Shown piece after piece: positions 1 through 64,000 of a stretch of 64,000 nt of DNA (within the stretch, counting starts at the first letter, position 1; each line of letters starts with the position of its first letter). A program made the translations under genes and the position numbers. Below the pieces are notes generated by a model, which was not told the DNA's origin, did not search any database, and worked only from the letters and a program-made list of their open reading frames with translations. The stretch covers positions 62,001 through 126,000 of the forward strand of contig JAHIFE010000096.1 in NCBI GenBank assembly GCA_018901125.1. Direction: 5' to 3'. The stretch comes from Pseudomonadota bacterium (lineage in GTDB: Bacteria > Desulfobacterota > Desulfobacteria > Desulfobacterales > RPRI01).

Positions 1-989
1 GCTGTTTCGTATTCCGGCCGTTCGGTCTCTCCCAGAGGCCACTTGCCCGATTCCACACGATATACGGCTCCGCACTTAAGAGGGCAATTTGCGCAACCAT
101 ATTTAGCAGTCTTGTACTTGTCGTCAAATGACTGCGAACCGATCTTCTGCGCTTTCTCCTCTCCGAAATCAACAACACCCACACCTCCCCAGTTCTTCAC
201 CGGCGAGTCTCCGGAAAGTGCTGAAGCTGTTGTGGTAGCTCCTGTGCCCAGCATCTTGAATCCTGTAACATACCAGCCCATAGGGTCATCGGGAGGGTTT
301 TTTATAATCTCCATGCAGGCATTGTTCAGCTCCCTGATTCTTTCCTGGTCGGTCACAGGGATCTTTCCGGTCCCGCAAACGGCGATAGCCTTAAGCTTCT
401 TGGATCCCATCACGGCTCCTGCACCACCACGGGCTGCTGCCCGATGCCCATCGTTGATAATACAGGATATCAGCGACAGCTTTTCGCCGGCAGGACCAAT
501 AACCGCTGCACGCAGCCTGTGCTCGCCCGTCTCCTTTTCAAGGGCCTTTTGAGTCTCTTTAGAATCGAGACCCCAGAGCCGACTTGCGTCACGGAGCTCG
601 GCTTGGCCATCTTTAATCCATAGATATATTGGTTCTTGAGATACTCCAGAGACAAACACGGCATCATAGCCTGCCTTCTTTAATTCCGGCCCAAAGAAAC
701 CGCCGGAGTTGGCGTCATTAAAGCCTCCTGTTACCGGTGACTTACATACAACGGTATAGCGGCCTCCGAAAACCGCCCCTGAACCTGTAACAGGACCGGT
801 TACAAATCCCAGAATATTATCCGGGCCCAATGGATCGGTGCGGGGTTTCATCCTGTCATATAGAACCCTGGCGCCAATTCCATATCCGCCCAAGAAATTC
901 CTGGCCAGGTTCTCGCTAAGTACTTCTTCGGTAATTACGCTTGTAGTCAGATCTACAAAGAGAATTTTACCCGTATATCCACTAAACAT
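1..989 (-). CDS. Aldehyde:ferredoxin oxidoreductase family protein, N-terminal part (runs off the window start)
   Basis: Minus-strand translation from ATG at 989: MFSGYTGKILFVDLTTSVITEEVLSENLARNFLGGYGIGARVLYD...GGAGAVMGSKKLKAIAVCGTG, typical of the AOR N-terminal domain. Open to the window edge, so absent from the ORF track. Confidence 0.9.
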   Translation of the reverse strand, partial: MFSGYTGKILFVDLTTSVITEEVLSENLARNFLGGYGIGARVLYDRMKPRTDPLGPDNILGFVTGPVTGSGAVFGGRYTVVCKSPVTGGFNDANSGGFFGPELKKAGYDAVFVSGVSQEPIYLWIKDGQAELRDASRLWGLDSKETQKALEKETGEHRLRAAVIGPAGEKLSLISCIINDGHRAAARGGAGAVMGSKKLKAIAVCGTGKIPVTDQERIRELNNACMEIIKNPPDDPMGWYVTGFKMLGTGATTTASALSGDSPVKNWGGVGVVDFGEEKAQKIGSQSFDDKYKTAKYGCANCPLKCGAVYRVESGKWPLGETERPEYET

Positions 990-1059
990 AGTGTTTTCTC
1001 CTATTCTCCTGTTTGTAAAAGTACACAATTTACATTTTCTACGAAAGCGATACCGACTC

Positions 1060-2082
1060 TTATTTTGCCGAAGGCCCGACAACCGGGATAGCACCCATCA
1101 CTTTTATCCGGTTGCCCTCGGTTATAATAGCCGCAGATCGTGTGCCTACAATAAAAGCCCTGTCGCCGCCAAGAAGCGCAGTGCCGGAAAACCAATTTAG
1201 CCTTACCTCCAGTGACACGGGAACAGTACTCCAGGTCTTGCCACCGTTATTGGTTACCATAATCGTACCACGGTCACCGGCCGCTATTCCGTGATTCTGG
1301 GACAATTTAACATCATAAAGGGCCTGCTGCTCTGTCGTTTCGCCGGTATTGGCTTTAATAGGCTGCCAGGTAAGACCTCCATCGTCTGTTATCAGCATAA
1401 TACCGCTCAAACCAACGGCTACCCCATGCTTGTTTGAAGAAAAGGATATTCCAAAAAGGGTCGTTTCAGTACCTGAGTTCTGAAGAGTCCAGGTCTTACC
1501 ACCATCTGTCGTATGCAGTATTTTCCCAAATTCCGCACCCATCCATCCTTCCTCTTCTCCCTTAAAGTCTATAGCGTATATGATCATATCCTCTGTATAG
1601 CTCCTGTCCTCCCAGGTCTTGCCGCCGTCTTGTGTATAGAAAATAGCTCCCCAATCCCCTGATGTCCAGCATTTTTGAGGGCTGATAGCCTTAACGGCAA
1701 GCAGTTGCTTTTTTTTGGGAGCCTTCTGTTCCTCCCAGGTTTTGCCGCCGTCAACAGTATGAAATATTGCCCCGGATTTTCCCACAACCCAGCCTGTTTT
1801 GGAATCGCAGAAAGAAATGGACAGGAGAAGAGTTTCCGTTCCTATGGTTTGTCTTTCCCACTTCATTCCGCCATCTGTAGTGTGATACACAGAGCCCCTG
1901 GCTCCTGCGGCCCATCCCTCCTCACCGACAAAACATACTGAATAAAGGTGATCACCATGGACTTGCTTTTCTTCCGTAGCATAAACCGAACTGCCGGTGA
2001 GAATCAGCAACACTGATAACAATGCTAATATAATAAAAGGGATTCTTTTCTGTTTCATCTTTTTCCTCGCCACCCTCTTCAT
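1060..2082 (-). CDS. YCF48-like/BNR-repeat beta-propeller, secreted (module 1)
   Basis: Signal peptide and repeated 'HTTDGGKTWxxQ' / 'GWxVGxxG' motifs. Conserved start may be MKQKRIPF near 2058. Confidence 0.9.
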   Translation of the reverse strand: MKRVARKKMKQKRIPFIILALLSVLLILTGSSVYATEEKQVHGDHLYSVCFVGEEGWAAGARGSVYHTTDGGMKWERQTIGTETLLLSISFCDSKTGWVVGKSGAIFHTVDGGKTWEEQKAPKKKQLLAVKAISPQKCWTSGDWGAIFYTQDGGKTWEDRSYTEDMIIYAIDFKGEEEGWMGAEFGKILHTTDGGKTWTLQNSGTETTLFGISFSSNKHGVAVGLSGIMLITDDGGLTWQPIKANTGETTEQQALYDVKLSQNHGIAAGDRGTIMVTNNGGKTWSTVPVSLEVRLNWFSGTALLGGDRAFIVGTRSAAIITEGNRIKVMGAIPVVGPSAK

Positions 2083-2196
2083 GATTATTTTATTCTATAG
2101 TTTCAGACCTGCTCTGTTTGAGTTGCTTGGGGATAGATTCTATAACTGTCCGTTACAAAACAAAGATCATCCACCAAATAGCATAGATTATTTCTC

Positions 2197-4611
2197 TCAA
2201 GCCCTATATTTATGTAAAATCTTTTCCGGACCGATGATAGAAACCAAAGCCGGCAAAACCGTGAGAGCCCCCACCATGTTGGCAACCAGAAGAAAGGCCA
2301 GCAACAGTGCCATTTCAGCCTGAAATTTGAAGCTGGCAAAAACAAAAAATATAACCGATACCACCAGTGTTGTGGAAGTAAATATAATGGCTTTTCCCGT
2401 CGTTGTAATAGCCATATAGCGGGCTTTTCTGTAGTCGCCCTGGCTGAACTGATACTCTTCCGCCAGCCGGCTTAAGATATAAATGCCGTAGTCTACACCT
2501 ATACCTACGCCCACCGATGCCACCGGCAGCGAATTGATGTTCAAATCGATTCCCATCGTCAGCATCAAAAGATCGCTCAGTACCTGGGACACCAACAGTG
2601 GTATAAAAAGCACCACCGCCCCCCACCAGGTTCTGTAAGCAATTGTGCAGAACAGAAAAGTGGCGCCAAAGATAAGGCCCATGTTAATCCAGTAGGACCA
2701 TTCAACCTCCTCATTTACGGCAGCAAGAATTCCCAGGATGCCGCCCGCCAGATGGAAGGTCACCTGCTTTGCCGGATTATTCCTGATATATTCTTTAAGA
2801 GACGCAATGGCGTTTTTTATTGACGTATTGTTATAATCACGGAAGTAAAGAGTTACCGTCGCATTGGTATTCTCTGCTGCTACGTAACGGTCCATCTCGC
2901 TGCCACTTGTAGAACCGGCGATCAAACGCAATACCTGTTCCACATCCCCCGATTTTTCCGGCAACATAGCCCACTTGGGGTTTCCTTCGTGAAACATCCT
3001 GAAAACTGTTTTAATCATGTCGCTGATGGTAACGGCACCTCCAACGGAGGGTATGTGATTGGTGGCGTATCTTCCCATATCATCGATGAGTCTTACTGTT
3101 TCTTCATCCGCGATCGCTCCTTCCTTTTTGCCTTCGGCGACAACAATAAGCTGGCTGGAGCCGATAAATTCCTTGTTTATAAGATCGCCTGCAATATTAT
3201 AGGGATGATCATCATACAAGATAGCCTTACCGGCGCTGGTATCACCCACCTTCAAATATTTTTGTGTAACATAGCCGCCTCCAAAGATAATCAAAACAAC
3301 CAGTGCCAGGACAATCCACTTTCTGCCCCCCTGGGACAGAGCAATCAAGAATTCCCCTAACTTCACATATATTTTATCACCTGGACGGGCGGTAATGCTT
3401 TTAATTCTTTCTCTGGCCTCATCTGTACTCAGACCGGCCAGCTGGCCTTTCTTTAAATGTTTTGCCCGCGGCGGAGGTAAAAGCGATACCAGCACGGGGT
3501 GCATTACAATTGAGCTGACATAGATAGAGATGATCCAGAAACTACCGTAGATGGCAAGATTACGCATAAGCGGGATACTGGCCACGGCGATGGTTAATAC
3601 CCCCAGGCCATCGGTGATCAGTCCCAAAATGCCGGGCTTGTATAAATAGCCGTAAGCGTTGATAATAGCCTCCTTCTGTTCCCCAACGGCAGCATATTCC
3701 TCATGGTACCGTTCCATGGACTGGACGGAATGGCTCAAGGCCCTGGCTGATAAAAGCAGCGGTACCACCAATACCAGAGGGTCAACACTTATATTCAGGG
3801 CAGCGGCAAATCCCAGGCCCCATATAGCGCTTACCAGCGCTGAAATCATTGGAATGAAGATCCCCATAAAACTTCTAAAATACCACCAGAGCAAAATAAG
3901 CATAACTACCCCGGTTACGATGAAAACATTGTATAGCTGGGGGGTATAGTGAGCTATCCATGCATAAAGCATCGGGTAACCGGTAATGTAAAGGGTGTTG
4001 TTATCATCGTCTGCTTCCGACTTGATCTTCTTCATTTCCTTGAAAAGATTATCAAGATCCAGGCCCTCTTCCCAAAACCCTGCGGATATCAAAGCTGCTT
4101 TATCATCGAGGGAGACATACATACCACGCACCCCCTCGTTGCTATAGACCTTTTCCTTTAAAATTCTCATTTCCTCCGGAGTCTTGAGCGCACCCTTCAC
4201 TATAGGCTCGATATTGATTCCCCCGGCCCCCACACCGTAATTCTTGAGCCGGGGATGGGTCAGGGAGATAATCTGCAGATTATCCACCCCTTTGACAGCC
4301 ATAATTTGTTTAGTGATCCGATCCACCTTCTCAATAGTTTTCACATTGTAGATGTCACCGTTTTTTACAACTAATGCCATTGTCATTACGTTCGCCGTAC
4401 CGAACATGCTGCGATATTGCTTATAAAGCTGGATATACTCATGTTTTGGAGGATAGAGATCAAAAAAATCAGTGTGGACTCTCAGACTGAAGCACTTGTA
4501 ACCGAAAAACAGGGTTCCTAAAACAATCAGCGTCAGCATCAGGATAGGACGACCCACATGAAATTCGACCAATTTTAACCAAATTGTCTTTTTGTGTTCG
4601 CTTGTCATCAA
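2197..4611 (-). CDS. RND superfamily exporter (MMPL/HpnN-like) (module 1)
   Basis: 804 aa, two sets of TM segments, 'GVGIGVDYGIYILSRL' motif, very similar to two other copies in the window. Confidence 0.93.
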   Translation of the reverse strand: MMTSEHKKTIWLKLVEFHVGRPILMLTLIVLGTLFFGYKCFSLRVHTDFFDLYPPKHEYIQLYKQYRSMFGTANVMTMALVVKNGDIYNVKTIEKVDRITKQIMAVKGVDNLQIISLTHPRLKNYGVGAGGINIEPIVKGALKTPEEMRILKEKVYSNEGVRGMYVSLDDKAALISAGFWEEGLDLDNLFKEMKKIKSEADDDNNTLYITGYPMLYAWIAHYTPQLYNVFIVTGVVMLILLWWYFRSFMGIFIPMISALVSAIWGLGFAAALNISVDPLVLVVPLLLSARALSHSVQSMERYHEEYAAVGEQKEAIINAYGYLYKPGILGLITDGLGVLTIAVASIPLMRNLAIYGSFWIISIYVSSIVMHPVLVSLLPPPRAKHLKKGQLAGLSTDEARERIKSITARPGDKIYVKLGEFLIALSQGGRKWIVLALVVLIIFGGGYVTQKYLKVGDTSAGKAILYDDHPYNIAGDLINKEFIGSSQLIVVAEGKKEGAIADEETVRLIDDMGRYATNHIPSVGGAVTISDMIKTVFRMFHEGNPKWAMLPEKSGDVEQVLRLIAGSTSGSEMDRYVAAENTNATVTLYFRDYNNTSIKNAIASLKEYIRNNPAKQVTFHLAGGILGILAAVNEEVEWSYWINMGLIFGATFLFCTIAYRTWWGAVVLFIPLLVSQVLSDLLMLTMGIDLNINSLPVASVGVGIGVDYGIYILSRLAEEYQFSQGDYRKARYMAITTTGKAIIFTSTTLVVSVIFFVFASFKFQAEMALLLAFLLVANMVGALTVLPALVSIIGPEKILHKYRA

Positions 4612-4836
4612 TTACTCCTCACAATTATTAATTGTGTCTTCACCTTTAATGTTCTCAAAATAGAGCCAAACCCTTTAAGCGCCTCGCAACAACGGGAAAA
4701 ATGTTTTGTAATTTTTGCTCATTATTCGGGGACTAATTCCATATATTTCATATCGTTGAAACAATGAAACCAGTCCCCGCAAAAATCGCCCCATATTAAT
4801 CCTATCCTTAAAATCATCACGGAGATTGCCTGCCTT

Positions 4837-6162
4837 TTACTTGGACAGGGCCATTAAATTACTTTTCGTATAAAAATCCATTGGCATCCTGGAAAGTGGC
4901 ATATACATCGCGAATTTATCGCCAGGCGCATTAATGTGAACAGTTACTGTGGCATGGCGGGCCTTCTCGTCAATTTGTGTCTGGTCATTCATTACCCCTA
5001 CATTATTATCACCGTCCGGGGCTTCGTTATAATCTCCGATGTTAAATGTCCAAGTGCGGAATTCCCCGGCTTTAGTATCTATTTCCTTCATCCAGATCTC
5101 GCCGGTCTCCTTATCCACCCAATTTCTGTGCAAACCCCAGGCATAATATTCGTCTTTTGGCTTCTGTTCAATTATCCAGCATTTCCTGGGAGTCCAGATT
5201 CCACTGGTAAGCGCCCACTTGACGCCCTTCCAGCCTGGAGTTTCGTAGCCATATTTATTCGTTGTTGCGTGCAGAAAGAGTGTTCCATCGGGATCTTTCT
5301 TGACCATTGTCTTATCGGAACCGGCAAAAGGGACAAGAATCGTCTGCTCACCTATAAGTTTCCATGTCATCGTTCTGTTCTTCCCACCCCACAAGAAGGT
5401 CAGATCCTGCCAGCCATCAGATCCCATCCAGGGGTCGGACCTGCTCACGCCTGAGGTTTGCCGAATCCGGCGGATGACAGGTACATAAGCCATCTGAACC
5501 ATATCGCGTTTATCCATATAGTCCCAATCCAGCTGATTGGTGTTTCGCATACTGTAAGGTTCAAGTATTATACCGAATTCGGCATAAGACCAATGATCGG
5601 TATTTTGGCTCTCCGGCACCGCCTGCCACGGCGGCCTTCCCTGTATACCCATGAGACGCGAATCCGACAGTATATAGCGATGGATGCCCTTTTCTTCGCT
5701 TACCCATTGAATGCGTTGCAGATAATGATATCCTCCTATTCTGCCTTTGTTAAAATAGACATTCCACATTATCTTATCTGCAACCTTTGGATCCTTGGGA
5801 TCAATATTGGGAAAAGGAAATCCATAAATATGGTACATTGGGATCTTTCCTGTTTTGTCAACCAAATCACCTTCGGCGTTTATATCAAATTTTCCTGCGT
5901 TTTTCTTACCCGCCTCCAGGAACGTATCCCATTGCTTGTACTCAAAGCTTAATTTCCCGGTGTTGAGAATGTAATCGCCCCTTTCCACAGCCCGGTAAAG
6001 GGCAGGCATGAGCAAGTCCTTGTATTGCGCAACATTGCTCTTATCTATCGTTTTGCCGATTTCCCCGGCCGCCGTGGCAGAACTGACTCCACACACCATA
6101 ATCAGCATCGCAAACAAAAACCGGACCCACCAATCTGAAAATCTTATTGTTTTAGTTCTCAC
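4837..6162 (-). CDS. DUF1329 family (outer-membrane lipoprotein-sorting-like) protein (module 1)
   Basis: 'PALYRAVERGDYIL', 'PVIRRIRQTSGVSRSDPWMGSDGWQDL', signal peptide. GTG start at 6162 after AGGAGG matches the GTG start of copy 2; the ORF track extends to 6234. Confidence 0.88.
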   Translation of the reverse strand: MRTKTIRFSDWWVRFLFAMLIMVCGVSSATAAGEIGKTIDKSNVAQYKDLLMPALYRAVERGDYILNTGKLSFEYKQWDTFLEAGKKNAGKFDINAEGDLVDKTGKIPMYHIYGFPFPNIDPKDPKVADKIMWNVYFNKGRIGGYHYLQRIQWVSEEKGIHRYILSDSRLMGIQGRPPWQAVPESQNTDHWSYAEFGIILEPYSMRNTNQLDWDYMDKRDMVQMAYVPVIRRIRQTSGVSRSDPWMGSDGWQDLTFLWGGKNRTMTWKLIGEQTILVPFAGSDKTMVKKDPDGTLFLHATTNKYGYETPGWKGVKWALTSGIWTPRKCWIIEQKPKDEYYAWGLHRNWVDKETGEIWMKEIDTKAGEFRTWTFNIGDYNEAPDGDNNVGVMNDQTQIDEKARHATVTVHINAPGDKFAMYMPLSRMPMDFYTKSNLMALSK

Positions 6163-6227
6163 TTTTTCCTCCTTATAGCTATCGCAAGAATAAAATAAGC
6201 CGCTTGTTATTTTTGTTCTGCTCATGC

Positions 6228-7760
6228 TCACCATTCGTAACCCATTTTAAAGGTTGCCTCACTCGTATTCACAAGTCCCGCAAAGCCTGACTTGGCAGTC
6301 TTATCCCCTAAAAAGGCGTGCAAGCCCAGGCTTGAATACATATGGGGGGATATTTGCCAGGATACGACAGGATGGATATAACCCGAACCTCCCCCTGCCC
6401 CGGGCCCTCCCGGAGTATAAGCAGCAGCAATCACCGGAGTAATTCTACCCTCAAACCAACTCCAATTCATGGTAAATCCGATTATGTCCATATTCCTCAC
6501 CGGACTCCCCGCTTTAGCAAATTCAGGATGATTTAAAACAGATTCCCAACTATTAATTTTCTGATGTGTCCATTCCAGGGAGAAACCAATCGGTTCATGA
6601 CTGGTAATCCATCGCACATAAATATTTTTGTCAATCGCAAGCATATACTGAGTTACCGGTTTAAGGCGAAACGTATATGCTTTTACTCCAACTATATCAG
6701 GCGCAAGAGGAGAGAGAGAAACCGGCTGCGCCGAATGCTGCGCAATCTCGCCTCTCAGAACTAGATCCAACGGTGAAACCTGGTAGCTGAAATATGCGCC
6801 GTAAACATCCTGGGACGGATGAGTGAGAAAAGCCGTTCCAGTGGCTAAATTTATTACGGTACCGGGATCATTGTTAACATCCCGGTAATATGCCGCGGAC
6901 ATACTGAGCAGACCGACATCCAATGATACCTTTGCACCATACTCCTGCTTGTTTGTAGGCACATCCTGCCGGACATTCATTCCTCTCAGAGCGGCGAATG
7001 GTAATATGGAAACATAAGGCGCGTTCATGCCTGCCGTGGGGTTACCGGCAACACTGTCCAGCGGTCCAAACTGAGAAGGACGTATATCAGGAACCCATAA
7101 CAAATCAAAATTAAGTCTGAAACCATGCGCAGGAGGTATACTGTAGTTCAGGCGCGCCATCCAGAGAGGAATCTTGACATCATCAGGATTCTGAAAAAAT
7201 AACTGATAGGATTGGTCCTTGGGATTAATAACGTCCAGAAGAGTGGCGTTAGGTGAAGATTCACCCCAGGAGACTAGCTGCCTTCCGGGCCGGAAGAAAG
7301 CACTGCCCAGTGATCCCCCATAATTGAAATCAATAAACGCCTCGCGCAAATCACTTTCGAATCTGATGTCTCTTAAACCATAATCAAATCTTGAAGCACC
7401 CATGCTATCCCTGATATCACCATATTTATTGGCCCGAAAATCAAAGATCGAATCATAAGCCCCCCGATAGGTCAGTTGTAGCTTCGACAGCCCGAAATCT
7501 CCCCATTTTAAATCAGGGTCAACTGAAATGTCGAATTTTAAAGTATTTCTCTGCTGAACTCCGTTCAGATGGTCTAAAAAACCATACTGAACACCATTTT
7601 GATCACGCATAACCAAGTTTGATTCAAAATAACCGTGAAAGCCAACAGTTGCATTACCCCCACTCTCCGCATATACTTCGGCGGTAAATAACCCCAATAT
7701 GGCTGCAACAACGAAAATGTACAGCCATTCTTTTCTTCTTGTTCTTCCTTTACTTCTCAT
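6228..7760 (-). CDS. DUF1302 family outer-membrane protein (module 1)
   Basis: Signal peptide; 'FHGYFESNLVMRDQNGVQYGFLDHLNGVQQRNTLKFD', 'FRPGRQLVSWGESS', C-terminal 'FKMGYEW' beta-barrel-like end. Confidence 0.88.
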   Translation of the reverse strand: MRSKGRTRRKEWLYIFVVAAILGLFTAEVYAESGGNATVGFHGYFESNLVMRDQNGVQYGFLDHLNGVQQRNTLKFDISVDPDLKWGDFGLSKLQLTYRGAYDSIFDFRANKYGDIRDSMGASRFDYGLRDIRFESDLREAFIDFNYGGSLGSAFFRPGRQLVSWGESSPNATLLDVINPKDQSYQLFFQNPDDVKIPLWMARLNYSIPPAHGFRLNFDLLWVPDIRPSQFGPLDSVAGNPTAGMNAPYVSILPFAALRGMNVRQDVPTNKQEYGAKVSLDVGLLSMSAAYYRDVNNDPGTVINLATGTAFLTHPSQDVYGAYFSYQVSPLDLVLRGEIAQHSAQPVSLSPLAPDIVGVKAYTFRLKPVTQYMLAIDKNIYVRWITSHEPIGFSLEWTHQKINSWESVLNHPEFAKAGSPVRNMDIIGFTMNWSWFEGRITPVIAAAYTPGGPGAGGGSGYIHPVVSWQISPHMYSSLGLHAFLGDKTAKSGFAGLVNTSEATFKMGYEW

Positions 7761-8086
7761 AACCCTGCCTCCTTTTTCGCTTTGTATAGTGTCTTGATAA
7801 CAACTTTACAAATACCAACTCCTATTTCTCTGTTTTTCCCTCCTTTATAGTATTTTGCTGCACGGATGAAACTCTTGCCGCCTTCCCATCAAAACCATTA
7901 ACCGCACACTCCTCTGTAGTTTCTATAAAACACTTCCGATACAGTAATTATTTATTCCCGATGGTTATAAGCGCAGATTGGCAAAACACAACCATGAACC
8001 AAGTAATAGAATATATATCTAAGTCGCCCTTGACGCCTAAGAACTATGCCTATGGGAAAAGCCAAAAATAAAGAGATGTGCTGGAA

Positions 8087-8100
8087 CTGTCCAAGGACAG
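8087..8100. promoter_or_regulatory. Inverted repeat CTGTCC-AA-GGACAG in the divergent intergenic region of module 1
   Basis: Perfect 6-bp arms, 2-bp spacer, inside a block partly conserved upstream of regulator 2. Confidence 0.4.
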
Positions 8101-8243
8101 AACTCTATTGAACCGGATACAGCGTTTTAATGTTCTGGCCATTTTATATAATATAAGTGTTATTTATTATTAATAATTATTTAAAACAGGCCGGTTTTTC
8201 CCTATGTCAGTGTTGCAAATCTTTATGATATTTGTTATCAAGT

Positions 8244-8266
8244 GAGCCACTTTCAAAACGTTTCAG
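8244..8266. repeat. Solo 23-bp end of the MITE-like element
   Basis: GAGCCACTTTCAAAACGTTTCAG identical to the left end of the elements at 10029 and 47395, then diverges. Confidence 0.75.
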
Positions 8267-8299
8267 TACCGAGAAATGCTGCTTTCTTACCATAATTCT

Positions 8300-8327
8300 T
8301 GACAAAACAATTTGATAGTATAAGATT
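8300..8327 (+). promoter_or_regulatory. Candidate sigma70-type promoter for regulator 1
   Basis: TTGACA (8300-8305), 16 bp, TAAGAT (8322-8327). Confidence 0.4.
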
Positions 8328-8438
8328 TAGAATATTGAGAATTAATATCCTGTCCATAATGTAGCGAGAGAAAAAACCTCCACTTGTTTCCTGTAATTAT
8401 ATTTTTCAAGATTAATTGAAGGAGACTATAAATCTACA

Positions 8439-9944
8439 ATGGCTGCTTTACAAGGAACAACGGTTTCCCCACATAATACTGTGCTTTATGAATCGCTGGG
8501 CTCTCTGATCAAGGATTACCGGCGTTGGCGCAAAATTTCTCAGGAGAGGCTCGCAGAATTGATCCGGGTCGGCGATAGAGAATTACGAAACTGGGAAGCA
8601 AATCGTCGCCGGGTCAGTACCGAGAATCTCCATGATATCTCTGAAGTCACCGGCATACCAATGCAAGTGTGTGTTGCTCTTAATGCGGGTCAACCTATCT
8701 GGTATTCTCTGCGGAAGAGACTGTTTATGTACTCTTCCCTGGAAAATGCCCAGTTTGCCTCGCCTGAGTTATTCAGACACCGTGAAACATCAGGGGACAA
8801 CGCTCTCCTTAAGAGAGTTACTATTTCCAAAGATAAGCATATCGGCATGATTCTTTCGTGTCATAAGGATCTATATGGTTCCGAGAAACTATTGCTAAGC
8901 AATGTCATCAAGGCTGCTACACGTATACTTCCCGACCTGAATAACATTATAATTGACTCCTGGAATCATTACATAGGTCATCAAGTCTGTTTACCCATCC
9001 AAATGGATGCATATCAAACACTAAAAAAACAAAAATCTATAGAAAATTATATTAATAGTGACATTATAAGCGACATTATTGCTCTGGGTGGAGGTGTTTT
9101 TTTCTATTATTCTACATTCGGAGCTAATATAAGTGCAGCATCCCGGCTGATTTTAGACGGTGCGCGCGGTCTCTCCAAAATAGAACAAAAAGAACAATAT
9201 CTGATCGCCAGCCATACAGTTACAAAAGAATCAGCAATTATCCAGGAAAATGCGGGCATGAGGTTTGCCCAGGATTATGCATGCGGGCACGATGGAATTC
9301 GCTCAGCAATCTACGAGATAGGGCTGGATTATTATCTGAGGCAAAACGGTCCGGTAGGATGGATACTTGATCAGTTTACCGAGGAAGCATTGTCTAAAAA
9401 TATGAAAAGAGATAAATTTTCATCAACCGTTGATAAGCCGTCATTAATCGTTGATAGAAACAGGCAGGATAATCAGGATGCGAAGACGCCCGTGCATGAA
9501 GCTTGTACAAATGCAACCTGTCGCCAGTATGGTAAACCAGAAAAAGGGAATATTGTTTCCAACGGAACCTATTCCAAAAAGGATGGAACTACAGGTCGCC
9601 GCTTCCTTTGCAAAGAATGCGGCAAATCTTTCTGTAGCAGAACAGGTACTATATTTTATGACCTTCGTTCACCGGAAGAGAAGGTTTACCAGGCCATTAA
9701 ACTTTTAGCCAAGGGAATGACTTTAAAATATGTAGCTAACTTCCTCGGAATTAAATTTGTTACGGTCAGTCACTGGCTCAAAATTGCCGCCAGACAAAGG
9801 GAAAAAATTGATGCCATGCTGATTAATGAGCCGGAAATTTCCCGCTCTGAGTTAGATGCCTTCTGGACCTTCGTCAAAAAGAATTCTCTTCGACAAAGAG
9901 CACATCTTTTCAGCACTAAAAAGAAGCCTCATAAAACGAATTAG
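8439..9944 (+). CDS. Chimeric regulator 1: XRE-like HTH + GNAT-like region + transposase-type zinc-ribbon/HTH
   Basis: N-term 'LGSLIKDYRRWRKISQERLAELIRVGDRELRNWEANRRRVSTENLHDISEVTGIP'; C-term 'CTNATCRQYGKPEKGNIVSNGTY...RRFLCKECGKSFCSRTGTIFYDLRSPEEKVYQAIKLLAKGMTLKYVANFLGIKFVTVSHWLKIAA' ending at 'ELDAFWTFVKK'. Confidence 0.85.
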   Translation: MAALQGTTVSPHNTVLYESLGSLIKDYRRWRKISQERLAELIRVGDRELRNWEANRRRVSTENLHDISEVTGIPMQVCVALNAGQPIWYSLRKRLFMYSSLENAQFASPELFRHRETSGDNALLKRVTISKDKHIGMILSCHKDLYGSEKLLLSNVIKAATRILPDLNNIIIDSWNHYIGHQVCLPIQMDAYQTLKKQKSIENYINSDIISDIIALGGGVFFYYSTFGANISAASRLILDGARGLSKIEQKEQYLIASHTVTKESAIIQENAGMRFAQDYACGHDGIRSAIYEIGLDYYLRQNGPVGWILDQFTEEALSKNMKRDKFSSTVDKPSLIVDRNRQDNQDAKTPVHEACTNATCRQYGKPEKGNIVSNGTYSKKDGTTGRRFLCKECGKSFCSRTGTIFYDLRSPEEKVYQAIKLLAKGMTLKYVANFLGIKFVTVSHWLKIAARQREKIDAMLINEPEISRSELDAFWTFVKKNSLRQRAHLFSTKKKPHKTN

Positions 9945-10028
9945 AAGTCAGTGCTTCTATGGAATCCCAACTTCTTTCCTTATCTCCGGGTTTGCGGTAC
10001 TCATGCCATCAGCAGAACTTATTATTAT

Positions 10029-10170
10029 GAGCCACTTTCAAAACGTTTCAGTTTGGTCAAGGTCAAGGCGGATGAAAATTTTAACCGCAGGAATACATGG
10101 AGTATTTCGAGGATTAAAATTTTCACCCAACTCAGAGATCGGCCAAAATGGGGCGTTTTGAAACTGGCTC
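10029..10170. mobile_element. MITE-like palindromic element, full copy A, flanked by TTAT target duplication
   Basis: Termini GAGCCACTTTCAAAACG / CGTTTTGAAACTGGCTC; flanks TTAT at 10025-10028 and 10171-10174; nested inverted repeat TGAAAATTTTAA / TTAAAATTTTCA. Confidence 0.85.
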
Positions 10171-10217
10171 TTATGGCTACATTATTTTTAGTCGTATATC
10201 CTGTTCCCCCATTTTTA

Positions 10218-11090
10218 CTACTTCCCCAAAACTACCAGTAATACTTCCGGCAAATTCTTGATTTCTACCTTTCCTCCTCTCACTGCTGCCGCTGACCTCA
10301 AGAAATAATGACAATCACCGTCCGGAGCTACGATCTGAGTCAAATTGTTTTTTTCGGCATTTTCCAGAATAGCATTGGCATCCTGTTTACAACAAATCTT
10401 CCTCGGCAGGTCTATAATCTCCAGGCCTTCAACAGTGCCAAGCAACTTGCGATATCGTTTCCAGTCGAGGTTGCTGTTGTGCGGGTAAAACTTGTGGCAT
10501 CCTTCAAAAAAACCAATTGTTGTAGGTTCAATCTTAAGATCCATATTTTCCATCTTGTCCATAATTAAATCATAAATAAAACGATGGCGCTCGGGTTCAT
10601 CAGGAAACGACCTTTTAACAACAGCAGCACAAACCTGGCATGCATAGACCATTATTTTTTGGCCCGACTTTTCCGCCAGGTCAACGTTAAACTGTCTCAT
10701 TTTATGCGCCTGGGCATCCATTTCTTTTTTACGCTCTTCCGAAATGCCTATGATTTCTCGTGAATCCTGAACCATAGGAGCTCCGCAACAGACCTCCTTG
10801 TCCGAATAGTTGTAATCAATTCCTAGCGCATTTACTATCTTAACCGTATCACGCAATTTATTAGTGCTCCAGAAAGGAACATAACAACTCCATACGATGA
10901 AGTTCTCCGATTTGGGATTTGCTTCCTTCACCCCGATATTCCGCAACACTCCGGTCCGCAAAACCGAAGGAATGGAATGATTTCCAGTTTTCCAGCAGTC
11001 ATCTACCTGTTCCTCCAGACTCCTGCCTGCTGCCAAATACTCGATGAACTCTGCAAATTCTTTGCTGTACTTGACATTTCTCTTGTGCAT
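10218..11090 (-). CDS. CCG-domain (HdrB-like) Fe-S protein
   Basis: 'KEVCCGAPMVQD', 'FFEGCHKFYP', 'RKICCKQDANAILENA'; paralog at 49898. Confidence 0.8.
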   Translation of the reverse strand: MHKRNVKYSKEFAEFIEYLAAGRSLEEQVDDCWKTGNHSIPSVLRTGVLRNIGVKEANPKSENFIVWSCYVPFWSTNKLRDTVKIVNALGIDYNYSDKEVCCGAPMVQDSREIIGISEERKKEMDAQAHKMRQFNVDLAEKSGQKIMVYACQVCAAVVKRSFPDEPERHRFIYDLIMDKMENMDLKIEPTTIGFFEGCHKFYPHNSNLDWKRYRKLLGTVEGLEIIDLPRKICCKQDANAILENAEKNNLTQIVAPDGDCHYFLRSAAAVRGGKVEIKNLPEVLLVVLGK

Positions 11091-11106
11091 GGCTATCTCT
11101 CCTTTT

Positions 11107-11868
11107 TTATTTTACTGATCTTCCGCCATCTATGACGATAGATTGACCGGTAATATAAGAAGCGGCGTCAGAACAAAGCCACAGAACAGTTTCGGCAACC
11201 TCCTGCGGCATACCAAGGCGTCCCATAGGTGTGGTTTCATTAAACCTTTTTCTGGCTTCCGGATCTCGTTCAAGGTATCCCTCTGTCCCGGGGGTAAGGA
11301 TTGGGCCAGGGCAAATTGCATTTACACGAATACCTGATAATGCGTACTCTAAAGCAGTTGTTTTGGTCAATCCCAATACCCCATGTTTGCTCGCAGAATA
11401 AGCGCTCTGATAAGGTGTCCCGTGCAATCCTGAAGCTGATGACATATTTACGATAACCCCGCCTCCCTGCTTGAGCATATGGGGAATCTCATATTTCATA
11501 CACAACCAGATGCCCTTAAGATTAATGTTCATAACACGATCCCAGTCCTCTTCGTGAAAATCGGCTGTTAAGGCTAATTTCACACCGATACCAACACTAT
11601 TTAAGGCATAATCGATACGGCCATACTTCTCGATTGTTTTCTGTATTAAATTTTCTATCTCATTGTGCGAGCTGATATCCGTCTTTATGAAATAAGCTTC
11701 TCCGCCGCCATTTTTTATCATACGGACAGTCTCTTCACCTTCCTTGATCATAATATCGGCAATAACCACCTTCGCTTTTTCCCTTGCAAAAGCTAATGCA
11801 GTAGCCTGACCAATGCCCATGGATCCGCCGGTTACCAGGGCTACCTTGTCCTGAAATTTTCCTTCCAT
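11107..11868 (-). CDS. Short-chain dehydrogenase/reductase (SDR)
   Basis: '[17 protein letters not shown]', 'YSASKHGV'. Start at MEGKFQ (11868) preceded by AAGGAG. Confidence 0.93.
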
Positions 11869-11882
11869 GAGACATCTCCTTC

Positions 11883-12959
11883 TTACGGTGTTCCCCCATC
11901 CAACGTCATGGTTAGTCTGCCCCACTCAAGGTAGGTCAACATATCCCGGATGAGAACAATCTGTCCACCTGGAAGGAAAATACGGCCGTTTGTTTTCACA
12001 AGATTCCCGTAACGAGTGGTATGGCCCCTGCGCGTGATAAAGCAATAAAAGATTCTTCCCCCTGCAACCATATTTAAATCCGCAATACCTTCGTCCGAGT
12101 TCATATTAACATGCCAGCGACCCGGTACTCGCATAAGTGTTTGCGGATCTGTCCACCAATCCAGCTCATCTACAACGATCTCGCCCAGGCCGAACGATAT
12201 CTCCTTGCCATTCACATAAGCGTGTCCATATCCTAGTCCTCCGGCTGGCATGCTCAAAATGAAAATTTGTGTTGATTTGCTCATACCCCCTATATAGTAG
12301 TAGGGTTCACGCATGGCTTTCGTGTGGTCATAAGTCTCGCTGAAAGTCATCATTTCGTGTATGCCATATCCATTTTCCAGAGCATATGTCTTGCCTTTTA
12401 CGGTTATCGTGCCTTCGGCCCAGCAACACTGGTGATACCCGGCTTTACCGGTTTTAGCCAGATCGGAATAGAGTCCCCAGACACGGGAGGCTTTTCCAAG
12501 TCCCCCCAAGGTCAGGTTGCACTCTACACCTTGTTGTTCGCCTTTCATCTCCCAATAAGGCGGTCGGGAGATGTATTGGCGGTTACCTGGCTCCCAGCTT
12601 ACCTCGCCTGGCTTTTGCACAATCCTTATATTGTTTTCTGCCCATTCTGTTGGATCAAGACGGTTGGCGATAAAGTCGTTATCCCTTTTACTGCCCCATT
12701 GATCATTAGGCACCATCATGAACATATTCTGGCCCATCAAAGAGTCATCGACCCGCCATTTTCCTTTGCGGCCACCTCCGGTTCGCCATGCGCCAGCTCC
12801 TAAAAGAAACATATGGCCATCAGACTCGCCCATAACCGGGCCTCCAATCCATTCACAAAAATCTTTCCCCTGGGGCAATTCGGTCACATGACTCAGGTCT
12901 TCGCTAAGTTGCACATCGCTAGCGGCTTCTCTTTCCTTTGTCATATTTACACCCCCCAT
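11883..12959 (-). CDS. Lipocalin/CrtC-AttH-like protein, family member 1
   Basis: Shares 'MTKEREA.SDV.L.ED..HV.ELP.G', '[12 protein letters not shown]', '[19 protein letters not shown]', 'WHVNMNS' with other copies. Fold assignment is from general resemblance only. Confidence 0.6.
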
Positions 12960-13018
12960 ATTCCAATTCCATTATTGATTAATAAATTGTCATATATTTT
13001 ATGCCGGAAAACAAACCT

Positions 13019-13828
13019 CTAAAAGTAGCTTTGCATGTGCCCACCGTCGACAACAAGATATTGGCCGGTAATATAACTGGCTTTGGTGGAGCACAAAAAA
13101 ACGCATAGATCAGCAACTTCTTCGGGCCGGCCAAAGTGCTTCATCGGAATTCGGTCCACGATCCGATCCATAAATTGCTGATATGTCAGCCCGGCAATAT
13201 CGGCACGTTTTTGAAAGAATGCCTCAAATCTTTCACCCGTTTCGATGAATCCAGGTGCGATCATGTTTACAGTAATTCCAAATGGGGCAAGTTCATCGGC
13301 CAAGCTGCGGCTCAGTCCCAAAGAAGCGGGACGCACGGTATTGGCCAGCACATAATCAAACCCGAATCCGGAAAGCCGACCAGGAAGCTTGGCATGACCG
13401 GAACCTATCGTTATGATGCGCCCCCATTTCTTGTCCTTCATGCCGGTCTTTACGGAACGGACAAAATTGGCAAACCCCTTGACAACATAAGCGTAGGCTT
13501 GATCGAAATCGGCATCATTGAATTCATCGAAGGTGCCGGCTGGTGGTCCCAACGGGGAAAAGACAGCGATGTCCGGAACCCCAAAGACTGCCGTTGCCTG
13601 TTCCACGATTTTCCGATGGCTCTTAAAATTGTTAATGTCAGCCGAAATGCCAATCGCCTGTCCGCCTTCATCCTGTATTGCGCTGACCGTGCTTTCGAGT
13701 TGCTCATGCCCTCGTGCAACAACCACAACAAGGCATCCGTTACGGCCGAGTTCTTCCGAGATTGAACGCCCTATACCGTGAGAACCCGCTGTAACGACAG
13801 CTATTTTGCCCTTAATGCCTAGATCCAT
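13019..13828 (-). CDS. SDR family oxidoreductase
   Basis: 'GKIAVVTAGSHGIGRSI', C-terminal 'ASYITGQYLVVDGGHMQSYF'. Confidence 0.9.
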   Translation of the reverse strand: MDLGIKGKIAVVTAGSHGIGRSISEELGRNGCLVVVVARGHEQLESTVSAIQDEGGQAIGISADINNFKSHRKIVEQATAVFGVPDIAVFSPLGPPAGTFDEFNDADFDQAYAYVVKGFANFVRSVKTGMKDKKWGRIITIGSGHAKLPGRLSGFGFDYVLANTVRPASLGLSRSLADELAPFGITVNMIAPGFIETGERFEAFFQKRADIAGLTYQQFMDRIVDRIPMKHFGRPEEVADLCVFLCSTKASYITGQYLVVDGGHMQSYF

Positions 13829-13850
13829 TTTTTCAATCTCCTTCTCACGG

Positions 13851-13927
13851 AGCTCTCAAGTCCAGCAACATGACTCAGGTCATTGCTCAGTTGCACATCC
13901 CTTGTTGCTTCTCTTCCTCCTTGTCAT
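13851..13927 (-). pseudogene. 5' remnant of a lipocalin-like gene just upstream of the SDR
   Basis: Minus strand: ATGACAAGGAGG then shifted frame 'GREATRDVQLSNDLSHVAGLE', matching '[21 protein letters not shown]'. Confidence 0.75.
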
Positions 13928-13954
13928 ACATACCTACACCTTATCCAACGTCCG

Positions 13955-14800
13955 TTATTGACCAATAAACAGAGGTTTTTTCGCTTCACGCAGGAGAAAC
14001 TTTATCAAACTTCCCAGAAAGAAACTTTTCAAAGCATCCTTGGAATGCACACCGGCGATAAACATATCAACCTCGTCCATGTATTGTTCTTTGATCTCGG
14101 TTATAATGTTTTTCGAAGTCCATTTTATTGTAATATTTTGATGTCCGTGACTTTTCATGTACTCTTCCGCTTTATTTAAATAATACATGGCTGTATCCTG
14201 TTCCGGATGTGCCATAAGGATAATAAATTCCACTTCTTTGCTACGGGCAATATACGCAAAACGCTTCATAGCACGGGCAGCCGGCAAGCTGCCATCGAAA
14301 GCGATGAGAGCTTTTGTTATGGGGAAAAAGTTTTTAGGAACTGCTAATATCGGAGTAATGGTTTGGGAAAGTATTTTTTCAAGAGGTATCTCAACATTTT
14401 CCGAATTTTCCGATTCATCAAAATAATAGGATGACCTGAAGCCTATGACAAGCAAATCGTAAAACATGCTCTGAAACATTATCTGTTCCGTACATGTTCC
14501 CTGAAATTCAGTTGTCTTGTGAGCTACCCCTTCTGCCTGACAGGTCTTATTAAATTTATCCAGCAAATTAGCTATGCGCTGATTGATCTTTTCAAGAACA
14601 CGCTTATCCAGCTTTTCAGTCCAACTAGACATTTTGGCATAAGCCGGGCCAAAGCACTTCTGCAAGCCTGGATCAATGAGGACCGCTGTTCCGGTAATAG
14701 TGGCTTCCTGATGTTTTGCAACAAAGCATGCATATTGCAGAGCAGCATCGGTGTACCGTGAGAAATCCAGGGGTAATAAGATGTTACTAATCATAAACAC
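13955..14800 (-). CDS. Universal stress protein (UspA) family
   Basis: 'MISNILLPLDFSRYTDAALQYACFVAKHQEATITGTAVL', 'KALIAFDGSLPAARAMKRFAYIA', C-terminal 'LLREAKKPLFIGQ'. Confidence 0.85.
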   Translation of the reverse strand: MFMISNILLPLDFSRYTDAALQYACFVAKHQEATITGTAVLIDPGLQKCFGPAYAKMSSWTEKLDKRVLEKINQRIANLLDKFNKTCQAEGVAHKTTEFQGTCTEQIMFQSMFYDLLVIGFRSSYYFDESENSENVEIPLEKILSQTITPILAVPKNFFPITKALIAFDGSLPAARAMKRFAYIARSKEVEFIILMAHPEQDTAMYYLNKAEEYMKSHGHQNITIKWTSKNIITEIKEQYMDEVDMFIAGVHSKDALKSFFLGSLIKFLLREAKKPLFIGQ

Positions 14801-15040
14801 CTCCTTTAATTTATAAATACTATTGTGATTTCCGGTTGCAAGCAGCTGAAAAACTTCTACTTCATTTTGTTTGATCTTAAAAGTGACCGTCAGGAAATAG
14901 TAGATTGCCTTTCAGATCAAGGACGAAGCATATTTTTAAACGCGGGTGTAATAGGCTTTCGTATTGTATTTCAAAATCGCGAGAACTCAGATATGGATCA
15001 CAAGATGCCGTTTATGGATGGACACTTTGAAGTCATTTTA

Positions 15041-15802
15041 CTACATTCTTAATCCACCATCGACGCTGTAATCCTGACCAGTGATCCAATTGGCATCCTC
15101 CGAGGCCAGAAAAACTACCATTGCCGCTATCTCCTCCGGCTCTCCCAGTCTCCCCACAGGTACCGCTGATACATACTTGTCCTGGATGCCCGAAAATTTG
15201 GTCATGGCCTTAGCCAGGGCAGGAGTATTGACCGGGCCTGGGGATATACAATTAACGGTAATGCCCTCACCTGCCAATTCAAGGGCAATGGCTCTTGTAA
15301 ACCCAGCCACTGCGGCCTTGCATCCACAATAAACGGAATGGCAGGCCGTCCCGTGTTTACCGGAATCAGAACCGATATTGATGATCCTTCCCTTTTTCTG
15401 TTTAAGCATTTGGGGTATGACAGCTTTGCTGCACAAAAGAGTACCTATAAAGAGGATATCAGTTTCCATTCTCCATGCCACAAGATCTGTTTCATGGAAG
15501 CGTTTAAAAGAGTAGTCTTCGGCCTGAGGACCGTGAGAGTTGACCAGAATATCCACGCGACCAAATCTGGCAATACTCTTTTCAACCATTTCTTTGATAT
15601 CATTTTGGCTGGTTACATCAACCTTTAATGCCAATGCCTTGCCACCGGTTTTATTGATCTCTTCGGCACACTGTGCTGCAATTTCTTTATGCACATCAGT
15701 CAATACAACACTTGCACCTTCCCCGGCCAGTGCTTTGGCGGTTGATATTCCTATACCTCCGGCCGCCCCCGTGATTATAGCTACTTTATCTTCAAGCCTC
15801 AT
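15041..15802 (-). CDS. SDR family oxidoreductase
   Basis: 'KVAIITGAAGGIGISTAKALAGEGA', 'YCGCKAAVAGFTRAIALELAGEGI'. Confidence 0.93.
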   Translation of the reverse strand: MRLEDKVAIITGAAGGIGISTAKALAGEGASVVLTDVHKEIAAQCAEEINKTGGKALALKVDVTSQNDIKEMVEKSIARFGRVDILVNSHGPQAEDYSFKRFHETDLVAWRMETDILFIGTLLCSKAVIPQMLKQKKGRIINIGSDSGKHGTACHSVYCGCKAAVAGFTRAIALELAGEGITVNCISPGPVNTPALAKAMTKFSGIQDKYVSAVPVGRLGEPEEIAAMVVFLASEDANWITGQDYSVDGGLRM

Positions 15803-15871
15803 GTTTCATTCTCCATTATAGCTACTTTCCCAAAACCATAACCAATACTTCCGCTATTTTTTGGCTTGCTT

Positions 15872-16891
15872 TCACTTTTGCTTCAGGGTGGGCAAATAAC
15901 CCATCAACTTTACCTGGTCACCCTCGATTATTATGGTCATCGAACGCGCGCCAACTATGATTGCTTTTTTATCACCCAAAAACTCAAGTCCGCTGAACCA
16001 GGCTAGTTTTATCTCAATAGAGGTTTCTGTTTGCTGCCAAGTTTTTCCACCGTCTTGGCTAGTCATAATTGCTCCACGGTCTCCTACTGCAATACAAAAA
16101 TCACCCTGCATTATAACTTCATAAAACGTTGGCAACTCCCCTTTATCATCAGGTGCTATGGTTATTGTTTTCCAGGTTATGCCGCCGTCTTCCGTCCTTA
16201 ACACAGTGCCGCCCAAACCTACCACAACCCCTTGCGTCTTCGAAGAAAAAGATATCCCGAACAGTGTGTTTTCAGTTCCGGAATCCTGAAGGCTCCAGGT
16301 TTTACCTCCATCCTTAGTGTACAATATTGTGCCGAACTCACCGGCCATCCAACCCTCTTCTTCATCATTGAAGACCATGCTGTAAAAAATAACATCCTTT
16401 GGATATGTATTGTTCACCCAGGTCTTCCCGCCGTCTTCCGTATAGAAAATTGCTCCCCAATCGCCTGCGGCTACACATTTCTCCGGGCTCAGGGCTTTTG
16501 CCGTAAAAAGGTGCTTTCTTTCAGGTGCAGTCTGCTTGTTCCAGGTCTTGCCGCCATCAATTGTATGAAGAATAGTACTGCCTTTCCCTACAATCCATCC
16601 TACCTTGGGATTGCAAAAGGAAACGGATAAAAGCATCATTTTCGTGCCGGCATCCTGATACTCCCAGTTCAAACCTCCGTCTATGGTATGCTGGATATTT
16701 CCCCGGGCGCCCACAGCCCAACCTTCTTTCTCATTCACAAAACATAATGAATACATGCTATCCTTGAACCTTTGCTTTGCGGACGAAGCAAAAGAAAGGC
16801 CGCTTTGAAATATGTATAATGCAGACAGCAATACCAGGATAATAAGCTGGGTACTTTTCCATTTCATCTTATTTTCAACCCCTATCTTCAT
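15872..16891 (-). CDS. YCF48-like beta-propeller (module 2)
   Basis: 'HTIDGGKTWNKQ', 'YTEDGGKTWVNN'; paralogous to 1060-2082. Confidence 0.9.
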   Translation of the reverse strand: MKIGVENKMKWKSTQLIILVLLSALYIFQSGLSFASSAKQRFKDSMYSLCFVNEKEGWAVGARGNIQHTIDGGLNWEYQDAGTKMMLLSVSFCNPKVGWIVGKGSTILHTIDGGKTWNKQTAPERKHLFTAKALSPEKCVAAGDWGAIFYTEDGGKTWVNNTYPKDVIFYSMVFNDEEEGWMAGEFGTILYTKDGGKTWSLQDSGTENTLFGISFSSKTQGVVVGLGGTVLRTEDGGITWKTITIAPDDKGELPTFYEVIMQGDFCIAVGDRGAIMTSQDGGKTWQQTETSIEIKLAWFSGLEFLGDKKAIIVGARSMTIIIEGDQVKLMGYLPTLKQK

Positions 16892-16998
16892 AGATTTTGT
16901 TCCTCTCTGTGATTACGTATTTGATCCTGTGCTGTTGCCGGGGTACAGATTTCAACCTATACCCCGGCAATGCAATGTAATGGCAATCTGTTCTGATA

Positions 16999-19413
16999 TC
17001 AGGCCCTGTACTTGGGCAATATTTTGTCCGGACCTATAATTGATACCAGAGCCGGCAGTACCGTCAGCGCCCCCACCATATTGGCAACCAGCAGGAAGGC
17101 TAATAGTATCGCCATCTCGGCCTGAAATTTGAAATCGGCGAATACAAAGAAAATAACTGAAATAACCAGGGTTAAGGCCGTAAAAATGATCGCCTTCCCT
17201 GTTGTGGTTATCGCCATGTAACGGGCCTTTCTGTAATCACCGTCGCTGAACTGGTATTCTTCCGACAGGCGGCTCAAAATATAGATACCGTAGTCCACAC
17301 CTATTCCCACACCTACCGAAGCCACAGGCAGGGAATTAATATTCAGGTCAATCCCCAGCCCAAGCATCAAAAGATCACTCAGGACCTGCGATACAACAAG
17401 AGGGATAAACAAGACCAGCGCACCCCAGAATGTCCGATAGGCAATTGTGCAAAACAGGAATGTAACGCTAAAAATGAGCGAGATATTTATCCAGTAGGAC
17501 CATTCCACCTCCTCATTAACAGCGGCTAAAATGCCAAGAATGCCTCCGGCCAAACGGAACTTTATATGCTCAGACGGATTATCTTTGATATATTCCTTAA
17601 GAGTCGATATGGCTTTGGTAATAACTTCATTATTGTAATCGGCGAAGTAAAGGGTTACGGCCGCATTCTTTTTATCTCCTGAAATGAAGCGATCCATGCT
17701 TCCACCGGTTGATGATCCTGCTACCAAGCCTATTACATTTGCGACATCGAACTTTTTTTCGGGTAACATGGCCCACTTGGGATGACCGTCGTGAAATTGC
17801 CGGAAAACTGTTTTTAACATGTCGCTTATCGTAACAGCCCCTCCAACTTGGGGTATTTCGTTGGTAGCATAAATGCCCATCTCATCAATAAGCCTGATGG
17901 TGTCAGCGTTAGCAATTGCTCCTTCCTTATCGCCTTCAGCTACTACAACCATCTGACTGGAACCGATGAAATCACTGTTAGCCTTATCCGCAGCAATATT
18001 ATATGGATGATCAGGATAAAGGATAGCCTTGCCGGCGCTGGTATCTCCTACCTTCAAATGTTTATGCGTTATATAACCGCCCCCTAAGATAACTATAATA
18101 ACCACAGCCAGAACGATCCACTTCCGAAACCCCTGAGTCAGGGAAATAAGAAACTCACCAATCTTTATGTATATTCTATCACCGGGACGCGCCGTGATCT
18201 CTCTTAGTCTCTCACGCGCCGTTTCCTTGTCTAGACCCGCAAGCTCGTCCTTCTTTAAATGCTTGGCCCGAGGCGGCGGCAGGAGTGAAACCAGAACAGG
18301 ATGCATAACTATCGAGCTGACATAGATCGAGACAATCCAGAAACTACCGTAGTAAGCCAGATTCCGCATCAAAGGGATGCTGGCTACGGCAATGGTGAGC
18401 ACCCCCAGGCCATCGGTGACAAGTCCCAGTATGCCGGGCTTGTAAAGATAGCCGTATGCGCTGATAATGGCCTGCTTCTGCTCACCTACAGCGGCGTATT
18501 CCTCATGATAGCGTTCCATGGACTGGACAGAGTGGCTCAAGGCTCTTGCCGATAAAAGCAGCGGTATTACCAGAACCAATGGGTCAACGTTGATTCCAAG
18601 CGCTGCCGCAAAACCCAGGCCCCAAACAGCGCTCACGAAAGCTGAAATAATGGGTATGAATACGCCCATGAAGCTTCTAAAATACCACCACAGCATGATG
18701 AGCATCACCAGCGTTGTCACGATGAAAACATTGTAAAGCTGAGGGACATAGTGGGCTATCCAGGCATAAAGCATAGGATAGCCTGTAATATAAAGGGTGT
18801 GGTTCTCATCTTCTACTTCAGACTTGATCTTTTGCATTTCATTAAATAGATTATTCAGGTCCAGACCTTCTTCCCAGAACCCGGCGGCAATCAATGAGGC
18901 TTTATCATCCATGCTGACATATACGCCACGGACTCCTTCATTGCTATAAACTATTTCCTTTAATCTTGAAAGCTCTTCCTTAGACTCGGGTATGGCTCTT
19001 ACTATCGGATTAGACCTGAGACCATCATTACCCACACCGAAATTCTTCAACCGTGGATGAGTAAGAGATATTATCTGTAAATTATCCACCCCGTCTACGG
19101 TCATTACAAATTTTGTAATTTTATCAATCTTTTTGATGGTTTCGGTATTATAGATATCCCCATCCTTTACCTCGATAATTATGCTCATCAGGTTCGCGGT
19201 GCCAAACATTGTGCGGTATTGCTTGTAAAGCTGTATGTACTCATGTTTGGGAGGGTAGAGATCGAAAAAATCGGTATGGATTCTCAGGCTGAAGCACTTA
19301 TAGCCGAAAAACAGGGTGCCAATAATGATTAAGCCCAACATCAGAATCGGATGGCTCACATGATATTCGACCAATTTCAACCAAATTGTCTTATTGCCCT
19401 TATTTGTCATCAA
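16999..19413 (-). CDS. RND superfamily exporter (module 2)
   Basis: 804 aa, near-collinear with the other two copies. Confidence 0.93.
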   Translation of the reverse strand: MMTNKGNKTIWLKLVEYHVSHPILMLGLIIIGTLFFGYKCFSLRIHTDFFDLYPPKHEYIQLYKQYRTMFGTANLMSIIIEVKDGDIYNTETIKKIDKITKFVMTVDGVDNLQIISLTHPRLKNFGVGNDGLRSNPIVRAIPESKEELSRLKEIVYSNEGVRGVYVSMDDKASLIAAGFWEEGLDLNNLFNEMQKIKSEVEDENHTLYITGYPMLYAWIAHYVPQLYNVFIVTTLVMLIMLWWYFRSFMGVFIPIISAFVSAVWGLGFAAALGINVDPLVLVIPLLLSARALSHSVQSMERYHEEYAAVGEQKQAIISAYGYLYKPGILGLVTDGLGVLTIAVASIPLMRNLAYYGSFWIVSIYVSSIVMHPVLVSLLPPPRAKHLKKDELAGLDKETARERLREITARPGDRIYIKIGEFLISLTQGFRKWIVLAVVIIVILGGGYITHKHLKVGDTSAGKAILYPDHPYNIAADKANSDFIGSSQMVVVAEGDKEGAIANADTIRLIDEMGIYATNEIPQVGGAVTISDMLKTVFRQFHDGHPKWAMLPEKKFDVANVIGLVAGSSTGGSMDRFISGDKKNAAVTLYFADYNNEVITKAISTLKEYIKDNPSEHIKFRLAGGILGILAAVNEEVEWSYWINISLIFSVTFLFCTIAYRTFWGALVLFIPLVVSQVLSDLLMLGLGIDLNINSLPVASVGVGIGVDYGIYILSRLSEEYQFSDGDYRKARYMAITTTGKAIIFTALTLVISVIFFVFADFKFQAEMAILLAFLLVANMVGALTVLPALVSIIGPDKILPKYRA

Positions 19414-19642
19414 TCATTCCTCACAAAAATTATTGTTATCTTCACCAAGGATAGCCATGAAGCTTAGGCGAATTTAATCCCAGAAAAACAACTATATACT
19501 TTATCGATATGCAGATCTGTATATCCCGCCGGGGATTGAAACTAAATCCAGACGAAGGTCAAAATCGGGTTTCCTTACCTAACTGAATTCATACCTACGC
19601 AAGACAATAAATGTAATTTCTTTACTAAAATTTATTAAAAAG

Positions 19643-19702
19643 TTTGGGGGCCTCTTCTATGCATGGGTTTAAAAACCCGGAGGTATGAAATCGGCCCCCA
19701 AA
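19643..19702 (-). terminator. Stem-loop between DUF1329 and RND of module 2 (intra-operon terminator/attenuator candidate)
   Basis: TTTGGGGGCC ... GGCCCCCAAA perfect 10-bp arms with an inner GGGTTT/AAACCC; on the minus strand followed by CTTTTTAATAAATTTT. Confidence 0.65.
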
Positions 19703-19748
19703 CCGCATATTGTTAATCCGCTCATTTAAGCATTGATTAACGTTCCTT

Positions 19749-21086
19749 CTATTTGGACATGCGCATTATATATTCTTTGGTGAATATATCTGGCGACAAT
19801 CTGGACTTAGGCATAAACATGGAGCTTTTTTCCTTATTCACTGTGTCGTTCTGAACCCATCCGGATGTAGCATGGCGCGCCTTCTCGTCAATTGTCATCT
19901 GAATATCACGCATCCCTACGTTATCCCGCCCCGATGGCGTTACGGTCTTGGTATATACGGCGATACTCCAGGTACGGAATGCACCCGTTTTGTCGTGTAT
20001 TTCCTTCATGAAGATAACGTCGGTTTCCTTATCCATGTAATTGATATGCAAGCCCCAGGCATAATAGGGATCTTTAGGCAGCTGCTCCATCACAATGACT
20101 CTCCTTGGTACCCAGACTACATTAAGCAGAGCCCATTTTGCGCCTTTCCAGTTAGGATCCTGAAAACCAATTTTGATGGGAGCGTAATTAAAGTGATAGG
20201 TGCCGTCCGGATCTTCAGTGGTGTGGCGTAAATCGACTTGTGAAAATGGGCAGAGCATCGTCTTTTCCCCCACAACCTTCCAGTTCATCCATGTGTTTTT
20301 CCCGTCCCACATAAAACCCAGATCCTGCCAGGCGTCAGAGCCGAAATATGGGTCGGATCTTACAACACCGGATGACTGCCGTACTCGGCGGATGGATGGT
20401 ACATAAGCAAAAGTGGTTACATCACCATCATCCATATAATCAAAGATTAACTGATTTGTTCCAAACATATCAAAAGGCTCCATATTCATACCGATTGACA
20501 TCTTTATATAATGGTTAGGATTATCTTTTTCCGAAAATTCTTGTCCCGGCGGACGGCCGGTCATCATAAGCTCGTAGCTATTGGTCCATATATAGCGATG
20601 CTCGCCTTTTTTGTTATCTATCCAGGTAACCTTGTTCTGATAATGTTCACCCAGAATACGATATTTATTCCACTGGAAATTATACATGATCTTGTCGGCA
20701 TACTTGGGATCTTTGGGATCAAGATGGGGGAAGGGCCGGCCATAGATATTGTAAAATGGAATTTTCCCCGTCTTCTTATCTATTAAATGCCCAGTGGCAT
20801 CGACTTCGAATTTTCCGGCGTTTTTCTCACTGGCTTCCAAGAATTTTTTATCATACTTATACTCATAATTCAATTTAGGTGCAGTATTCAGGACAAAATC
20901 GCCCCTTTCAACAGCACGGTACAGAGCCGGAACCAGAAGGTCTTTGTATTGGGTACAGTTGCTCTTGTCGATTACCTTAGCGAGTTCTTCGGCAGCAGAC
21001 ATAGAAACGCCACCTAAAAACATTATAAATGCCAGAAACAACGGCAATATAAAATACTTTGAAGCGTTTATCGTTTTTTTTCTCAC
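19749..21086 (-). CDS. DUF1329 family protein (module 2)
   Basis: 'PALYRAVERGDFVL', 'IRRVRQSSGVVRSDPYFGSDAWQDL'; GTG start after GGAGG. Confidence 0.88.
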   Translation of the reverse strand: MRKKTINASKYFILPLFLAFIMFLGGVSMSAAEELAKVIDKSNCTQYKDLLVPALYRAVERGDFVLNTAPKLNYEYKYDKKFLEASEKNAGKFEVDATGHLIDKKTGKIPFYNIYGRPFPHLDPKDPKYADKIMYNFQWNKYRILGEHYQNKVTWIDNKKGEHRYIWTNSYELMMTGRPPGQEFSEKDNPNHYIKMSIGMNMEPFDMFGTNQLIFDYMDDGDVTTFAYVPSIRRVRQSSGVVRSDPYFGSDAWQDLGFMWDGKNTWMNWKVVGEKTMLCPFSQVDLRHTTEDPDGTYHFNYAPIKIGFQDPNWKGAKWALLNVVWVPRRVIVMEQLPKDPYYAWGLHINYMDKETDVIFMKEIHDKTGAFRTWSIAVYTKTVTPSGRDNVGMRDIQMTIDEKARHATSGWVQNDTVNKEKSSMFMPKSRLSPDIFTKEYIMRMSK

Positions 21087-21153
21087 TTTTTCCTCCTTTA
21101 TCGCTTTCCCGTTTATGGAAAACCTTGCTGGTTGGTTTTCCTAACCTTCATCA

Positions 21154-22710
21154 TTACCAGTTGTAACCAAGCTTAAAAGTCATCTCACTCGTAGGAACAA
21201 GTCCGGCATAACTACTCCTGGATGTCTTGTCTCCAAAGAACGCTTGTAAACCCATGTTGGCATATAAATTAGAGGATATCTGCCATGTTACTTCCGGGTG
21301 AATCATAGCCGATCCGCCTCCTGCTCCTGGCCGTCCGGGATTGTAGTAAACAAGAAAATACGGAGCAATCCTGCCTTCCCACCAACTCCATGACACGCTA
21401 AAGCCGAAGATATCCAAATCCCTTACCTTACTTCCGGTTTTCGACGATTCCGATTTATTGAAAAGAGCCCCATCCCATTCGTTGATCTTCTCATGCGCCC
21501 ACTCAAAGCCAAAACTCGTCCTCTCATGATCGGTAATAAACGGCACCTTAATTTTCTTGTCCGCCGCCAAATACCAACGTGTAACCGGTCTGTAAGCAAA
21601 TGTTGCCAAACCATCCGGCGTATTTCTAAAGTATCTGGTGTTGAGCGAAATCGGTTCTCCCGTATGACGGGCGATCTCACCTCTGATAACAAGGTCAAGT
21701 TCAGCTATATTATAACTGAAATAAGAGCCGTAAACATGCTGCACATTGTGAGTAAGTAGATACTCATCAGGAGGAATTCTAGCGAAAACATTTGCTAATG
21801 TTACAGGAACGCCGCCTGACATATGTGAAATTACGGCGCCAAAATCATTATTCACATCACGGTAATAAGCTGCGGAAACGCTTAATCTGTCCCCGATGTC
21901 TGCAGTTACTTTCGCTCCGTACTCCTGTTCTTCCGTCGGAACTTTCTGGCGGACATCTGCGCCTACAAAACTGCCGAACGGCAGGATTTTTATATAAGGT
22001 GCCTGCAAACCTACCGACCTGTTACCGGCAACAGAGTCAAATGGACCAAATTGCGCTGGCCGGATATCGGGAACCCAGAGTAAATCAAAATTAAGAGCCA
22101 AGCCTTTCATAGCGGGAGTGCTGTAGTTTAGCCGTCCCATCCATAGAGGTATTTTCACATCATCTGGTTTCTGAAAAAACATCTGATATGATTGATCCTT
22201 CGGATTGATTATGTCCATAATGGTGGAAATGCCCCCCGCCTCACCCCAGGATACAATCTGCCTGCCCGGTCGTAAAAAAGCGCTGCCTAAAAATCCATTA
22301 TAGCAAAGATCTGCAAAAGCCTCCCGTAAATCAGACTCAAATTTTACATCTTTCCTGCCATAATCGAACCTTGAAGCACCCAGATTATCCTTGATGTCTC
22401 CATATTCATTAGCCCGAAAATCGTATATCGAGTCATAAGCACCACGAAAGGTCAAATGCACTTTCGAAATTGAGAAATCCCCCGCCGACGCATCAGGATA
22501 TATGTCAACATCGAATTTTAAGGTATTTCTCTGCTGCACACCTTCTACTTGATCCATAAAACCATACTGGAGACCGGTTGTATCACGCAAAACAAAATTG
22601 GATTCGAAATAGCCATGAAAGGTGCTTTCAAACGCATTAACCTCAACAGCAAACATCACGAATATAGCCGCTATGGTTAACACATAAATAATCCCTCTTC
22701 TTCTTTGCAT
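21154..22710 (-). CDS. DUF1302 family outer-membrane protein (module 2)
   Basis: 'FHGYFESNFVLRDTTGLQYGFMDQVEGVQQRNTLKFD', 'FLRPGRQIVSWGEA', C-terminal 'FKLGYNW'. Confidence 0.88.
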   Translation of the reverse strand: MQRRRGIIYVLTIAAIFVMFAVEVNAFESTFHGYFESNFVLRDTTGLQYGFMDQVEGVQQRNTLKFDVDIYPDASAGDFSISKVHLTFRGAYDSIYDFRANEYGDIKDNLGASRFDYGRKDVKFESDLREAFADLCYNGFLGSAFLRPGRQIVSWGEAGGISTIMDIINPKDQSYQMFFQKPDDVKIPLWMGRLNYSTPAMKGLALNFDLLWVPDIRPAQFGPFDSVAGNRSVGLQAPYIKILPFGSFVGADVRQKVPTEEQEYGAKVTADIGDRLSVSAAYYRDVNNDFGAVISHMSGGVPVTLANVFARIPPDEYLLTHNVQHVYGSYFSYNIAELDLVIRGEIARHTGEPISLNTRYFRNTPDGLATFAYRPVTRWYLAADKKIKVPFITDHERTSFGFEWAHEKINEWDGALFNKSESSKTGSKVRDLDIFGFSVSWSWWEGRIAPYFLVYYNPGRPGAGGGSAMIHPEVTWQISSNLYANMGLQAFFGDKTSRSSYAGLVPTSEMTFKLGYNW

Positions 22711-22730
22711 TTAAATAGCCCTCCTTTTCT

Positions 22731-22845
22731 GTAAGTACTGTTATAATAACAAGCTTACAAATGTTAAACCCCTTTTCTCTACCTGCCTCTTCCGGTCATA
22801 CAAACAATCCTCCTTTCCTGTAAGTAGTGTGCAAAACATACTTAC
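22731..22845 (-). promoter_or_regulatory. Tandem leader hairpins upstream of DUF1302 (module 2)
   Basis: 22731-22758 GTAAGTACTGTTATAATAACAAGCTTAC and 22820-22845 GTAAGTAGTGTGCAAAACATACTTAC, each next to an AGGAGG-like site on the minus strand. Confidence 0.55.
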
Positions 22846-22981
22846 AAATATTAAACAGCTTCTACTCACCATAACCATCGGGAATGTAGTCTTTGACCTT
22901 ACTATCCAACAGCTGCCAAAATTATATGGTATGATCAGTAAAAAATTAAAAAACATATCTCTTCCAATTGAGCTTTGATAA

Positions 22982-23746
22982 TCAGGGGACTAATGTACTT
23001 GGAACCCCGAAAACTCCTCTTATTACTAATTGGGGTAGTACATTGGTTATAAAAAACGTTACGGTAAATATCAGGGTAAACCAACCGAGCCTTGCTACCT
23101 CGCGACTCAAGCCCGGCATTAAATCGTCCAGATGAAACATCCGCTCCCAACTGGCAACACCGTTTGCATCACGTCCCAGCAGCGTAACCATGATAGCCGC
23201 CCATGGTCCCAGCAATATTGGCGGAAATAAGAGAGGAAAATTGCCCTTGGCATGATATAATGTTGGGCCGATGGTATGTGCATATGTCCACCAGCCCTTG
23301 GCAACTGCTCCCGACTCTACCGCAACATCATATACCCACATTAAAGGTACGGCCGTCAGCATCGCCACGAGCAGTCTTGAAGCTTTAGGAAGTCGCCGGC
23401 AAATCCAATCTACCAAAAGGCTTAGCATGGGGATTGCAAAGCCGAAAAACCATCCCCAGGCAAAAGGGATGCAAAGAGGTTTAACCGGCGTCGTGAAAGG
23501 AATGTCGCCCGACCAGGGCATCCTGATAAATTCCGGGTTCCAGGCAAGATAGGCGCCCCAATCGGCAAAGTATTCCTGCCAGGCGCTTAATGTTGCGGCA
23601 CCAAGAACCAGTGCCCATGTTGATAAACGCCCCGTTCGCCAGGCATACCAGATATGGATCACTACAAATAATGACCACATGACAAAGCTGCCCTCCTGAT
23701 TCTGCCACAGATCAATAGGATGCCCCATTCTATTTTCCACCCCCAT
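22982..23746 (-). CDS. Polytopic membrane protein, possibly AveC-like
   Basis: 254 aa, multiple TM segments, 'WWTYAHTIGPTLYHAKGNFPLLFPPIL'. The AveC resemblance is weak. Confidence 0.5.
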   Translation of the reverse strand: MGVENRMGHPIDLWQNQEGSFVMWSLFVVIHIWYAWRTGRLSTWALVLGAATLSAWQEYFADWGAYLAWNPEFIRMPWSGDIPFTTPVKPLCIPFAWGWFFGFAIPMLSLLVDWICRRLPKASRLLVAMLTAVPLMWVYDVAVESGAVAKGWWTYAHTIGPTLYHAKGNFPLLFPPILLGPWAAIMVTLLGRDANGVASWERMFHLDDLMPGLSREVARLGWFTLIFTVTFFITNVLPQLVIRGVFGVPSTLVP

Positions 23747-24213
23747 GTTTTTTACATCCTCCTTTCGTAAACAACTGTGTTAGATCGCTCTTCCTGCATT
23801 GTAATCTTGGTAAATATCCACCGCTTCAAACCTTCTTGCGATTTTGTGTAAATATTAAACGCAGACATGGTATTTCCCGCAACCTGCATCAGGGCTAAGC
23901 CGGGATTAAAAAACAACGGCGATCACCAACAAATCCTGATGCTCCCGCTCAGCTATCCTGAGGATTGACATAATACTCCTTGAGTGGACATTTTCACTCA
24001 AATGAGGTTAATAGAGAAAATCTGATTTTCGATTCAATGAACGAATAAACGATAACAGTTGTACAATCAGTTTATGGTAAAAATAGAATAAGAAGATAAC
24101 GGAATCTTGCTGTCAATAATGACATTACGATTTTTCCTGCTAAGGATATAAGTGTATATTTACAAATACCCGTCATTCTTCAATAGTAGGTAAATCTATG
24201 TGACACCCTTGGC

Positions 24214-24234
24214 CCGTAGGAACTTTGACTACGG
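24214..24234. promoter_or_regulatory. Inverted repeat CCGTAG-N9-CTACGG in the divergent intergenic region of module 2
   Basis: Perfect 6-bp arms inside a block similar to 8027-8100. Confidence 0.45.
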
Positions 24235-24462
24235 AAAACCTATAAACAAAGTGATATGGTAGAAACGTACAGTACAGTAGTTTGTTGAAAAGTAAACGGC
24301 ATTTTCCAGTGCCGGCCATTTTGCACAAATTAAGAGTATATAAAAATACTTGAAATTATTTAATCACCTCATATGTTTGTCTTTGTTGACAAATCTTTTT
24401 ATGCTCAAATCGTCCCGATTTAAAAATAACATTCAGCGAGAATTGAGTTGTGATCTCACAAG

Positions 24463-24490
24463 TTGACACAAGGTCTTTTTAGTATATAAT
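24463..24490 (+). promoter_or_regulatory. Sigma70-type promoter of regulator 2
   Basis: TTGACA (24463-24468), 16 bp, TATAAT (24485-24490). Confidence 0.6.
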
Positions 24491-24561
24491 TACATTAAAT
24501 CTATTCAGTGGTTCCTGATTTCTTGACATCAACTTTACTTTATGTGCTTGAGGAAAATATT

Positions 24562-26172
24562 ATGTCTTCTACGATTTCATTACCACGAAAGAAGTTTTCG
24601 TCTGATAATGCAAAACTATATAAATCTCTTGGATCTCTCATCAAAGAATACAGACAATGGCGGAAAATAAGCCAGGAGACATTCGCGGAATCAATCAAAA
24701 TCAGCGTTCGGGAATTACAGAATTGGGAAGCTAACCGGCGCCGTGTCAGAATTGAGAACCTCCACGATATTTCCGAATTTACCGGGATTCCCATGCAGGC
24801 TTTGGTTGCTCTTAATGCAGAACAGCCAGGCTGGTATTCTTTACGGAAACGGCTGTTTACTTACTCTTTGATTGAAAAAGTTCAGTTTTCCTCTCACGAG
24901 TTATTCAGACCGGGTGAGACACCAGAAGACCATTCTCTCCTAAAAACGGTAACGATTACAACAGAAAAACAAATGGATATGATTCTTTCATGTCACCGGG
25001 ATCTTTACGGTACAAATATATCCTTGAAAAAAGATGTAATCATGACAGCTGCCGAAACACTTCCTGAGCAAAACAGTATAATTTTTGATCATTGGGGTCA
25101 TTATGTGGCTCATAAAGTCTGTTTACCAATAAAAATGGATATATATCAGGCACTCATAAAGCAAAAGACCCTTGAAAACTATCTGACTAGTGAAATGATT
25201 AGTGATATTAATGCCCTGGGCGAGGGTGTTTTTTTCTTATATTCTACGTTTGCTGCCAATGCAATCGTATCATCCCTGATGACTTTAGATGGGATACGAG
25301 GTTTTTCTAAAATAAAACGGAAAGAAAAATTCCTGATTGCAAGTCATACAGTCACAAAAGAATCAGAAATCATACAGAATAATTTGAAGATGCGTTTTGT
25401 AAGGAATTATGATCAGTTGCATGATGAAGTTTGTCCAACAATTTATGATACAAAACTGGGTTTTTTGTTAAGGCTTGACGGACCTTTTGGCTGGATGATT
25501 GAACCGGTTGCCAAGAAAGCTATGAATCTGATCAGAGCGACCCAACAAAAATTGTCGCCGGAGTTTTCTGTTCAAGACTCAGATGAATTCAGACGTCCAA
25601 ACAAAAGTTTCCATCCAACGAAGACATCAGAAAATAAATTGCCTATAATCGTTGACGCATTGCCTTCAATCGTTGATGAAAAGAAACGGAACAGACAAGA
25701 TGGAAAAACGCAAGATATTAAGCCACCAACAGAAGCTTGCACAAACCCGAAATGCGCCCTTTACGGCAACACAGAAAAAAGCAATATTGTTTCCAATGGT
25801 ACGTACCAGACAAAGAAAGGAACGCCGGGTCGTCGATTTCTGTGCAAAGAATGTGGTAAATCCTTTTGCAGCAGAACAGGAACTATCTTTTATGACATCC
25901 GTTCTCCTGAAGAAAAGGTTCTTATGGCCCTTAAGCTTTTGGCCAAAGGCAGACCCTTACAGCATGTGGTAGAATTTTTGGGAGTTAAGTTCCATACGGT
26001 TCGTCACTGGCTCGAAGTTGCCGCACTGCAAAGGGAAAAAATAAATGCCATGCTGATTAATGAGCCGGATATATCCCGGGCTGACTTAGATTCATTATGG
26101 ACTTTTGTTAAAACGAAATCCCTTCGACAAAGAGCGCTTCTATGCAGAACGAAAAATAAATCATCTATATAA
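24562..26172 (+). CDS. Chimeric regulator 2: XRE-like HTH + GNAT-like region + transposase-type zinc-ribbon/HTH
   Basis: Paralogous to 8439-9944; start MSSTISLPRKKF aligns with regulator 3. The track ORF begins at 24508. Confidence 0.85.
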   Translation: MSSTISLPRKKFSSDNAKLYKSLGSLIKEYRQWRKISQETFAESIKISVRELQNWEANRRRVRIENLHDISEFTGIPMQALVALNAEQPGWYSLRKRLFTYSLIEKVQFSSHELFRPGETPEDHSLLKTVTITTEKQMDMILSCHRDLYGTNISLKKDVIMTAAETLPEQNSIIFDHWGHYVAHKVCLPIKMDIYQALIKQKTLENYLTSEMISDINALGEGVFFLYSTFAANAIVSSLMTLDGIRGFSKIKRKEKFLIASHTVTKESEIIQNNLKMRFVRNYDQLHDEVCPTIYDTKLGFLLRLDGPFGWMIEPVAKKAMNLIRATQQKLSPEFSVQDSDEFRRPNKSFHPTKTSENKLPIIVDALPSIVDEKKRNRQDGKTQDIKPPTEACTNPKCALYGNTEKSNIVSNGTYQTKKGTPGRRFLCKECGKSFCSRTGTIFYDIRSPEEKVLMALKLLAKGRPLQHVVEFLGVKFHTVRHWLEVAALQREKINAMLINEPDISRADLDSLWTFVKTKSLRQRALLCRTKNKSSI

Positions 26173-26179
26173 AGTGATA

Positions 26180-26390
26180 GCGGACAGTATAAAATTCCAT
26201 CCTCTCAATTACCGGATAACCCTGCCACCTTTCGGGGTTCGTTATTACTGCCCGTTTAAGCTGGTTTGTGGTTTTCCTGTTAATTTGTGCCGGGCGGCCG
26301 CCGCTGCGTTCCTTTTCTATAAGACCTGTCACGCCTTCCTTATTTAGTCTCTGTAGCCATTGCACTGCACTCCCGCGGCTCCTGTAATTA
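26180..26390 (-). pseudogene. IS630-like transposase N-terminal remnant
   Basis: 'MQWLQRLNKEGVTGLIEKERSGGRPAQINRKTTNQLKRAVITNPERWQGYPV', truncated both ends. Confidence 0.65.
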
Positions 26391-26443
26391 TGGCCACTCT
26401 ATTTGTAAGTCGCATATTTAATTCTACTAAAAGAGCTACTGGG

Positions 26444-26783
26444 CTCCACCTTCCAAGGACATCACAGTCCTACCTCATTCCACATAGGTCATCATATCCT
26501 GGATTGGAGCATTAAGCCCATCAGGAAGGACGACACTGCCGTTGGTTCTCGCATTGAATCCATAACGCATTTTATAGCCTTTTTTATTTACGACGCAATA
26601 TAACCCTCTTCCTCCCCCCACATGCCAGAAAAGAGGAAGCAGACACAGGTCATAGCCCTGGGACTCACCCATGACAAGATGGGCTTTCGTCTCCAGAAAG
26701 TCCAGGCCCCGGGGCAATTCTCCCACATGGCTCATATCATCGGACAACTGCACATCGCTCGTCGCTTTTCTTTCCTTTGTCAT
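26444..26783 (-). pseudogene. Lipocalin-like family member with a large internal in-frame deletion and a premature stop
   Basis: N-term 'MTKERKATSDVQLSDDMSHVGELPRGLDF...HVGGG' joined to C-term 'RGLYCVVNKKGYKMRYGF...IQDMMTYVE*GRTVMSLEGGA'. About 240 residues are absent relative to the neighbour. Confidence 0.8.
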
Positions 26784-26863
26784 GGTTACGTTCTCCCTTT
26801 AAAACCCGTTGTATCAATGTTGATGATCCGCCCCCTTGACTGATTAATGAAGCGGAGGCCCAC

Positions 26864-27922
26864 TCACGGGGCACCACCCTCCAAAGGCATAGCCGTCCTG
26901 CCATACTCCATATAGGTCATCATATCCTGGATGGGAACATTATTTCCCTCAGGAAGAAAGGCCCGGCCGTTGGCTTGCGAAAGAAACGCGTTACGTACGG
27001 TATAGCCCGTGCGGGACTGGAAACAAAACATACCTCTTCCACCGGCGGCAATGTTCATGTCCACAACACCGCCAGCCGAGTTCATATTGATATGCCAGCG
27101 GATGGGAACCCGCATGCCGGTCTTGGGATCTATCCAAAATTCCAGCTCATCCACGGTGATCTCGCCCTGGCCGAAGGGGATCTCCTTTTCATCTATATAG
27201 ACACGGCCGTAGCTGACTCCCTCGCCGGGCAGGGCGAAGAAATAAATATGGATCGACTCATTCATGCCTGTTACCCAGTAGTAAGGCTGACGCATGGTTT
27301 TCACGGGGTCATAGGCATTACCAAAAGTCAGTCTCTCGTGGATGCCATATCCTTTTTCCAGGGTATATGTCGTACCCCCGACAGTTATCGTGCCTTCGGC
27401 CCAGCAACGCTGGTCATATCCGGCCCGTCCGGTCGTGGCCAGATCGGACCAGGCCCCGAAGCTACGAGTGGTATTCCCCAGACCGCCCAGAATCAGGTCG
27501 TACGCCACACCCATGTGGTCACCCTTAATTTCCCAATAGGGCGGGCGGGAGATGTATTGGAGCGTCCCCCTCTGCCAGATAATTTTGCCGGCCTCCTGCC
27601 TGATCGTATACTCTCCCGTCCATTCCATGGGGTCTAGGCGATTGCCAATAAAGTCGTTATCGTGCATCGTACCGCGTTGGTCTTTAGGCAGCATCATAAA
27701 ATTTGTCTGCACAATCATGACGTCATCGACCTGCCAATTCCCCTTCTTCCCCCCCCCAACGTGCCACAAATTAGGTAACAAACACAGATCATAGCCCTGA
27801 GACTCAGCCAGGATGAGATTGGCGTTATCTTCAAAAAAGTCTTCCCCCTTGGGCATTTCGTCCACATGGGTCATGTCTTCGAATAAGAGCACATCGCTCC
27901 TGGCTTCTCTTTCTTTTGTCAT
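26864..27922 (-). CDS. Lipocalin/CrtC-AttH-like protein, family member 2
   Basis: 352 aa, full-length homolog of 11883-12959. Confidence 0.6.
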   Translation of the reverse strand: MTKEREARSDVLLFEDMTHVDEMPKGEDFFEDNANLILAESQGYDLCLLPNLWHVGGGKKGNWQVDDVMIVQTNFMMLPKDQRGTMHDNDFIGNRLDPMEWTGEYTIRQEAGKIIWQRGTLQYISRPPYWEIKGDHMGVAYDLILGGLGNTTRSFGAWSDLATTGRAGYDQRCWAEGTITVGGTTYTLEKGYGIHERLTFGNAYDPVKTMRQPYYWVTGMNESIHIYFFALPGEGVSYGRVYIDEKEIPFGQGEITVDELEFWIDPKTGMRVPIRWHINMNSAGGVVDMNIAAGGRGMFCFQSRTGYTVRNAFLSQANGRAFLPEGNNVPIQDMMTYMEYGRTAMPLEGGAP

Positions 27923-28008
27923 GGGTACACCCTCCCTTTAAAATCCGTTGTATCAATGTTGATGATCCGCCCCCCCCTGACTGATTAATGAAGCGGTTTC
28001 AGGTAAGC

Positions 28009-28616
28009 TTACGGAGCACCCCCCTCCAAAGGCATGGAAGGCAGGACCATTGATACCCTGCCGACTCCTTTATAGGGTGTGGGTACATATTTTTTCAGCA
28101 TATTATTATTGTGGGGAAAACCTCCTGCAGAAAGAATCACAGCCTTATCGGCTTTAATAAATATGGTAGTTTCTTCCGGGGATCGGATAGCTTTAACCCC
28201 AACGATTCTGCATTTATCCATCACAAGCGCAACCACCTTTGTGTTTAATATGGTTTTCCCGCCTTATTTATTCATGTATTCATAGGCGGCATTTTCTCCA
28301 CTGCAATCACCGAGCTTCCCATCTGAGCGGCCTTTGCTGCACCACCACCACCTAATCCAACTACAACAATATCCGCCTGTTCACCCCATACTGCCGGAGG
28401 ATCTACCGGAGAGATAGGCTTGACATCATCCGGTTCAACGGATTGACAATCTCCGGTTTTCGCAGGCAAAGATTTAACTGTGCTTGCTATCGCCTTACCG
28501 GTTGCTCCTGGATTAATCAGTGCCGCAGATCCTAAAACAGCGCCACCAACTACCACCTCGACATTCTTTAAAAACTCTCTGCGAGACAGTTTTGACTTAT
28601 TTTCTTTCTCTTTCAT
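28009..28616 (-). pseudogene. Tat-exported FAD-binding flavoprotein (fumarate reductase/ketosteroid dehydrogenase-like), deleted, frameshifted and fused to a lipocalin-like gene tail
   Basis: 'SRREFLKNVEVVVGGAVLG', 'ADIVVVGLGGGGAAKAAQMGSSVIAVEKM', then shifted '...AYEYMNK*' and 'GGKTILNTKVVALVMDKCRIVGVKA...VILSAGGFPHNNNMLKKY', ending 'SMPLEGGAP'. Confidence 0.75.
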
Positions 28617-28906
28617 CTTCTATCTCCAGACTGCAGTATGTATTCTTAAACGGCTTTTATCTGTTGACATTTGCATTACTAACTGCTCAAGGATCAACTC
28701 GGCAGCTCTTACTCCTGTGACCAGTGCACCATCTGCATCGACCAACTCCAGTTCCGGTTTTATGATAATTCCCCGAAGTAATGCGCTCCCTATGGTTCCC
28801 GGACACTATTACTACAACGTCATATTGCATTTATTTTCTTTCCTAATTTTCCACCCTACGAGTCAGGCCCCGGCAGAGACGGGGCCTCGCCTTATGCCTC
28901 AAAGCC

Positions 28907-29983
28907 TTAACACGCAGCGGCCGGCAGCGGTATTGCGCACCAGCCATGCTCGATGTAGGTACGCATGTCCTTGAGCGGAATCTTGCGGCCATCGGCCAAA
29001 GTCATTTCGCCCATGCTATGGCTGTGCAGTGCGTAATGCATGGTGGCTCCTGATTCGCTCAGGTAGCCGTAAAAGGTCCGCGACTCGGCCGAAGTATCGA
29101 GATTGATCTCCCCTTTTGCCGACTTCAACGTAAAGTGCCACTTGACTGGAACCCGCATTCTCGTCTTGGGATCGATCCAATACTCTAGTTCTTCCATCCT
29201 GATATTACTCTTGCCGTTTTCGGAAAAATCCACTTCCTGGTCATCGACCATCACGTGGCTATATGCTTTCCCCACGGAGGGATAGTAATAAATGAAGATC
29301 CGCACGGATTCGTTCGCCCACCAGATCCAGTAGTAGGTCTCTCCCTTGAGCACCTTGGCCAGGTCCCACGCTGGTTGGGTGAATTTATCATGGCAGCCAA
29401 AGGACTTGTCTTTCCTCAATTTGTAAGTCTTGCCTTCAACTTTGAAGGTGCCCTCGCAGCACAGTGGAGCCTCATACCCGGCGACGTTGTTCTTGGCAAA
29501 ATCGGCATAAGTTCCTTTGTGGAATGAGGCGTCACCGATGCCGCTTAAGAGCAGATCGAATTCAATGCCCATATGCTCACCCTTGACTTCCCAGTAAGGG
29601 GGGCGGCAGATGTATTGCCGGTTTCCCAGCTTCCAGATTACCGCATCATTGGTCTTGATGATTTCGCCGCTGTTCCAGTCGTCTGTCGCCCAGGTTCGGT
29701 TGCCGATGAAATCGAGGTCGTTGATCGTACCCTTGAAATCCTTGGGCTTGATCTGGAAAGTGGTTTGTCCAACAAACTTGTCCTCGACCTGCCAGGGGCC
29801 ATTCTTGCCACCGCCCATGCGGAAAATGCAACTTGCAAAGGAAATCTCGTCTCCTTCCTCGGTCTCGGCCATAACTAGGAAGCCGTTGTTTTCCATGTAC
29901 GAGACTCCCTTGGGCAGGGTCTCCTTATAGCTGAGTTGGTCAGCCAGCGTGACATTTGTCCTTGCTTCATTTTCCATTGTCAT
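28907..29983 (-). CDS. Lipocalin/CrtC-AttH-like protein, family member 3 (divergent)
   Basis: 'QYICRPPYWEVKGEHMGIEFDLLLSGIGD', 'EELEYWIDPKTRMRVPVKWHF'. Confidence 0.6.
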   Translation of the reverse strand: MTMENEARTNVTLADQLSYKETLPKGVSYMENNGFLVMAETEEGDEISFASCIFRMGGGKNGPWQVEDKFVGQTTFQIKPKDFKGTINDLDFIGNRTWATDDWNSGEIIKTNDAVIWKLGNRQYICRPPYWEVKGEHMGIEFDLLLSGIGDASFHKGTYADFAKNNVAGYEAPLCCEGTFKVEGKTYKLRKDKSFGCHDKFTQPAWDLAKVLKGETYYWIWWANESVRIFIYYYPSVGKAYSHVMVDDQEVDFSENGKSNIRMEELEYWIDPKTRMRVPVKWHFTLKSAKGEINLDTSAESRTFYGYLSESGATMHYALHSHSMGEMTLADGRKIPLKDMRTYIEHGWCAIPLPAAAC

Positions 29984-30005
29984 ATTTAAACCTCCTTTAT
30001 TAATT

Positions 30006-30320
30006 TTAACCCAACTTACCTATCTTTTCTATTTCATCCCATTCCATTTTGGCAGTTCTTTCATTATCTCTGCACAATATAGCCCGGGTTAATCTATTGA
30101 TTCTTTCTCCGGACTTATAGTAGTCGGATTCAGTAATTTCCACACCTGTGACCGCAGAAAACAGTCTGGCTTCAAGACCTGTTGATTTTGTACCTTCACC
30201 GATCTCTTCATGATCCCACAACCAGCCCATGTACTTTCTTAGCGGAAACTGAAAGCAGACAGGAAGGCAGTCTATCAGGAATCCACGCATTGTTGCATCC
30301 TTAGGAACTGTAAATAAATA
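30006..30320 (-). pseudogene. AOR C-terminal remnant
   Basis: 'LEARLFSAVTGVEITESDYYKSGERINRLTRAILCRDNERTAKMEWDEI' resembles AOR domain 3; no upstream AOR sequence. Confidence 0.6.
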
Positions 30321-30334
30321 ATTCATATGTTTAT

Positions 30335-30490
30335 GTTTTGACTGACGGTATAGTTCCACTCCCCATGGAAGTCATTTTTCTCCATTGTCAACGATTTCAT
30401 TGTCTTGTCTGACACCTTGATTCCCGTAGGATATTTTTTTAAATCTATTGCCGCCAGTATTTTTAGCCCCGCTTTGATGTCCGGCGTATG
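30335..30490 (-). pseudogene. ISAzo13-like transposase C-terminal remnant
   Basis: 'KAGLKILAAIDLKKYPTGIKVSDKTMKSLTMEKNDFHGEWNYTV', typical ISAzo13 C-terminus. Confidence 0.65.
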
Positions 30491-30730
30491 CGCCAAAGGC
30501 ATTGCCAAAAGTCACAAAGTCAGCGTTAGGTGCAGCAAGATCGCCAAACCCCCAATTCTCAACAAAAGTTCCCTTGGTTAAACTCAATAAGCGCAAGTAC
30601 TCCCTTTGCTTGAGAGTAGGGTAAGCGATTACGGACCATGCGATAGAGGTAGAACCATACTTTCCCGATATTCTTAGCCAAAAGCCCCAGGTGCTGGGAC
30701 ATAAAACGCATTTGGTGATAAAAATATGGA

Positions 30731-30767
30731 GGCGGGAATCCACACATGTTAACACAATAGATTCCCG
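30731..30767 (-). terminator. Stem-loop downstream of DUF1329 (module 3)
   Basis: GCGGGAATC ... GATTCCCGC perfect 9-bp arms; minus strand continues CTCCATATTTTTATC. Confidence 0.6.
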
Positions 30768-30781
30768 CTCACACGGCCTGA

Positions 30782-32095
30782 TTATTTACTTGCTTTCAAG
30801 AAATTGGACATGGTAAAGTCTCCTGGTACAAGCCTGTTAGCAGGAAGATATAATTCATGCGGGTTTTCAATATTCGACATAGTAGAATGACGGACTTTTT
30901 CATTTGTTATAATGTAAGCATCTACCTCCCCAATGTCATTTCTCCCGTCCGGAAGTTCACAATAGCTGCGGGGAGCGATCATCCAAACCTGGAATTGGCC
31001 TGCTTTATCATATACTTCCTTGTGCCAGATAGAAAATGTCTCCTTATCGACATAATTTACATGCAATCCCCAATTATAATATGGATCTTTGGGCATCTGC
31101 TCTACGACCCAGCACTTTCTGGGAACCCATTTCGCCGATGTTATGGCCCAAGGGGCGCCCTTCCAGCCTGGGGTATCATAACCGAATTTCTTCTCCGGCA
31201 TTCTCCGGAGAAAAGTTCCATCCGGTTCTTCCGTTGCCTGACCCTTGTTGATATCAGTGAAAGCAACGAGAATTGTCTTCTCTCCCACCACTTTCCACGT
31301 CATTGTTGAGTTTTTCCCATCCCACATGTTAGCCAGATCATTCCAGCTATCTCCTCCCATACTAGAATCTGAACGGGAAGCCCCGGACGACTTGCGAACC
31401 CTCCGAATAACGGGAACGTAAGCAAAGACGGTATTGTCCCGGTCGTCAGCGTACTCCCAGTTCATCGTATTCATACCTTTCACACTCATAGGAGATTCAT
31501 AACATAACATACATTGATACAGGAAGCCGCTTGGATTTTCTATTTCCCGGCCTGGCGGCCGGCCCTGATAGAACAAATAAGTTGAGCCTTGCCCGTCCAT
31601 GCGATAAACACGCTCCACCCCTTTTTTTTCATCTACCCAATAAACAATGCCGCTGGCGTGAACGCTCATAGTACGATATCTCATGAATTTGAAATTCCAG
31701 ATAATCTTGACTCCTGATTTGGAATCTTTGGTATCTATATGGGGGAAAGGCAATCCATAAACATTGTGTTTGGGGAATTTCCCGGTTGCTTTATCAATTA
31801 AATTGCCCTCTTTGTCCACATCGTATTTACCTGCATTCTTTTCACTTGCGGCCAGAAAGCTCGCTGGAAGTTTGAAAGGAAAGGATAAAGTAGCTGTCGG
31901 GAGAATATAATCACCTCTTTCCACGGCCTTATAAAGAGCTGGCGGGAGCAAATCTTTGTATTGCGATACATTAGTATTATCAACTGTCTTGCCAATCTCC
32001 CCAGCCTTTATGGGCGCAGCCCAGCAAAGCAATATTGCGGCCCACAAAAGCGTCCATCTAAGCCGCCCAAAAATCCTTATTCGTTTCTCTTTCAT
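30782..32095 (-). CDS. DUF1329 family protein (module 3)
   Basis: 'PALYKAVERGDYIL', 'VPVIRRVRKSSGASRSDSSMGGDSWNDL'. Confidence 0.88.
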   Translation of the reverse strand: MKEKRIRIFGRLRWTLLWAAILLCWAAPIKAGEIGKTVDNTNVSQYKDLLPPALYKAVERGDYILPTATLSFPFKLPASFLAASEKNAGKYDVDKEGNLIDKATGKFPKHNVYGLPFPHIDTKDSKSGVKIIWNFKFMRYRTMSVHASGIVYWVDEKKGVERVYRMDGQGSTYLFYQGRPPGREIENPSGFLYQCMLCYESPMSVKGMNTMNWEYADDRDNTVFAYVPVIRRVRKSSGASRSDSSMGGDSWNDLANMWDGKNSTMTWKVVGEKTILVAFTDINKGQATEEPDGTFLRRMPEKKFGYDTPGWKGAPWAITSAKWVPRKCWVVEQMPKDPYYNWGLHVNYVDKETFSIWHKEVYDKAGQFQVWMIAPRSYCELPDGRNDIGEVDAYIITNEKVRHSTMSNIENPHELYLPANRLVPGDFTMSNFLKASK

Positions 32096-32171
32096 TTATT
32101 CCTCCCTTATAGTTTTGGTTTTTTCAAATACCAATAGCAGAGTAGTAAAATTTTGATTATCCTCTCATGAA

Positions 32172-33710
32172 TCACCACTCATAGCCAAATTTAAAAGTCA
32201 GTTCGCTCGTACTGATCATTCCCGAATATTGGCTCTTGGCTTTTTTATCTCCCCAAAAGATCATCCCCATTGCTTTAAAATAATAATTTTCTGATAACTG
32301 CCAGGTCAATCCAGGCACCGTTAAGAAAGACCCGTGACCTTCCGGAATGTAATTGACAGCAAGGATTGGATTAATTGTGCCGCGCAGCCAATACCAGTTT
32401 GCCGAAAAAGTGAATAAATCAAAATCTTTCAACGTGCTATCTTCCATAACTTTGTCCCAACTGTTGATCTTCTTATGTATCCACTGGCATGTAAAACTAG
32501 AGGTATCCTTAGCTGAAAGCCACTTCACAAGATATTTCTTGTCAAAGCCTATCATCCACTGGGTAACCGGTTTCAGGCGAAACGTGCGCAACTCCATTCC
32601 GCTTGCCGTCATGACAACATCAGGCCTGGGAATAGCTATCGGAGTGGCTGTGTAGTGAGAAAATTCACCACGGATCACGGCATCCAGGGGAGCAAAATGA
32701 TAACTGAAATATCCGCCATAGACGTCTTGCATTGGGTGAGTAAAAGCAGCCGTTGTGGGAGCCGGACCTACAAAATCCTTTAGTACAGTAGCTGGGTCAT
32801 TGTTCATATCCCGGAAGTAAACTGCAGATAAACTGAGCCCGATCCCTAAATCTGCCGTCACCTTCGCACCGTATTCCTGTTTATCAGTCGGCACATCCTG
32901 CTTAACATTAAACGACTTTAAACCTTGAAATATGAAGGTGGTATAAGGCGCCGACATACTATGGTCTAGAGGCCCAAATTGCGTTGGACGGACATCAGGG
33001 ATCCACAACAGATCAAAATTCAAATTAAAATTTGGCTGTGGAGGAAGGCTGTAGTTTAGCCTAGCCATATATACAGGGGTCAGGAGATCATCGGGATTCT
33101 GAAAAAACATCTGCGAAGAGTTATCCTTTGGACAAATAACATCCAGAAGTGTAGCGCTGCTCGCTTCTCCCCAGGATACAAGCTGCCGCCCCGGCCGGAA
33201 AAACGCCTGACCAAGGGGACCGGAATAAGTAATATCTATAAAGATCTCCCGCAGGTCAGATTCGAATCTAATATCTTTCAAGCCGTAGTCAAAGCGAGAC
33301 AGTCCCATATTTTCAGGGATATCCTTGTATTCATCTTTCCGCAGGTCGAAAATCGAATCATAGGCCCCCCTAAAAGTCATATGAAACTTCTCTATAGCAA
33401 AACTTCCCATGCCTATAGCTGGATCAACGTCAATATCAAACTTCAGGGTATTTTTTTGCTGAACCGCTTCGACTTGATCCATGAAACCATACTGAAAACC
33501 ATTTGTATCGCGCAAAACCAGACTTGACTCGACGTAACCGTGAAAATCCGTTCTTGGTTTATGCCAATCATTATCGGCGGCCACTGCTTCAATAAATAAC
33601 ATCAGCAGCAAAGCTAATATTACGAACAAATGCAATAAGTGCTTTCTTCCTCTTCTCATGACTGTCCCCATAACTACTACTCCTTTTTTAGAGTTATTTA
33701 AAAATAACAC
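32172..33710 (-). CDS. DUF1302 family outer-membrane protein (module 3)
   Basis: 'FHGYVESSLVLRDTNGFQYGFMDQVEAVQQKNTLKFD', C-terminal 'FKFGYEW'. Likely start MGTVMRRG, slightly downstream. Confidence 0.88.
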   Translation of the reverse strand: MLFLNNSKKGVVVMGTVMRRGRKHLLHLFVILALLLMLFIEAVAADNDWHKPRTDFHGYVESSLVLRDTNGFQYGFMDQVEAVQQKNTLKFDIDVDPAIGMGSFAIEKFHMTFRGAYDSIFDLRKDEYKDIPENMGLSRFDYGLKDIRFESDLREIFIDITYSGPLGQAFFRPGRQLVSWGEASSATLLDVICPKDNSSQMFFQNPDDLLTPVYMARLNYSLPPQPNFNLNFDLLWIPDVRPTQFGPLDHSMSAPYTTFIFQGLKSFNVKQDVPTDKQEYGAKVTADLGIGLSLSAVYFRDMNNDPATVLKDFVGPAPTTAAFTHPMQDVYGGYFSYHFAPLDAVIRGEFSHYTATPIAIPRPDVVMTASGMELRTFRLKPVTQWMIGFDKKYLVKWLSAKDTSSFTCQWIHKKINSWDKVMEDSTLKDFDLFTFSANWYWLRGTINPILAVNYIPEGHGSFLTVPGLTWQLSENYYFKAMGMIFWGDKKAKSQYSGMISTSELTFKFGYEW

Positions 33711-33716
33711 ATCCTC

Positions 33717-34805
33717 CTATGACCTATCATCTTCTTTTTGCAACAATCCCTCCTTTCTTATTGTGTCCCATTTCTGGACGTTAGGTAAGAATTTAACAAT
33801 CTTTATCTGGTCGCCCTCGGTTTCGATTTCTATCGAACGCATGCCTAGTATTATGGCCTTGTTCTCACCCAAAAGAGCTAAACCGCTTAACCAGGCAAGT
33901 TTTATATCCAATGATACTTTGACGTGCATCCATGTCTTGCCGCCGTCTACGCTTGTAATAATTGTCCCACGGTCTCCGACCGCAATACCAAAATCACCCT
34001 GCAGGCTAACTGCATAAAGCGCTCGCGGCTCTTCCTTTTTATTGACTGCCAGGACTATGGGCTGCCAGGTTAGACCCCCGTCTTCCGTATGCAGTATAAT
34101 ACTGCTCAAACCCACAGCAACACCTTGCTTCTTTGAAGAAAAAGATATCCCGAAAAGAGTTGTCTCTGTCCCCGTATTTTGCTTCGTCCAGCTCTTACCA
34201 CCGTCCTTCGTGTGCAGTATCGTACCGAACTCACCAGCAATCCAGCCTTCCTCTTCTCCCTGAAAAGCTATACTGTACATGATCACATCATCGGGAAAGG
34301 TCTTGTCATCCCAATTCTTCCCTCCATCACCAGTATAGAAAACAGCCCCCCAATCACCTGCCGCCAAACATTTGTCCGGGCTTATGGCCTTTACTGCAAA
34401 AAGGTTTTTACTTTGCGGGGCAGGCTGCTCGGTCCATGTTTTACCGCCATCCGTCGTATGAAATATCAACCCAGACTGCCCCACGACCCAACCAACCTGA
34501 GGGTTGCAAAAGGAAATGGAGAAAAGCGACATAATCGTCCTTACATCCTGTCTCTCCCAATTTACTCCCCCGTCCAAGGTGTGCAGGACGGAACCGCGCG
34601 CACCCGCCGCCCAGCCTTCTTTATTATCAATAAAACATATTGAATATATGTGATCGCCCAGCGCTCGTATTTTCCCATCGGCAAAGGCCGATACGCGTGG
34701 AAATATGAAAAGCACGGACAGCAATGCCAAGATAATTAGAGTTGTTCTTTTCGTCTTCATCTTTTTCCTTACCTCTCTCCTTATGCATTTTATTGCCATT
34801 GTCAT
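33717..34805 (-). CDS. YCF48-like beta-propeller (module 3)
   Basis: 'HTTDGGKTWTEQ', 'HTKDGGKSWTKQ'; unusual C-terminal extension 'KWDTIRKEGLLQKEDDRS'. Confidence 0.9.
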   Translation of the reverse strand: MTMAIKCIRREVRKKMKTKRTTLIILALLSVLFIFPRVSAFADGKIRALGDHIYSICFIDNKEGWAAGARGSVLHTLDGGVNWERQDVRTIMSLFSISFCNPQVGWVVGQSGLIFHTTDGGKTWTEQPAPQSKNLFAVKAISPDKCLAAGDWGAVFYTGDGGKNWDDKTFPDDVIMYSIAFQGEEEGWIAGEFGTILHTKDGGKSWTKQNTGTETTLFGISFSSKKQGVAVGLSSIILHTEDGGLTWQPIVLAVNKKEEPRALYAVSLQGDFGIAVGDRGTIITSVDGGKTWMHVKVSLDIKLAWLSGLALLGENKAIILGMRSIEIETEGDQIKIVKFLPNVQKWDTIRKEGLLQKEDDRS

Positions 34806-34871
34806 TTCTGACTCGATCCTGAAATCAGGAATATACGCCGGCAGTTGCCGGCATGACGCTTTCTTCTCGTG

Positions 34872-37286
34872 TTAAGACCTGTACTTCGGCAAGATCTTTT
34901 CCGGTCCTACGATGGAAACCAGAGCCGGCAGGACAGTCAGTGCACCAACCATGTTGGCAACCAGCAGGAATGCCAAAAGAATCGCCATCTCAGCCTGAAA
35001 TTTAAAACTGGCGAAGGCAAAGAAAATAACCGAAACAACCAGGGTTGAAGCAGTAAAAATGATCGCCTTACCCGTTGTTGTGATCGCCATGTAACGGGCC
35101 TTTTTGTAATCGCCGTTGCTGAACTGGTATTCCTCCGACAGCCGGCTTAAAATATAGATGCCGTAGTCCACGCCAATACCCACACCCACGGAAGCTATCG
35201 GCAGGGAATTGATGTTCATGTCAATCCCCAGTGTGAGCATCAAAAGATCACTCAGCACTTGCGATAACAAAAGGGGAATAAACAAGACCAGTGCGCCCCA
35301 TAATGTCCGATAGGCAATTGTGCAAAACAGAAAAGTGAAACCGAAGATGAGTGCCATGTTTACCCAGTAGGACCATTCCACTTCTTCGTTTACGGCGGCG
35401 AGGATGCCGAGAATGCCCCCGGCTAAACGAAAACTTACCTTCTTGACTGGGTTATCATTAATATACTGCTTAAGGGTTGCAATGGCATCCTTAATGACTT
35501 CGTTGTTGTACTCACGGATATAGAGGGTTACGGTTGCGTTGGTATAATCGAAGGATATGTAGCGGTCCATCTCGCCGCCACTTGTGGCGCCCCCAATAAG
35601 AGTCAACATTTGGCCTATATCTTCGGGCCTTTTCGGCAAAATAGACCACTTGGGGTTTCCGTCGTGAAATGTCCGGAAAACCGATTTTATCATGTCGCTG
35701 ATTGTTACTGCCCCACCTACTGCAGGAATATGGTTTGAGGCATAAATCCCCATTTCATCAATAATTCTTACCGTAGCCGGATCCACAATCGCCTCTTGCT
35801 CCTTACCTTCGGCAACAATAACCAACTGACTGGACCCGATAAAATCCTCGTTAACCTTATCTGAAGCAATATTATAGGGATGATCAGGGTAAAGGATGGC
35901 CTTGCCGGCGCTGGTATCACCAACCCTCAAATATTTTTGTGTTATATAACCGCCACCTATTATAATTAAAATGACAATTGATAGAATAATCCACTTTCGG
36001 AACCCCTGGCTCAAGGAGATAAGAAACTCGCCCATCTTTATGTACATCTTATCACCAGGCCGCGCCGTTATTTCTCTTAGTTTCTCACGCTCCGTTTCCT
36101 TGTCCAGACCCGCAAGCTCGTTTTTCTTTAAATGCTTGGCCCGAGGCGGAGGCAGGAGAGAAACCAACACCGGATGCATAACGATCGAACTCACATAGAT
36201 CGAGATAATCCAGAAACTACCGTAGATGGCCAGATTCCGCATCAAAGGAATGCTGGCCACTGCAATGGTGAGCACCCCCAGACCATCGGTGATAAGTCCC
36301 AGAATACCAGGCTTGTAAAGATAACCGTACGCTCTGATAATGGCCTGCTTCTGCTCTCCTACTACGGCATATTCCTCATGATAACGTTCCATGGACTGTA
36401 CCGAGTGGCTCAATGCCCTTGCTGATAAAAGCAGCGGTATTACCAGAACCAACGGGTCAACGTTGATTCCAAGAGTGGCCGCAAAACCCAGGCCCCAGAT
36501 AGCGCTGACCGCAGCGGAGATCAAGGGGATGAATATGCCCATGAAACTTCGAAAATACCACCACAGCATGATAAGCATCACCACTGCTGTGACAATAAAA
36601 ACATTATAAAGCTGAGGAACATAGTGGGCTATCCAGGAATAAAGCATTGGGTATCCGGTAATGTAAAGGGTGTGATTGGCGTTGTCAGTTTCCGACTTGA
36701 TCTTTTGCATTACCCCAAAAAGATTATTCAGGTCCAGGCCCTCTTCCCAAAACCCGGCAGATATCAAGGCTGCTTTGTCATCCAGGGAGACATACACGCC
36801 CCGCACCCCTTCATTACTGTAAACCCTCTCCTGAATTATATTGAGGTCATCCTGTGTTTTAGGCATTCCCTGAACTATGGGAGTAGTTTTAATACCCGAA
36901 CTGCCCACACCATAGTTCTTCAGGCGGGGATGAGTCAGGGAAGTAATCTGCATGTTATCAACCCCTTTGACGGTCATAATTTCCCGGGTGATCCGATCAA
37001 TCTTTTTAATGGTTTCAACATTGTAGATATCCCCATTTTTTACCTCGAGGACCATGGTCATTACATTCGCCGTACCGAACATTTTGCGATACTGCTTATA
37101 AAGCTCGATATACTCATGTTTGGGAGGATAGAGATCAAAAAAATCGGTGTGGATTTTCAGGCTGAAGCACTTATAACCAAAAAACATGGTGCCCAGAATG
37201 ATAAGGGTCAGCATAAGAACGGGATGACCGACATGGTATTCGACCAACTTTAACCAAATTGTCTTTTTAGGTTCGCTCGTCATCAA
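34872..37286 (-). CDS. RND superfamily exporter (module 3)
   Basis: 804 aa, collinear with 2197-4611 and 16999-19413. Confidence 0.93.
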   Translation of the reverse strand: MMTSEPKKTIWLKLVEYHVGHPVLMLTLIILGTMFFGYKCFSLKIHTDFFDLYPPKHEYIELYKQYRKMFGTANVMTMVLEVKNGDIYNVETIKKIDRITREIMTVKGVDNMQITSLTHPRLKNYGVGSSGIKTTPIVQGMPKTQDDLNIIQERVYSNEGVRGVYVSLDDKAALISAGFWEEGLDLNNLFGVMQKIKSETDNANHTLYITGYPMLYSWIAHYVPQLYNVFIVTAVVMLIMLWWYFRSFMGIFIPLISAAVSAIWGLGFAATLGINVDPLVLVIPLLLSARALSHSVQSMERYHEEYAVVGEQKQAIIRAYGYLYKPGILGLITDGLGVLTIAVASIPLMRNLAIYGSFWIISIYVSSIVMHPVLVSLLPPPRAKHLKKNELAGLDKETEREKLREITARPGDKMYIKMGEFLISLSQGFRKWIILSIVILIIIGGGYITQKYLRVGDTSAGKAILYPDHPYNIASDKVNEDFIGSSQLVIVAEGKEQEAIVDPATVRIIDEMGIYASNHIPAVGGAVTISDMIKSVFRTFHDGNPKWSILPKRPEDIGQMLTLIGGATSGGEMDRYISFDYTNATVTLYIREYNNEVIKDAIATLKQYINDNPVKKVSFRLAGGILGILAAVNEEVEWSYWVNMALIFGFTFLFCTIAYRTLWGALVLFIPLLLSQVLSDLLMLTLGIDMNINSLPIASVGVGIGVDYGIYILSRLSEEYQFSNGDYKKARYMAITTTGKAIIFTASTLVVSVIFFAFASFKFQAEMAILLAFLLVANMVGALTVLPALVSIVGPEKILPKYRS

Positions 37287-37327
37287 TTACTCCTCACATT
37301 TTTAATTGTATCTACAACCTTAATTCA

Positions 37328-37855
37328 CTAAGCATTCCCCGCTCTTGTGAGCTCTACCATTCTCTCTGGACTGAGGGTGCCTGCCTGAGGATCCCAACCT
37401 CGCTCCTCATAGTAATCCGTTATCAGCCGCTCAAGGTATTCCATATTGAGCGGGGGATACGTTACCTTTCCAGCCTGGACAAAATCCGTAAGGAATCTTT
37501 TCGGCACTCTGTCGTCCTTTCTATTTGCTCCCTCCCGAATGTTGAGAACTTTACTTATGTCTCTACCGCGCGCCGTCATTTCATAAATCTCCGCAGCATC
37601 AACATTGATCCCTGTAGCAGCCGAATAAAGGTTGGCCCACACGCTGATATCGAATTCCTGATAGATATAAAGAAAGCATAGCCCTAAACATTCCAGCGCA
37701 AAGCTTTAGTTCTCAGCCCACTTGGTCAAACGGGCCACGTTGTTTCCACCGGGGCCAGTGAGAATGCGCTCCATATCTTTCTCCGGCATTGCTATCTTTT
37801 GGCAGTATCTGCGCAAGTCTTCCGCTGTTGCCCCAACTAAAAATTTGTACTTGTG
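37328..37855 (-). pseudogene. AOR C-terminal remnant with in-frame stop
   Basis: 'GPGGNNVARLTKWAEN*SFALECLGLCFLYIYQEFDISVWANLYSAATGINVDAAEIYEM...YEERGWDPQAGTLSPERMVEL'; the frame reads through one TAA. Confidence 0.8.
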
Positions 37856-37887
37856 GGAATTTTTTCCATTTTCATCTGTTTATATTC

Positions 37888-38048
37888 GGACTGACGGTGT
37901 AGTTTTACTCGCAGTGGAAGTCATTTTTCTCCATTGTAAGTGATTTCATTATTTTGTCTGACACCTTGACTTCCGTCGGATATTCTTTTAAATCTATTGC
38001 TGCCGGGATTTTTAGACCCGCTTTGGTTGTCGTATTCGCTATCAGGTT
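37888..38048 (-). pseudogene. ISAzo13-like transposase C-terminal remnant with internal stop
   Basis: 'VNLIANTTTKAGLKIPAAIDLKEYPTEVKVSDKIMKSLTMEKNDFHCE*NYTVS'. Confidence 0.7.
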
Positions 38049-38172
38049 GACAACAGAATTTTTTCACAATATTAGTAAAAATTGTTTCGGATAATTACGT
38101 TATATCTATTCAGTGGTTCCCGGGTTCATGGTTTCTTAGCATCAAACACGCTTTGCACTGGGGGGAAACATT

Positions 38173-39822
38173 ATGTCATCTAATTTTTCATTTCCACGCA
38201 AGAAATTTTCGTATAATAATGCCAAACTTTACAAATCCCTTGGGTCTCTCATCAGAGAATATCGGCAATGGCGGGGGATTAGCCAGGAGGCATTCGCAGA
38301 ATCAATCCGAATCAGCGTTCGGGAATTGCAGAATTGGGAAGCTAATAGTCGCCGTGTGCGAATTGAAAATCTCCACGACCTTTCCGAATTTGCCGGAATC
38401 CCTATGCAGGTATTGGTTGCTCTTAATGCGGATCAGCCCATCTGGTATTCCTTAAGGAAACGGTTTTTTATGTACTCTCTGATCGAAAAAGCACAGTGTT
38501 CCTCTTATGAGTTATTCGACTCCAACGAAAATCGGGAAGACCAAACTATCCTTGAGACAGTTCCCATTACAACGGAAAAACAAATAAATATGATTCTCTC
38601 ATGTCACTCTGATCTATATGGTACGAAAAGATCATTACGAAAAGATGTAATTAAGGCAGCTATTAAGATAATTCCCGATTTGAATATCATTATAAATGAT
38701 TATTGGGGTCATTATGTGGGTCATAGAATTACTTTACCCTTTAAAATGGATATATATCAAGCACTCAAAACTCAAAAGACAATTGAAGACTATCTGACCG
38801 GCGAAATGATCAGTGATATTATAGCTCTGGGCGAAGGGGTTTTTCTTGTTTATTCTACTTTTGTCGCCAATATAATTACATCATCCTTGCTGTCTAATGC
38901 TACACAGACCCTTTCCAAACAAATAAAACGGAAAGACAGATACGTGTTTGTTACTCATACAGTCACAAGAGAGTCGGAGATTATCCTGAAAAATTTGGGA
39001 ATGACTTTTGTAAGGGATTATGCCCATTTGGGAGATGAAGTTTGTCCGGTACTCTATGAGACAAAATTGGATTATCAACTGCGACCTGACGGGCCTTTGG
39101 GATGGATGATTAAATCGGGTGCTGAAAAAGCGTTAACTAATAATAAGATCATAAAGGGCCGACAGAAACAGTCGCCGGCAATTCCCTGTACTAAACTAAG
39201 CGACCTTGTATCCCCATTTAAAATATATTTTCCGGAGGAAATGGCACAGCCTGATGCATTAACTGTTGATAAAAATGCTGATGCATTAACTGCTGATACT
39301 TTTTCTTCAGATAGAGGAAAACGGAACTATCAAAAAAGATTGGGGGCTCAAATACCTAAATTTAAGATAACGAATGAAGTCTGTCCTAACACAAAATGTA
39401 CGCTATATGCCAAATTAGACAAAACCAATATTATTTCAAATGGTACATTCCGAACTAAAGATGGGACCGCCTTACGCCGATTTATTTGTAAAGAATGTGG
39501 TAAATCATTCTGCAACACAACGCCGATCATCTTCCACGGCCTCCGATCTCCGGATGAAAAGATTCTGAATGCTCTCAGGCTTTTGGTTAAAGGAATGTCG
39601 CTACGAGGCGTTGCAGAAATTATCGGAGTCGATCCCCGTTCGGTCCGTTCATGGCTCAAAGTTACTGCTGAACAGAATGAAAAAATAAAGGCCATGCTTA
39701 TAAAGGAACTGAAGGTCTCTCCGATCGAATTAGAAGCCTTATGTGCTTTTGCCAAAAGCAATTCTCTTCGCAAAAGAGCGCTTCTATGCAGGGCGAAAAA
39801 TAAATCCTATACAACGGAATAG
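38173..39822 (+). CDS. Chimeric regulator 3: XRE-like HTH + GNAT-like region + transposase-type zinc-ribbon/HTH
   Basis: 'MSSNFSFPRKKFSYNNAKLYKSLGSLIREYRQWRGISQEAFAESIRISVRELQNWE'; C-term 'CPNTKCTLYAKLDKTNIISNGTF...RRFICKECGKSFCNTTPIIFHGLRSPDEK'. Confidence 0.85.
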   Translation: MSSNFSFPRKKFSYNNAKLYKSLGSLIREYRQWRGISQEAFAESIRISVRELQNWEANSRRVRIENLHDLSEFAGIPMQVLVALNADQPIWYSLRKRFFMYSLIEKAQCSSYELFDSNENREDQTILETVPITTEKQINMILSCHSDLYGTKRSLRKDVIKAAIKIIPDLNIIINDYWGHYVGHRITLPFKMDIYQALKTQKTIEDYLTGEMISDIIALGEGVFLVYSTFVANIITSSLLSNATQTLSKQIKRKDRYVFVTHTVTRESEIILKNLGMTFVRDYAHLGDEVCPVLYETKLDYQLRPDGPLGWMIKSGAEKALTNNKIIKGRQKQSPAIPCTKLSDLVSPFKIYFPEEMAQPDALTVDKNADALTADTFSSDRGKRNYQKRLGAQIPKFKITNEVCPNTKCTLYAKLDKTNIISNGTFRTKDGTALRRFICKECGKSFCNTTPIIFHGLRSPDEKILNALRLLVKGMSLRGVAEIIGVDPRSVRSWLKVTAEQNEKIKAMLIKELKVSPIELEALCAFAKSNSLRKRALLCRAKNKSYTTE

Positions 39823-39879
39823 GGTAGGGCGCCTTAAATAAATGCCCCCCACCTTTTTTATATAATATCCGGCCGGCAG

Positions 39880-40224
39880 CCACTGCAATTCCATCCTATC
39901 TGTTGCGGGATAAACCAGCTGCCTCTCGGCTGTCTTTCCTTAATGCCCATTCAGGTTGGCTCCGGGTATTCTTATTAATTTGTACCGGGCGACCACTGCG
40001 TTCCTTTTCTATAAGACCTGTCACTCCTTCATTATTTAGTCTCTGCATCCACTGTACCGCGCAGTCCAGCGACTTACTTCGAAAAGCTGGCTACTATTCC
40101 ATCCATCCAGAACTAATAAACCGGCTGTAATACGAATGCCCAACCAAGTTTTTGGATCCTGTTGAGCCATTTCGAGAAGAGTTTTCTTTGTCACTGATTG
40201 ATTGCTTATAGTTAATGCTTTCAT
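39880..40224 (-). pseudogene. IS630-like transposase N-terminal remnant, frameshifted
   Basis: 'WLGIRITAGLLVLDGWNSSQLFEVSRWTA' then shifted 'VQWMQRLNNEGVTGLIEKERSGRPVQINKNT'. Confidence 0.7.
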
Positions 40225-40408
40225 TAAATTCTCCCGCTATCAAATTGCGTATTGTAAAAGTTGTATTTGCTTTACTATGCTTGTAGTTTGCCGACAGCCG
40301 CACATATAGTGCTTAATGCTTATTCTTTTTGACATGAATATGAGTGCGTACCGCATATGCACTCATACATAAACAGCGCAAAAACATAATAATGGTGTTA
40401 ATCTTCTG

Positions 40409-40984
40409 TCAGACCACCTTTTTAGCAGCCTCTTCCGCAAGTTTCATCAGATCTTCTCGGGTATCGGCATCACCTACATTCATTACCTCGCATGCCCGGA
40501 TTACCTGGTTATAACCAAATCCGTGCCAGTCAAAAAAAAACGCATATCTTTCAAAAACATCTTCAAACCGTTTTTCTTCGGGATGTCCCTGGGTTTGTAT
40601 AAAAACCATTTTTTTGCCGGGCTTAAGACGGCTCCGGTAAGGATTAGTTCCAAAATCCGGCACAAAATAAGAAAAGGTTCTATCAATAAATGCTTTGACC
40701 TGGCTTGATACTTCACCATAATAAATCGGCGTAGCAATCACCAGAATATCAGAATCCTTAACTGCCTCAAGAACCTCCGCCAGATCATCTTTTAAAACAC
40801 ATTTATCCAGTTTGGTTTTGCAGGTCATGCATGCCTGACAACCTCTGTATTGAAGCTTGTTTAATGAAAATGTTTGTACTTCCGCACCCAGCTTTTGTGC
40901 AGTTTCATTAAATCTTTTGGCAATAACAGTACTGTTTCCTTTAGGCCTCGGACTTCCAAACAGACAGACTATCTTTTTTGACAT
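40409..40984 (-). CDS. NADPH-dependent FMN reductase/flavodoxin-fold protein
   Basis: 'KKIVCLFGSPRPKGNSTVIAKRF', 'CQACMTCKTKLDKCVLKDDLAEVLEAVKDSDILVIATPIYYGEVSSQVKAFIDRTF'. Confidence 0.9.
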   Translation of the reverse strand: MSKKIVCLFGSPRPKGNSTVIAKRFNETAQKLGAEVQTFSLNKLQYRGCQACMTCKTKLDKCVLKDDLAEVLEAVKDSDILVIATPIYYGEVSSQVKAFIDRTFSYFVPDFGTNPYRSRLKPGKKMVFIQTQGHPEEKRFEDVFERYAFFFDWHGFGYNQVIRACEVMNVGDADTREDLMKLAEEAAKKVV

Positions 40985-41018
40985 TTTTCCTCCTGTTTAT
41001 GGATATATAATTACATTA

Positions 41019-42134
41019 TTAAAATTCCAATAGCTTATGAGTTTCAAGATCTTTTGCGGCCATACAGAATCTCTCAAGCGGCGGCATGGTTTTTTCTCCC
41101 GGATTGATATTTGATTGCCAGGCTACAAGCCCCCAGATCACCATACGGCGATATTCTTCCCAGACTTCATCAAAAGTAAATTTTTTTCCGCCCATAGCAG
41201 CAAAGTGATCAAGGTAATGGCGTAAAAGATCACGTTCCGCCTTGCGGCGATCCTCAATCTCAATAGAGCCGATTATGAAATATGTGACATCGCGCCATGG
41301 GAGACCTTTTCGCACTATCTGCCAATCGAACCAGATACGCTTACCGTCGGGCCGAAGATAGCTGTTGCCAAGATGTGCATCGCCGTGGATAAGACAACGT
41401 GGGCATTTATTTTTGGATTCGTGGGCACGAAGGGCGGCGGAAGCCTTTCTCAGTCGGGAAGGATCATCGGCCATCCATTGTGGAAACAAAGCGATGCGCT
41501 CCGGGATCTTATTATGAGCATCAAAATAATCCGGTATCATGCTCCAGTAGTCATCGGTCACCGTCTCAGGCGCCATGGCCGTTTGCAGCCAGGTTTGTTT
41601 TGCCAGTTCCTTGCTCGCCCAGGTACTGCCATGTATTGCTGCAAGTCCTTCCAGTGACCGGGCCATTTCATCCACGCCAATCGGGTTTGCCGAAGTCCCG
41701 AAAGTTCCTCCCAATTCAATCAGATCGTCAATTATCATAAGGCCTTGTTGGCCAACCGCATCGTCATCCCAGTCGGCAAAATAGCAAGCGGGAGCCGGTA
41801 TAGTAAAAACATCTTTTGATTCTCTGTAAAAATTGTAGAACCGTGCTTCGTTTACTCCGACCGGAAGGCTTGGCGCATGCCCCTCCAGATTTGACTTCAG
41901 ACAGACATGTTCCGGAATACCCGCATCTATTCCTGCCTTGTTGAGATCAAGCTTTAAACGTAACTTTGTGTCATGGCCACCGATGAATTCAACGACTTCC
42001 ATATTCTTTACGACAATGTCCGGATATTCCAGCCGGAGTATACGCGACAGCCAATCCGCCGTTACCCCTTTCATATCTGAAGGAAGTCTTTCGGTCCTCA
42101 ATAATTTCTTTTTATTTCTTGTCTCGGCTTGCAT
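41019..42134 (-). CDS. Phosphotransferase (aminoglycoside/ecdysteroid kinase-like) family protein
   Basis: 'CLIHGDAHLGNSYLRPDGKRIWFDWQIVRKGLPWRDVTYFI'. Confidence 0.85.
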   Translation of the reverse strand: MQAETRNKKKLLRTERLPSDMKGVTADWLSRILRLEYPDIVVKNMEVVEFIGGHDTKLRLKLDLNKAGIDAGIPEHVCLKSNLEGHAPSLPVGVNEARFYNFYRESKDVFTIPAPACYFADWDDDAVGQQGLMIIDDLIELGGTFGTSANPIGVDEMARSLEGLAAIHGSTWASKELAKQTWLQTAMAPETVTDDYWSMIPDYFDAHNKIPERIALFPQWMADDPSRLRKASAALRAHESKNKCPRCLIHGDAHLGNSYLRPDGKRIWFDWQIVRKGLPWRDVTYFIIGSIEIEDRRKAERDLLRHYLDHFAAMGGKKFTFDEVWEEYRRMVIWGLVAWQSNINPGEKTMPPLERFCMAAKDLETHKLLEF

Positions 42135-42170
42135 TTTACACTCCTATAAAAAGTTGAATGCTGTCCGGTA

Positions 42171-42998
42171 TCAGTTATTTCCATGTTTAGCAGGGCCGAT
42201 AAGAACGCTTTCCGAACTGGACGGAACATGGGCAAATATTCCGCCATCCACCGCAATAATCTCACCTGTAATAAAAGAAGCATCATCTGAAACAAGAAAT
42301 GCAACTATATTTGCGATATCTTCGGGCGTACCCAGTCTTGGGGTAAGGGTATACTTTAACATCATTTCTTCCACTTCAGGCGTAATAGTGGCCTTGGCTG
42401 TCGCCGTGAGCATCAGCCCGGGACAAATAGCGTTACAGCGGATACCCTGTTTTCCGTATTGAGTTGCAGCATACTTGGTAAGGGAAATAACCGCTGCTTT
42501 GGATACTCCATAAGCTGTACGAGCCATGTCACCGGCCACACCGGCCCCGGATGCCGTATTTACTATAGCACCTCCACCACGCTTTATTATCTCAGGAATA
42601 GCATATTTGCAGGCAAGCATAGTTCCCCGGACTGTGATCTCCATAGCCCTGTCCCAGGTCGCAGCCTCCATCATTACTATGTCCCTGTCTCCAGGACCTG
42701 GCAGTGCTGCGGCATTGTTGTGCAATATATCCAGACCGCCGAACTCGCTGACCGCCTTCTCAATCATAGCTTTGATTGCATCTTCGTTACGAAGATCCAC
42801 ATGGCAGGCCACTGCTTCTCCCCCCTCACTCTTGATTTTGGCGACCAGCCTTGCAACCGGTTCATCAACAATATCAGCAGCAACTACTTTAGCGCCCTCT
42901 TTCGCCAAAAGCAATGCTGTCGCTCCGCCGATACTGTTGCCACCATCAACCAAATAAGCGCCCGTAACAATTGCTACTTTACCACTTAGTTTTCCCAT
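42171..42998 (-). CDS. SDR family oxidoreductase
   Basis: 'GKVAIVTGAYLVDGGNSIGGATALLLAKEGAKVV', 'YGVSKAAVISLTKYAATQYGKQGIR'. Confidence 0.92.
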   Translation of the reverse strand: MGKLSGKVAIVTGAYLVDGGNSIGGATALLLAKEGAKVVAADIVDEPVARLVAKIKSEGGEAVACHVDLRNEDAIKAMIEKAVSEFGGLDILHNNAAALPGPGDRDIVMMEAATWDRAMEITVRGTMLACKYAIPEIIKRGGGAIVNTASGAGVAGDMARTAYGVSKAAVISLTKYAATQYGKQGIRCNAICPGLMLTATAKATITPEVEEMMLKYTLTPRLGTPEDIANIVAFLVSDDASFITGEIIAVDGGIFAHVPSSSESVLIGPAKHGNN

Positions 42999-43009
42999 TG
43001 TTTTCTCCC

Positions 43010-44890
43010 TTATACAAAACCATTGTCATTGTTTACCTGCTTTACAGCGCCATCTGTTAGATCCCAGCCTCTTTCTTTATAATATTCGGTCAGCAGGGCA
43101 TCAAAGCTCTCTTTGCTTACAGGATCGTGGTCTTCGCCGTTAGAAACCAGACGCTCCGAAACAAAACGCCGGGCGATAAAGCTATCATCTTTTCTTGTGC
43201 GACCTTCCCGGAAGTCAAACATCCTTCTTATATCCCAAACACGTCCTGCAGCCTGCAAAAGCTTTTCCCCGTTCATCTTAATCCCTGTCAGAGCTTCATA
43301 GAGAACGGCCCATACGCTTAGTTCAACCTGCTGATGCATGGGCATCTGGCACTGACCAAGACACTCAAACATTGTAGCATTATCTTCCGCCCATTTGGCG
43401 AAACGCGCCAGCCCGTAACCTTTTATATCTGTGACGGCATGATCTGCCTGATCCGGTGGCATTCCTAAATGCTTTATTAAAAACTCTTTGGTCATCGCTT
43501 TGCCCGCCCACCCAGGTGCGTGGAATCTGTCTCCCGAGGCGTTTATCATATCGCTGAACAAGTCAGGCGACATTGCCCGCCGCGGATCATAATAAATCGC
43601 GTGCCCTCTTGTATGCACTGCATATTTTTCCGAGTTTTTCCCGATAAGCTGAGGTCCTTTACTTAACCCTTGCCCGAGTATCTTCCCAAATCCTTGCCCG
43701 AAAGCCATCTGCCGGAGCAGTTCCTGAACTTCTTTGGCTGCTCCCCAATCTAACTCAAGGCCATCGGTATCGGCTTTATCTATGATTTTTTCACGGTAAA
43801 GCTCGATTGCAAAACTAATAGCTGCACCGGCGGACAGATAATCCATACCCAAGCGGTTGCATAATTCATCACACCTTATGGCGTCTTCCCATCCTTCTAC
43901 CGCACAGTGGGCGGCAAATCCGTGAAAACCACCAACAAGACAGGAAACGGCCATGCTGCCCCCGACCCTGTCTCCTTTCAGCAGTCGAATAAGATGCTTG
44001 CAGCCGATAGGACAACCCATGCAGGAAATATCTCCTCTTTTTATTTCGCTCATAAATCTGTCGAGAGGAAACTTGTAAGGCAGATCAGGAGGAACAATCT
44101 CACTATAATTTTTGTATTCATGAGGACCGAATTGAGAGATAGGCGGGCCCATGGCACGAAGAGTACCCCATTCTCTGAAAACATTAATGACTTCTTTCTG
44201 GTTTTCAATAGACTGCTGATAAGCTTTATCCATTAATTCGGAAAATCTTTCCGGGTCAGCCACGGAAATGGACTTAGATCCGGAAATAGCGATAGCCTTG
44301 AGATTTTTTGATCCCATAACTGCTCCCATACCCGATTGGGCATAGGCTGAATACTTGTTGACAATAATACTTGCCTGGACGGCCATATTTTCTCCGGCAG
44401 GCCCTATACTTGCAACTACATATTGCTTGCCCAGTTTCTGCCACAGCGCTTCAGTAGTTTCCCATGTGTCTTTACCCCAAAGATCGCTTGCATCGCAAAT
44501 TTCCACATTATCATCTATCTTAAGGTAAACCGGATGATCCGCCTTGCCGGTGATCATCAAATTATCATAACCGATAAACTTTAACATCCCCAGATGTCCG
44601 GTACCGGAAATTCCGAGAAACCCCGAGACCGGAGTCTTAGCGACAACAGTAGTCTTGCAGGCTCCCGGAATCAATGTGCCGACAAAAGGGCCCGCACCGA
44701 ATATGAGAACATTTTCCGGTTCAAGAGCATCTTTTCCGGGACAGGCATTGTCGTAGGCAAGTTTGAAACTTATACCAAGCCCCCCGATGAAACGAGAGAT
44801 CCAGTCCAAAGGAATCGGCTCAGTGCAAATCTCTTTTTCCTTTAAATTCACTTTCAGGATTTCTCCGGCATAACCACCTAATTTCCCCAT
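43010..44890 (-). CDS. Aldehyde:ferredoxin oxidoreductase family, full length
   Basis: 626 aa; 'GMGAVMGSKNLKAIAISG', 'ISCMGCPIGCKHLIR', 'DYLSAGAAISFAIELY'. Confidence 0.93.
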   Translation of the reverse strand: MGKLGGYAGEILKVNLKEKEICTEPIPLDWISRFIGGLGISFKLAYDNACPGKDALEPENVLIFGAGPFVGTLIPGACKTTVVAKTPVSGFLGISGTGHLGMLKFIGYDNLMITGKADHPVYLKIDDNVEICDASDLWGKDTWETTEALWQKLGKQYVVASIGPAGENMAVQASIIVNKYSAYAQSGMGAVMGSKNLKAIAISGSKSISVADPERFSELMDKAYQQSIENQKEVINVFREWGTLRAMGPPISQFGPHEYKNYSEIVPPDLPYKFPLDRFMSEIKRGDISCMGCPIGCKHLIRLLKGDRVGGSMAVSCLVGGFHGFAAHCAVEGWEDAIRCDELCNRLGMDYLSAGAAISFAIELYREKIIDKADTDGLELDWGAAKEVQELLRQMAFGQGFGKILGQGLSKGPQLIGKNSEKYAVHTRGHAIYYDPRRAMSPDLFSDMINASGDRFHAPGWAGKAMTKEFLIKHLGMPPDQADHAVTDIKGYGLARFAKWAEDNATMFECLGQCQMPMHQQVELSVWAVLYEALTGIKMNGEKLLQAAGRVWDIRRMFDFREGRTRKDDSFIARRFVSERLVSNGEDHDPVSKESFDALLTEYYKERGWDLTDGAVKQVNNDNGFV

Positions 44891-44911
44891 AAAACCCTCC
44901 TTTACGAACCA

Positions 44912-45145
44912 TCACGCCCAGGTTAAAGCGCCAAAATCGCAATGCTCCACACAAATACCGCAAACGATGCAGTCCTCCCGGAATTCTACATTAAACCATG
45001 CATTGCTTTCATCCGGCTTCACCACGATCTGTGCTTCAGCCAAGCTAAAAACCCTGTCTCTGGTGTTATAAAACGAACATGCCAGGGAGCAACGAAGGCA
45101 CCCTGAACAGTTCTCAGCTTTTATCCGTATATCTGATCCGGCCAT
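44912..45145 (-). CDS. 4Fe-4S ferredoxin-like protein
   Basis: 'CSGCLRCSLACSF' and 'CIVCGICVEHCDFGALTW'; start at MAGSDIR (45145). Confidence 0.88.
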   Translation of the reverse strand: MAGSDIRIKAENCSGCLRCSLACSFYNTRDRVFSLAEAQIVVKPDESNAWFNVEFREDCIVCGICVEHCDFGALTWA

Positions 45146-45179
45146 AAATGACTCCTTTGTCAACGTTTTGATATAAAAA

Positions 45180-46241
45180 CTACAGCCCCAGGAGATTTCG
45201 CAACTTTTCATAATGGGTCATGGTAATGAAGCCTTTTGCTCTTTTCGATCTGGCAATATATCTTGCATCCTGTTCCATCCGGGTAAAAAAGATAGCCATG
45301 CGCCAGGTAGCAAAAACCTCGTAGTAAAAGAGATTCTCGACTTTTCTGTTTGTTACCTTCTCATAGTGAGCAATAGTTTCTTTCATATCCGGAAGTCCAG
45401 CCAAGCGGGGGAAAGGCGAATCTGGGCGCCCCACACTGGTAGCCCAATCCATATGAACAAACCAACCCAGGTCAGCTTCAGGATCTCCGATAAAGACCAA
45501 TTCCCAATCCAGAACCGCAACTACTTCACCTTCGTTGATGATCATGTTACCCAGTCGGGCATCACCCCAACATAACGAAATATATTTCGGCTCAAAACTG
45601 TTCTTCAAAAGCCAGCCTCTGGTTGCTTTCAGCACCGGTGGCATCGGCTCATTATTGAGCGCATAAATCTCATCATAATAAGCGATCTGCCGCTCCATAA
45701 AGTCCGTACCTGCCCGTGGAACACCCAAAAAGTTTAAACCTGCTTTCTCCCAGTCAAGGGTATGGATATTTGCTATCGTATCCACTGCATTCCACCAAAT
45801 CCGGGCTTTTTCTTCCCCTGTTGCGTCAAAAAGCTGCCCGGCAACATGGTAGGGAGGAAACTCTCCCGGAACCCATCCCTCAACCCGCTCCATAATGTAG
45901 AAAGGGCCTCCCAGCACCGACTCATCCTCTTCCAGCCAACGTACACGGGGAACAGGTACTGCAGTATCCCATAATCTTTCGAGCAGCATATACTGCTTTT
46001 TCATGTCATAATGATACTTGGGAAACACGGAGATGTCCCGGGGAGGCCAACGAATCACCAGATTTTCCTGCTTCGCCTTCTTCCCTTGCCGCCACTGAAG
46101 CTCGATAAAGAAAGTCTCGTTCATGCCGTCACCGGGTCTTTTCAAAGGTGCAAGTATAATTTCGCTATCCCGGGGAAGCTTGCTCTCAAACCAATTCTGG
46201 AGATTAACCCGCATAGCCTCCAGATCTAACTCTTCCTTCAT
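45180..46241 (-). CDS. Phosphotransferase (APH-like, acyl-CoA-dehydrogenase-associated type) family protein
   Basis: 'YISLCWGDARLGNMIINEGEVVAVLDWELVFIGDPEADLGWFVHMDW'. Confidence 0.9.
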   Translation of the reverse strand: MKEELDLEAMRVNLQNWFESKLPRDSEIILAPLKRPGDGMNETFFIELQWRQGKKAKQENLVIRWPPRDISVFPKYHYDMKKQYMLLERLWDTAVPVPRVRWLEEDESVLGGPFYIMERVEGWVPGEFPPYHVAGQLFDATGEEKARIWWNAVDTIANIHTLDWEKAGLNFLGVPRAGTDFMERQIAYYDEIYALNNEPMPPVLKATRGWLLKNSFEPKYISLCWGDARLGNMIINEGEVVAVLDWELVFIGDPEADLGWFVHMDWATSVGRPDSPFPRLAGLPDMKETIAHYEKVTNRKVENLFYYEVFATWRMAIFFTRMEQDARYIARSKRAKGFITMTHYEKLRNLLGL

Positions 46242-46256
46242 TATCGTCTCCTTTCG

Positions 46257-47348
46257 TTAAGGCGCGTAACGTGGATGTTTTCCATAAACACCAAACTGCA
46301 TCATCCCGTAACCGATCTCTTTGCCGCAACGGCATTCAACCATGTAGGTTGGCGCCTCAGATACCTCTTTAACAGCCTCCGGATTCGAAAGATCCAGCTT
46401 CTCACCATCTATCCAGTCATGTCCCATCCACCTGCCGAGGCGAAAGCCCTTGTAAGGCCAATACCCTCCGGCCTGCAGATAAATCATTGTGACCACGCGA
46501 ATATTGATCTCTATTTCCGACCCATCGGCAACTGTATATACAATTCGCCCCGATTGTAATCTTTTTGTCCCCGGCGTCAGTTCGAAATCATGGAACTCGC
46601 GCAGCAGTTTCTGCTCCGGTTTGGATTCATCATAGGCGTGGGAGCGAGTGCCGCTGAAATCCAGCACTTCGGCCCTGTGGTCTTCTCTTAGCGTAGAACA
46701 GATTGACCAATTTCCGAACTGGAGTATACTCCAGTTCATCATAAAGCCTTTCAACGGCTCCGGCGGCTGAAAGCCTTGATCTTCAGTATAGAGATTATGA
46801 TGCCAGCGGATACCCCAGGAGTGGTCCCGGTGGGCCCACCAGGTATCGGGCTTGATGTCATAAGTTTTATCTTCTACCTTTACCCAACCCCTGGCGCGTC
46901 CCGTTTGGCCGAAACGGCAGATGTTCTCGATAATCCTGCCGCGGTTCCGGGCAAATTGCGGTACTTCCTCATGGGGCCGCATACGTCCTTCGAACTCCAC
47001 TTCCCAACTGATTCCGTATTCGTTTTCCGCCAAAATCCAGGTAACTCGTTTCAATCCCTCAACAACGTGGTAGGAAAGTGGACCTACCTTTACCTCATCA
47101 TTGCAGGCCCTCAGTTCTCTTGATGCTCGCACATTATACTGTGTCTTCCCATCAATGGTAAGCAGACCGGAACTATCCATCACATTTCTGTTGGTAGAGA
47201 CACCGAATACGGAACTTAAAAAAATCTTGCCTGAGATGTCAAATGCCCCACACCATATATTTTCACGCCAGTTATCTCCGCTGTCCACAACATGGTCAAA
47301 GGTGGAAGGAATCTGGTGGCAAAGCAGTTCATCGTTTTTAGTTAGCAT
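46257..47348 (-). CDS. Lipocalin/CrtC-AttH-like protein (distant member)
   Basis: 'GKTQYNVRASRELRACNDEVKVGPLSYHVVEGLKRVTWILAENEYGISWEVEFEGRMRP', 'WWAHRDHSWGIRW'. Confidence 0.55.
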   Translation of the reverse strand: MLTKNDELLCHQIPSTFDHVVDSGDNWRENIWCGAFDISGKIFLSSVFGVSTNRNVMDSSGLLTIDGKTQYNVRASRELRACNDEVKVGPLSYHVVEGLKRVTWILAENEYGISWEVEFEGRMRPHEEVPQFARNRGRIIENICRFGQTGRARGWVKVEDKTYDIKPDTWWAHRDHSWGIRWHHNLYTEDQGFQPPEPLKGFMMNWSILQFGNWSICSTLREDHRAEVLDFSGTRSHAYDESKPEQKLLREFHDFELTPGTKRLQSGRIVYTVADGSEIEINIRVVTMIYLQAGGYWPYKGFRLGRWMGHDWIDGEKLDLSNPEAVKEVSEAPTYMVECRCGKEIGYGMMQFGVYGKHPRYAP

Positions 47349-47394
47349 GTTTAATCTCCTTTGAAATAATTGTATTGTGCATTCACATCATAAA

Positions 47395-47535
47395 GAGCCA
47401 CTTTCAAAACGTTTCAGTTTGGTCAAGGTCAAGGCGGGTGAAAATTTTAACCGCAGGAATACATGGGGTATTTCGAGGATAAAATTTTCACCCAACGCAG
47501 AGATTGGCCGAAATGGGACGTTTTGAAACTGGCTC
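47395..47535. mobile_element. MITE-like palindromic element, full copy B, flanked by TAAA target duplication
   Basis: Nearly identical to 10029-10170; flanks TAAA at 47391-47394 and 47536-47539; internal GGGTGAAAATTTTA / TAAAATTTTCACCC perfect 14-bp arms. Confidence 0.87.
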
Positions 47536-47592
47536 TAAAGTATTTCATTGTGTCTTTATCAGATTGCCCCCAGGTGACTTTGATTTGTCGAT

Positions 47593-49827
47593 TCACTGTT
47601 CCTTTTTCACCTCAACAAGCACATCGAATAATGCGGCATTGGGCTGGAAAATCGCTGCCTGGGCCGGGTTAATTATCCCATGTGTCAACTGGTTGTGGTG
47701 GCCCTCCATATAATGTTCAGGCCACCAACCCTGCTGTATATCAACAACACCTGGCTTTACATTCGGGTTGAGTTTAGCTTTCAGTTTTACTTTTCCACGA
47801 TCATTAAAAACCCGGACCACATCTCCATCTATAATTTTTCTAGGTTCAGCATCTTTCGGATTAATATACAGAAACGGTTCGGGATCATGCTTTGTCAGAG
47901 CTTCAACATTTCCCATTGCCGAACTTTTTCGATATTTTGGATGTGAAGTTATAAAACTTAACGGATAGATTTTTGCTTTTTCGCTCCTGGCGCTTTCTAT
48001 GGGCTCTATATAAACAGGCAACTGTTGGCCGAAGGATTTTAGCCTTTCAACATAGAATTCAATCCTGCCTGTCGGTGTTTTTAATTCCTGTATTTTTTCT
48101 GTCGGCTTTGCTTTTAACGGACCTTTCTTCAATTTTTCAAGATTAACACCTTCCATGGAAGGATGATCTGAAGCAAGAAACTCCTCCACATATTGTTCCT
48201 CAGTCTTATTAAAGTATTCACTAAACCCCATTCTCCGGCCCAGCTCGGCAGCAATCTGAAAATCGGATTTAGATTCATAAAGCGGTTCGATGACTTTCTG
48301 CTGGAGTTGTAAATATGGAGTGTAGACGGGATAACTATCAAGCAGATCAACATATTCATAGAATGAGGCCTCAGGAAGAACATAGTCTGCATATTTAGCC
48401 GTGACCGTCATGGCAAGATCAACAACCACGATCAGTTCCAGACAAGGTAGAAGATCATTAACAATCCTGTTCATGTCCGGCATTTGATTGATAAAGTTCT
48501 CACTTGCAATCCATAGGGCTTTTACCGGAAAGGGATCACCTTTGGTAATGGCATCATCGAGCTTCATAACCGGCAGATGATAATATTTCTCACCCGGCAT
48601 CATAACGGCAGGCGAATTCAATACAAAACGGGAAAGTTCGTTCAGGTTGATATTTCCTGTTAGTGCTGCCAGCGTATTAATCGCCCGCCAGGAAAGATCT
48701 CCATAAAAGCTTCTTTGCGAACCCAGCCCCAAACGGATAGCAGCAGGCTTTTTTGTTGCGTAATCAACAGCCAGACGCTGTATTGTTTCAGCCGGAATGT
48801 CCGTGATTTCCGATGCTTTTTCCGGCGTATAGAGCTTAGTCATATCAGCCAGCAAGACAAAAGCCGGCTTGCAGGCGATGCCGTCAATGGTGTAGCTTCC
48901 GCTTAGGGCAGGTATTTGTGCCATATCATCTGGCTGAGCCTTGCCGGCAGCCTTATCAAAGACCATAAATCGATCAGCTTTACCATCTTTGATCAGGTCA
49001 CTTTCCCTAAGAAACATCCCGTTATCATCTCTTACCAGTAAAGGTCCTACAGTATGATCAGTGATAAACAGTTTATCTTCAAGCCCCTGTTCAATAATCA
49101 CATGTATCATTGCAAGGGCCAGGGCGCCGTCTGTTCCTGGTCTGATTGAGATATGCTCATCACAGCGGGAAGCAGTCCTGGAATAGCGGGGATCGATACA
49201 AACCAGTTTACAGCCGTTTTCTTTGTCTCTCATTATCGTTCGCATGGTGCGCCAACTGGTATTTGCCGGATTGATGCCCCAAACGAAGCTGAATTTAGGA
49301 TCTTTGTTGGGAACAAGATACCGCCCTCCAAGTGCCCCAAAAGTTGCCAGGTTGCCACAAAGGCCAGCGGAATCGCCAAAGCCGACAATATCAAGCCATG
49401 TGCTGTTTGTGAGGCTTGCTACCCTTGAATAACCGGCCCATTTCATGTTCCCTACAGCACTTGGGTCCGCATTCCAAACAATTGAACTAGGGCCATAACG
49501 CTGAATCAGTTCTTTTAGTTTATCTGCAATGCCATCCATCGCCTCTTCCCAGGACACCCGCTCCCATTTGCCTTCCCCTCGTTTTCCGATGCGTTTTAAT
49601 GGGTAGCGAAGTCTGTCCTTATGATAGATCCATTGCGGTGTGGCAAGCCCAGTTGTGCAACAGCCACGATCAAAACTGTCGGGAAAGTCAGCGGGAGTCA
49701 CCTTTGTAATCCTGCCGTCCTTAAGGTGCGCCATGATTCCGCACATAGCACCGTCTCTTAAGGCACACACCGTACGAACTGTTTTTGTATTATTTGTCTC
49801 AGACATTATCTGCCTCCATGGTAACAA
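47593..49827 (-). CDS. Molybdopterin oxidoreductase (DMSO reductase superfamily) 1
   Basis: 'HKDRLRYPLKRIGKRGEGKWERVSWEEAMDGIADKL', 'VCIDPRYSRTASRCDEHISIRPGTDGALALAMIHVII'. Confidence 0.93.
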   Translation of the reverse strand: MLPWRQIMSETNNTKTVRTVCALRDGAMCGIMAHLKDGRITKVTPADFPDSFDRGCCTTGLATPQWIYHKDRLRYPLKRIGKRGEGKWERVSWEEAMDGIADKLKELIQRYGPSSIVWNADPSAVGNMKWAGYSRVASLTNSTWLDIVGFGDSAGLCGNLATFGALGGRYLVPNKDPKFSFVWGINPANTSWRTMRTIMRDKENGCKLVCIDPRYSRTASRCDEHISIRPGTDGALALAMIHVIIEQGLEDKLFITDHTVGPLLVRDDNGMFLRESDLIKDGKADRFMVFDKAAGKAQPDDMAQIPALSGSYTIDGIACKPAFVLLADMTKLYTPEKASEITDIPAETIQRLAVDYATKKPAAIRLGLGSQRSFYGDLSWRAINTLAALTGNINLNELSRFVLNSPAVMMPGEKYYHLPVMKLDDAITKGDPFPVKALWIASENFINQMPDMNRIVNDLLPCLELIVVVDLAMTVTAKYADYVLPEASFYEYVDLLDSYPVYTPYLQLQQKVIEPLYESKSDFQIAAELGRRMGFSEYFNKTEEQYVEEFLASDHPSMEGVNLEKLKKGPLKAKPTEKIQELKTPTGRIEFYVERLKSFGQQLPVYIEPIESARSEKAKIYPLSFITSHPKYRKSSAMGNVEALTKHDPEPFLYINPKDAEPRKIIDGDVVRVFNDRGKVKLKAKLNPNVKPGVVDIQQGWWPEHYMEGHHNQLTHGIINPAQAAIFQPNAALFDVLVEVKKEQ

Positions 49828-49897
49828 TGGGAATAAAAATATAACGGGGGTTGCTTATTATGTTCCATATTTCTATCCCCATTATTTTAATTGAGCA

Positions 49898-50764
49898 CTA
49901 TCCTCCCAAAACCTGTAACAATACTTCCGAAAAATTTTTGACTTCCATTTTATCCTGAAATGCCTGCTTAAGAAAATAATGACCATCGCCGCAGGGAACC
50001 AGAATAGTCTTCAAATTCTTTTTTTCAGCATCTTCTAAAATGCGGTCAGGATGCTGTTTGCAGCAAAAACGTTTATCCAGGTCTACAATCGTCAATCCTT
50101 TTATGCTACCCAGCACCTTACGATATCTCGGCCAATCAAGACTGCCGAAATATGGGAAATGCTTGTGGCATCCCTCAAAATAACCTATCACCGTTGGTTC
50201 GATCTCAAGGTTTTTCTCTTCAAGCTTGTCCATAATCGGATCATAAACCCATCGATGAATGTCGGCATCTTCCGGAAATACCATTTTCACAAGAGCAGCG
50301 CACGCATGACAAACGTAGACCATGTTTTTTGCTCCCGCCTGCTTTCCCATGTCCCAATTAAATTGCATATATTCTTTACATCTTGCCTGTATTTTTTGCC
50401 TTTCTTCTTCTGTAACTTCCTCAAATTCTACACAGTCCTGAAACGGAGGAGCGCCGCAACAGATCTCCTTGTCTGGTGAGTAGTTATATTCAATTCCAAG
50501 TAGATCTAAAAGCTTGAGCGTGTCGCCAAACTTTGATAAGCTCATAAATGGAACATAACAACCGAATGTTATAAAGTTTTCTGAATTCTTCTTGGGTTCA
50601 GGAACACCAAGGGCTTTTAGTAATCCCGCCCTTAAAAACCAAACCGGGGCATGATTTCTTGTTTCATCGATGCATTTTAACTGCTCTTCGAAAGTTCTCC
50701 CTGCGGCAAGGTGGGCCATTAAATTTTGATAATTTTCAGTATAAGCAACTTTTCTTTTTTTCAA
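49898..50764 (-). CDS. CCG-domain (HdrB-like) Fe-S protein
   Basis: 'KEICCGAPPFQD', 'YFEGCHKHFPYFG', 'KRFCCKQHPDRILEDA'. TTG start at 50764 preceded by AGGAGG; the track ORF extends to 50824. Confidence 0.8.
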   Translation of the reverse strand: MKKRKVAYTENYQNLMAHLAAGRTFEEQLKCIDETRNHAPVWFLRAGLLKALGVPEPKKNSENFITFGCYVPFMSLSKFGDTLKLLDLLGIEYNYSPDKEICCGAPPFQDCVEFEEVTEEERQKIQARCKEYMQFNWDMGKQAGAKNMVYVCHACAALVKMVFPEDADIHRWVYDPIMDKLEEKNLEIEPTVIGYFEGCHKHFPYFGSLDWPRYRKVLGSIKGLTIVDLDKRFCCKQHPDRILEDAEKKNLKTILVPCGDGHYFLKQAFQDKMEVKNFSEVLLQVLGG

Positions 50765-50796
50765 AGTAATCTCCTCCTTTTGAATGCTGATTAAAA

Positions 50797-51855
50797 TTAA
50801 CGGTGGAAAGCTTCTCCTCCCCACATAGGAGGTGTCTCCGCCAAAGTGAGAATACCAGGTTTAGCTTCGATGACGTAAGGAACTGCGTGTATCGCATGCA
50901 TGGCTGTTGCCAAACAGGCCTGGTCCGAATGAATTTCGCCGTGAATACCGATTTCAATTGTTGCTGAAATTGAAGGAAACCCTTCGATAACAATTGTCCA
51001 GGAACCATCGCCAGCAGGCCACTGAGGCGCCAGTTCCGGGTCCATGCGAGTATAGTGCTGCATGATAATTCGTGGTTTTCCTCCGGATATGATCCGTGTA
51101 CCGAAATTCATTGCTCCCACGGTTCCCTTCCGAATCAAACCAGCTGCCACATTTAGATCCTTGTCGGCAAGAACGACATCGCGGAAGTTTTCTATCTTAT
51201 CAATCTTAAGGCCGACGGTGTCAGCCACCAGCATTGCCGAATGTTTCCATACGTGGCCGACAATCTCAAGGTTGCTGAATAAGGGAGCAGGGTCATCAGG
51301 AGGATAACCAAACCCCATAAGGTCAAACATCTGGAACTTACTCGGGTATTTGTCATAATGAAATGTTTCATAAAAAATTAATTGATCAATACGGTTTGAC
51401 AGCCTCGTCAGCAACAGCGCCATGGATTCAGCCCCAAAGCCGGGAGCCACGCCAAGTCCATGAAAGGTACTGTGTCCTTGCTTACATGCATTCATTATCC
51501 GTTGTTCAAATTCAGCACCCATAGCTTTGGGATAAATAAATTCAACCGATGTTGTAATAACATTTTTACCCGACGAAAGAAGATCACAGACATCGCCCAG
51601 GGCAGCCAAATTATCGTTTTCCGCTCCCGCAAGGAAAAGCACACAATCTGCGTCCATATTAAAGATGGTTTCCCGGCTATTAGTTGTCTTAACACCCAGG
51701 TTGCGAGTGCCACATATTTCACCCAGGTCTTTTCCAACTTTTTCCAGATTGTATACAAAGCCGCCGACAATTTCATATGCAGGCCTTTCCGCCATTGCCC
51801 TGGCAGCCATCTTAGCCATGTGCCCGGTTGCCCATTGGATCATTCGATATGCCAT
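50797..51855 (-). CDS. NAD(P)-binding dihydrodipicolinate-reductase-like protein
   Basis: 'YRMIQWATGHMAKMAARAMAERPAYEIVGGFVYN', 'DADCVLFLAG'. Confidence 0.8.
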   Translation of the reverse strand: MAYRMIQWATGHMAKMAARAMAERPAYEIVGGFVYNLEKVGKDLGEICGTRNLGVKTTNSRETIFNMDADCVLFLAGAENDNLAALGDVCDLLSSGKNVITTSVEFIYPKAMGAEFEQRIMNACKQGHSTFHGLGVAPGFGAESMALLLTRLSNRIDQLIFYETFHYDKYPSKFQMFDLMGFGYPPDDPAPLFSNLEIVGHVWKHSAMLVADTVGLKIDKIENFRDVVLADKDLNVAAGLIRKGTVGAMNFGTRIISGGKPRIIMQHYTRMDPELAPQWPAGDGSWTIVIEGFPSISATIEIGIHGEIHSDQACLATAMHAIHAVPYVIEAKPGILTLAETPPMWGGEAFHR

Positions 51856-51974
51856 AATCCGCCTCCTTAGTTGGTTACTTCTTTAATGTTTATTTTCTCA
51901 AAGACCTAAAAGACCCTTTTCTCCAAATTCACGGCAACTCCGGTGACCACCGGTTTTGCTGTCGTATATCGTTT

Positions 51975-54206
51975 CTATATCTTTTCCACTTCCACGAGAA
52001 CATCACAATAAGCGGCATTGGGTTCGAAAATCATAGCTTGCGCCTGATTTATCATATCATGGGTCAATTCATTTATATGGCCTTCTATATACTGTTCAGG
52101 CCACCAGCCTTCATCGATGTTGACCACACCCGGCTTGATATCCACACTCAGCCTTGCTTTTACTTTCACTTGTCCAAGGTTGTTAAAGATACGAACAATA
52201 TCTCCATCCTTTACACTGCGATACTTAGCATCTGAAGGATTGATCTGAAGCATGGGTTCGGGATCTTTTTTCATCAGAACAGGATAATTTCCCATCATTG
52301 TGTGAACCCGATACCGGGGATGGGATGTCAGAAGAGAAAGCGGGTATTCTTTCGCCTTTTTGCTGCGAACACTTTCTACCGGTTCTATGTAACACGGCAA
52401 TTGCTGACCGGCTGTTTTCAGCCTCTCCAAATAGAATTCAACTCTACCCGTTGGAGTTCTTAGTTTCTGAGCTTTATCAATTATTCTTTCCGGCACGGGC
52501 CCGGCTTTCAACCTCTCAAGAGAGATGCCTTCCATTAACGGATGAGGTGCAGCAAGAATTTCATCCAGATATTGCTCTTCCGATTTATTAAAGTACTCTC
52601 CCAAATCCATCTTTTTAGCCAGCTCGGCAGCTATCATAAAATCAGGTTTCGTCTCATACAAAGGCTCTATTACTTTTTGCTGTAAATGCATATGGTTTGT
52701 CCAGCTCAACAAGCCATAGTGAAAATCTGTACATTCAAAGGAAGAACTTACGGGAAAGACATAATCTGCATATCTGGCCGTTTCTGTCATAAAAAGATCG
52801 GAAACAACTATTAGTTCCAGTTGAGGAAACAGCTTTTCTATGATCCTTTTCCGGTTAGGAGACTGACTGACAAAATTATTGGATGCGAACCAGAGCGCTT
52901 TTATGGGAAAAGGTTTCTGAGAAGCGATCTGGTCGAAAACCGACATTACAGGTATATTGGTACAACGTCCGGCCGGGTTGGTAAAACTACTGCTTATCTC
53001 AATAAAGGAGGTTGGTATATGCAGATTTAGGTTGCCGGTGATAGATGCCAGTGTGCTTAGTGCCCGGCATGTCAAATCGCCATAAAATGTCCGCTGCAAT
53101 CCCCAACCCCGATGGATAGAAGCAGGTTTTTTTATCGCATATTCAATAGCCAGATTCCTGATAATATCAACCGGAATCTCAGTAATTCCAGATACCCTTT
53201 CCGGGGTATATTCTTTAACCATGTCAGCCAGCAACTGAAATGCCGGCCGGCATTCAATCCCTTCCGGAAAACAACTTCCAGTCAACGCAGGTTTTACCCC
53301 CGGAGTATCAGCGACCTGAACTTCTCCGGTATTTGCATCAAGCACCATAAATTTTTGTAAGCTGCCATCTTCTTTTATATCTTGCTCCCTAAGCAGCATA
53401 CCGTTATCAATTCTCACCAGCAAAGGGCCTATAGTGTTTTCGGTTATAAATCTTTCATTCTGCAAACCCTGTTCCAGGATTATATTAATCATCGCCAATG
53501 CCAGTGCAGTATCGGTTCCCGGTCTTATCGGAATATACTCATCGGCAGCTCTTGAAACTGTGTTTGTGCGGCGTGGATCAATAACAACAACTTTGCAGCC
53601 TTTCTTTTTTGATTCCATTATCCTGCGCATACGCCGCCAATCGGTTACATCGGGATTCTGACCCCAAACGATTGTAAGTTTTGGATCTTCTACGCGACTA
53701 AGATGAGCATCGCCAAACATACAGCCTAAGGTTGCAATATCGGCGCAGGGTGCGGCCGAATCTCCTAAGCCGATCAGGCTCACCCTGCTTCCCTTAAGCA
53801 GGCTTGCCAGCCGCAAATAGCCACCCGCTTTTAGTGTTTCAGGATATCCTTTAATGACCCATGCAATTGACCGGGATTCGTATCTTTGTGTAATCTGCCG
53901 AAACTTGCCTGCAATATCATCCATGGCTTCATCCCAGGCAATTCGTTCCCACTTGCCTTCTCCCCGTTTTCCCACGCGTTTTAACGGGTAGCGAAGACGG
54001 TCCTTGTGATAAATCAGTTCGGCAGCGGCAAGACCTTTTCTGCAGGCGCCCCGATCAGCCGGATCGGGCATATGAGCGGGGCTGATTTTGGTAATAACCC
54101 CGTTTTCAACTTCCACAGACAATCCGCATGCGAATACATCCAATACAGTACAGACTGTGCGAACCACCTTTTTTTCACTTACTTTATTCATGACAAAATC
54201 CCTCAA
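51975..54206 (-). CDS. Molybdopterin oxidoreductase (DMSO reductase superfamily) 2
   Basis: Paralog of 47593-49827: 'YHKDRLRYPLKRVGKRGEGKWERIAWDEAMDDIAGKF', 'VVIDPRRTNTVSRAADEYIPIRPGTDTALALAMINIIL'. Confidence 0.93.
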   Translation of the reverse strand: MRDFVMNKVSEKKVVRTVCTVLDVFACGLSVEVENGVITKISPAHMPDPADRGACRKGLAAAELIYHKDRLRYPLKRVGKRGEGKWERIAWDEAMDDIAGKFRQITQRYESRSIAWVIKGYPETLKAGGYLRLASLLKGSRVSLIGLGDSAAPCADIATLGCMFGDAHLSRVEDPKLTIVWGQNPDVTDWRRMRRIMESKKKGCKVVVIDPRRTNTVSRAADEYIPIRPGTDTALALAMINIILEQGLQNERFITENTIGPLLVRIDNGMLLREQDIKEDGSLQKFMVLDANTGEVQVADTPGVKPALTGSCFPEGIECRPAFQLLADMVKEYTPERVSGITEIPVDIIRNLAIEYAIKKPASIHRGWGLQRTFYGDLTCRALSTLASITGNLNLHIPTSFIEISSSFTNPAGRCTNIPVMSVFDQIASQKPFPIKALWFASNNFVSQSPNRKRIIEKLFPQLELIVVSDLFMTETARYADYVFPVSSSFECTDFHYGLLSWTNHMHLQQKVIEPLYETKPDFMIAAELAKKMDLGEYFNKSEEQYLDEILAAPHPLMEGISLERLKAGPVPERIIDKAQKLRTPTGRVEFYLERLKTAGQQLPCYIEPVESVRSKKAKEYPLSLLTSHPRYRVHTMMGNYPVLMKKDPEPMLQINPSDAKYRSVKDGDIVRIFNNLGQVKVKARLSVDIKPGVVNIDEGWWPEQYIEGHINELTHDMINQAQAMIFEPNAAYCDVLVEVEKI

Positions 54207-54232
54207 AATTTAGACAAATCAGGTCGGAAACA

Positions 54233-55525
54233 TCAGGCTGCCAAAGGTTTTGGAGGTTTGGTAAAAAATATAACAATACTGGAAATGAATGCCAAAGCCG
54301 CTGAACCGACAAACACGGTATAATAACTTCCCTGGGCGTCATATACCAGTCCGGCTAAATACGGGGCGGAAGCTCCGAAAAGCTGAACGATAGGAAAGAG
54401 TATCCCCATAATGGCAGCAAATGAATTCGAGCCAAAATAATTACCGATCAATGTTGGCCAGCAGATCGACGCCGCACCTACTCCAACTCCGACAAATATG
54501 GAAAACAAATAGATATTGGAAACACTTCTGGCATCAAGAAAGCAAAGTATGCCTACAGTTTCGAGCAGAAGCCCCACAGCCCAGATATAACGGGGCTCAA
54601 ACCGGTCTGCCAAAACTCCGCCGAGCATCCTTCCACCAAGACTGAAAAGCATGTAATAACTCATAGCCATGGCTGATATACCGGCCGGATGTCCCATATC
54701 CCTTAAATAAATGACTGCGTGGGCAATAAAGATCATCATCGGCCCCACAAAGGCTAAAGAAGAGATAAAGAGCATCCAGAAGGTAAGGGTTTTTATCGCA
54801 TCCATCGCTTTCCATTCTTCGGTGCTGCAAAATACTTTTCCGGTGCCGGATTTATTTACACCGGCATCCGGACCAGGTTCATCTTGCTCATCTTCCCCAT
54901 CCTGAAGCAGCCCCATATCGGAGGGCTTGTTCTTAACAAAGAAAAACATCAAAATGAAGGAGAGCACCAGCAAGCCTGTTATGAAAAACCAGGCAACCCG
55001 CCAATCACCGTTAACCGAAGAAATGATCTTATTTAATAAGGGTGGAGCAATTAATCCCCCCAGACTGCCTATTGTAACAGCAATGGACATAGCCAGCGCC
55101 TTTTTTTTCCTGAACCAAAAGGTAACTCCGGCCTGTACCGGTATCAACCCGCCGAATCCGCAGCCGACTCCCACAATCACACCAAAAACGGCGATATAAT
55201 GCCAGCCTTTGCTAACCACCGTGGCCATTAAGAAAGATCCGATTATCAGCAGCAGACAACCGAAAATCAATGTTAACCTGATCCCTTTTTTACCGATGCT
55301 ATAACCAATAATCGGTGAGATCAGCCCACTTAAGAGCCCACAAACGGTAAATCCGAGTCCAAGAGTGCCTCGCCCTAAATGAAGGGATTCGGCCATGTAA
55401 GTATTCATAACACTGGCCCCGATGAACGGGAAACCCGCATCTATCAAATAAATTATCCCCAAAACGGGAACCAGAATCCAACCGTAAAATATCTTATCTT
55501 TGGCCAAAGTATTCCTCCTTCTCAA
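54233..55525 (-). CDS. MFS transporter
   Basis: 430 aa, ~12 TM segments, 'GRMLGGVLADRFEPRYIWAVG'. Confidence 0.9.
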   Translation of the reverse strand: MRRRNTLAKDKIFYGWILVPVLGIIYLIDAGFPFIGASVMNTYMAESLHLGRGTLGLGFTVCGLLSGLISPIIGYSIGKKGIRLTLIFGCLLLIIGSFLMATVVSKGWHYIAVFGVIVGVGCGFGGLIPVQAGVTFWFRKKKALAMSIAVTIGSLGGLIAPPLLNKIISSVNGDWRVAWFFITGLLVLSFILMFFFVKNKPSDMGLLQDGEDEQDEPGPDAGVNKSGTGKVFCSTEEWKAMDAIKTLTFWMLFISSLAFVGPMMIFIAHAVIYLRDMGHPAGISAMAMSYYMLFSLGGRMLGGVLADRFEPRYIWAVGLLLETVGILCFLDARSVSNIYLFSIFVGVGVGAASICWPTLIGNYFGSNSFAAIMGILFPIVQLFGASAPYLAGLVYDAQGSYYTVFVGSAALAFISSIVIFFTKPPKPLAA

Positions 55526-57058
55526 TTACTTTTTAATTTGCTTCTGCAGGATAAGCTGACTGGCTTGCATAGCTGAGTTGGCGCCGATATCGGCAAACGT
55601 TCCATCAACTTCAACAGTATTTCCCACAAAATAGAGTCCTTCAACTCCGGGTGCCTCTATAGGACTGCGGCGCATAGGCAGCCAGGTGTTGCCGGTTCCC
55701 CACACTTTTGGCCACTGGTAATTTTCCCATTCAATAATTTCGTCAAGATCCGAGTAGTAGCGACGCATGTAATCCATCAGGGCGTCTGCATCGGCTTTTG
55801 AAGATGCAAAATTACCGGGAACCTTAGTGGTTCCGTTAAGACACAATAAATGCTTGCCCTTTGGTGCGGCTTTTTTGGAACTAAGCGATGGAATACTCCA
55901 GCCAATGGTTTTATCAAAAAGAACCTGATTATAGCCTACGTACTGATCGGTTTTTCCGGTGGCTCTTATGGTTGGCAGACGACTGATGCCGATGTTTTTA
56001 CACCAGAAATCACCTACGTACCCGGTCTCCAGCTTCCGCGCGTTTTTAACCATATCTGCCGGGAAATTACTTTCATCGATAACACTGAGGATATCCCAGA
56101 AGGGTTCGGCATAAACAACTACAGGTGCTTCAAATTCCTGAACAACATTAATTTTATCCCTGGCTACAACACCGGTAATCTTTTTATCCTGTGTTGTTAT
56201 CTCTACGGTTTCAAGACCTGTCTTGATTTCTCCTCCGTGCTTTCTTATGAGTCTTGCATAGGCTTCAGCCAATCCTTGCAGACCACCAACTTTGGAATCA
56301 TTGATCCTGTATAGCCTTTGCGGATTTCTAAACATCTGAATCCAGCGGCCGGTTGAGGTTTCTTCAAGTGGCAAAGCAAGATGTACTATAGCCAGCCAGT
56401 AAATGGCTTTGTCAAACGCCTCATCCCTGTCCTTAACAGTGGCCAGCCATTCTTTCATCGGAACGTCTATCCATTTTTCAGGATCTTCCGCTGCCAATCT
56501 ATTTAATATCCCCGTTACCTTGGTTGTCTGTTCGGGAGTAAGTTTAAGCACTTCGGTAAAAAATTTCTTTCCTCCCTCAGCATCCGCATCCATTCGCACA
56601 ACTTTTCCATCAGAAACATTGTGCATCAGCACCAGAGGATCAATCGGACCAACCCAGGAAATATCGGCTCCGGCTTCTTTGGCTGCTTTAAGACCATACT
56701 GTCCTTTCTCTGTAATAATTACAAAGTTATCTTCGAAATCACTGGATTCACGTGGCCCCCATTCGAGCCAATATCCGTTGTAATTAACAGCTCCCAGGCG
56801 TCCTCCTATCTGATCCGCTTTTTCTACTACCAAAACCTTGAGCCCGTTTTTTGCCAGAATCGCTCCGGAAATAAGGCCGCTGTATCCTGCACCAACAACA
56901 ATAGCATCATATTTGACTACCTTTGCACCCAGCTTGGCAGCCGGCGTTTTCATCTTTTTTGTTCCGGCATAAACCGTAGCGGAATTCCACAGCAATAAAG
57001 CCAGCACAATAAACGACCACACCAGCCAATCTAAAGCTCTTATCCTTTTTGCTTTCAT
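55526..57058 (-). CDS. FAD-dependent amine oxidoreductase/phytoene desaturase-like protein with N-terminal signal/anchor
   Basis: 'YDAIVVGAGYSGLISGAILAKNGLKVLVVEKADQIGGRLG'; C-term 'GLYFVGNTVEVDGTFADIGANSAMQASQLI'. Confidence 0.88.
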   Translation of the reverse strand: MKAKRIRALDWLVWSFIVLALLLWNSATVYAGTKKMKTPAAKLGAKVVKYDAIVVGAGYSGLISGAILAKNGLKVLVVEKADQIGGRLGAVNYNGYWLEWGPRESSDFEDNFVIITEKGQYGLKAAKEAGADISWVGPIDPLVLMHNVSDGKVVRMDADAEGGKKFFTEVLKLTPEQTTKVTGILNRLAAEDPEKWIDVPMKEWLATVKDRDEAFDKAIYWLAIVHLALPLEETSTGRWIQMFRNPQRLYRINDSKVGGLQGLAEAYARLIRKHGGEIKTGLETVEITTQDKKITGVVARDKINVVQEFEAPVVVYAEPFWDILSVIDESNFPADMVKNARKLETGYVGDFWCKNIGISRLPTIRATGKTDQYVGYNQVLFDKTIGWSIPSLSSKKAAPKGKHLLCLNGTTKVPGNFASSKADADALMDYMRRYYSDLDEIIEWENYQWPKVWGTGNTWLPMRRSPIEAPGVEGLYFVGNTVEVDGTFADIGANSAMQASQLILQKQIKK

Positions 57059-57159
57059 TCTTTTCTCCTTTTATAATTTAAAATATCATCTGTTGCTTAA
57101 ACAAACACAGGTTTATATTTTACTGGTTGAAATGCTTAATATACATCTGAAAGCTTTCT

Positions 57160-58485
57160 TCAACTGGGAGGAAAACCGCGACTCACGCACAAGGTTTGAA
57201 AATAACGGGGCAAAATCTGCTGATATTCAAGCAGGCTAAGGTCGCTGGCTTCGACATACTCACTTGCTTCTTCCAGCACCTTCTCCGGGTCCCCGGTTAA
57301 AAGATATTTTTTTACTTTATCCTCATGATGGATGCCCATGGCCTCGGCAACAAGACTGATAGCATGTTTGATCTCAAAAGGGTATTGATTTTCATAGCCG
57401 CAGAAAGCAAGCTGGCAACCGGGACAGATCGTTGTCATAATATCAGCGCGCACAGCCATCGCTTCATTCAAGCGGGCAATGTTTCTTTCAATCATCAAAC
57501 CGGGAAAGTTGGCGTTGGCCTGAGCACCACAACAAAGGCTATTCTCTCTGCTGTGCTCCATCTCTACTAGCGTCAGACCCGGTATTGCTTCAAGCAGTTT
57601 GCGTGGTATATCCCAGCTGCCCCTCTGTCGCTGGCTGCATGCATCGTGAATTGTAACCCTCTTATTGAGTGGATGAGTAAAGTGCAGCTTGTCTATGTTG
57701 TCGGCTAGAAATTCTGTGATATGAATAGTTTCAAATGGAACCCGGCTGAACTTTGAAAGCATATCATTACCTACAACACTGCATGCCGGACACATTGCAA
57801 CAACTTTCCCGGCGCCGAACTTTGCCATGGTTGAAATATATTTTTCGGAAACTCTTGAGACATCTTTCATATTTCCCAAAAGAAGAGGTGTTCCACCACA
57901 ACAGAGATCACGGGCGCCAATAACTGCGAAATTAATTTTCATACTGCTCAGTATATCCATGGCCTCAAGCACCAGGTTAGGAAAGCCCCGACCGACACAA
58001 CTAGTAAAAATAACTACATCGACTGCTGCCTGTTCTGATGGTACTTCTGTAAGCCATGGAACTTCCGATTTCTTCATTTGCAGATCACCGAAAACATGAC
58101 CGAAATTATAGCGATGTTCTGCCAGGTGCATAAAAGACAAGGGCGGCAAGCCTTCACCCGCTGCCCGGAGCCGCTGTCCGGCAACCATAAAAGCCTGCTG
58201 CATATTCAGATCCTTAGGACATGCCGGTTTGCATATATTGGTACACCCCATCAAGCAGCCATATCCCATCTTATAAGCCTCTTCCGAAGATGGCCCCCCT
58301 TTTAACAAATCAACGATTTTTTCCATTACTTCTGCCGGATTTTTATCATTCAGTTCAAGCTTTGGATCGTTAAATGAGGGGCAGGCTTCGAGGCATTGGC
58401 CGCAAAGTGTGCACTCTTCCACAAAATACTTTGCACCTTGTTCAAAAGCTTCCGCCAATGATGAAGATTGTTTGTTTTGTTCCAT
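57160..58485 (-). CDS. Fe-S oxidoreductase (HdrD/GlcF-like)
   Basis: 'CTLCGQCLEACP', 'CLMGCTNICKPACP', two CCG-type motifs ('DLCCGGTP', 'SLCCGAQ'). Confidence 0.88.
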   Translation of the reverse strand: MEQNKQSSSLAEAFEQGAKYFVEECTLCGQCLEACPSFNDPKLELNDKNPAEVMEKIVDLLKGGPSSEEAYKMGYGCLMGCTNICKPACPKDLNMQQAFMVAGQRLRAAGEGLPPLSFMHLAEHRYNFGHVFGDLQMKKSEVPWLTEVPSEQAAVDVVIFTSCVGRGFPNLVLEAMDILSSMKINFAVIGARDLCCGGTPLLLGNMKDVSRVSEKYISTMAKFGAGKVVAMCPACSVVGNDMLSKFSRVPFETIHITEFLADNIDKLHFTHPLNKRVTIHDACSQRQRGSWDIPRKLLEAIPGLTLVEMEHSRENSLCCGAQANANFPGLMIERNIARLNEAMAVRADIMTTICPGCQLAFCGYENQYPFEIKHAISLVAEAMGIHHEDKVKKYLLTGDPEKVLEEASEYVEASDLSLLEYQQILPRYFQTLCVSRGFPPS

Positions 58486-58521
58486 ATTTCTATCTCCTTC
58501 ATGTTTTAGAAAAATACTTTA

Positions 58522-60867
58522 TCAGGCCTTACTTTCCTGCTTCTTTTCCTTTTCCCTGATGGCACGCAAAACTCTTTCCGGTGTAATAGGATATTCCCTG
58601 ATCGGATAACCGATCGCATTGCTTACGGCATTGGCAATAGCTACTGTGCAGACTATGGGTCCCTCTCCTCCTTCTTTGGCTCCAAAGGGACCGTAAGGAT
58701 CATTCGTTTCAACTATAATACGTTCAACTTCAGGCATCTCAAACGGACGCGATAACCTGTAATCGAGAGGCGAGGGATTAAGTATGAGCCCCTTCTCCAT
58801 GATACATTCTTCTGTCAGGATCTGTCCCATGCCGCCGAAGATCTGCGAATCCAATTGCCCTTCCATGCCCAGGGGATTTATGACACGCCCCACATCATGG
58901 GCGACAGTCATCTTGACCAGCTTTACGATACCTGTCTCAGGATTCACTTCCACCTCGGCAATCTGGGCGCCAAAGGAAAAAGCCAGGGATGAGACCCAGA
59001 TTTCCCGGGATTTTGTTGGCGAGTTATAGAAGCCTCTTCCCATGACATGCCTGCCTTCTTCGGAATGAAGCAGGGAGGACACCACGCTTTGAAAGGATAT
59101 GCACTTAGCCGGTGCCTTGCGGGAAAATACTTTTCTGTCACAAAAGACAATCTCCGAAGCCGCTACGCCAAGTTCTTTTGCGGCCCCCTCCGCAAGCTGT
59201 TTCCCGGCGTCAAGACAGGCCGCCTTCACGGCGTTTCCCACGACAAACGTGCCTCTTTGACTGCTTCCCGTAACATCATAAGGAACCAAATCCGTATCCC
59301 CGGCGATCACCGTGACGTCTCCTGCCGCTATTCCCAGCGTTTCCGCGGCAATCATTGCCATGGTAGTATGGGACCCCTGGCCCATATCGGAAAATCCGAT
59401 ATCAAGAAATATCTTGCCGTCCTCTCCGATCCTGACAATCGCGCTGCCGGTGTCATGGTCCTTCATCCCTGACTTGCCACCTGAAAAGATTCCCCCGCAG
59501 CCGATGCCAATTCCCTTAAAGGGAGGGAGCTTCCCTCGCTTTTTTTTCCAACCCGAGCTTCTGGAGACTTTCTCCATGCATTCCTTCAGGCCGCAGCTTC
59601 CGTAATGAACACCTGCTATGGTTGTATCTCCTGTTTCCCAGGCATTTTTGTATCTTAACTCCAGCGGATCAATTCCTATATCACCGGCAATCAGGTCTAA
59701 CTCGGCCTCTGCGACAAAATTCAATTGGCGGATTTCACCCCCATGGTGCCCCATATTCGGGGGATTATTGGTGTAGACGATCTTTCCCCGCCGCCGCATC
59801 GCCTCGAAACGGTAATCCATTGCCAGCACGTTGGAAAAACCCCGAAAGACGCCGGTTAATATGGGGTTCCAATAAGCACCGCAATCAAACAAAGAAACTA
59901 CTTCTATTGCCTTTAGTTTCCCGTCTTTCATCACCCCTGTTTTCACCGTGTACTTGTGTTCGCCGCTGTCTCGGGGCATAAAAAACTCCTCATCCGCTGT
60001 ACAGAAAATTTTTACAGGTCTGGATGTTTGTTTTGAAAGAAGCGCAGCAATATAATGATGATTTCTGGGACCGCCCCTGCTGGAAAATGAACCTCCCGTG
60101 TTAAGATTGAATATTCGCACATCACTTACCGAAAATCCCAGGAGTCCGGCCAATCCCTTCTGCACAAAAAGAGGCGATTGATTGGGCGTCCAGATGCTAA
60201 GTTTTCCCGGCAGTGAATGATCGGCTATCACCACATGATGCTCGGCATAACAATTGTGGTTATGATTCAGCTTATATTCTCCCACCCGCACATGCTCAGC
60301 TTCTGAAAAAGCCTTATCCACATCGCCAACATCGATGTCAAATTCATCCGCATAATTGTTCTTAAGTCCTTTATGAATTACCGGCGAACGTTCGGCCAAG
60401 GCCTCATCCAGCGAAAAGACGGCCCCCAGTTTTTCGTATTCCACACTGATCAGCTCCGCCGCTTCTTCTGCAGTGTCTTTGTCAACAGCAGCCACTGCGG
60501 CGACTTCATCGCCTATGTAATTGACAAATTCCCGGCAAAGCAGTTCTTCATCCGGACCTACCATAAGGCCCGGAAAGTCTTTGTGAGTGATTACTGCTTT
60601 TACACCCGGCAACCTTTCGGCCTTTGTCGAATCAATGCTGATAATCCTTGCCCTTGCCATAGGACTTCTGACTATCTTTCCATAAAGCATTCCCGGTAAA
60701 TAAATATCATCGGTAAACTGTGAACGGCCTGTGGTTTTAAGCGGCCCATCGAGCTTGGGCTGCCTTTTTCCTATAACACTGTAGTTATTTTCCTTAAGTG
60801 ATGAGAGACTTTTCAATGCCTTATCCTCCATTTTCTGCGAGACCTTTGTGTAAATACCAACAAGCAA
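58522..60867 (-). CDS. Xanthine-dehydrogenase-family molybdenum subunit, copy 2
   Basis: 'GKRQPKLDGPLKTTGRSQFTDDIYLPGMLYGKIVRSP', 'DMGQGSHTTMAMIAAETLGI', 'GAKEGGEGPIVCTVAIANAV'. Confidence 0.92.
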   Translation of the reverse strand: MLVGIYTKVSQKMEDKALKSLSSLKENNYSVIGKRQPKLDGPLKTTGRSQFTDDIYLPGMLYGKIVRSPMARARIISIDSTKAERLPGVKAVITHKDFPGLMVGPDEELLCREFVNYIGDEVAAVAAVDKDTAEEAAELISVEYEKLGAVFSLDEALAERSPVIHKGLKNNYADEFDIDVGDVDKAFSEAEHVRVGEYKLNHNHNCYAEHHVVIADHSLPGKLSIWTPNQSPLFVQKGLAGLLGFSVSDVRIFNLNTGGSFSSRGGPRNHHYIAALLSKQTSRPVKIFCTADEEFFMPRDSGEHKYTVKTGVMKDGKLKAIEVVSLFDCGAYWNPILTGVFRGFSNVLAMDYRFEAMRRRGKIVYTNNPPNMGHHGGEIRQLNFVAEAELDLIAGDIGIDPLELRYKNAWETGDTTIAGVHYGSCGLKECMEKVSRSSGWKKKRGKLPPFKGIGIGCGGIFSGGKSGMKDHDTGSAIVRIGEDGKIFLDIGFSDMGQGSHTTMAMIAAETLGIAAGDVTVIAGDTDLVPYDVTGSSQRGTFVVGNAVKAACLDAGKQLAEGAAKELGVAASEIVFCDRKVFSRKAPAKCISFQSVVSSLLHSEEGRHVMGRGFYNSPTKSREIWVSSLAFSFGAQIAEVEVNPETGIVKLVKMTVAHDVGRVINPLGMEGQLDSQIFGGMGQILTEECIMEKGLILNPSPLDYRLSRPFEMPEVERIIVETNDPYGPFGAKEGGEGPIVCTVAIANAVSNAIGYPIREYPITPERVLRAIREKEKKQESKA

Positions 60868-61101
60868 AAAATACAGCAGATCGAGTTTAGCTGCTAAAGT
60901 CTTAATGCATCCAATTTCAGGAAGCGGTTTTAGAATTTTATCCGGATTTATATTCTCAACTACTAAACAGTTATGCCTGGCTTAGGGCCATAGAGGGTAG
61001 CATAAACATGAGTTGTCATCGGCACACAAATATCTGAGCTTTGAAATAGTGTTGTAAAAGCTGCCTGAATTCAGGCAGGTTCAGGTTTGTTGTTAAATAA
61101 A

Positions 61102-63351
61102 TTATTTTTTCGTTTTTTCCTTAATGGCATTAAGCACTCTTTCAGGGGTAATAGGATATTCCCGCACCGGAATGCCGATAGCATTGTTTACGGCATTTGC
61201 GATAGCCATTGTGCAGACTATGGGGCCTTCTCCAACTTCTTTCGCCCCGTAAGGACCGTATGGATCATTTGTTTCAATAATATCATACTCAAGTTCCGGG
61301 ACTTCAAAGGAGCGCGCAATCCGGTAATCAAGCCAGGATGGATTAAGAACTTTGCCTTTTTCCATTATGCATTCTTCCGACAGAATCTGGCCCATGCCGC
61401 TGAAAACCTGCCCGTCTATCTGCCCTTCAATCGCCAGGGGATTAATTGCCCGGCCAACATCATGAGCATGAGTAACCTTAAGCAGCTTAACAATTCCGGT
61501 ATCAGGATCAACTTCGACCTCGGCAACCTGCGCTCCGAAAGAATAGGCAAGAGTTGATACCCATGGTTCTTTTGTAGGTGAAGACGTATGGTAGAAGCCT
61601 TTACCCATGATATGTTTGCCGTTTTCGGAATGCAAAGTTTCAGAAACTATGTCCTTAAAAAGTATTGCTTTTTCCGGCGCTTTAGCGGGAAAAATTTTCC
61701 GGTCACAAAAAATCAGTTGTGACGGCTTAACACCAAGTTTCTTTGCAGCTGTTGCCGCAAGTTGTTTTTTTGCATCAAGGCAGGCAAGCTTTACCGCATT
61801 TCCTGTGAAAAACGTGCCTCGCTGGCCAAATGCCCCAATATCAAACGGTGCGGAATTCGTATCTCCTGCCACTACTTCAACATCTTCGATTGTGACTCCC
61901 AGTGTTTCCGCTGCTATCATGGCCATTGCCGTGTGGGAACCCTGCCCCATATCGGGCAGACCGACAAAAAGAGAAAGCTTTCCGTCTTCTCCGATTTTTA
62001 TTAAAGCGCCGGATTTATCCGGGCCGCCGCTGTTCATGGCTCCGCAGCCGATGCCTATTCCTCTGTATGGCGGCAGCTTTCCAAATTTTTTCTTCCACGA
62101 TGCTTTTTTAGCAGCTTTTTTAATTGATTCCTTTAAGCCACAGCTTGCATAATGGATATTGGTAAGGGTTGTATCGCCTTTGGCAACGGCATTTTTTAAT
62201 TTGAGTTCCATCGGATCCATGCCGATTTCTTTCGCAATAAGATCAAGCTCTGTTTCCTGAGCAAGTTTTAGTTGCAAAAAAGCCGCTCCATGAGGATACA
62301 TATTTGGAGGATTATTTGTATAAACCGCTCTTTCGTTCCACCGCATTGCTTCCATATGATAAACCTGCGGGATTAAATGATACTTGCAACGGAGCAGAAC
62401 ATTAAATGCAAAATTCCAATAAGCGCCGCAATCAAAAAGATAGGTTGCTTCCGTTGCTTTTATGGTTCCGTCTTTCATTACTCCTGTTTTGATAATATAC
62501 TTGAAATATCCGCCACCGGGATAAACAACAAACTCTTCATCGGCATCACATCTGATTTTGACCGGACGGGATGCTTTTTGGGAAAGAATCGCCGCTATAA
62601 AATTTTGCTGCCTTGGTCCTATACGGCCGGAAAAGGCCCCTCCGGTATTAAGGTTAAAGACGCGCACATTGCTTTCCGAAATGCCCAGTACTCCTCCCAT
62701 ACTTTTCTGTACGTAAAGGGGTGACTGATTCGGAGTCCAGATGCTCAGTTTTCCCGGCAGGGAATAGTCGGCAATCACGACATGATGTTCCGCAAAACAA
62801 TTGTGATTCGGGTTAAAAATACATTCACCGATTCTCACATGGTCGGCTTCGGCAAATGCCTTTTCCACGTCACCAACATCAATATTATATTCATCCAGGC
62901 TGTTATTTTTACACTCATCATGAATGACCGGCGCATCCTTTGCGGTTGCATCTTCAAAAGAAAAGACAGCTGTAACCGGTTCATACTCAACTTTTATCAA
63001 TTCAGCCGCTTCTGCCGCCGTGTCTTCATCAATCGCAGCCACTGCGGCCACTTCATCGCCTATAAAATTAACTCTGTCACTGCAGAGCAGTAGACGATCA
63101 GGACTTACCTTAACGCCTGGGCAGTCCTTGTTTGTGATGACAGCTTTTACACCCGGCAAACTTTCGGCCCTTGTTGTATCAATACTGATAATCCTGCCTC
63201 TTGCAATAGGGCTTCTGACTATCTTCCCATAAAGCATTCCCGACAACTCAATATCATCAGTAAACTGTGACCGGCCGGTAGTTTTAAGCGGCCCGTCAAG
63301 CTTGGGCTGTCTTTTTCCTATAACACTACAGTCTTTTTCTCTGCGAGGCAT
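61102..63351 (-). CDS. Xanthine-dehydrogenase-family molybdenum subunit, copy 1
   Basis: 'GKRQPKLDGPLKTTGRSQFTDDIELSGMLYGKIVRSP', 'DMGQGSHTAMAMIAAETLGV', 'GAKEVGEGPIVCTMAIANAV'. Confidence 0.92.
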   Translation of the reverse strand: MPRREKDCSVIGKRQPKLDGPLKTTGRSQFTDDIELSGMLYGKIVRSPIARGRIISIDTTRAESLPGVKAVITNKDCPGVKVSPDRLLLCSDRVNFIGDEVAAVAAIDEDTAAEAAELIKVEYEPVTAVFSFEDATAKDAPVIHDECKNNSLDEYNIDVGDVEKAFAEADHVRIGECIFNPNHNCFAEHHVVIADYSLPGKLSIWTPNQSPLYVQKSMGGVLGISESNVRVFNLNTGGAFSGRIGPRQQNFIAAILSQKASRPVKIRCDADEEFVVYPGGGYFKYIIKTGVMKDGTIKATEATYLFDCGAYWNFAFNVLLRCKYHLIPQVYHMEAMRWNERAVYTNNPPNMYPHGAAFLQLKLAQETELDLIAKEIGMDPMELKLKNAVAKGDTTLTNIHYASCGLKESIKKAAKKASWKKKFGKLPPYRGIGIGCGAMNSGGPDKSGALIKIGEDGKLSLFVGLPDMGQGSHTAMAMIAAETLGVTIEDVEVVAGDTNSAPFDIGAFGQRGTFFTGNAVKLACLDAKKQLAATAAKKLGVKPSQLIFCDRKIFPAKAPEKAILFKDIVSETLHSENGKHIMGKGFYHTSSPTKEPWVSTLAYSFGAQVAEVEVDPDTGIVKLLKVTHAHDVGRAINPLAIEGQIDGQVFSGMGQILSEECIMEKGKVLNPSWLDYRIARSFEVPELEYDIIETNDPYGPYGAKEVGEGPIVCTMAIANAVNNAIGIPVREYPITPERVLNAIKEKTKK

Positions 63352-63827
63352 TATTTCACCTCCCTGTTTGCTCCGGCAGCTTTTTTTACTGCCTCAACTG
63401 TCTTGATATGGCCTGTACAGCGGCAGTAAGTTCCTGCTAAAGCCTCTTTGACGGCATTATCATCAGGATTGGGGTTTTCATCGAGAAGGGCTTTGGCGGA
63501 CATTATAACACCCGGTGTGCAAAAACCGCACTGCACGGCACCGTTGTCGATAAAAGACTGCTGCAATGGATGCAAACCTTCAGAGCTTGCCAGAGATTCA
63601 ATAGTTGAAATTAAATGTCCCTCGCAGTCCATAGCCAGAGTTAGGCATGACAGAATGGCTTTGCCATCCATTATTACAGTACAAACGCCGCATGCGCCTT
63701 GTTCACAAGCCCTTTTTGTCCCTGTCAGTCTCAAATCATCCCGCAGTACATCGAGTAAGGTACGCCATGGATTAACTGCAATTTCATGCATTTCACCATT
63801 TACATTAAGCGTTATTATACTTTTCAA
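63351..63827 (-). CDS. Xanthine-dehydrogenase-family 2Fe-2S subunit
   Basis: 'CEQGACGVCTVIMDGKAILSCLTLA', 'CGFCTPGVIMSAKALL', 'YCRCTGH'; TTG start. Confidence 0.93.
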   Translation of the reverse strand: MKSIITLNVNGEMHEIAVNPWRTLLDVLRDDLRLTGTKRACEQGACGVCTVIMDGKAILSCLTLAMDCEGHLISTIESLASSEGLHPLQQSFIDNGAVQCGFCTPGVIMSAKALLDENPNPDDNAVKEALAGTYCRCTGHIKTVEAVKKAAGANREVK

Positions 63828-64000
63828 TGTTTTGTCCCTCCTTTTTTCTGCGTCAGTTTCAGTTCCGACAAAGCCTGTTTTAATAGCACCTCAACAATCT
63901 GCCGCTTATACCCGGCCGATGTAAAGAGATTGGTTACGGCTCCGGTTTCCCCGCGGGCAACTTCTGCCGCCTTGCCAATGGCTGCTTCGTTAAATCCCGA
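63824..64000 (-). CDS. Xanthine-dehydrogenase-family FAD subunit, C-terminal end (continues past the window)
   Basis: Minus translation 'SGFNEAAIGKAAEVARGETGAVTNLFTSAGYKRQIVEVLLKQALSELKLTQKKGGTKH*', stop overlapping the next start (TTGA). Confidence 0.75.
   Translation of the reverse strand, partial: SGFNEAAIGKAAEVARGETGAVTNLFTSAGYKRQIVEVLLKQALSELKLTQKKGGTKH

Follow-up and report, generated by a model that had tools for sequence, protein, structure and literature searches.

The window analyzed here, a 64,000-nucleotide stretch of genome G000 from an uncultured anaerobic bacterium (C143:62001-126000), encodes three members of a lineage-specific protein family that are likely to be one-component local regulators of transport and anaerobic-catabolism operons, each combining a probable non-catalytic GNAT-like sensor with an N-terminal XRE helix-turn-helix (HTH) and a second, transposase-derived DNA-binding domain. 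This reading, in which a one-component protein pairs two DNA-binding domains with a GNAT-like sensor, is drawn from the precedents of InsA and BzdR. On balance, we lean toward the broader view that transposase capture recurs as a source of bacterial transcription factors. In this view one GNAT-sensor core would have gained DNA-binding domains on two occasions, from transposase families that are not related, and would have spread together with the operons it targets, its paralogues also exchanging C-terminal domains.

Architecture of the proposed regulators

The initial annotation had described three paralogous ORFs with an N-terminal XRE-like HTH, a GNAT-like middle region, and a C-x4-C zinc ribbon plus HTH resembling the N terminus of IS1-type transposases. 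All three ORFs were present where it had placed them. Pfam HTH_3 matches identified the XRE HTH at the N terminus of copies 1 to 3, and matches to NF033558 confirmed the IS1-type zinc ribbon and HTH. Copies 1 and 2 stop just after the LDxxW-TFVK motif, as had been proposed, and copy 3 carries the variant ELEALCAF. The ATG start of copy 2 at 24562 is backed by the family alignment; an alternative GTG lies upstream at 24508.

8439..9944 (+): regulator copy 1, 501 aa; XRE, GNAT-like, IS1-type zinc ribbon/HTH, catalytic stub
8508..8666 (+): copy 1 XRE HTH (HTH_3, E 4.7e-13)
8685..9410 (+): copy 1 GNAT-like middle domain, aligned to the modelled copy 2 domain
9498..9827 (+): copy 1 IS1 (InsA-like) zinc ribbon and HTH (NF033558, E 3.5e-11)
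9828..9911 (+): copy 1 vestige of the first DDE motif, ELDAFWTFVKKNSLRQRA, by alignment with transposase L023
24562..26172 (+): regulator copy 2, 536 aa
24640..24798 (+): copy 2 XRE HTH (HTH_3, E 2.4e-10)
24817..25539 (+): copy 2 GNAT-like middle domain, modelled (AlphaFold2 and Foldseek)
25732..26061 (+): copy 2 IS1-type zinc ribbon and HTH (NF033558, E 7e-9; model has three strands, then helices)
26062..26145 (+): copy 2 vestige of the first DDE motif, DLDSLWTFVKTKSLRQRA, by alignment
38173..39822 (+): regulator copy 3, 549 aa
38251..38412 (+): copy 3 XRE HTH (HTH_3, E 1.4e-13)
38428..39156 (+): copy 3 GNAT-like middle domain, by alignment to the other copies
39376..39705 (+): copy 3 IS1-type zinc ribbon and HTH (NF033558, E 1e-7)
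39706..39789 (+): copy 3 eroded catalytic stub, ELEALCAF (Asp to Glu, Trp to Cys)

The middle domain had no convincing Pfam or PDB sequence match, and its assignment to the GNAT fold, made with moderate confidence, comes from structure. An AlphaFold2 model of the copy 2 domain, of moderate confidence and built from 6 sequences (pLDDT, 69.8; pTM, 0.71), was compared with the PDB using Foldseek. Almost all of the matches listed were GNATs (best E value, 3.7e-6; probability, 1.00; TM score by query, 0.33 to 0.48), in line with the GNAT-like region originally suggested. The acetyl-CoA loop R/Q-x-x-G-x-G/A, expected between beta4 and alpha3, could not be made out in the family consensus when the alignment was judged by eye. 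The domain thus seems to lack the usual acetyl-CoA pyrophosphate loop, and the sensor is probably non-catalytic.

Origin of the IS1-type tail

The four cysteines of the C-x4-C ... C-x2-C zinc ribbon, which is followed by the HTH, are invariant in all 47 tail-bearing members. The tail is 35 to 36% identical to transposase ORFs of relatives in the same order, where the same N terminus is followed by a transposase body (for example, L023 1420-2604; Pfam DDE_Tnp_IS1, E 2.5e-10). In a full-length relative, the motif aligned to the stub is LDEMWSFV, and LDxxWxFV is common to both. The tail is therefore assigned to the IS1 family by homology of its zinc ribbon and HTH, and the DDE catalytic domain of that family is absent. 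The first catalytic Asp is kept in 30 of 43 members and lost in the other 13, so that, judging from the alignments, catalysis is not kept in the tail. A structure model of the C-terminal part gave no significant Foldseek match.

In a tree with 19 transposases, the IS1-type tails formed one clade of their own (support, 98/99), indicating a single capture followed by amplification. Selection was estimated from 18 pairs, of which 16 were tail bearing; omega (Nei-Gojobori) was 0.08 to 0.25 in the zinc ribbon/HTH, 0.12 to 0.32 in the GNAT domain, and 0.30 to 1.06 in the linker, single values being rough because some dS estimates are near saturation. These values show strong purifying selection on the zinc ribbon/HTH. 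A search of G000 gave no full-length relative of the tail, and the ORFs are therefore not fragments of resident transposases. Together, homology reaching into the first catalytic motif, the single clade, and low omega bear out the earlier proposal that a transposase DNA-binding module was captured and kept through duplication.

Distribution of the family

The initial annotation had seen three copies, a count that stands for the window; the genome as a whole holds 16 members plus a fragment. Including 15 members in G005 and 23 in G009, two genomes of the same genus, 54 were analyzed, and orthologues occur in different genomes. The search for this architecture elsewhere that had been suggested at the outset returned tens of copies, in three genomes of the genus. 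Of the 10 genomes of the genus, only 3 had the regulator core; it was not found in the other genomes of the sampled class (390) and phylum (395) sets, which partly overlap, by profile searches that began with a loose first look and could miss very distant relatives. It was likewise absent from the viral contigs and phages searched.

Seven members, short or of the IS630 type described below, have no IS1 tail, which is thus not essential to the family. The short members are scattered over the core tree, suggesting losses of the tail; no convincing tail remnants were found 3' of them. Core and tail trees disagree with good support on some members (window copy 3, L063, and L081), a conflict consistent with tail exchange between paralogues, as read from an unrooted core tree and few genomes (three). 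One member of 861 aa (L072:9578-12163) has a duplicated middle domain.

A second capture from an IS630-type transposase

One line of the family carries the regulator core without the IS1 tail and has an IS630-transposase DNA-binding domain at its N terminus instead. It is represented by one orthologous copy in each of the three genomes (L057:1613-3058 in G000, L074:8329-9777 in G005, and L147 in G009). The N terminus of L057 matches the IS630 transposase model NF033545 (E 1.1e-14), which identifies the IS630 DNA-binding domain, and is 47 to 50% identical to annotated plasmid IS630 transposases among the best matches listed. By homology, the IS630-type N terminus is a second, independent capture. 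Within the window, small minus-strand ORFs lie just 3' of copy 2 (26165-26365; HTH_32 match, E 3e-7, below the cut-off of that model) and just 3' of copy 3 (40036-40224; no Pfam match). Each resembles what is left of another IS630-type transposase, although for the second this was judged by eye alone.

Divergent operons and DUF1329 cassettes

Each window copy lies opposite a minus-strand cassette:

1060..7760 (-): opposite copy 1; DUF1302 6228-7760, DUF1329 4837-6234, MMPL/RND 2197-4611, YCF48-like 1060-2082
15872..23746 (-): opposite copy 2; 254-aa ORF without Pfam match 22982-23746, DUF1302 21154-22710, DUF1329 19749-21086, MMPL/RND 16999-19413, YCF48-like 15872-16891
30782..37642 (-): opposite copy 3; aldehyde ferredoxin oxidoreductase fragment 37328-37642, MMPL/RND 34872-37286, YCF48-like 33717-34805, DUF1302 32172-33710, DUF1329 30782-32095

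Like 22982-23746, ORFs 28907-29983 and 46257-47348 in the catabolic region of the window have no Pfam match.

The envelope transport module first described opposite each copy is thus seen in the window, as an ameABCD-like set of DUF1302, DUF1329, RND, and YCF48 proteins, but it does not extend to the whole family, in which the usual divergent partner is either a transport or an anaerobic-catabolism operon. Further partners include Mo-enzymes, URO-D methyltransferases, FAD proteins, and aldehyde ferredoxin oxidoreductases. Divergence from the neighbor was found for 42 of the 47 family members with a neighbor, compared with 73 of 350 other genes (21%), the neighbors counted being at least 80 aa for the family and at least 150 aa for the background. 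DUF1329 matches numbered 19, 29, and 33 in the three genomes with the family, whereas the other seven genomes of the genus, which lack the family, had none.

Outside the window, a hairpin element of about 100 nt flanks DUF1329 genes in G000, G005, and G009 (for example, L092:1760-1872 and L078:8162-8271). A pattern search found 46 sites in the three genomes and 0 with a reversed-pattern control. Of these sites, 39 lie upstream of a DUF1329 domain start and within 450 nt of it; the element has the orientation of the gene at 30 of them and is inverted at the other 9. The L092 copy folds at -49.3 kcal/mol (z, -7.7). For the element, nothing in Rfam reached the gathering threshold. A consensus fold of 15 copies has 24 pairs, 12 of which include at least one sequence changed on both sides with the pair kept; this covariation is suggestive, in an alignment that has unpaired cells at many pairs and one inverted copy (L072). 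The element may act as an RNA, as a DNA site, or as a small mobile element.

Proposed mode of action and other readings

Sequence words enriched upstream of the regulators came mainly from a TTGACA resembling a -35 box, from the hairpin element described above, and from one clade's conserved block near the start codon; such clade-level blocks may reflect paralogy. Sites resembling transposon ends, as defined on related elements in genome G057, showed no general enrichment over shuffles in the regions upstream of the regulators, to which the search was confined, and two window sequences scored highest. Because neither the word enrichment nor the site search identified an operator, the mode of action is one that we infer. 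A regulator would bind the divergent intergenic region through its two DNA-binding domains, and its XRE domain would act close to the promoters of the regulator gene and the operon. The transposase-derived domain would add specificity or bridge a second half-site, much as InsA represses from the IS1 terminal repeat, and the GNAT-like domain would probably sense a pathway metabolite, possibly an acyl-CoA.

Ending at the first catalytic motif, and in L050, L051, L065, and L066 even earlier, the ORFs might be taken for truncated or decaying transposases, or for chance fusions, with a functionless C-terminal part. The purifying selection on the tail, with its invariant cysteines, largely refutes this, and 54 genes in three genomes, with orthologues across genomes and a conserved divergent placement, speak against it as well; we regard it as highly improbable, and the truncated-transposase reading was rejected on the selection and the gene placement. 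Scarcely more probable is that the proteins are active accessories of mobile elements, the core helping an IS1-like element in the choice or repression of targets close to catabolic operons. Like InsA (PMC12428005), the transposase-derived domain could recognize transposon ends in trans, but the search of the genome gave no homologous full-length transposase, sites resembling transposon ends show no enrichment upstream, and the genes adjoin operons.

Two further alternatives concern single domains, and we consider each unlikely. The zinc ribbon/HTH might serve dimerization or protein contact rather than a second DNA binding, which would suit the absence of a shared operator from our searches and the several members that do without it. 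Against this, the zinc finger and HTH of InsA are needed to bind IS1 ends (PMC12428005), and the IS630-type line, which has no zinc ribbon/HTH, carries an unrelated transposase DNA-binding domain. The middle domain might be an active N-acetyltransferase, making the proteins DNA-bound modifying enzymes and not ligand sensors. Its Foldseek matches are largely catalytic GNATs, but the acetyl-CoA loop cannot be seen in the consensus of the family.

Comparison with known systems

An XRE-type DNA-binding domain is also found in BzdR. In this regulator of anaerobic benzoate metabolism, the N-terminal DNA-binding domain is linked to a fold that was once an enzyme and now binds a CoA-thioester of the pathway (PMC3602430); BzdR differs from the regulators described here in its shikimate-kinase fold and in having one DNA-binding domain. 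InsA of IS1 consists of a zinc finger and HTH without a catalytic domain and represses transcription (PMC12428005). The same zinc finger and HTH recur here, but InsA is encoded by its element and represses it, whereas the domain in this family is fused to an XRE-GNAT core beside host operons. Like the window cassettes, ameABCD of Castellaniella defragrans encodes DUF1302, DUF1329, YCF48-like, and HAE3 RND proteins; its role in monoterpene efflux has been studied (PMC6394551), whereas the likeness of the window cassettes lies in their parts list. If the regulators act as proposed, transport cassettes of the ameABCD type gain a candidate regulator.

Prokaryotic hosts are known to reuse DNA-binding proteins of mobile elements, as with Ner/SfsB and Xre antitoxins (PMC8987985) and TldR (PMC13418256). 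As described there, these are phage repressors, antitoxins, and RNA-guided factors, and none of them joins the DNA-binding domain of a DDE transposase to a regulator. The open literature that was searched yielded no bacterial transposase-derived transcription factor of this kind, which does not prove that none exists. In animals, transposase domains have been captured as transcriptional regulators many times independently, according to a study of transcription factors from transposons (PMC10027918). Compared with the cases given there, the present regulators are bacterial, draw on IS1 and IS630 sources, and include a GNAT-fold domain; if our interpretation is correct, their tens of copies, two captures, and link to DUF1329 make the steps of such capture testable in bacteria.
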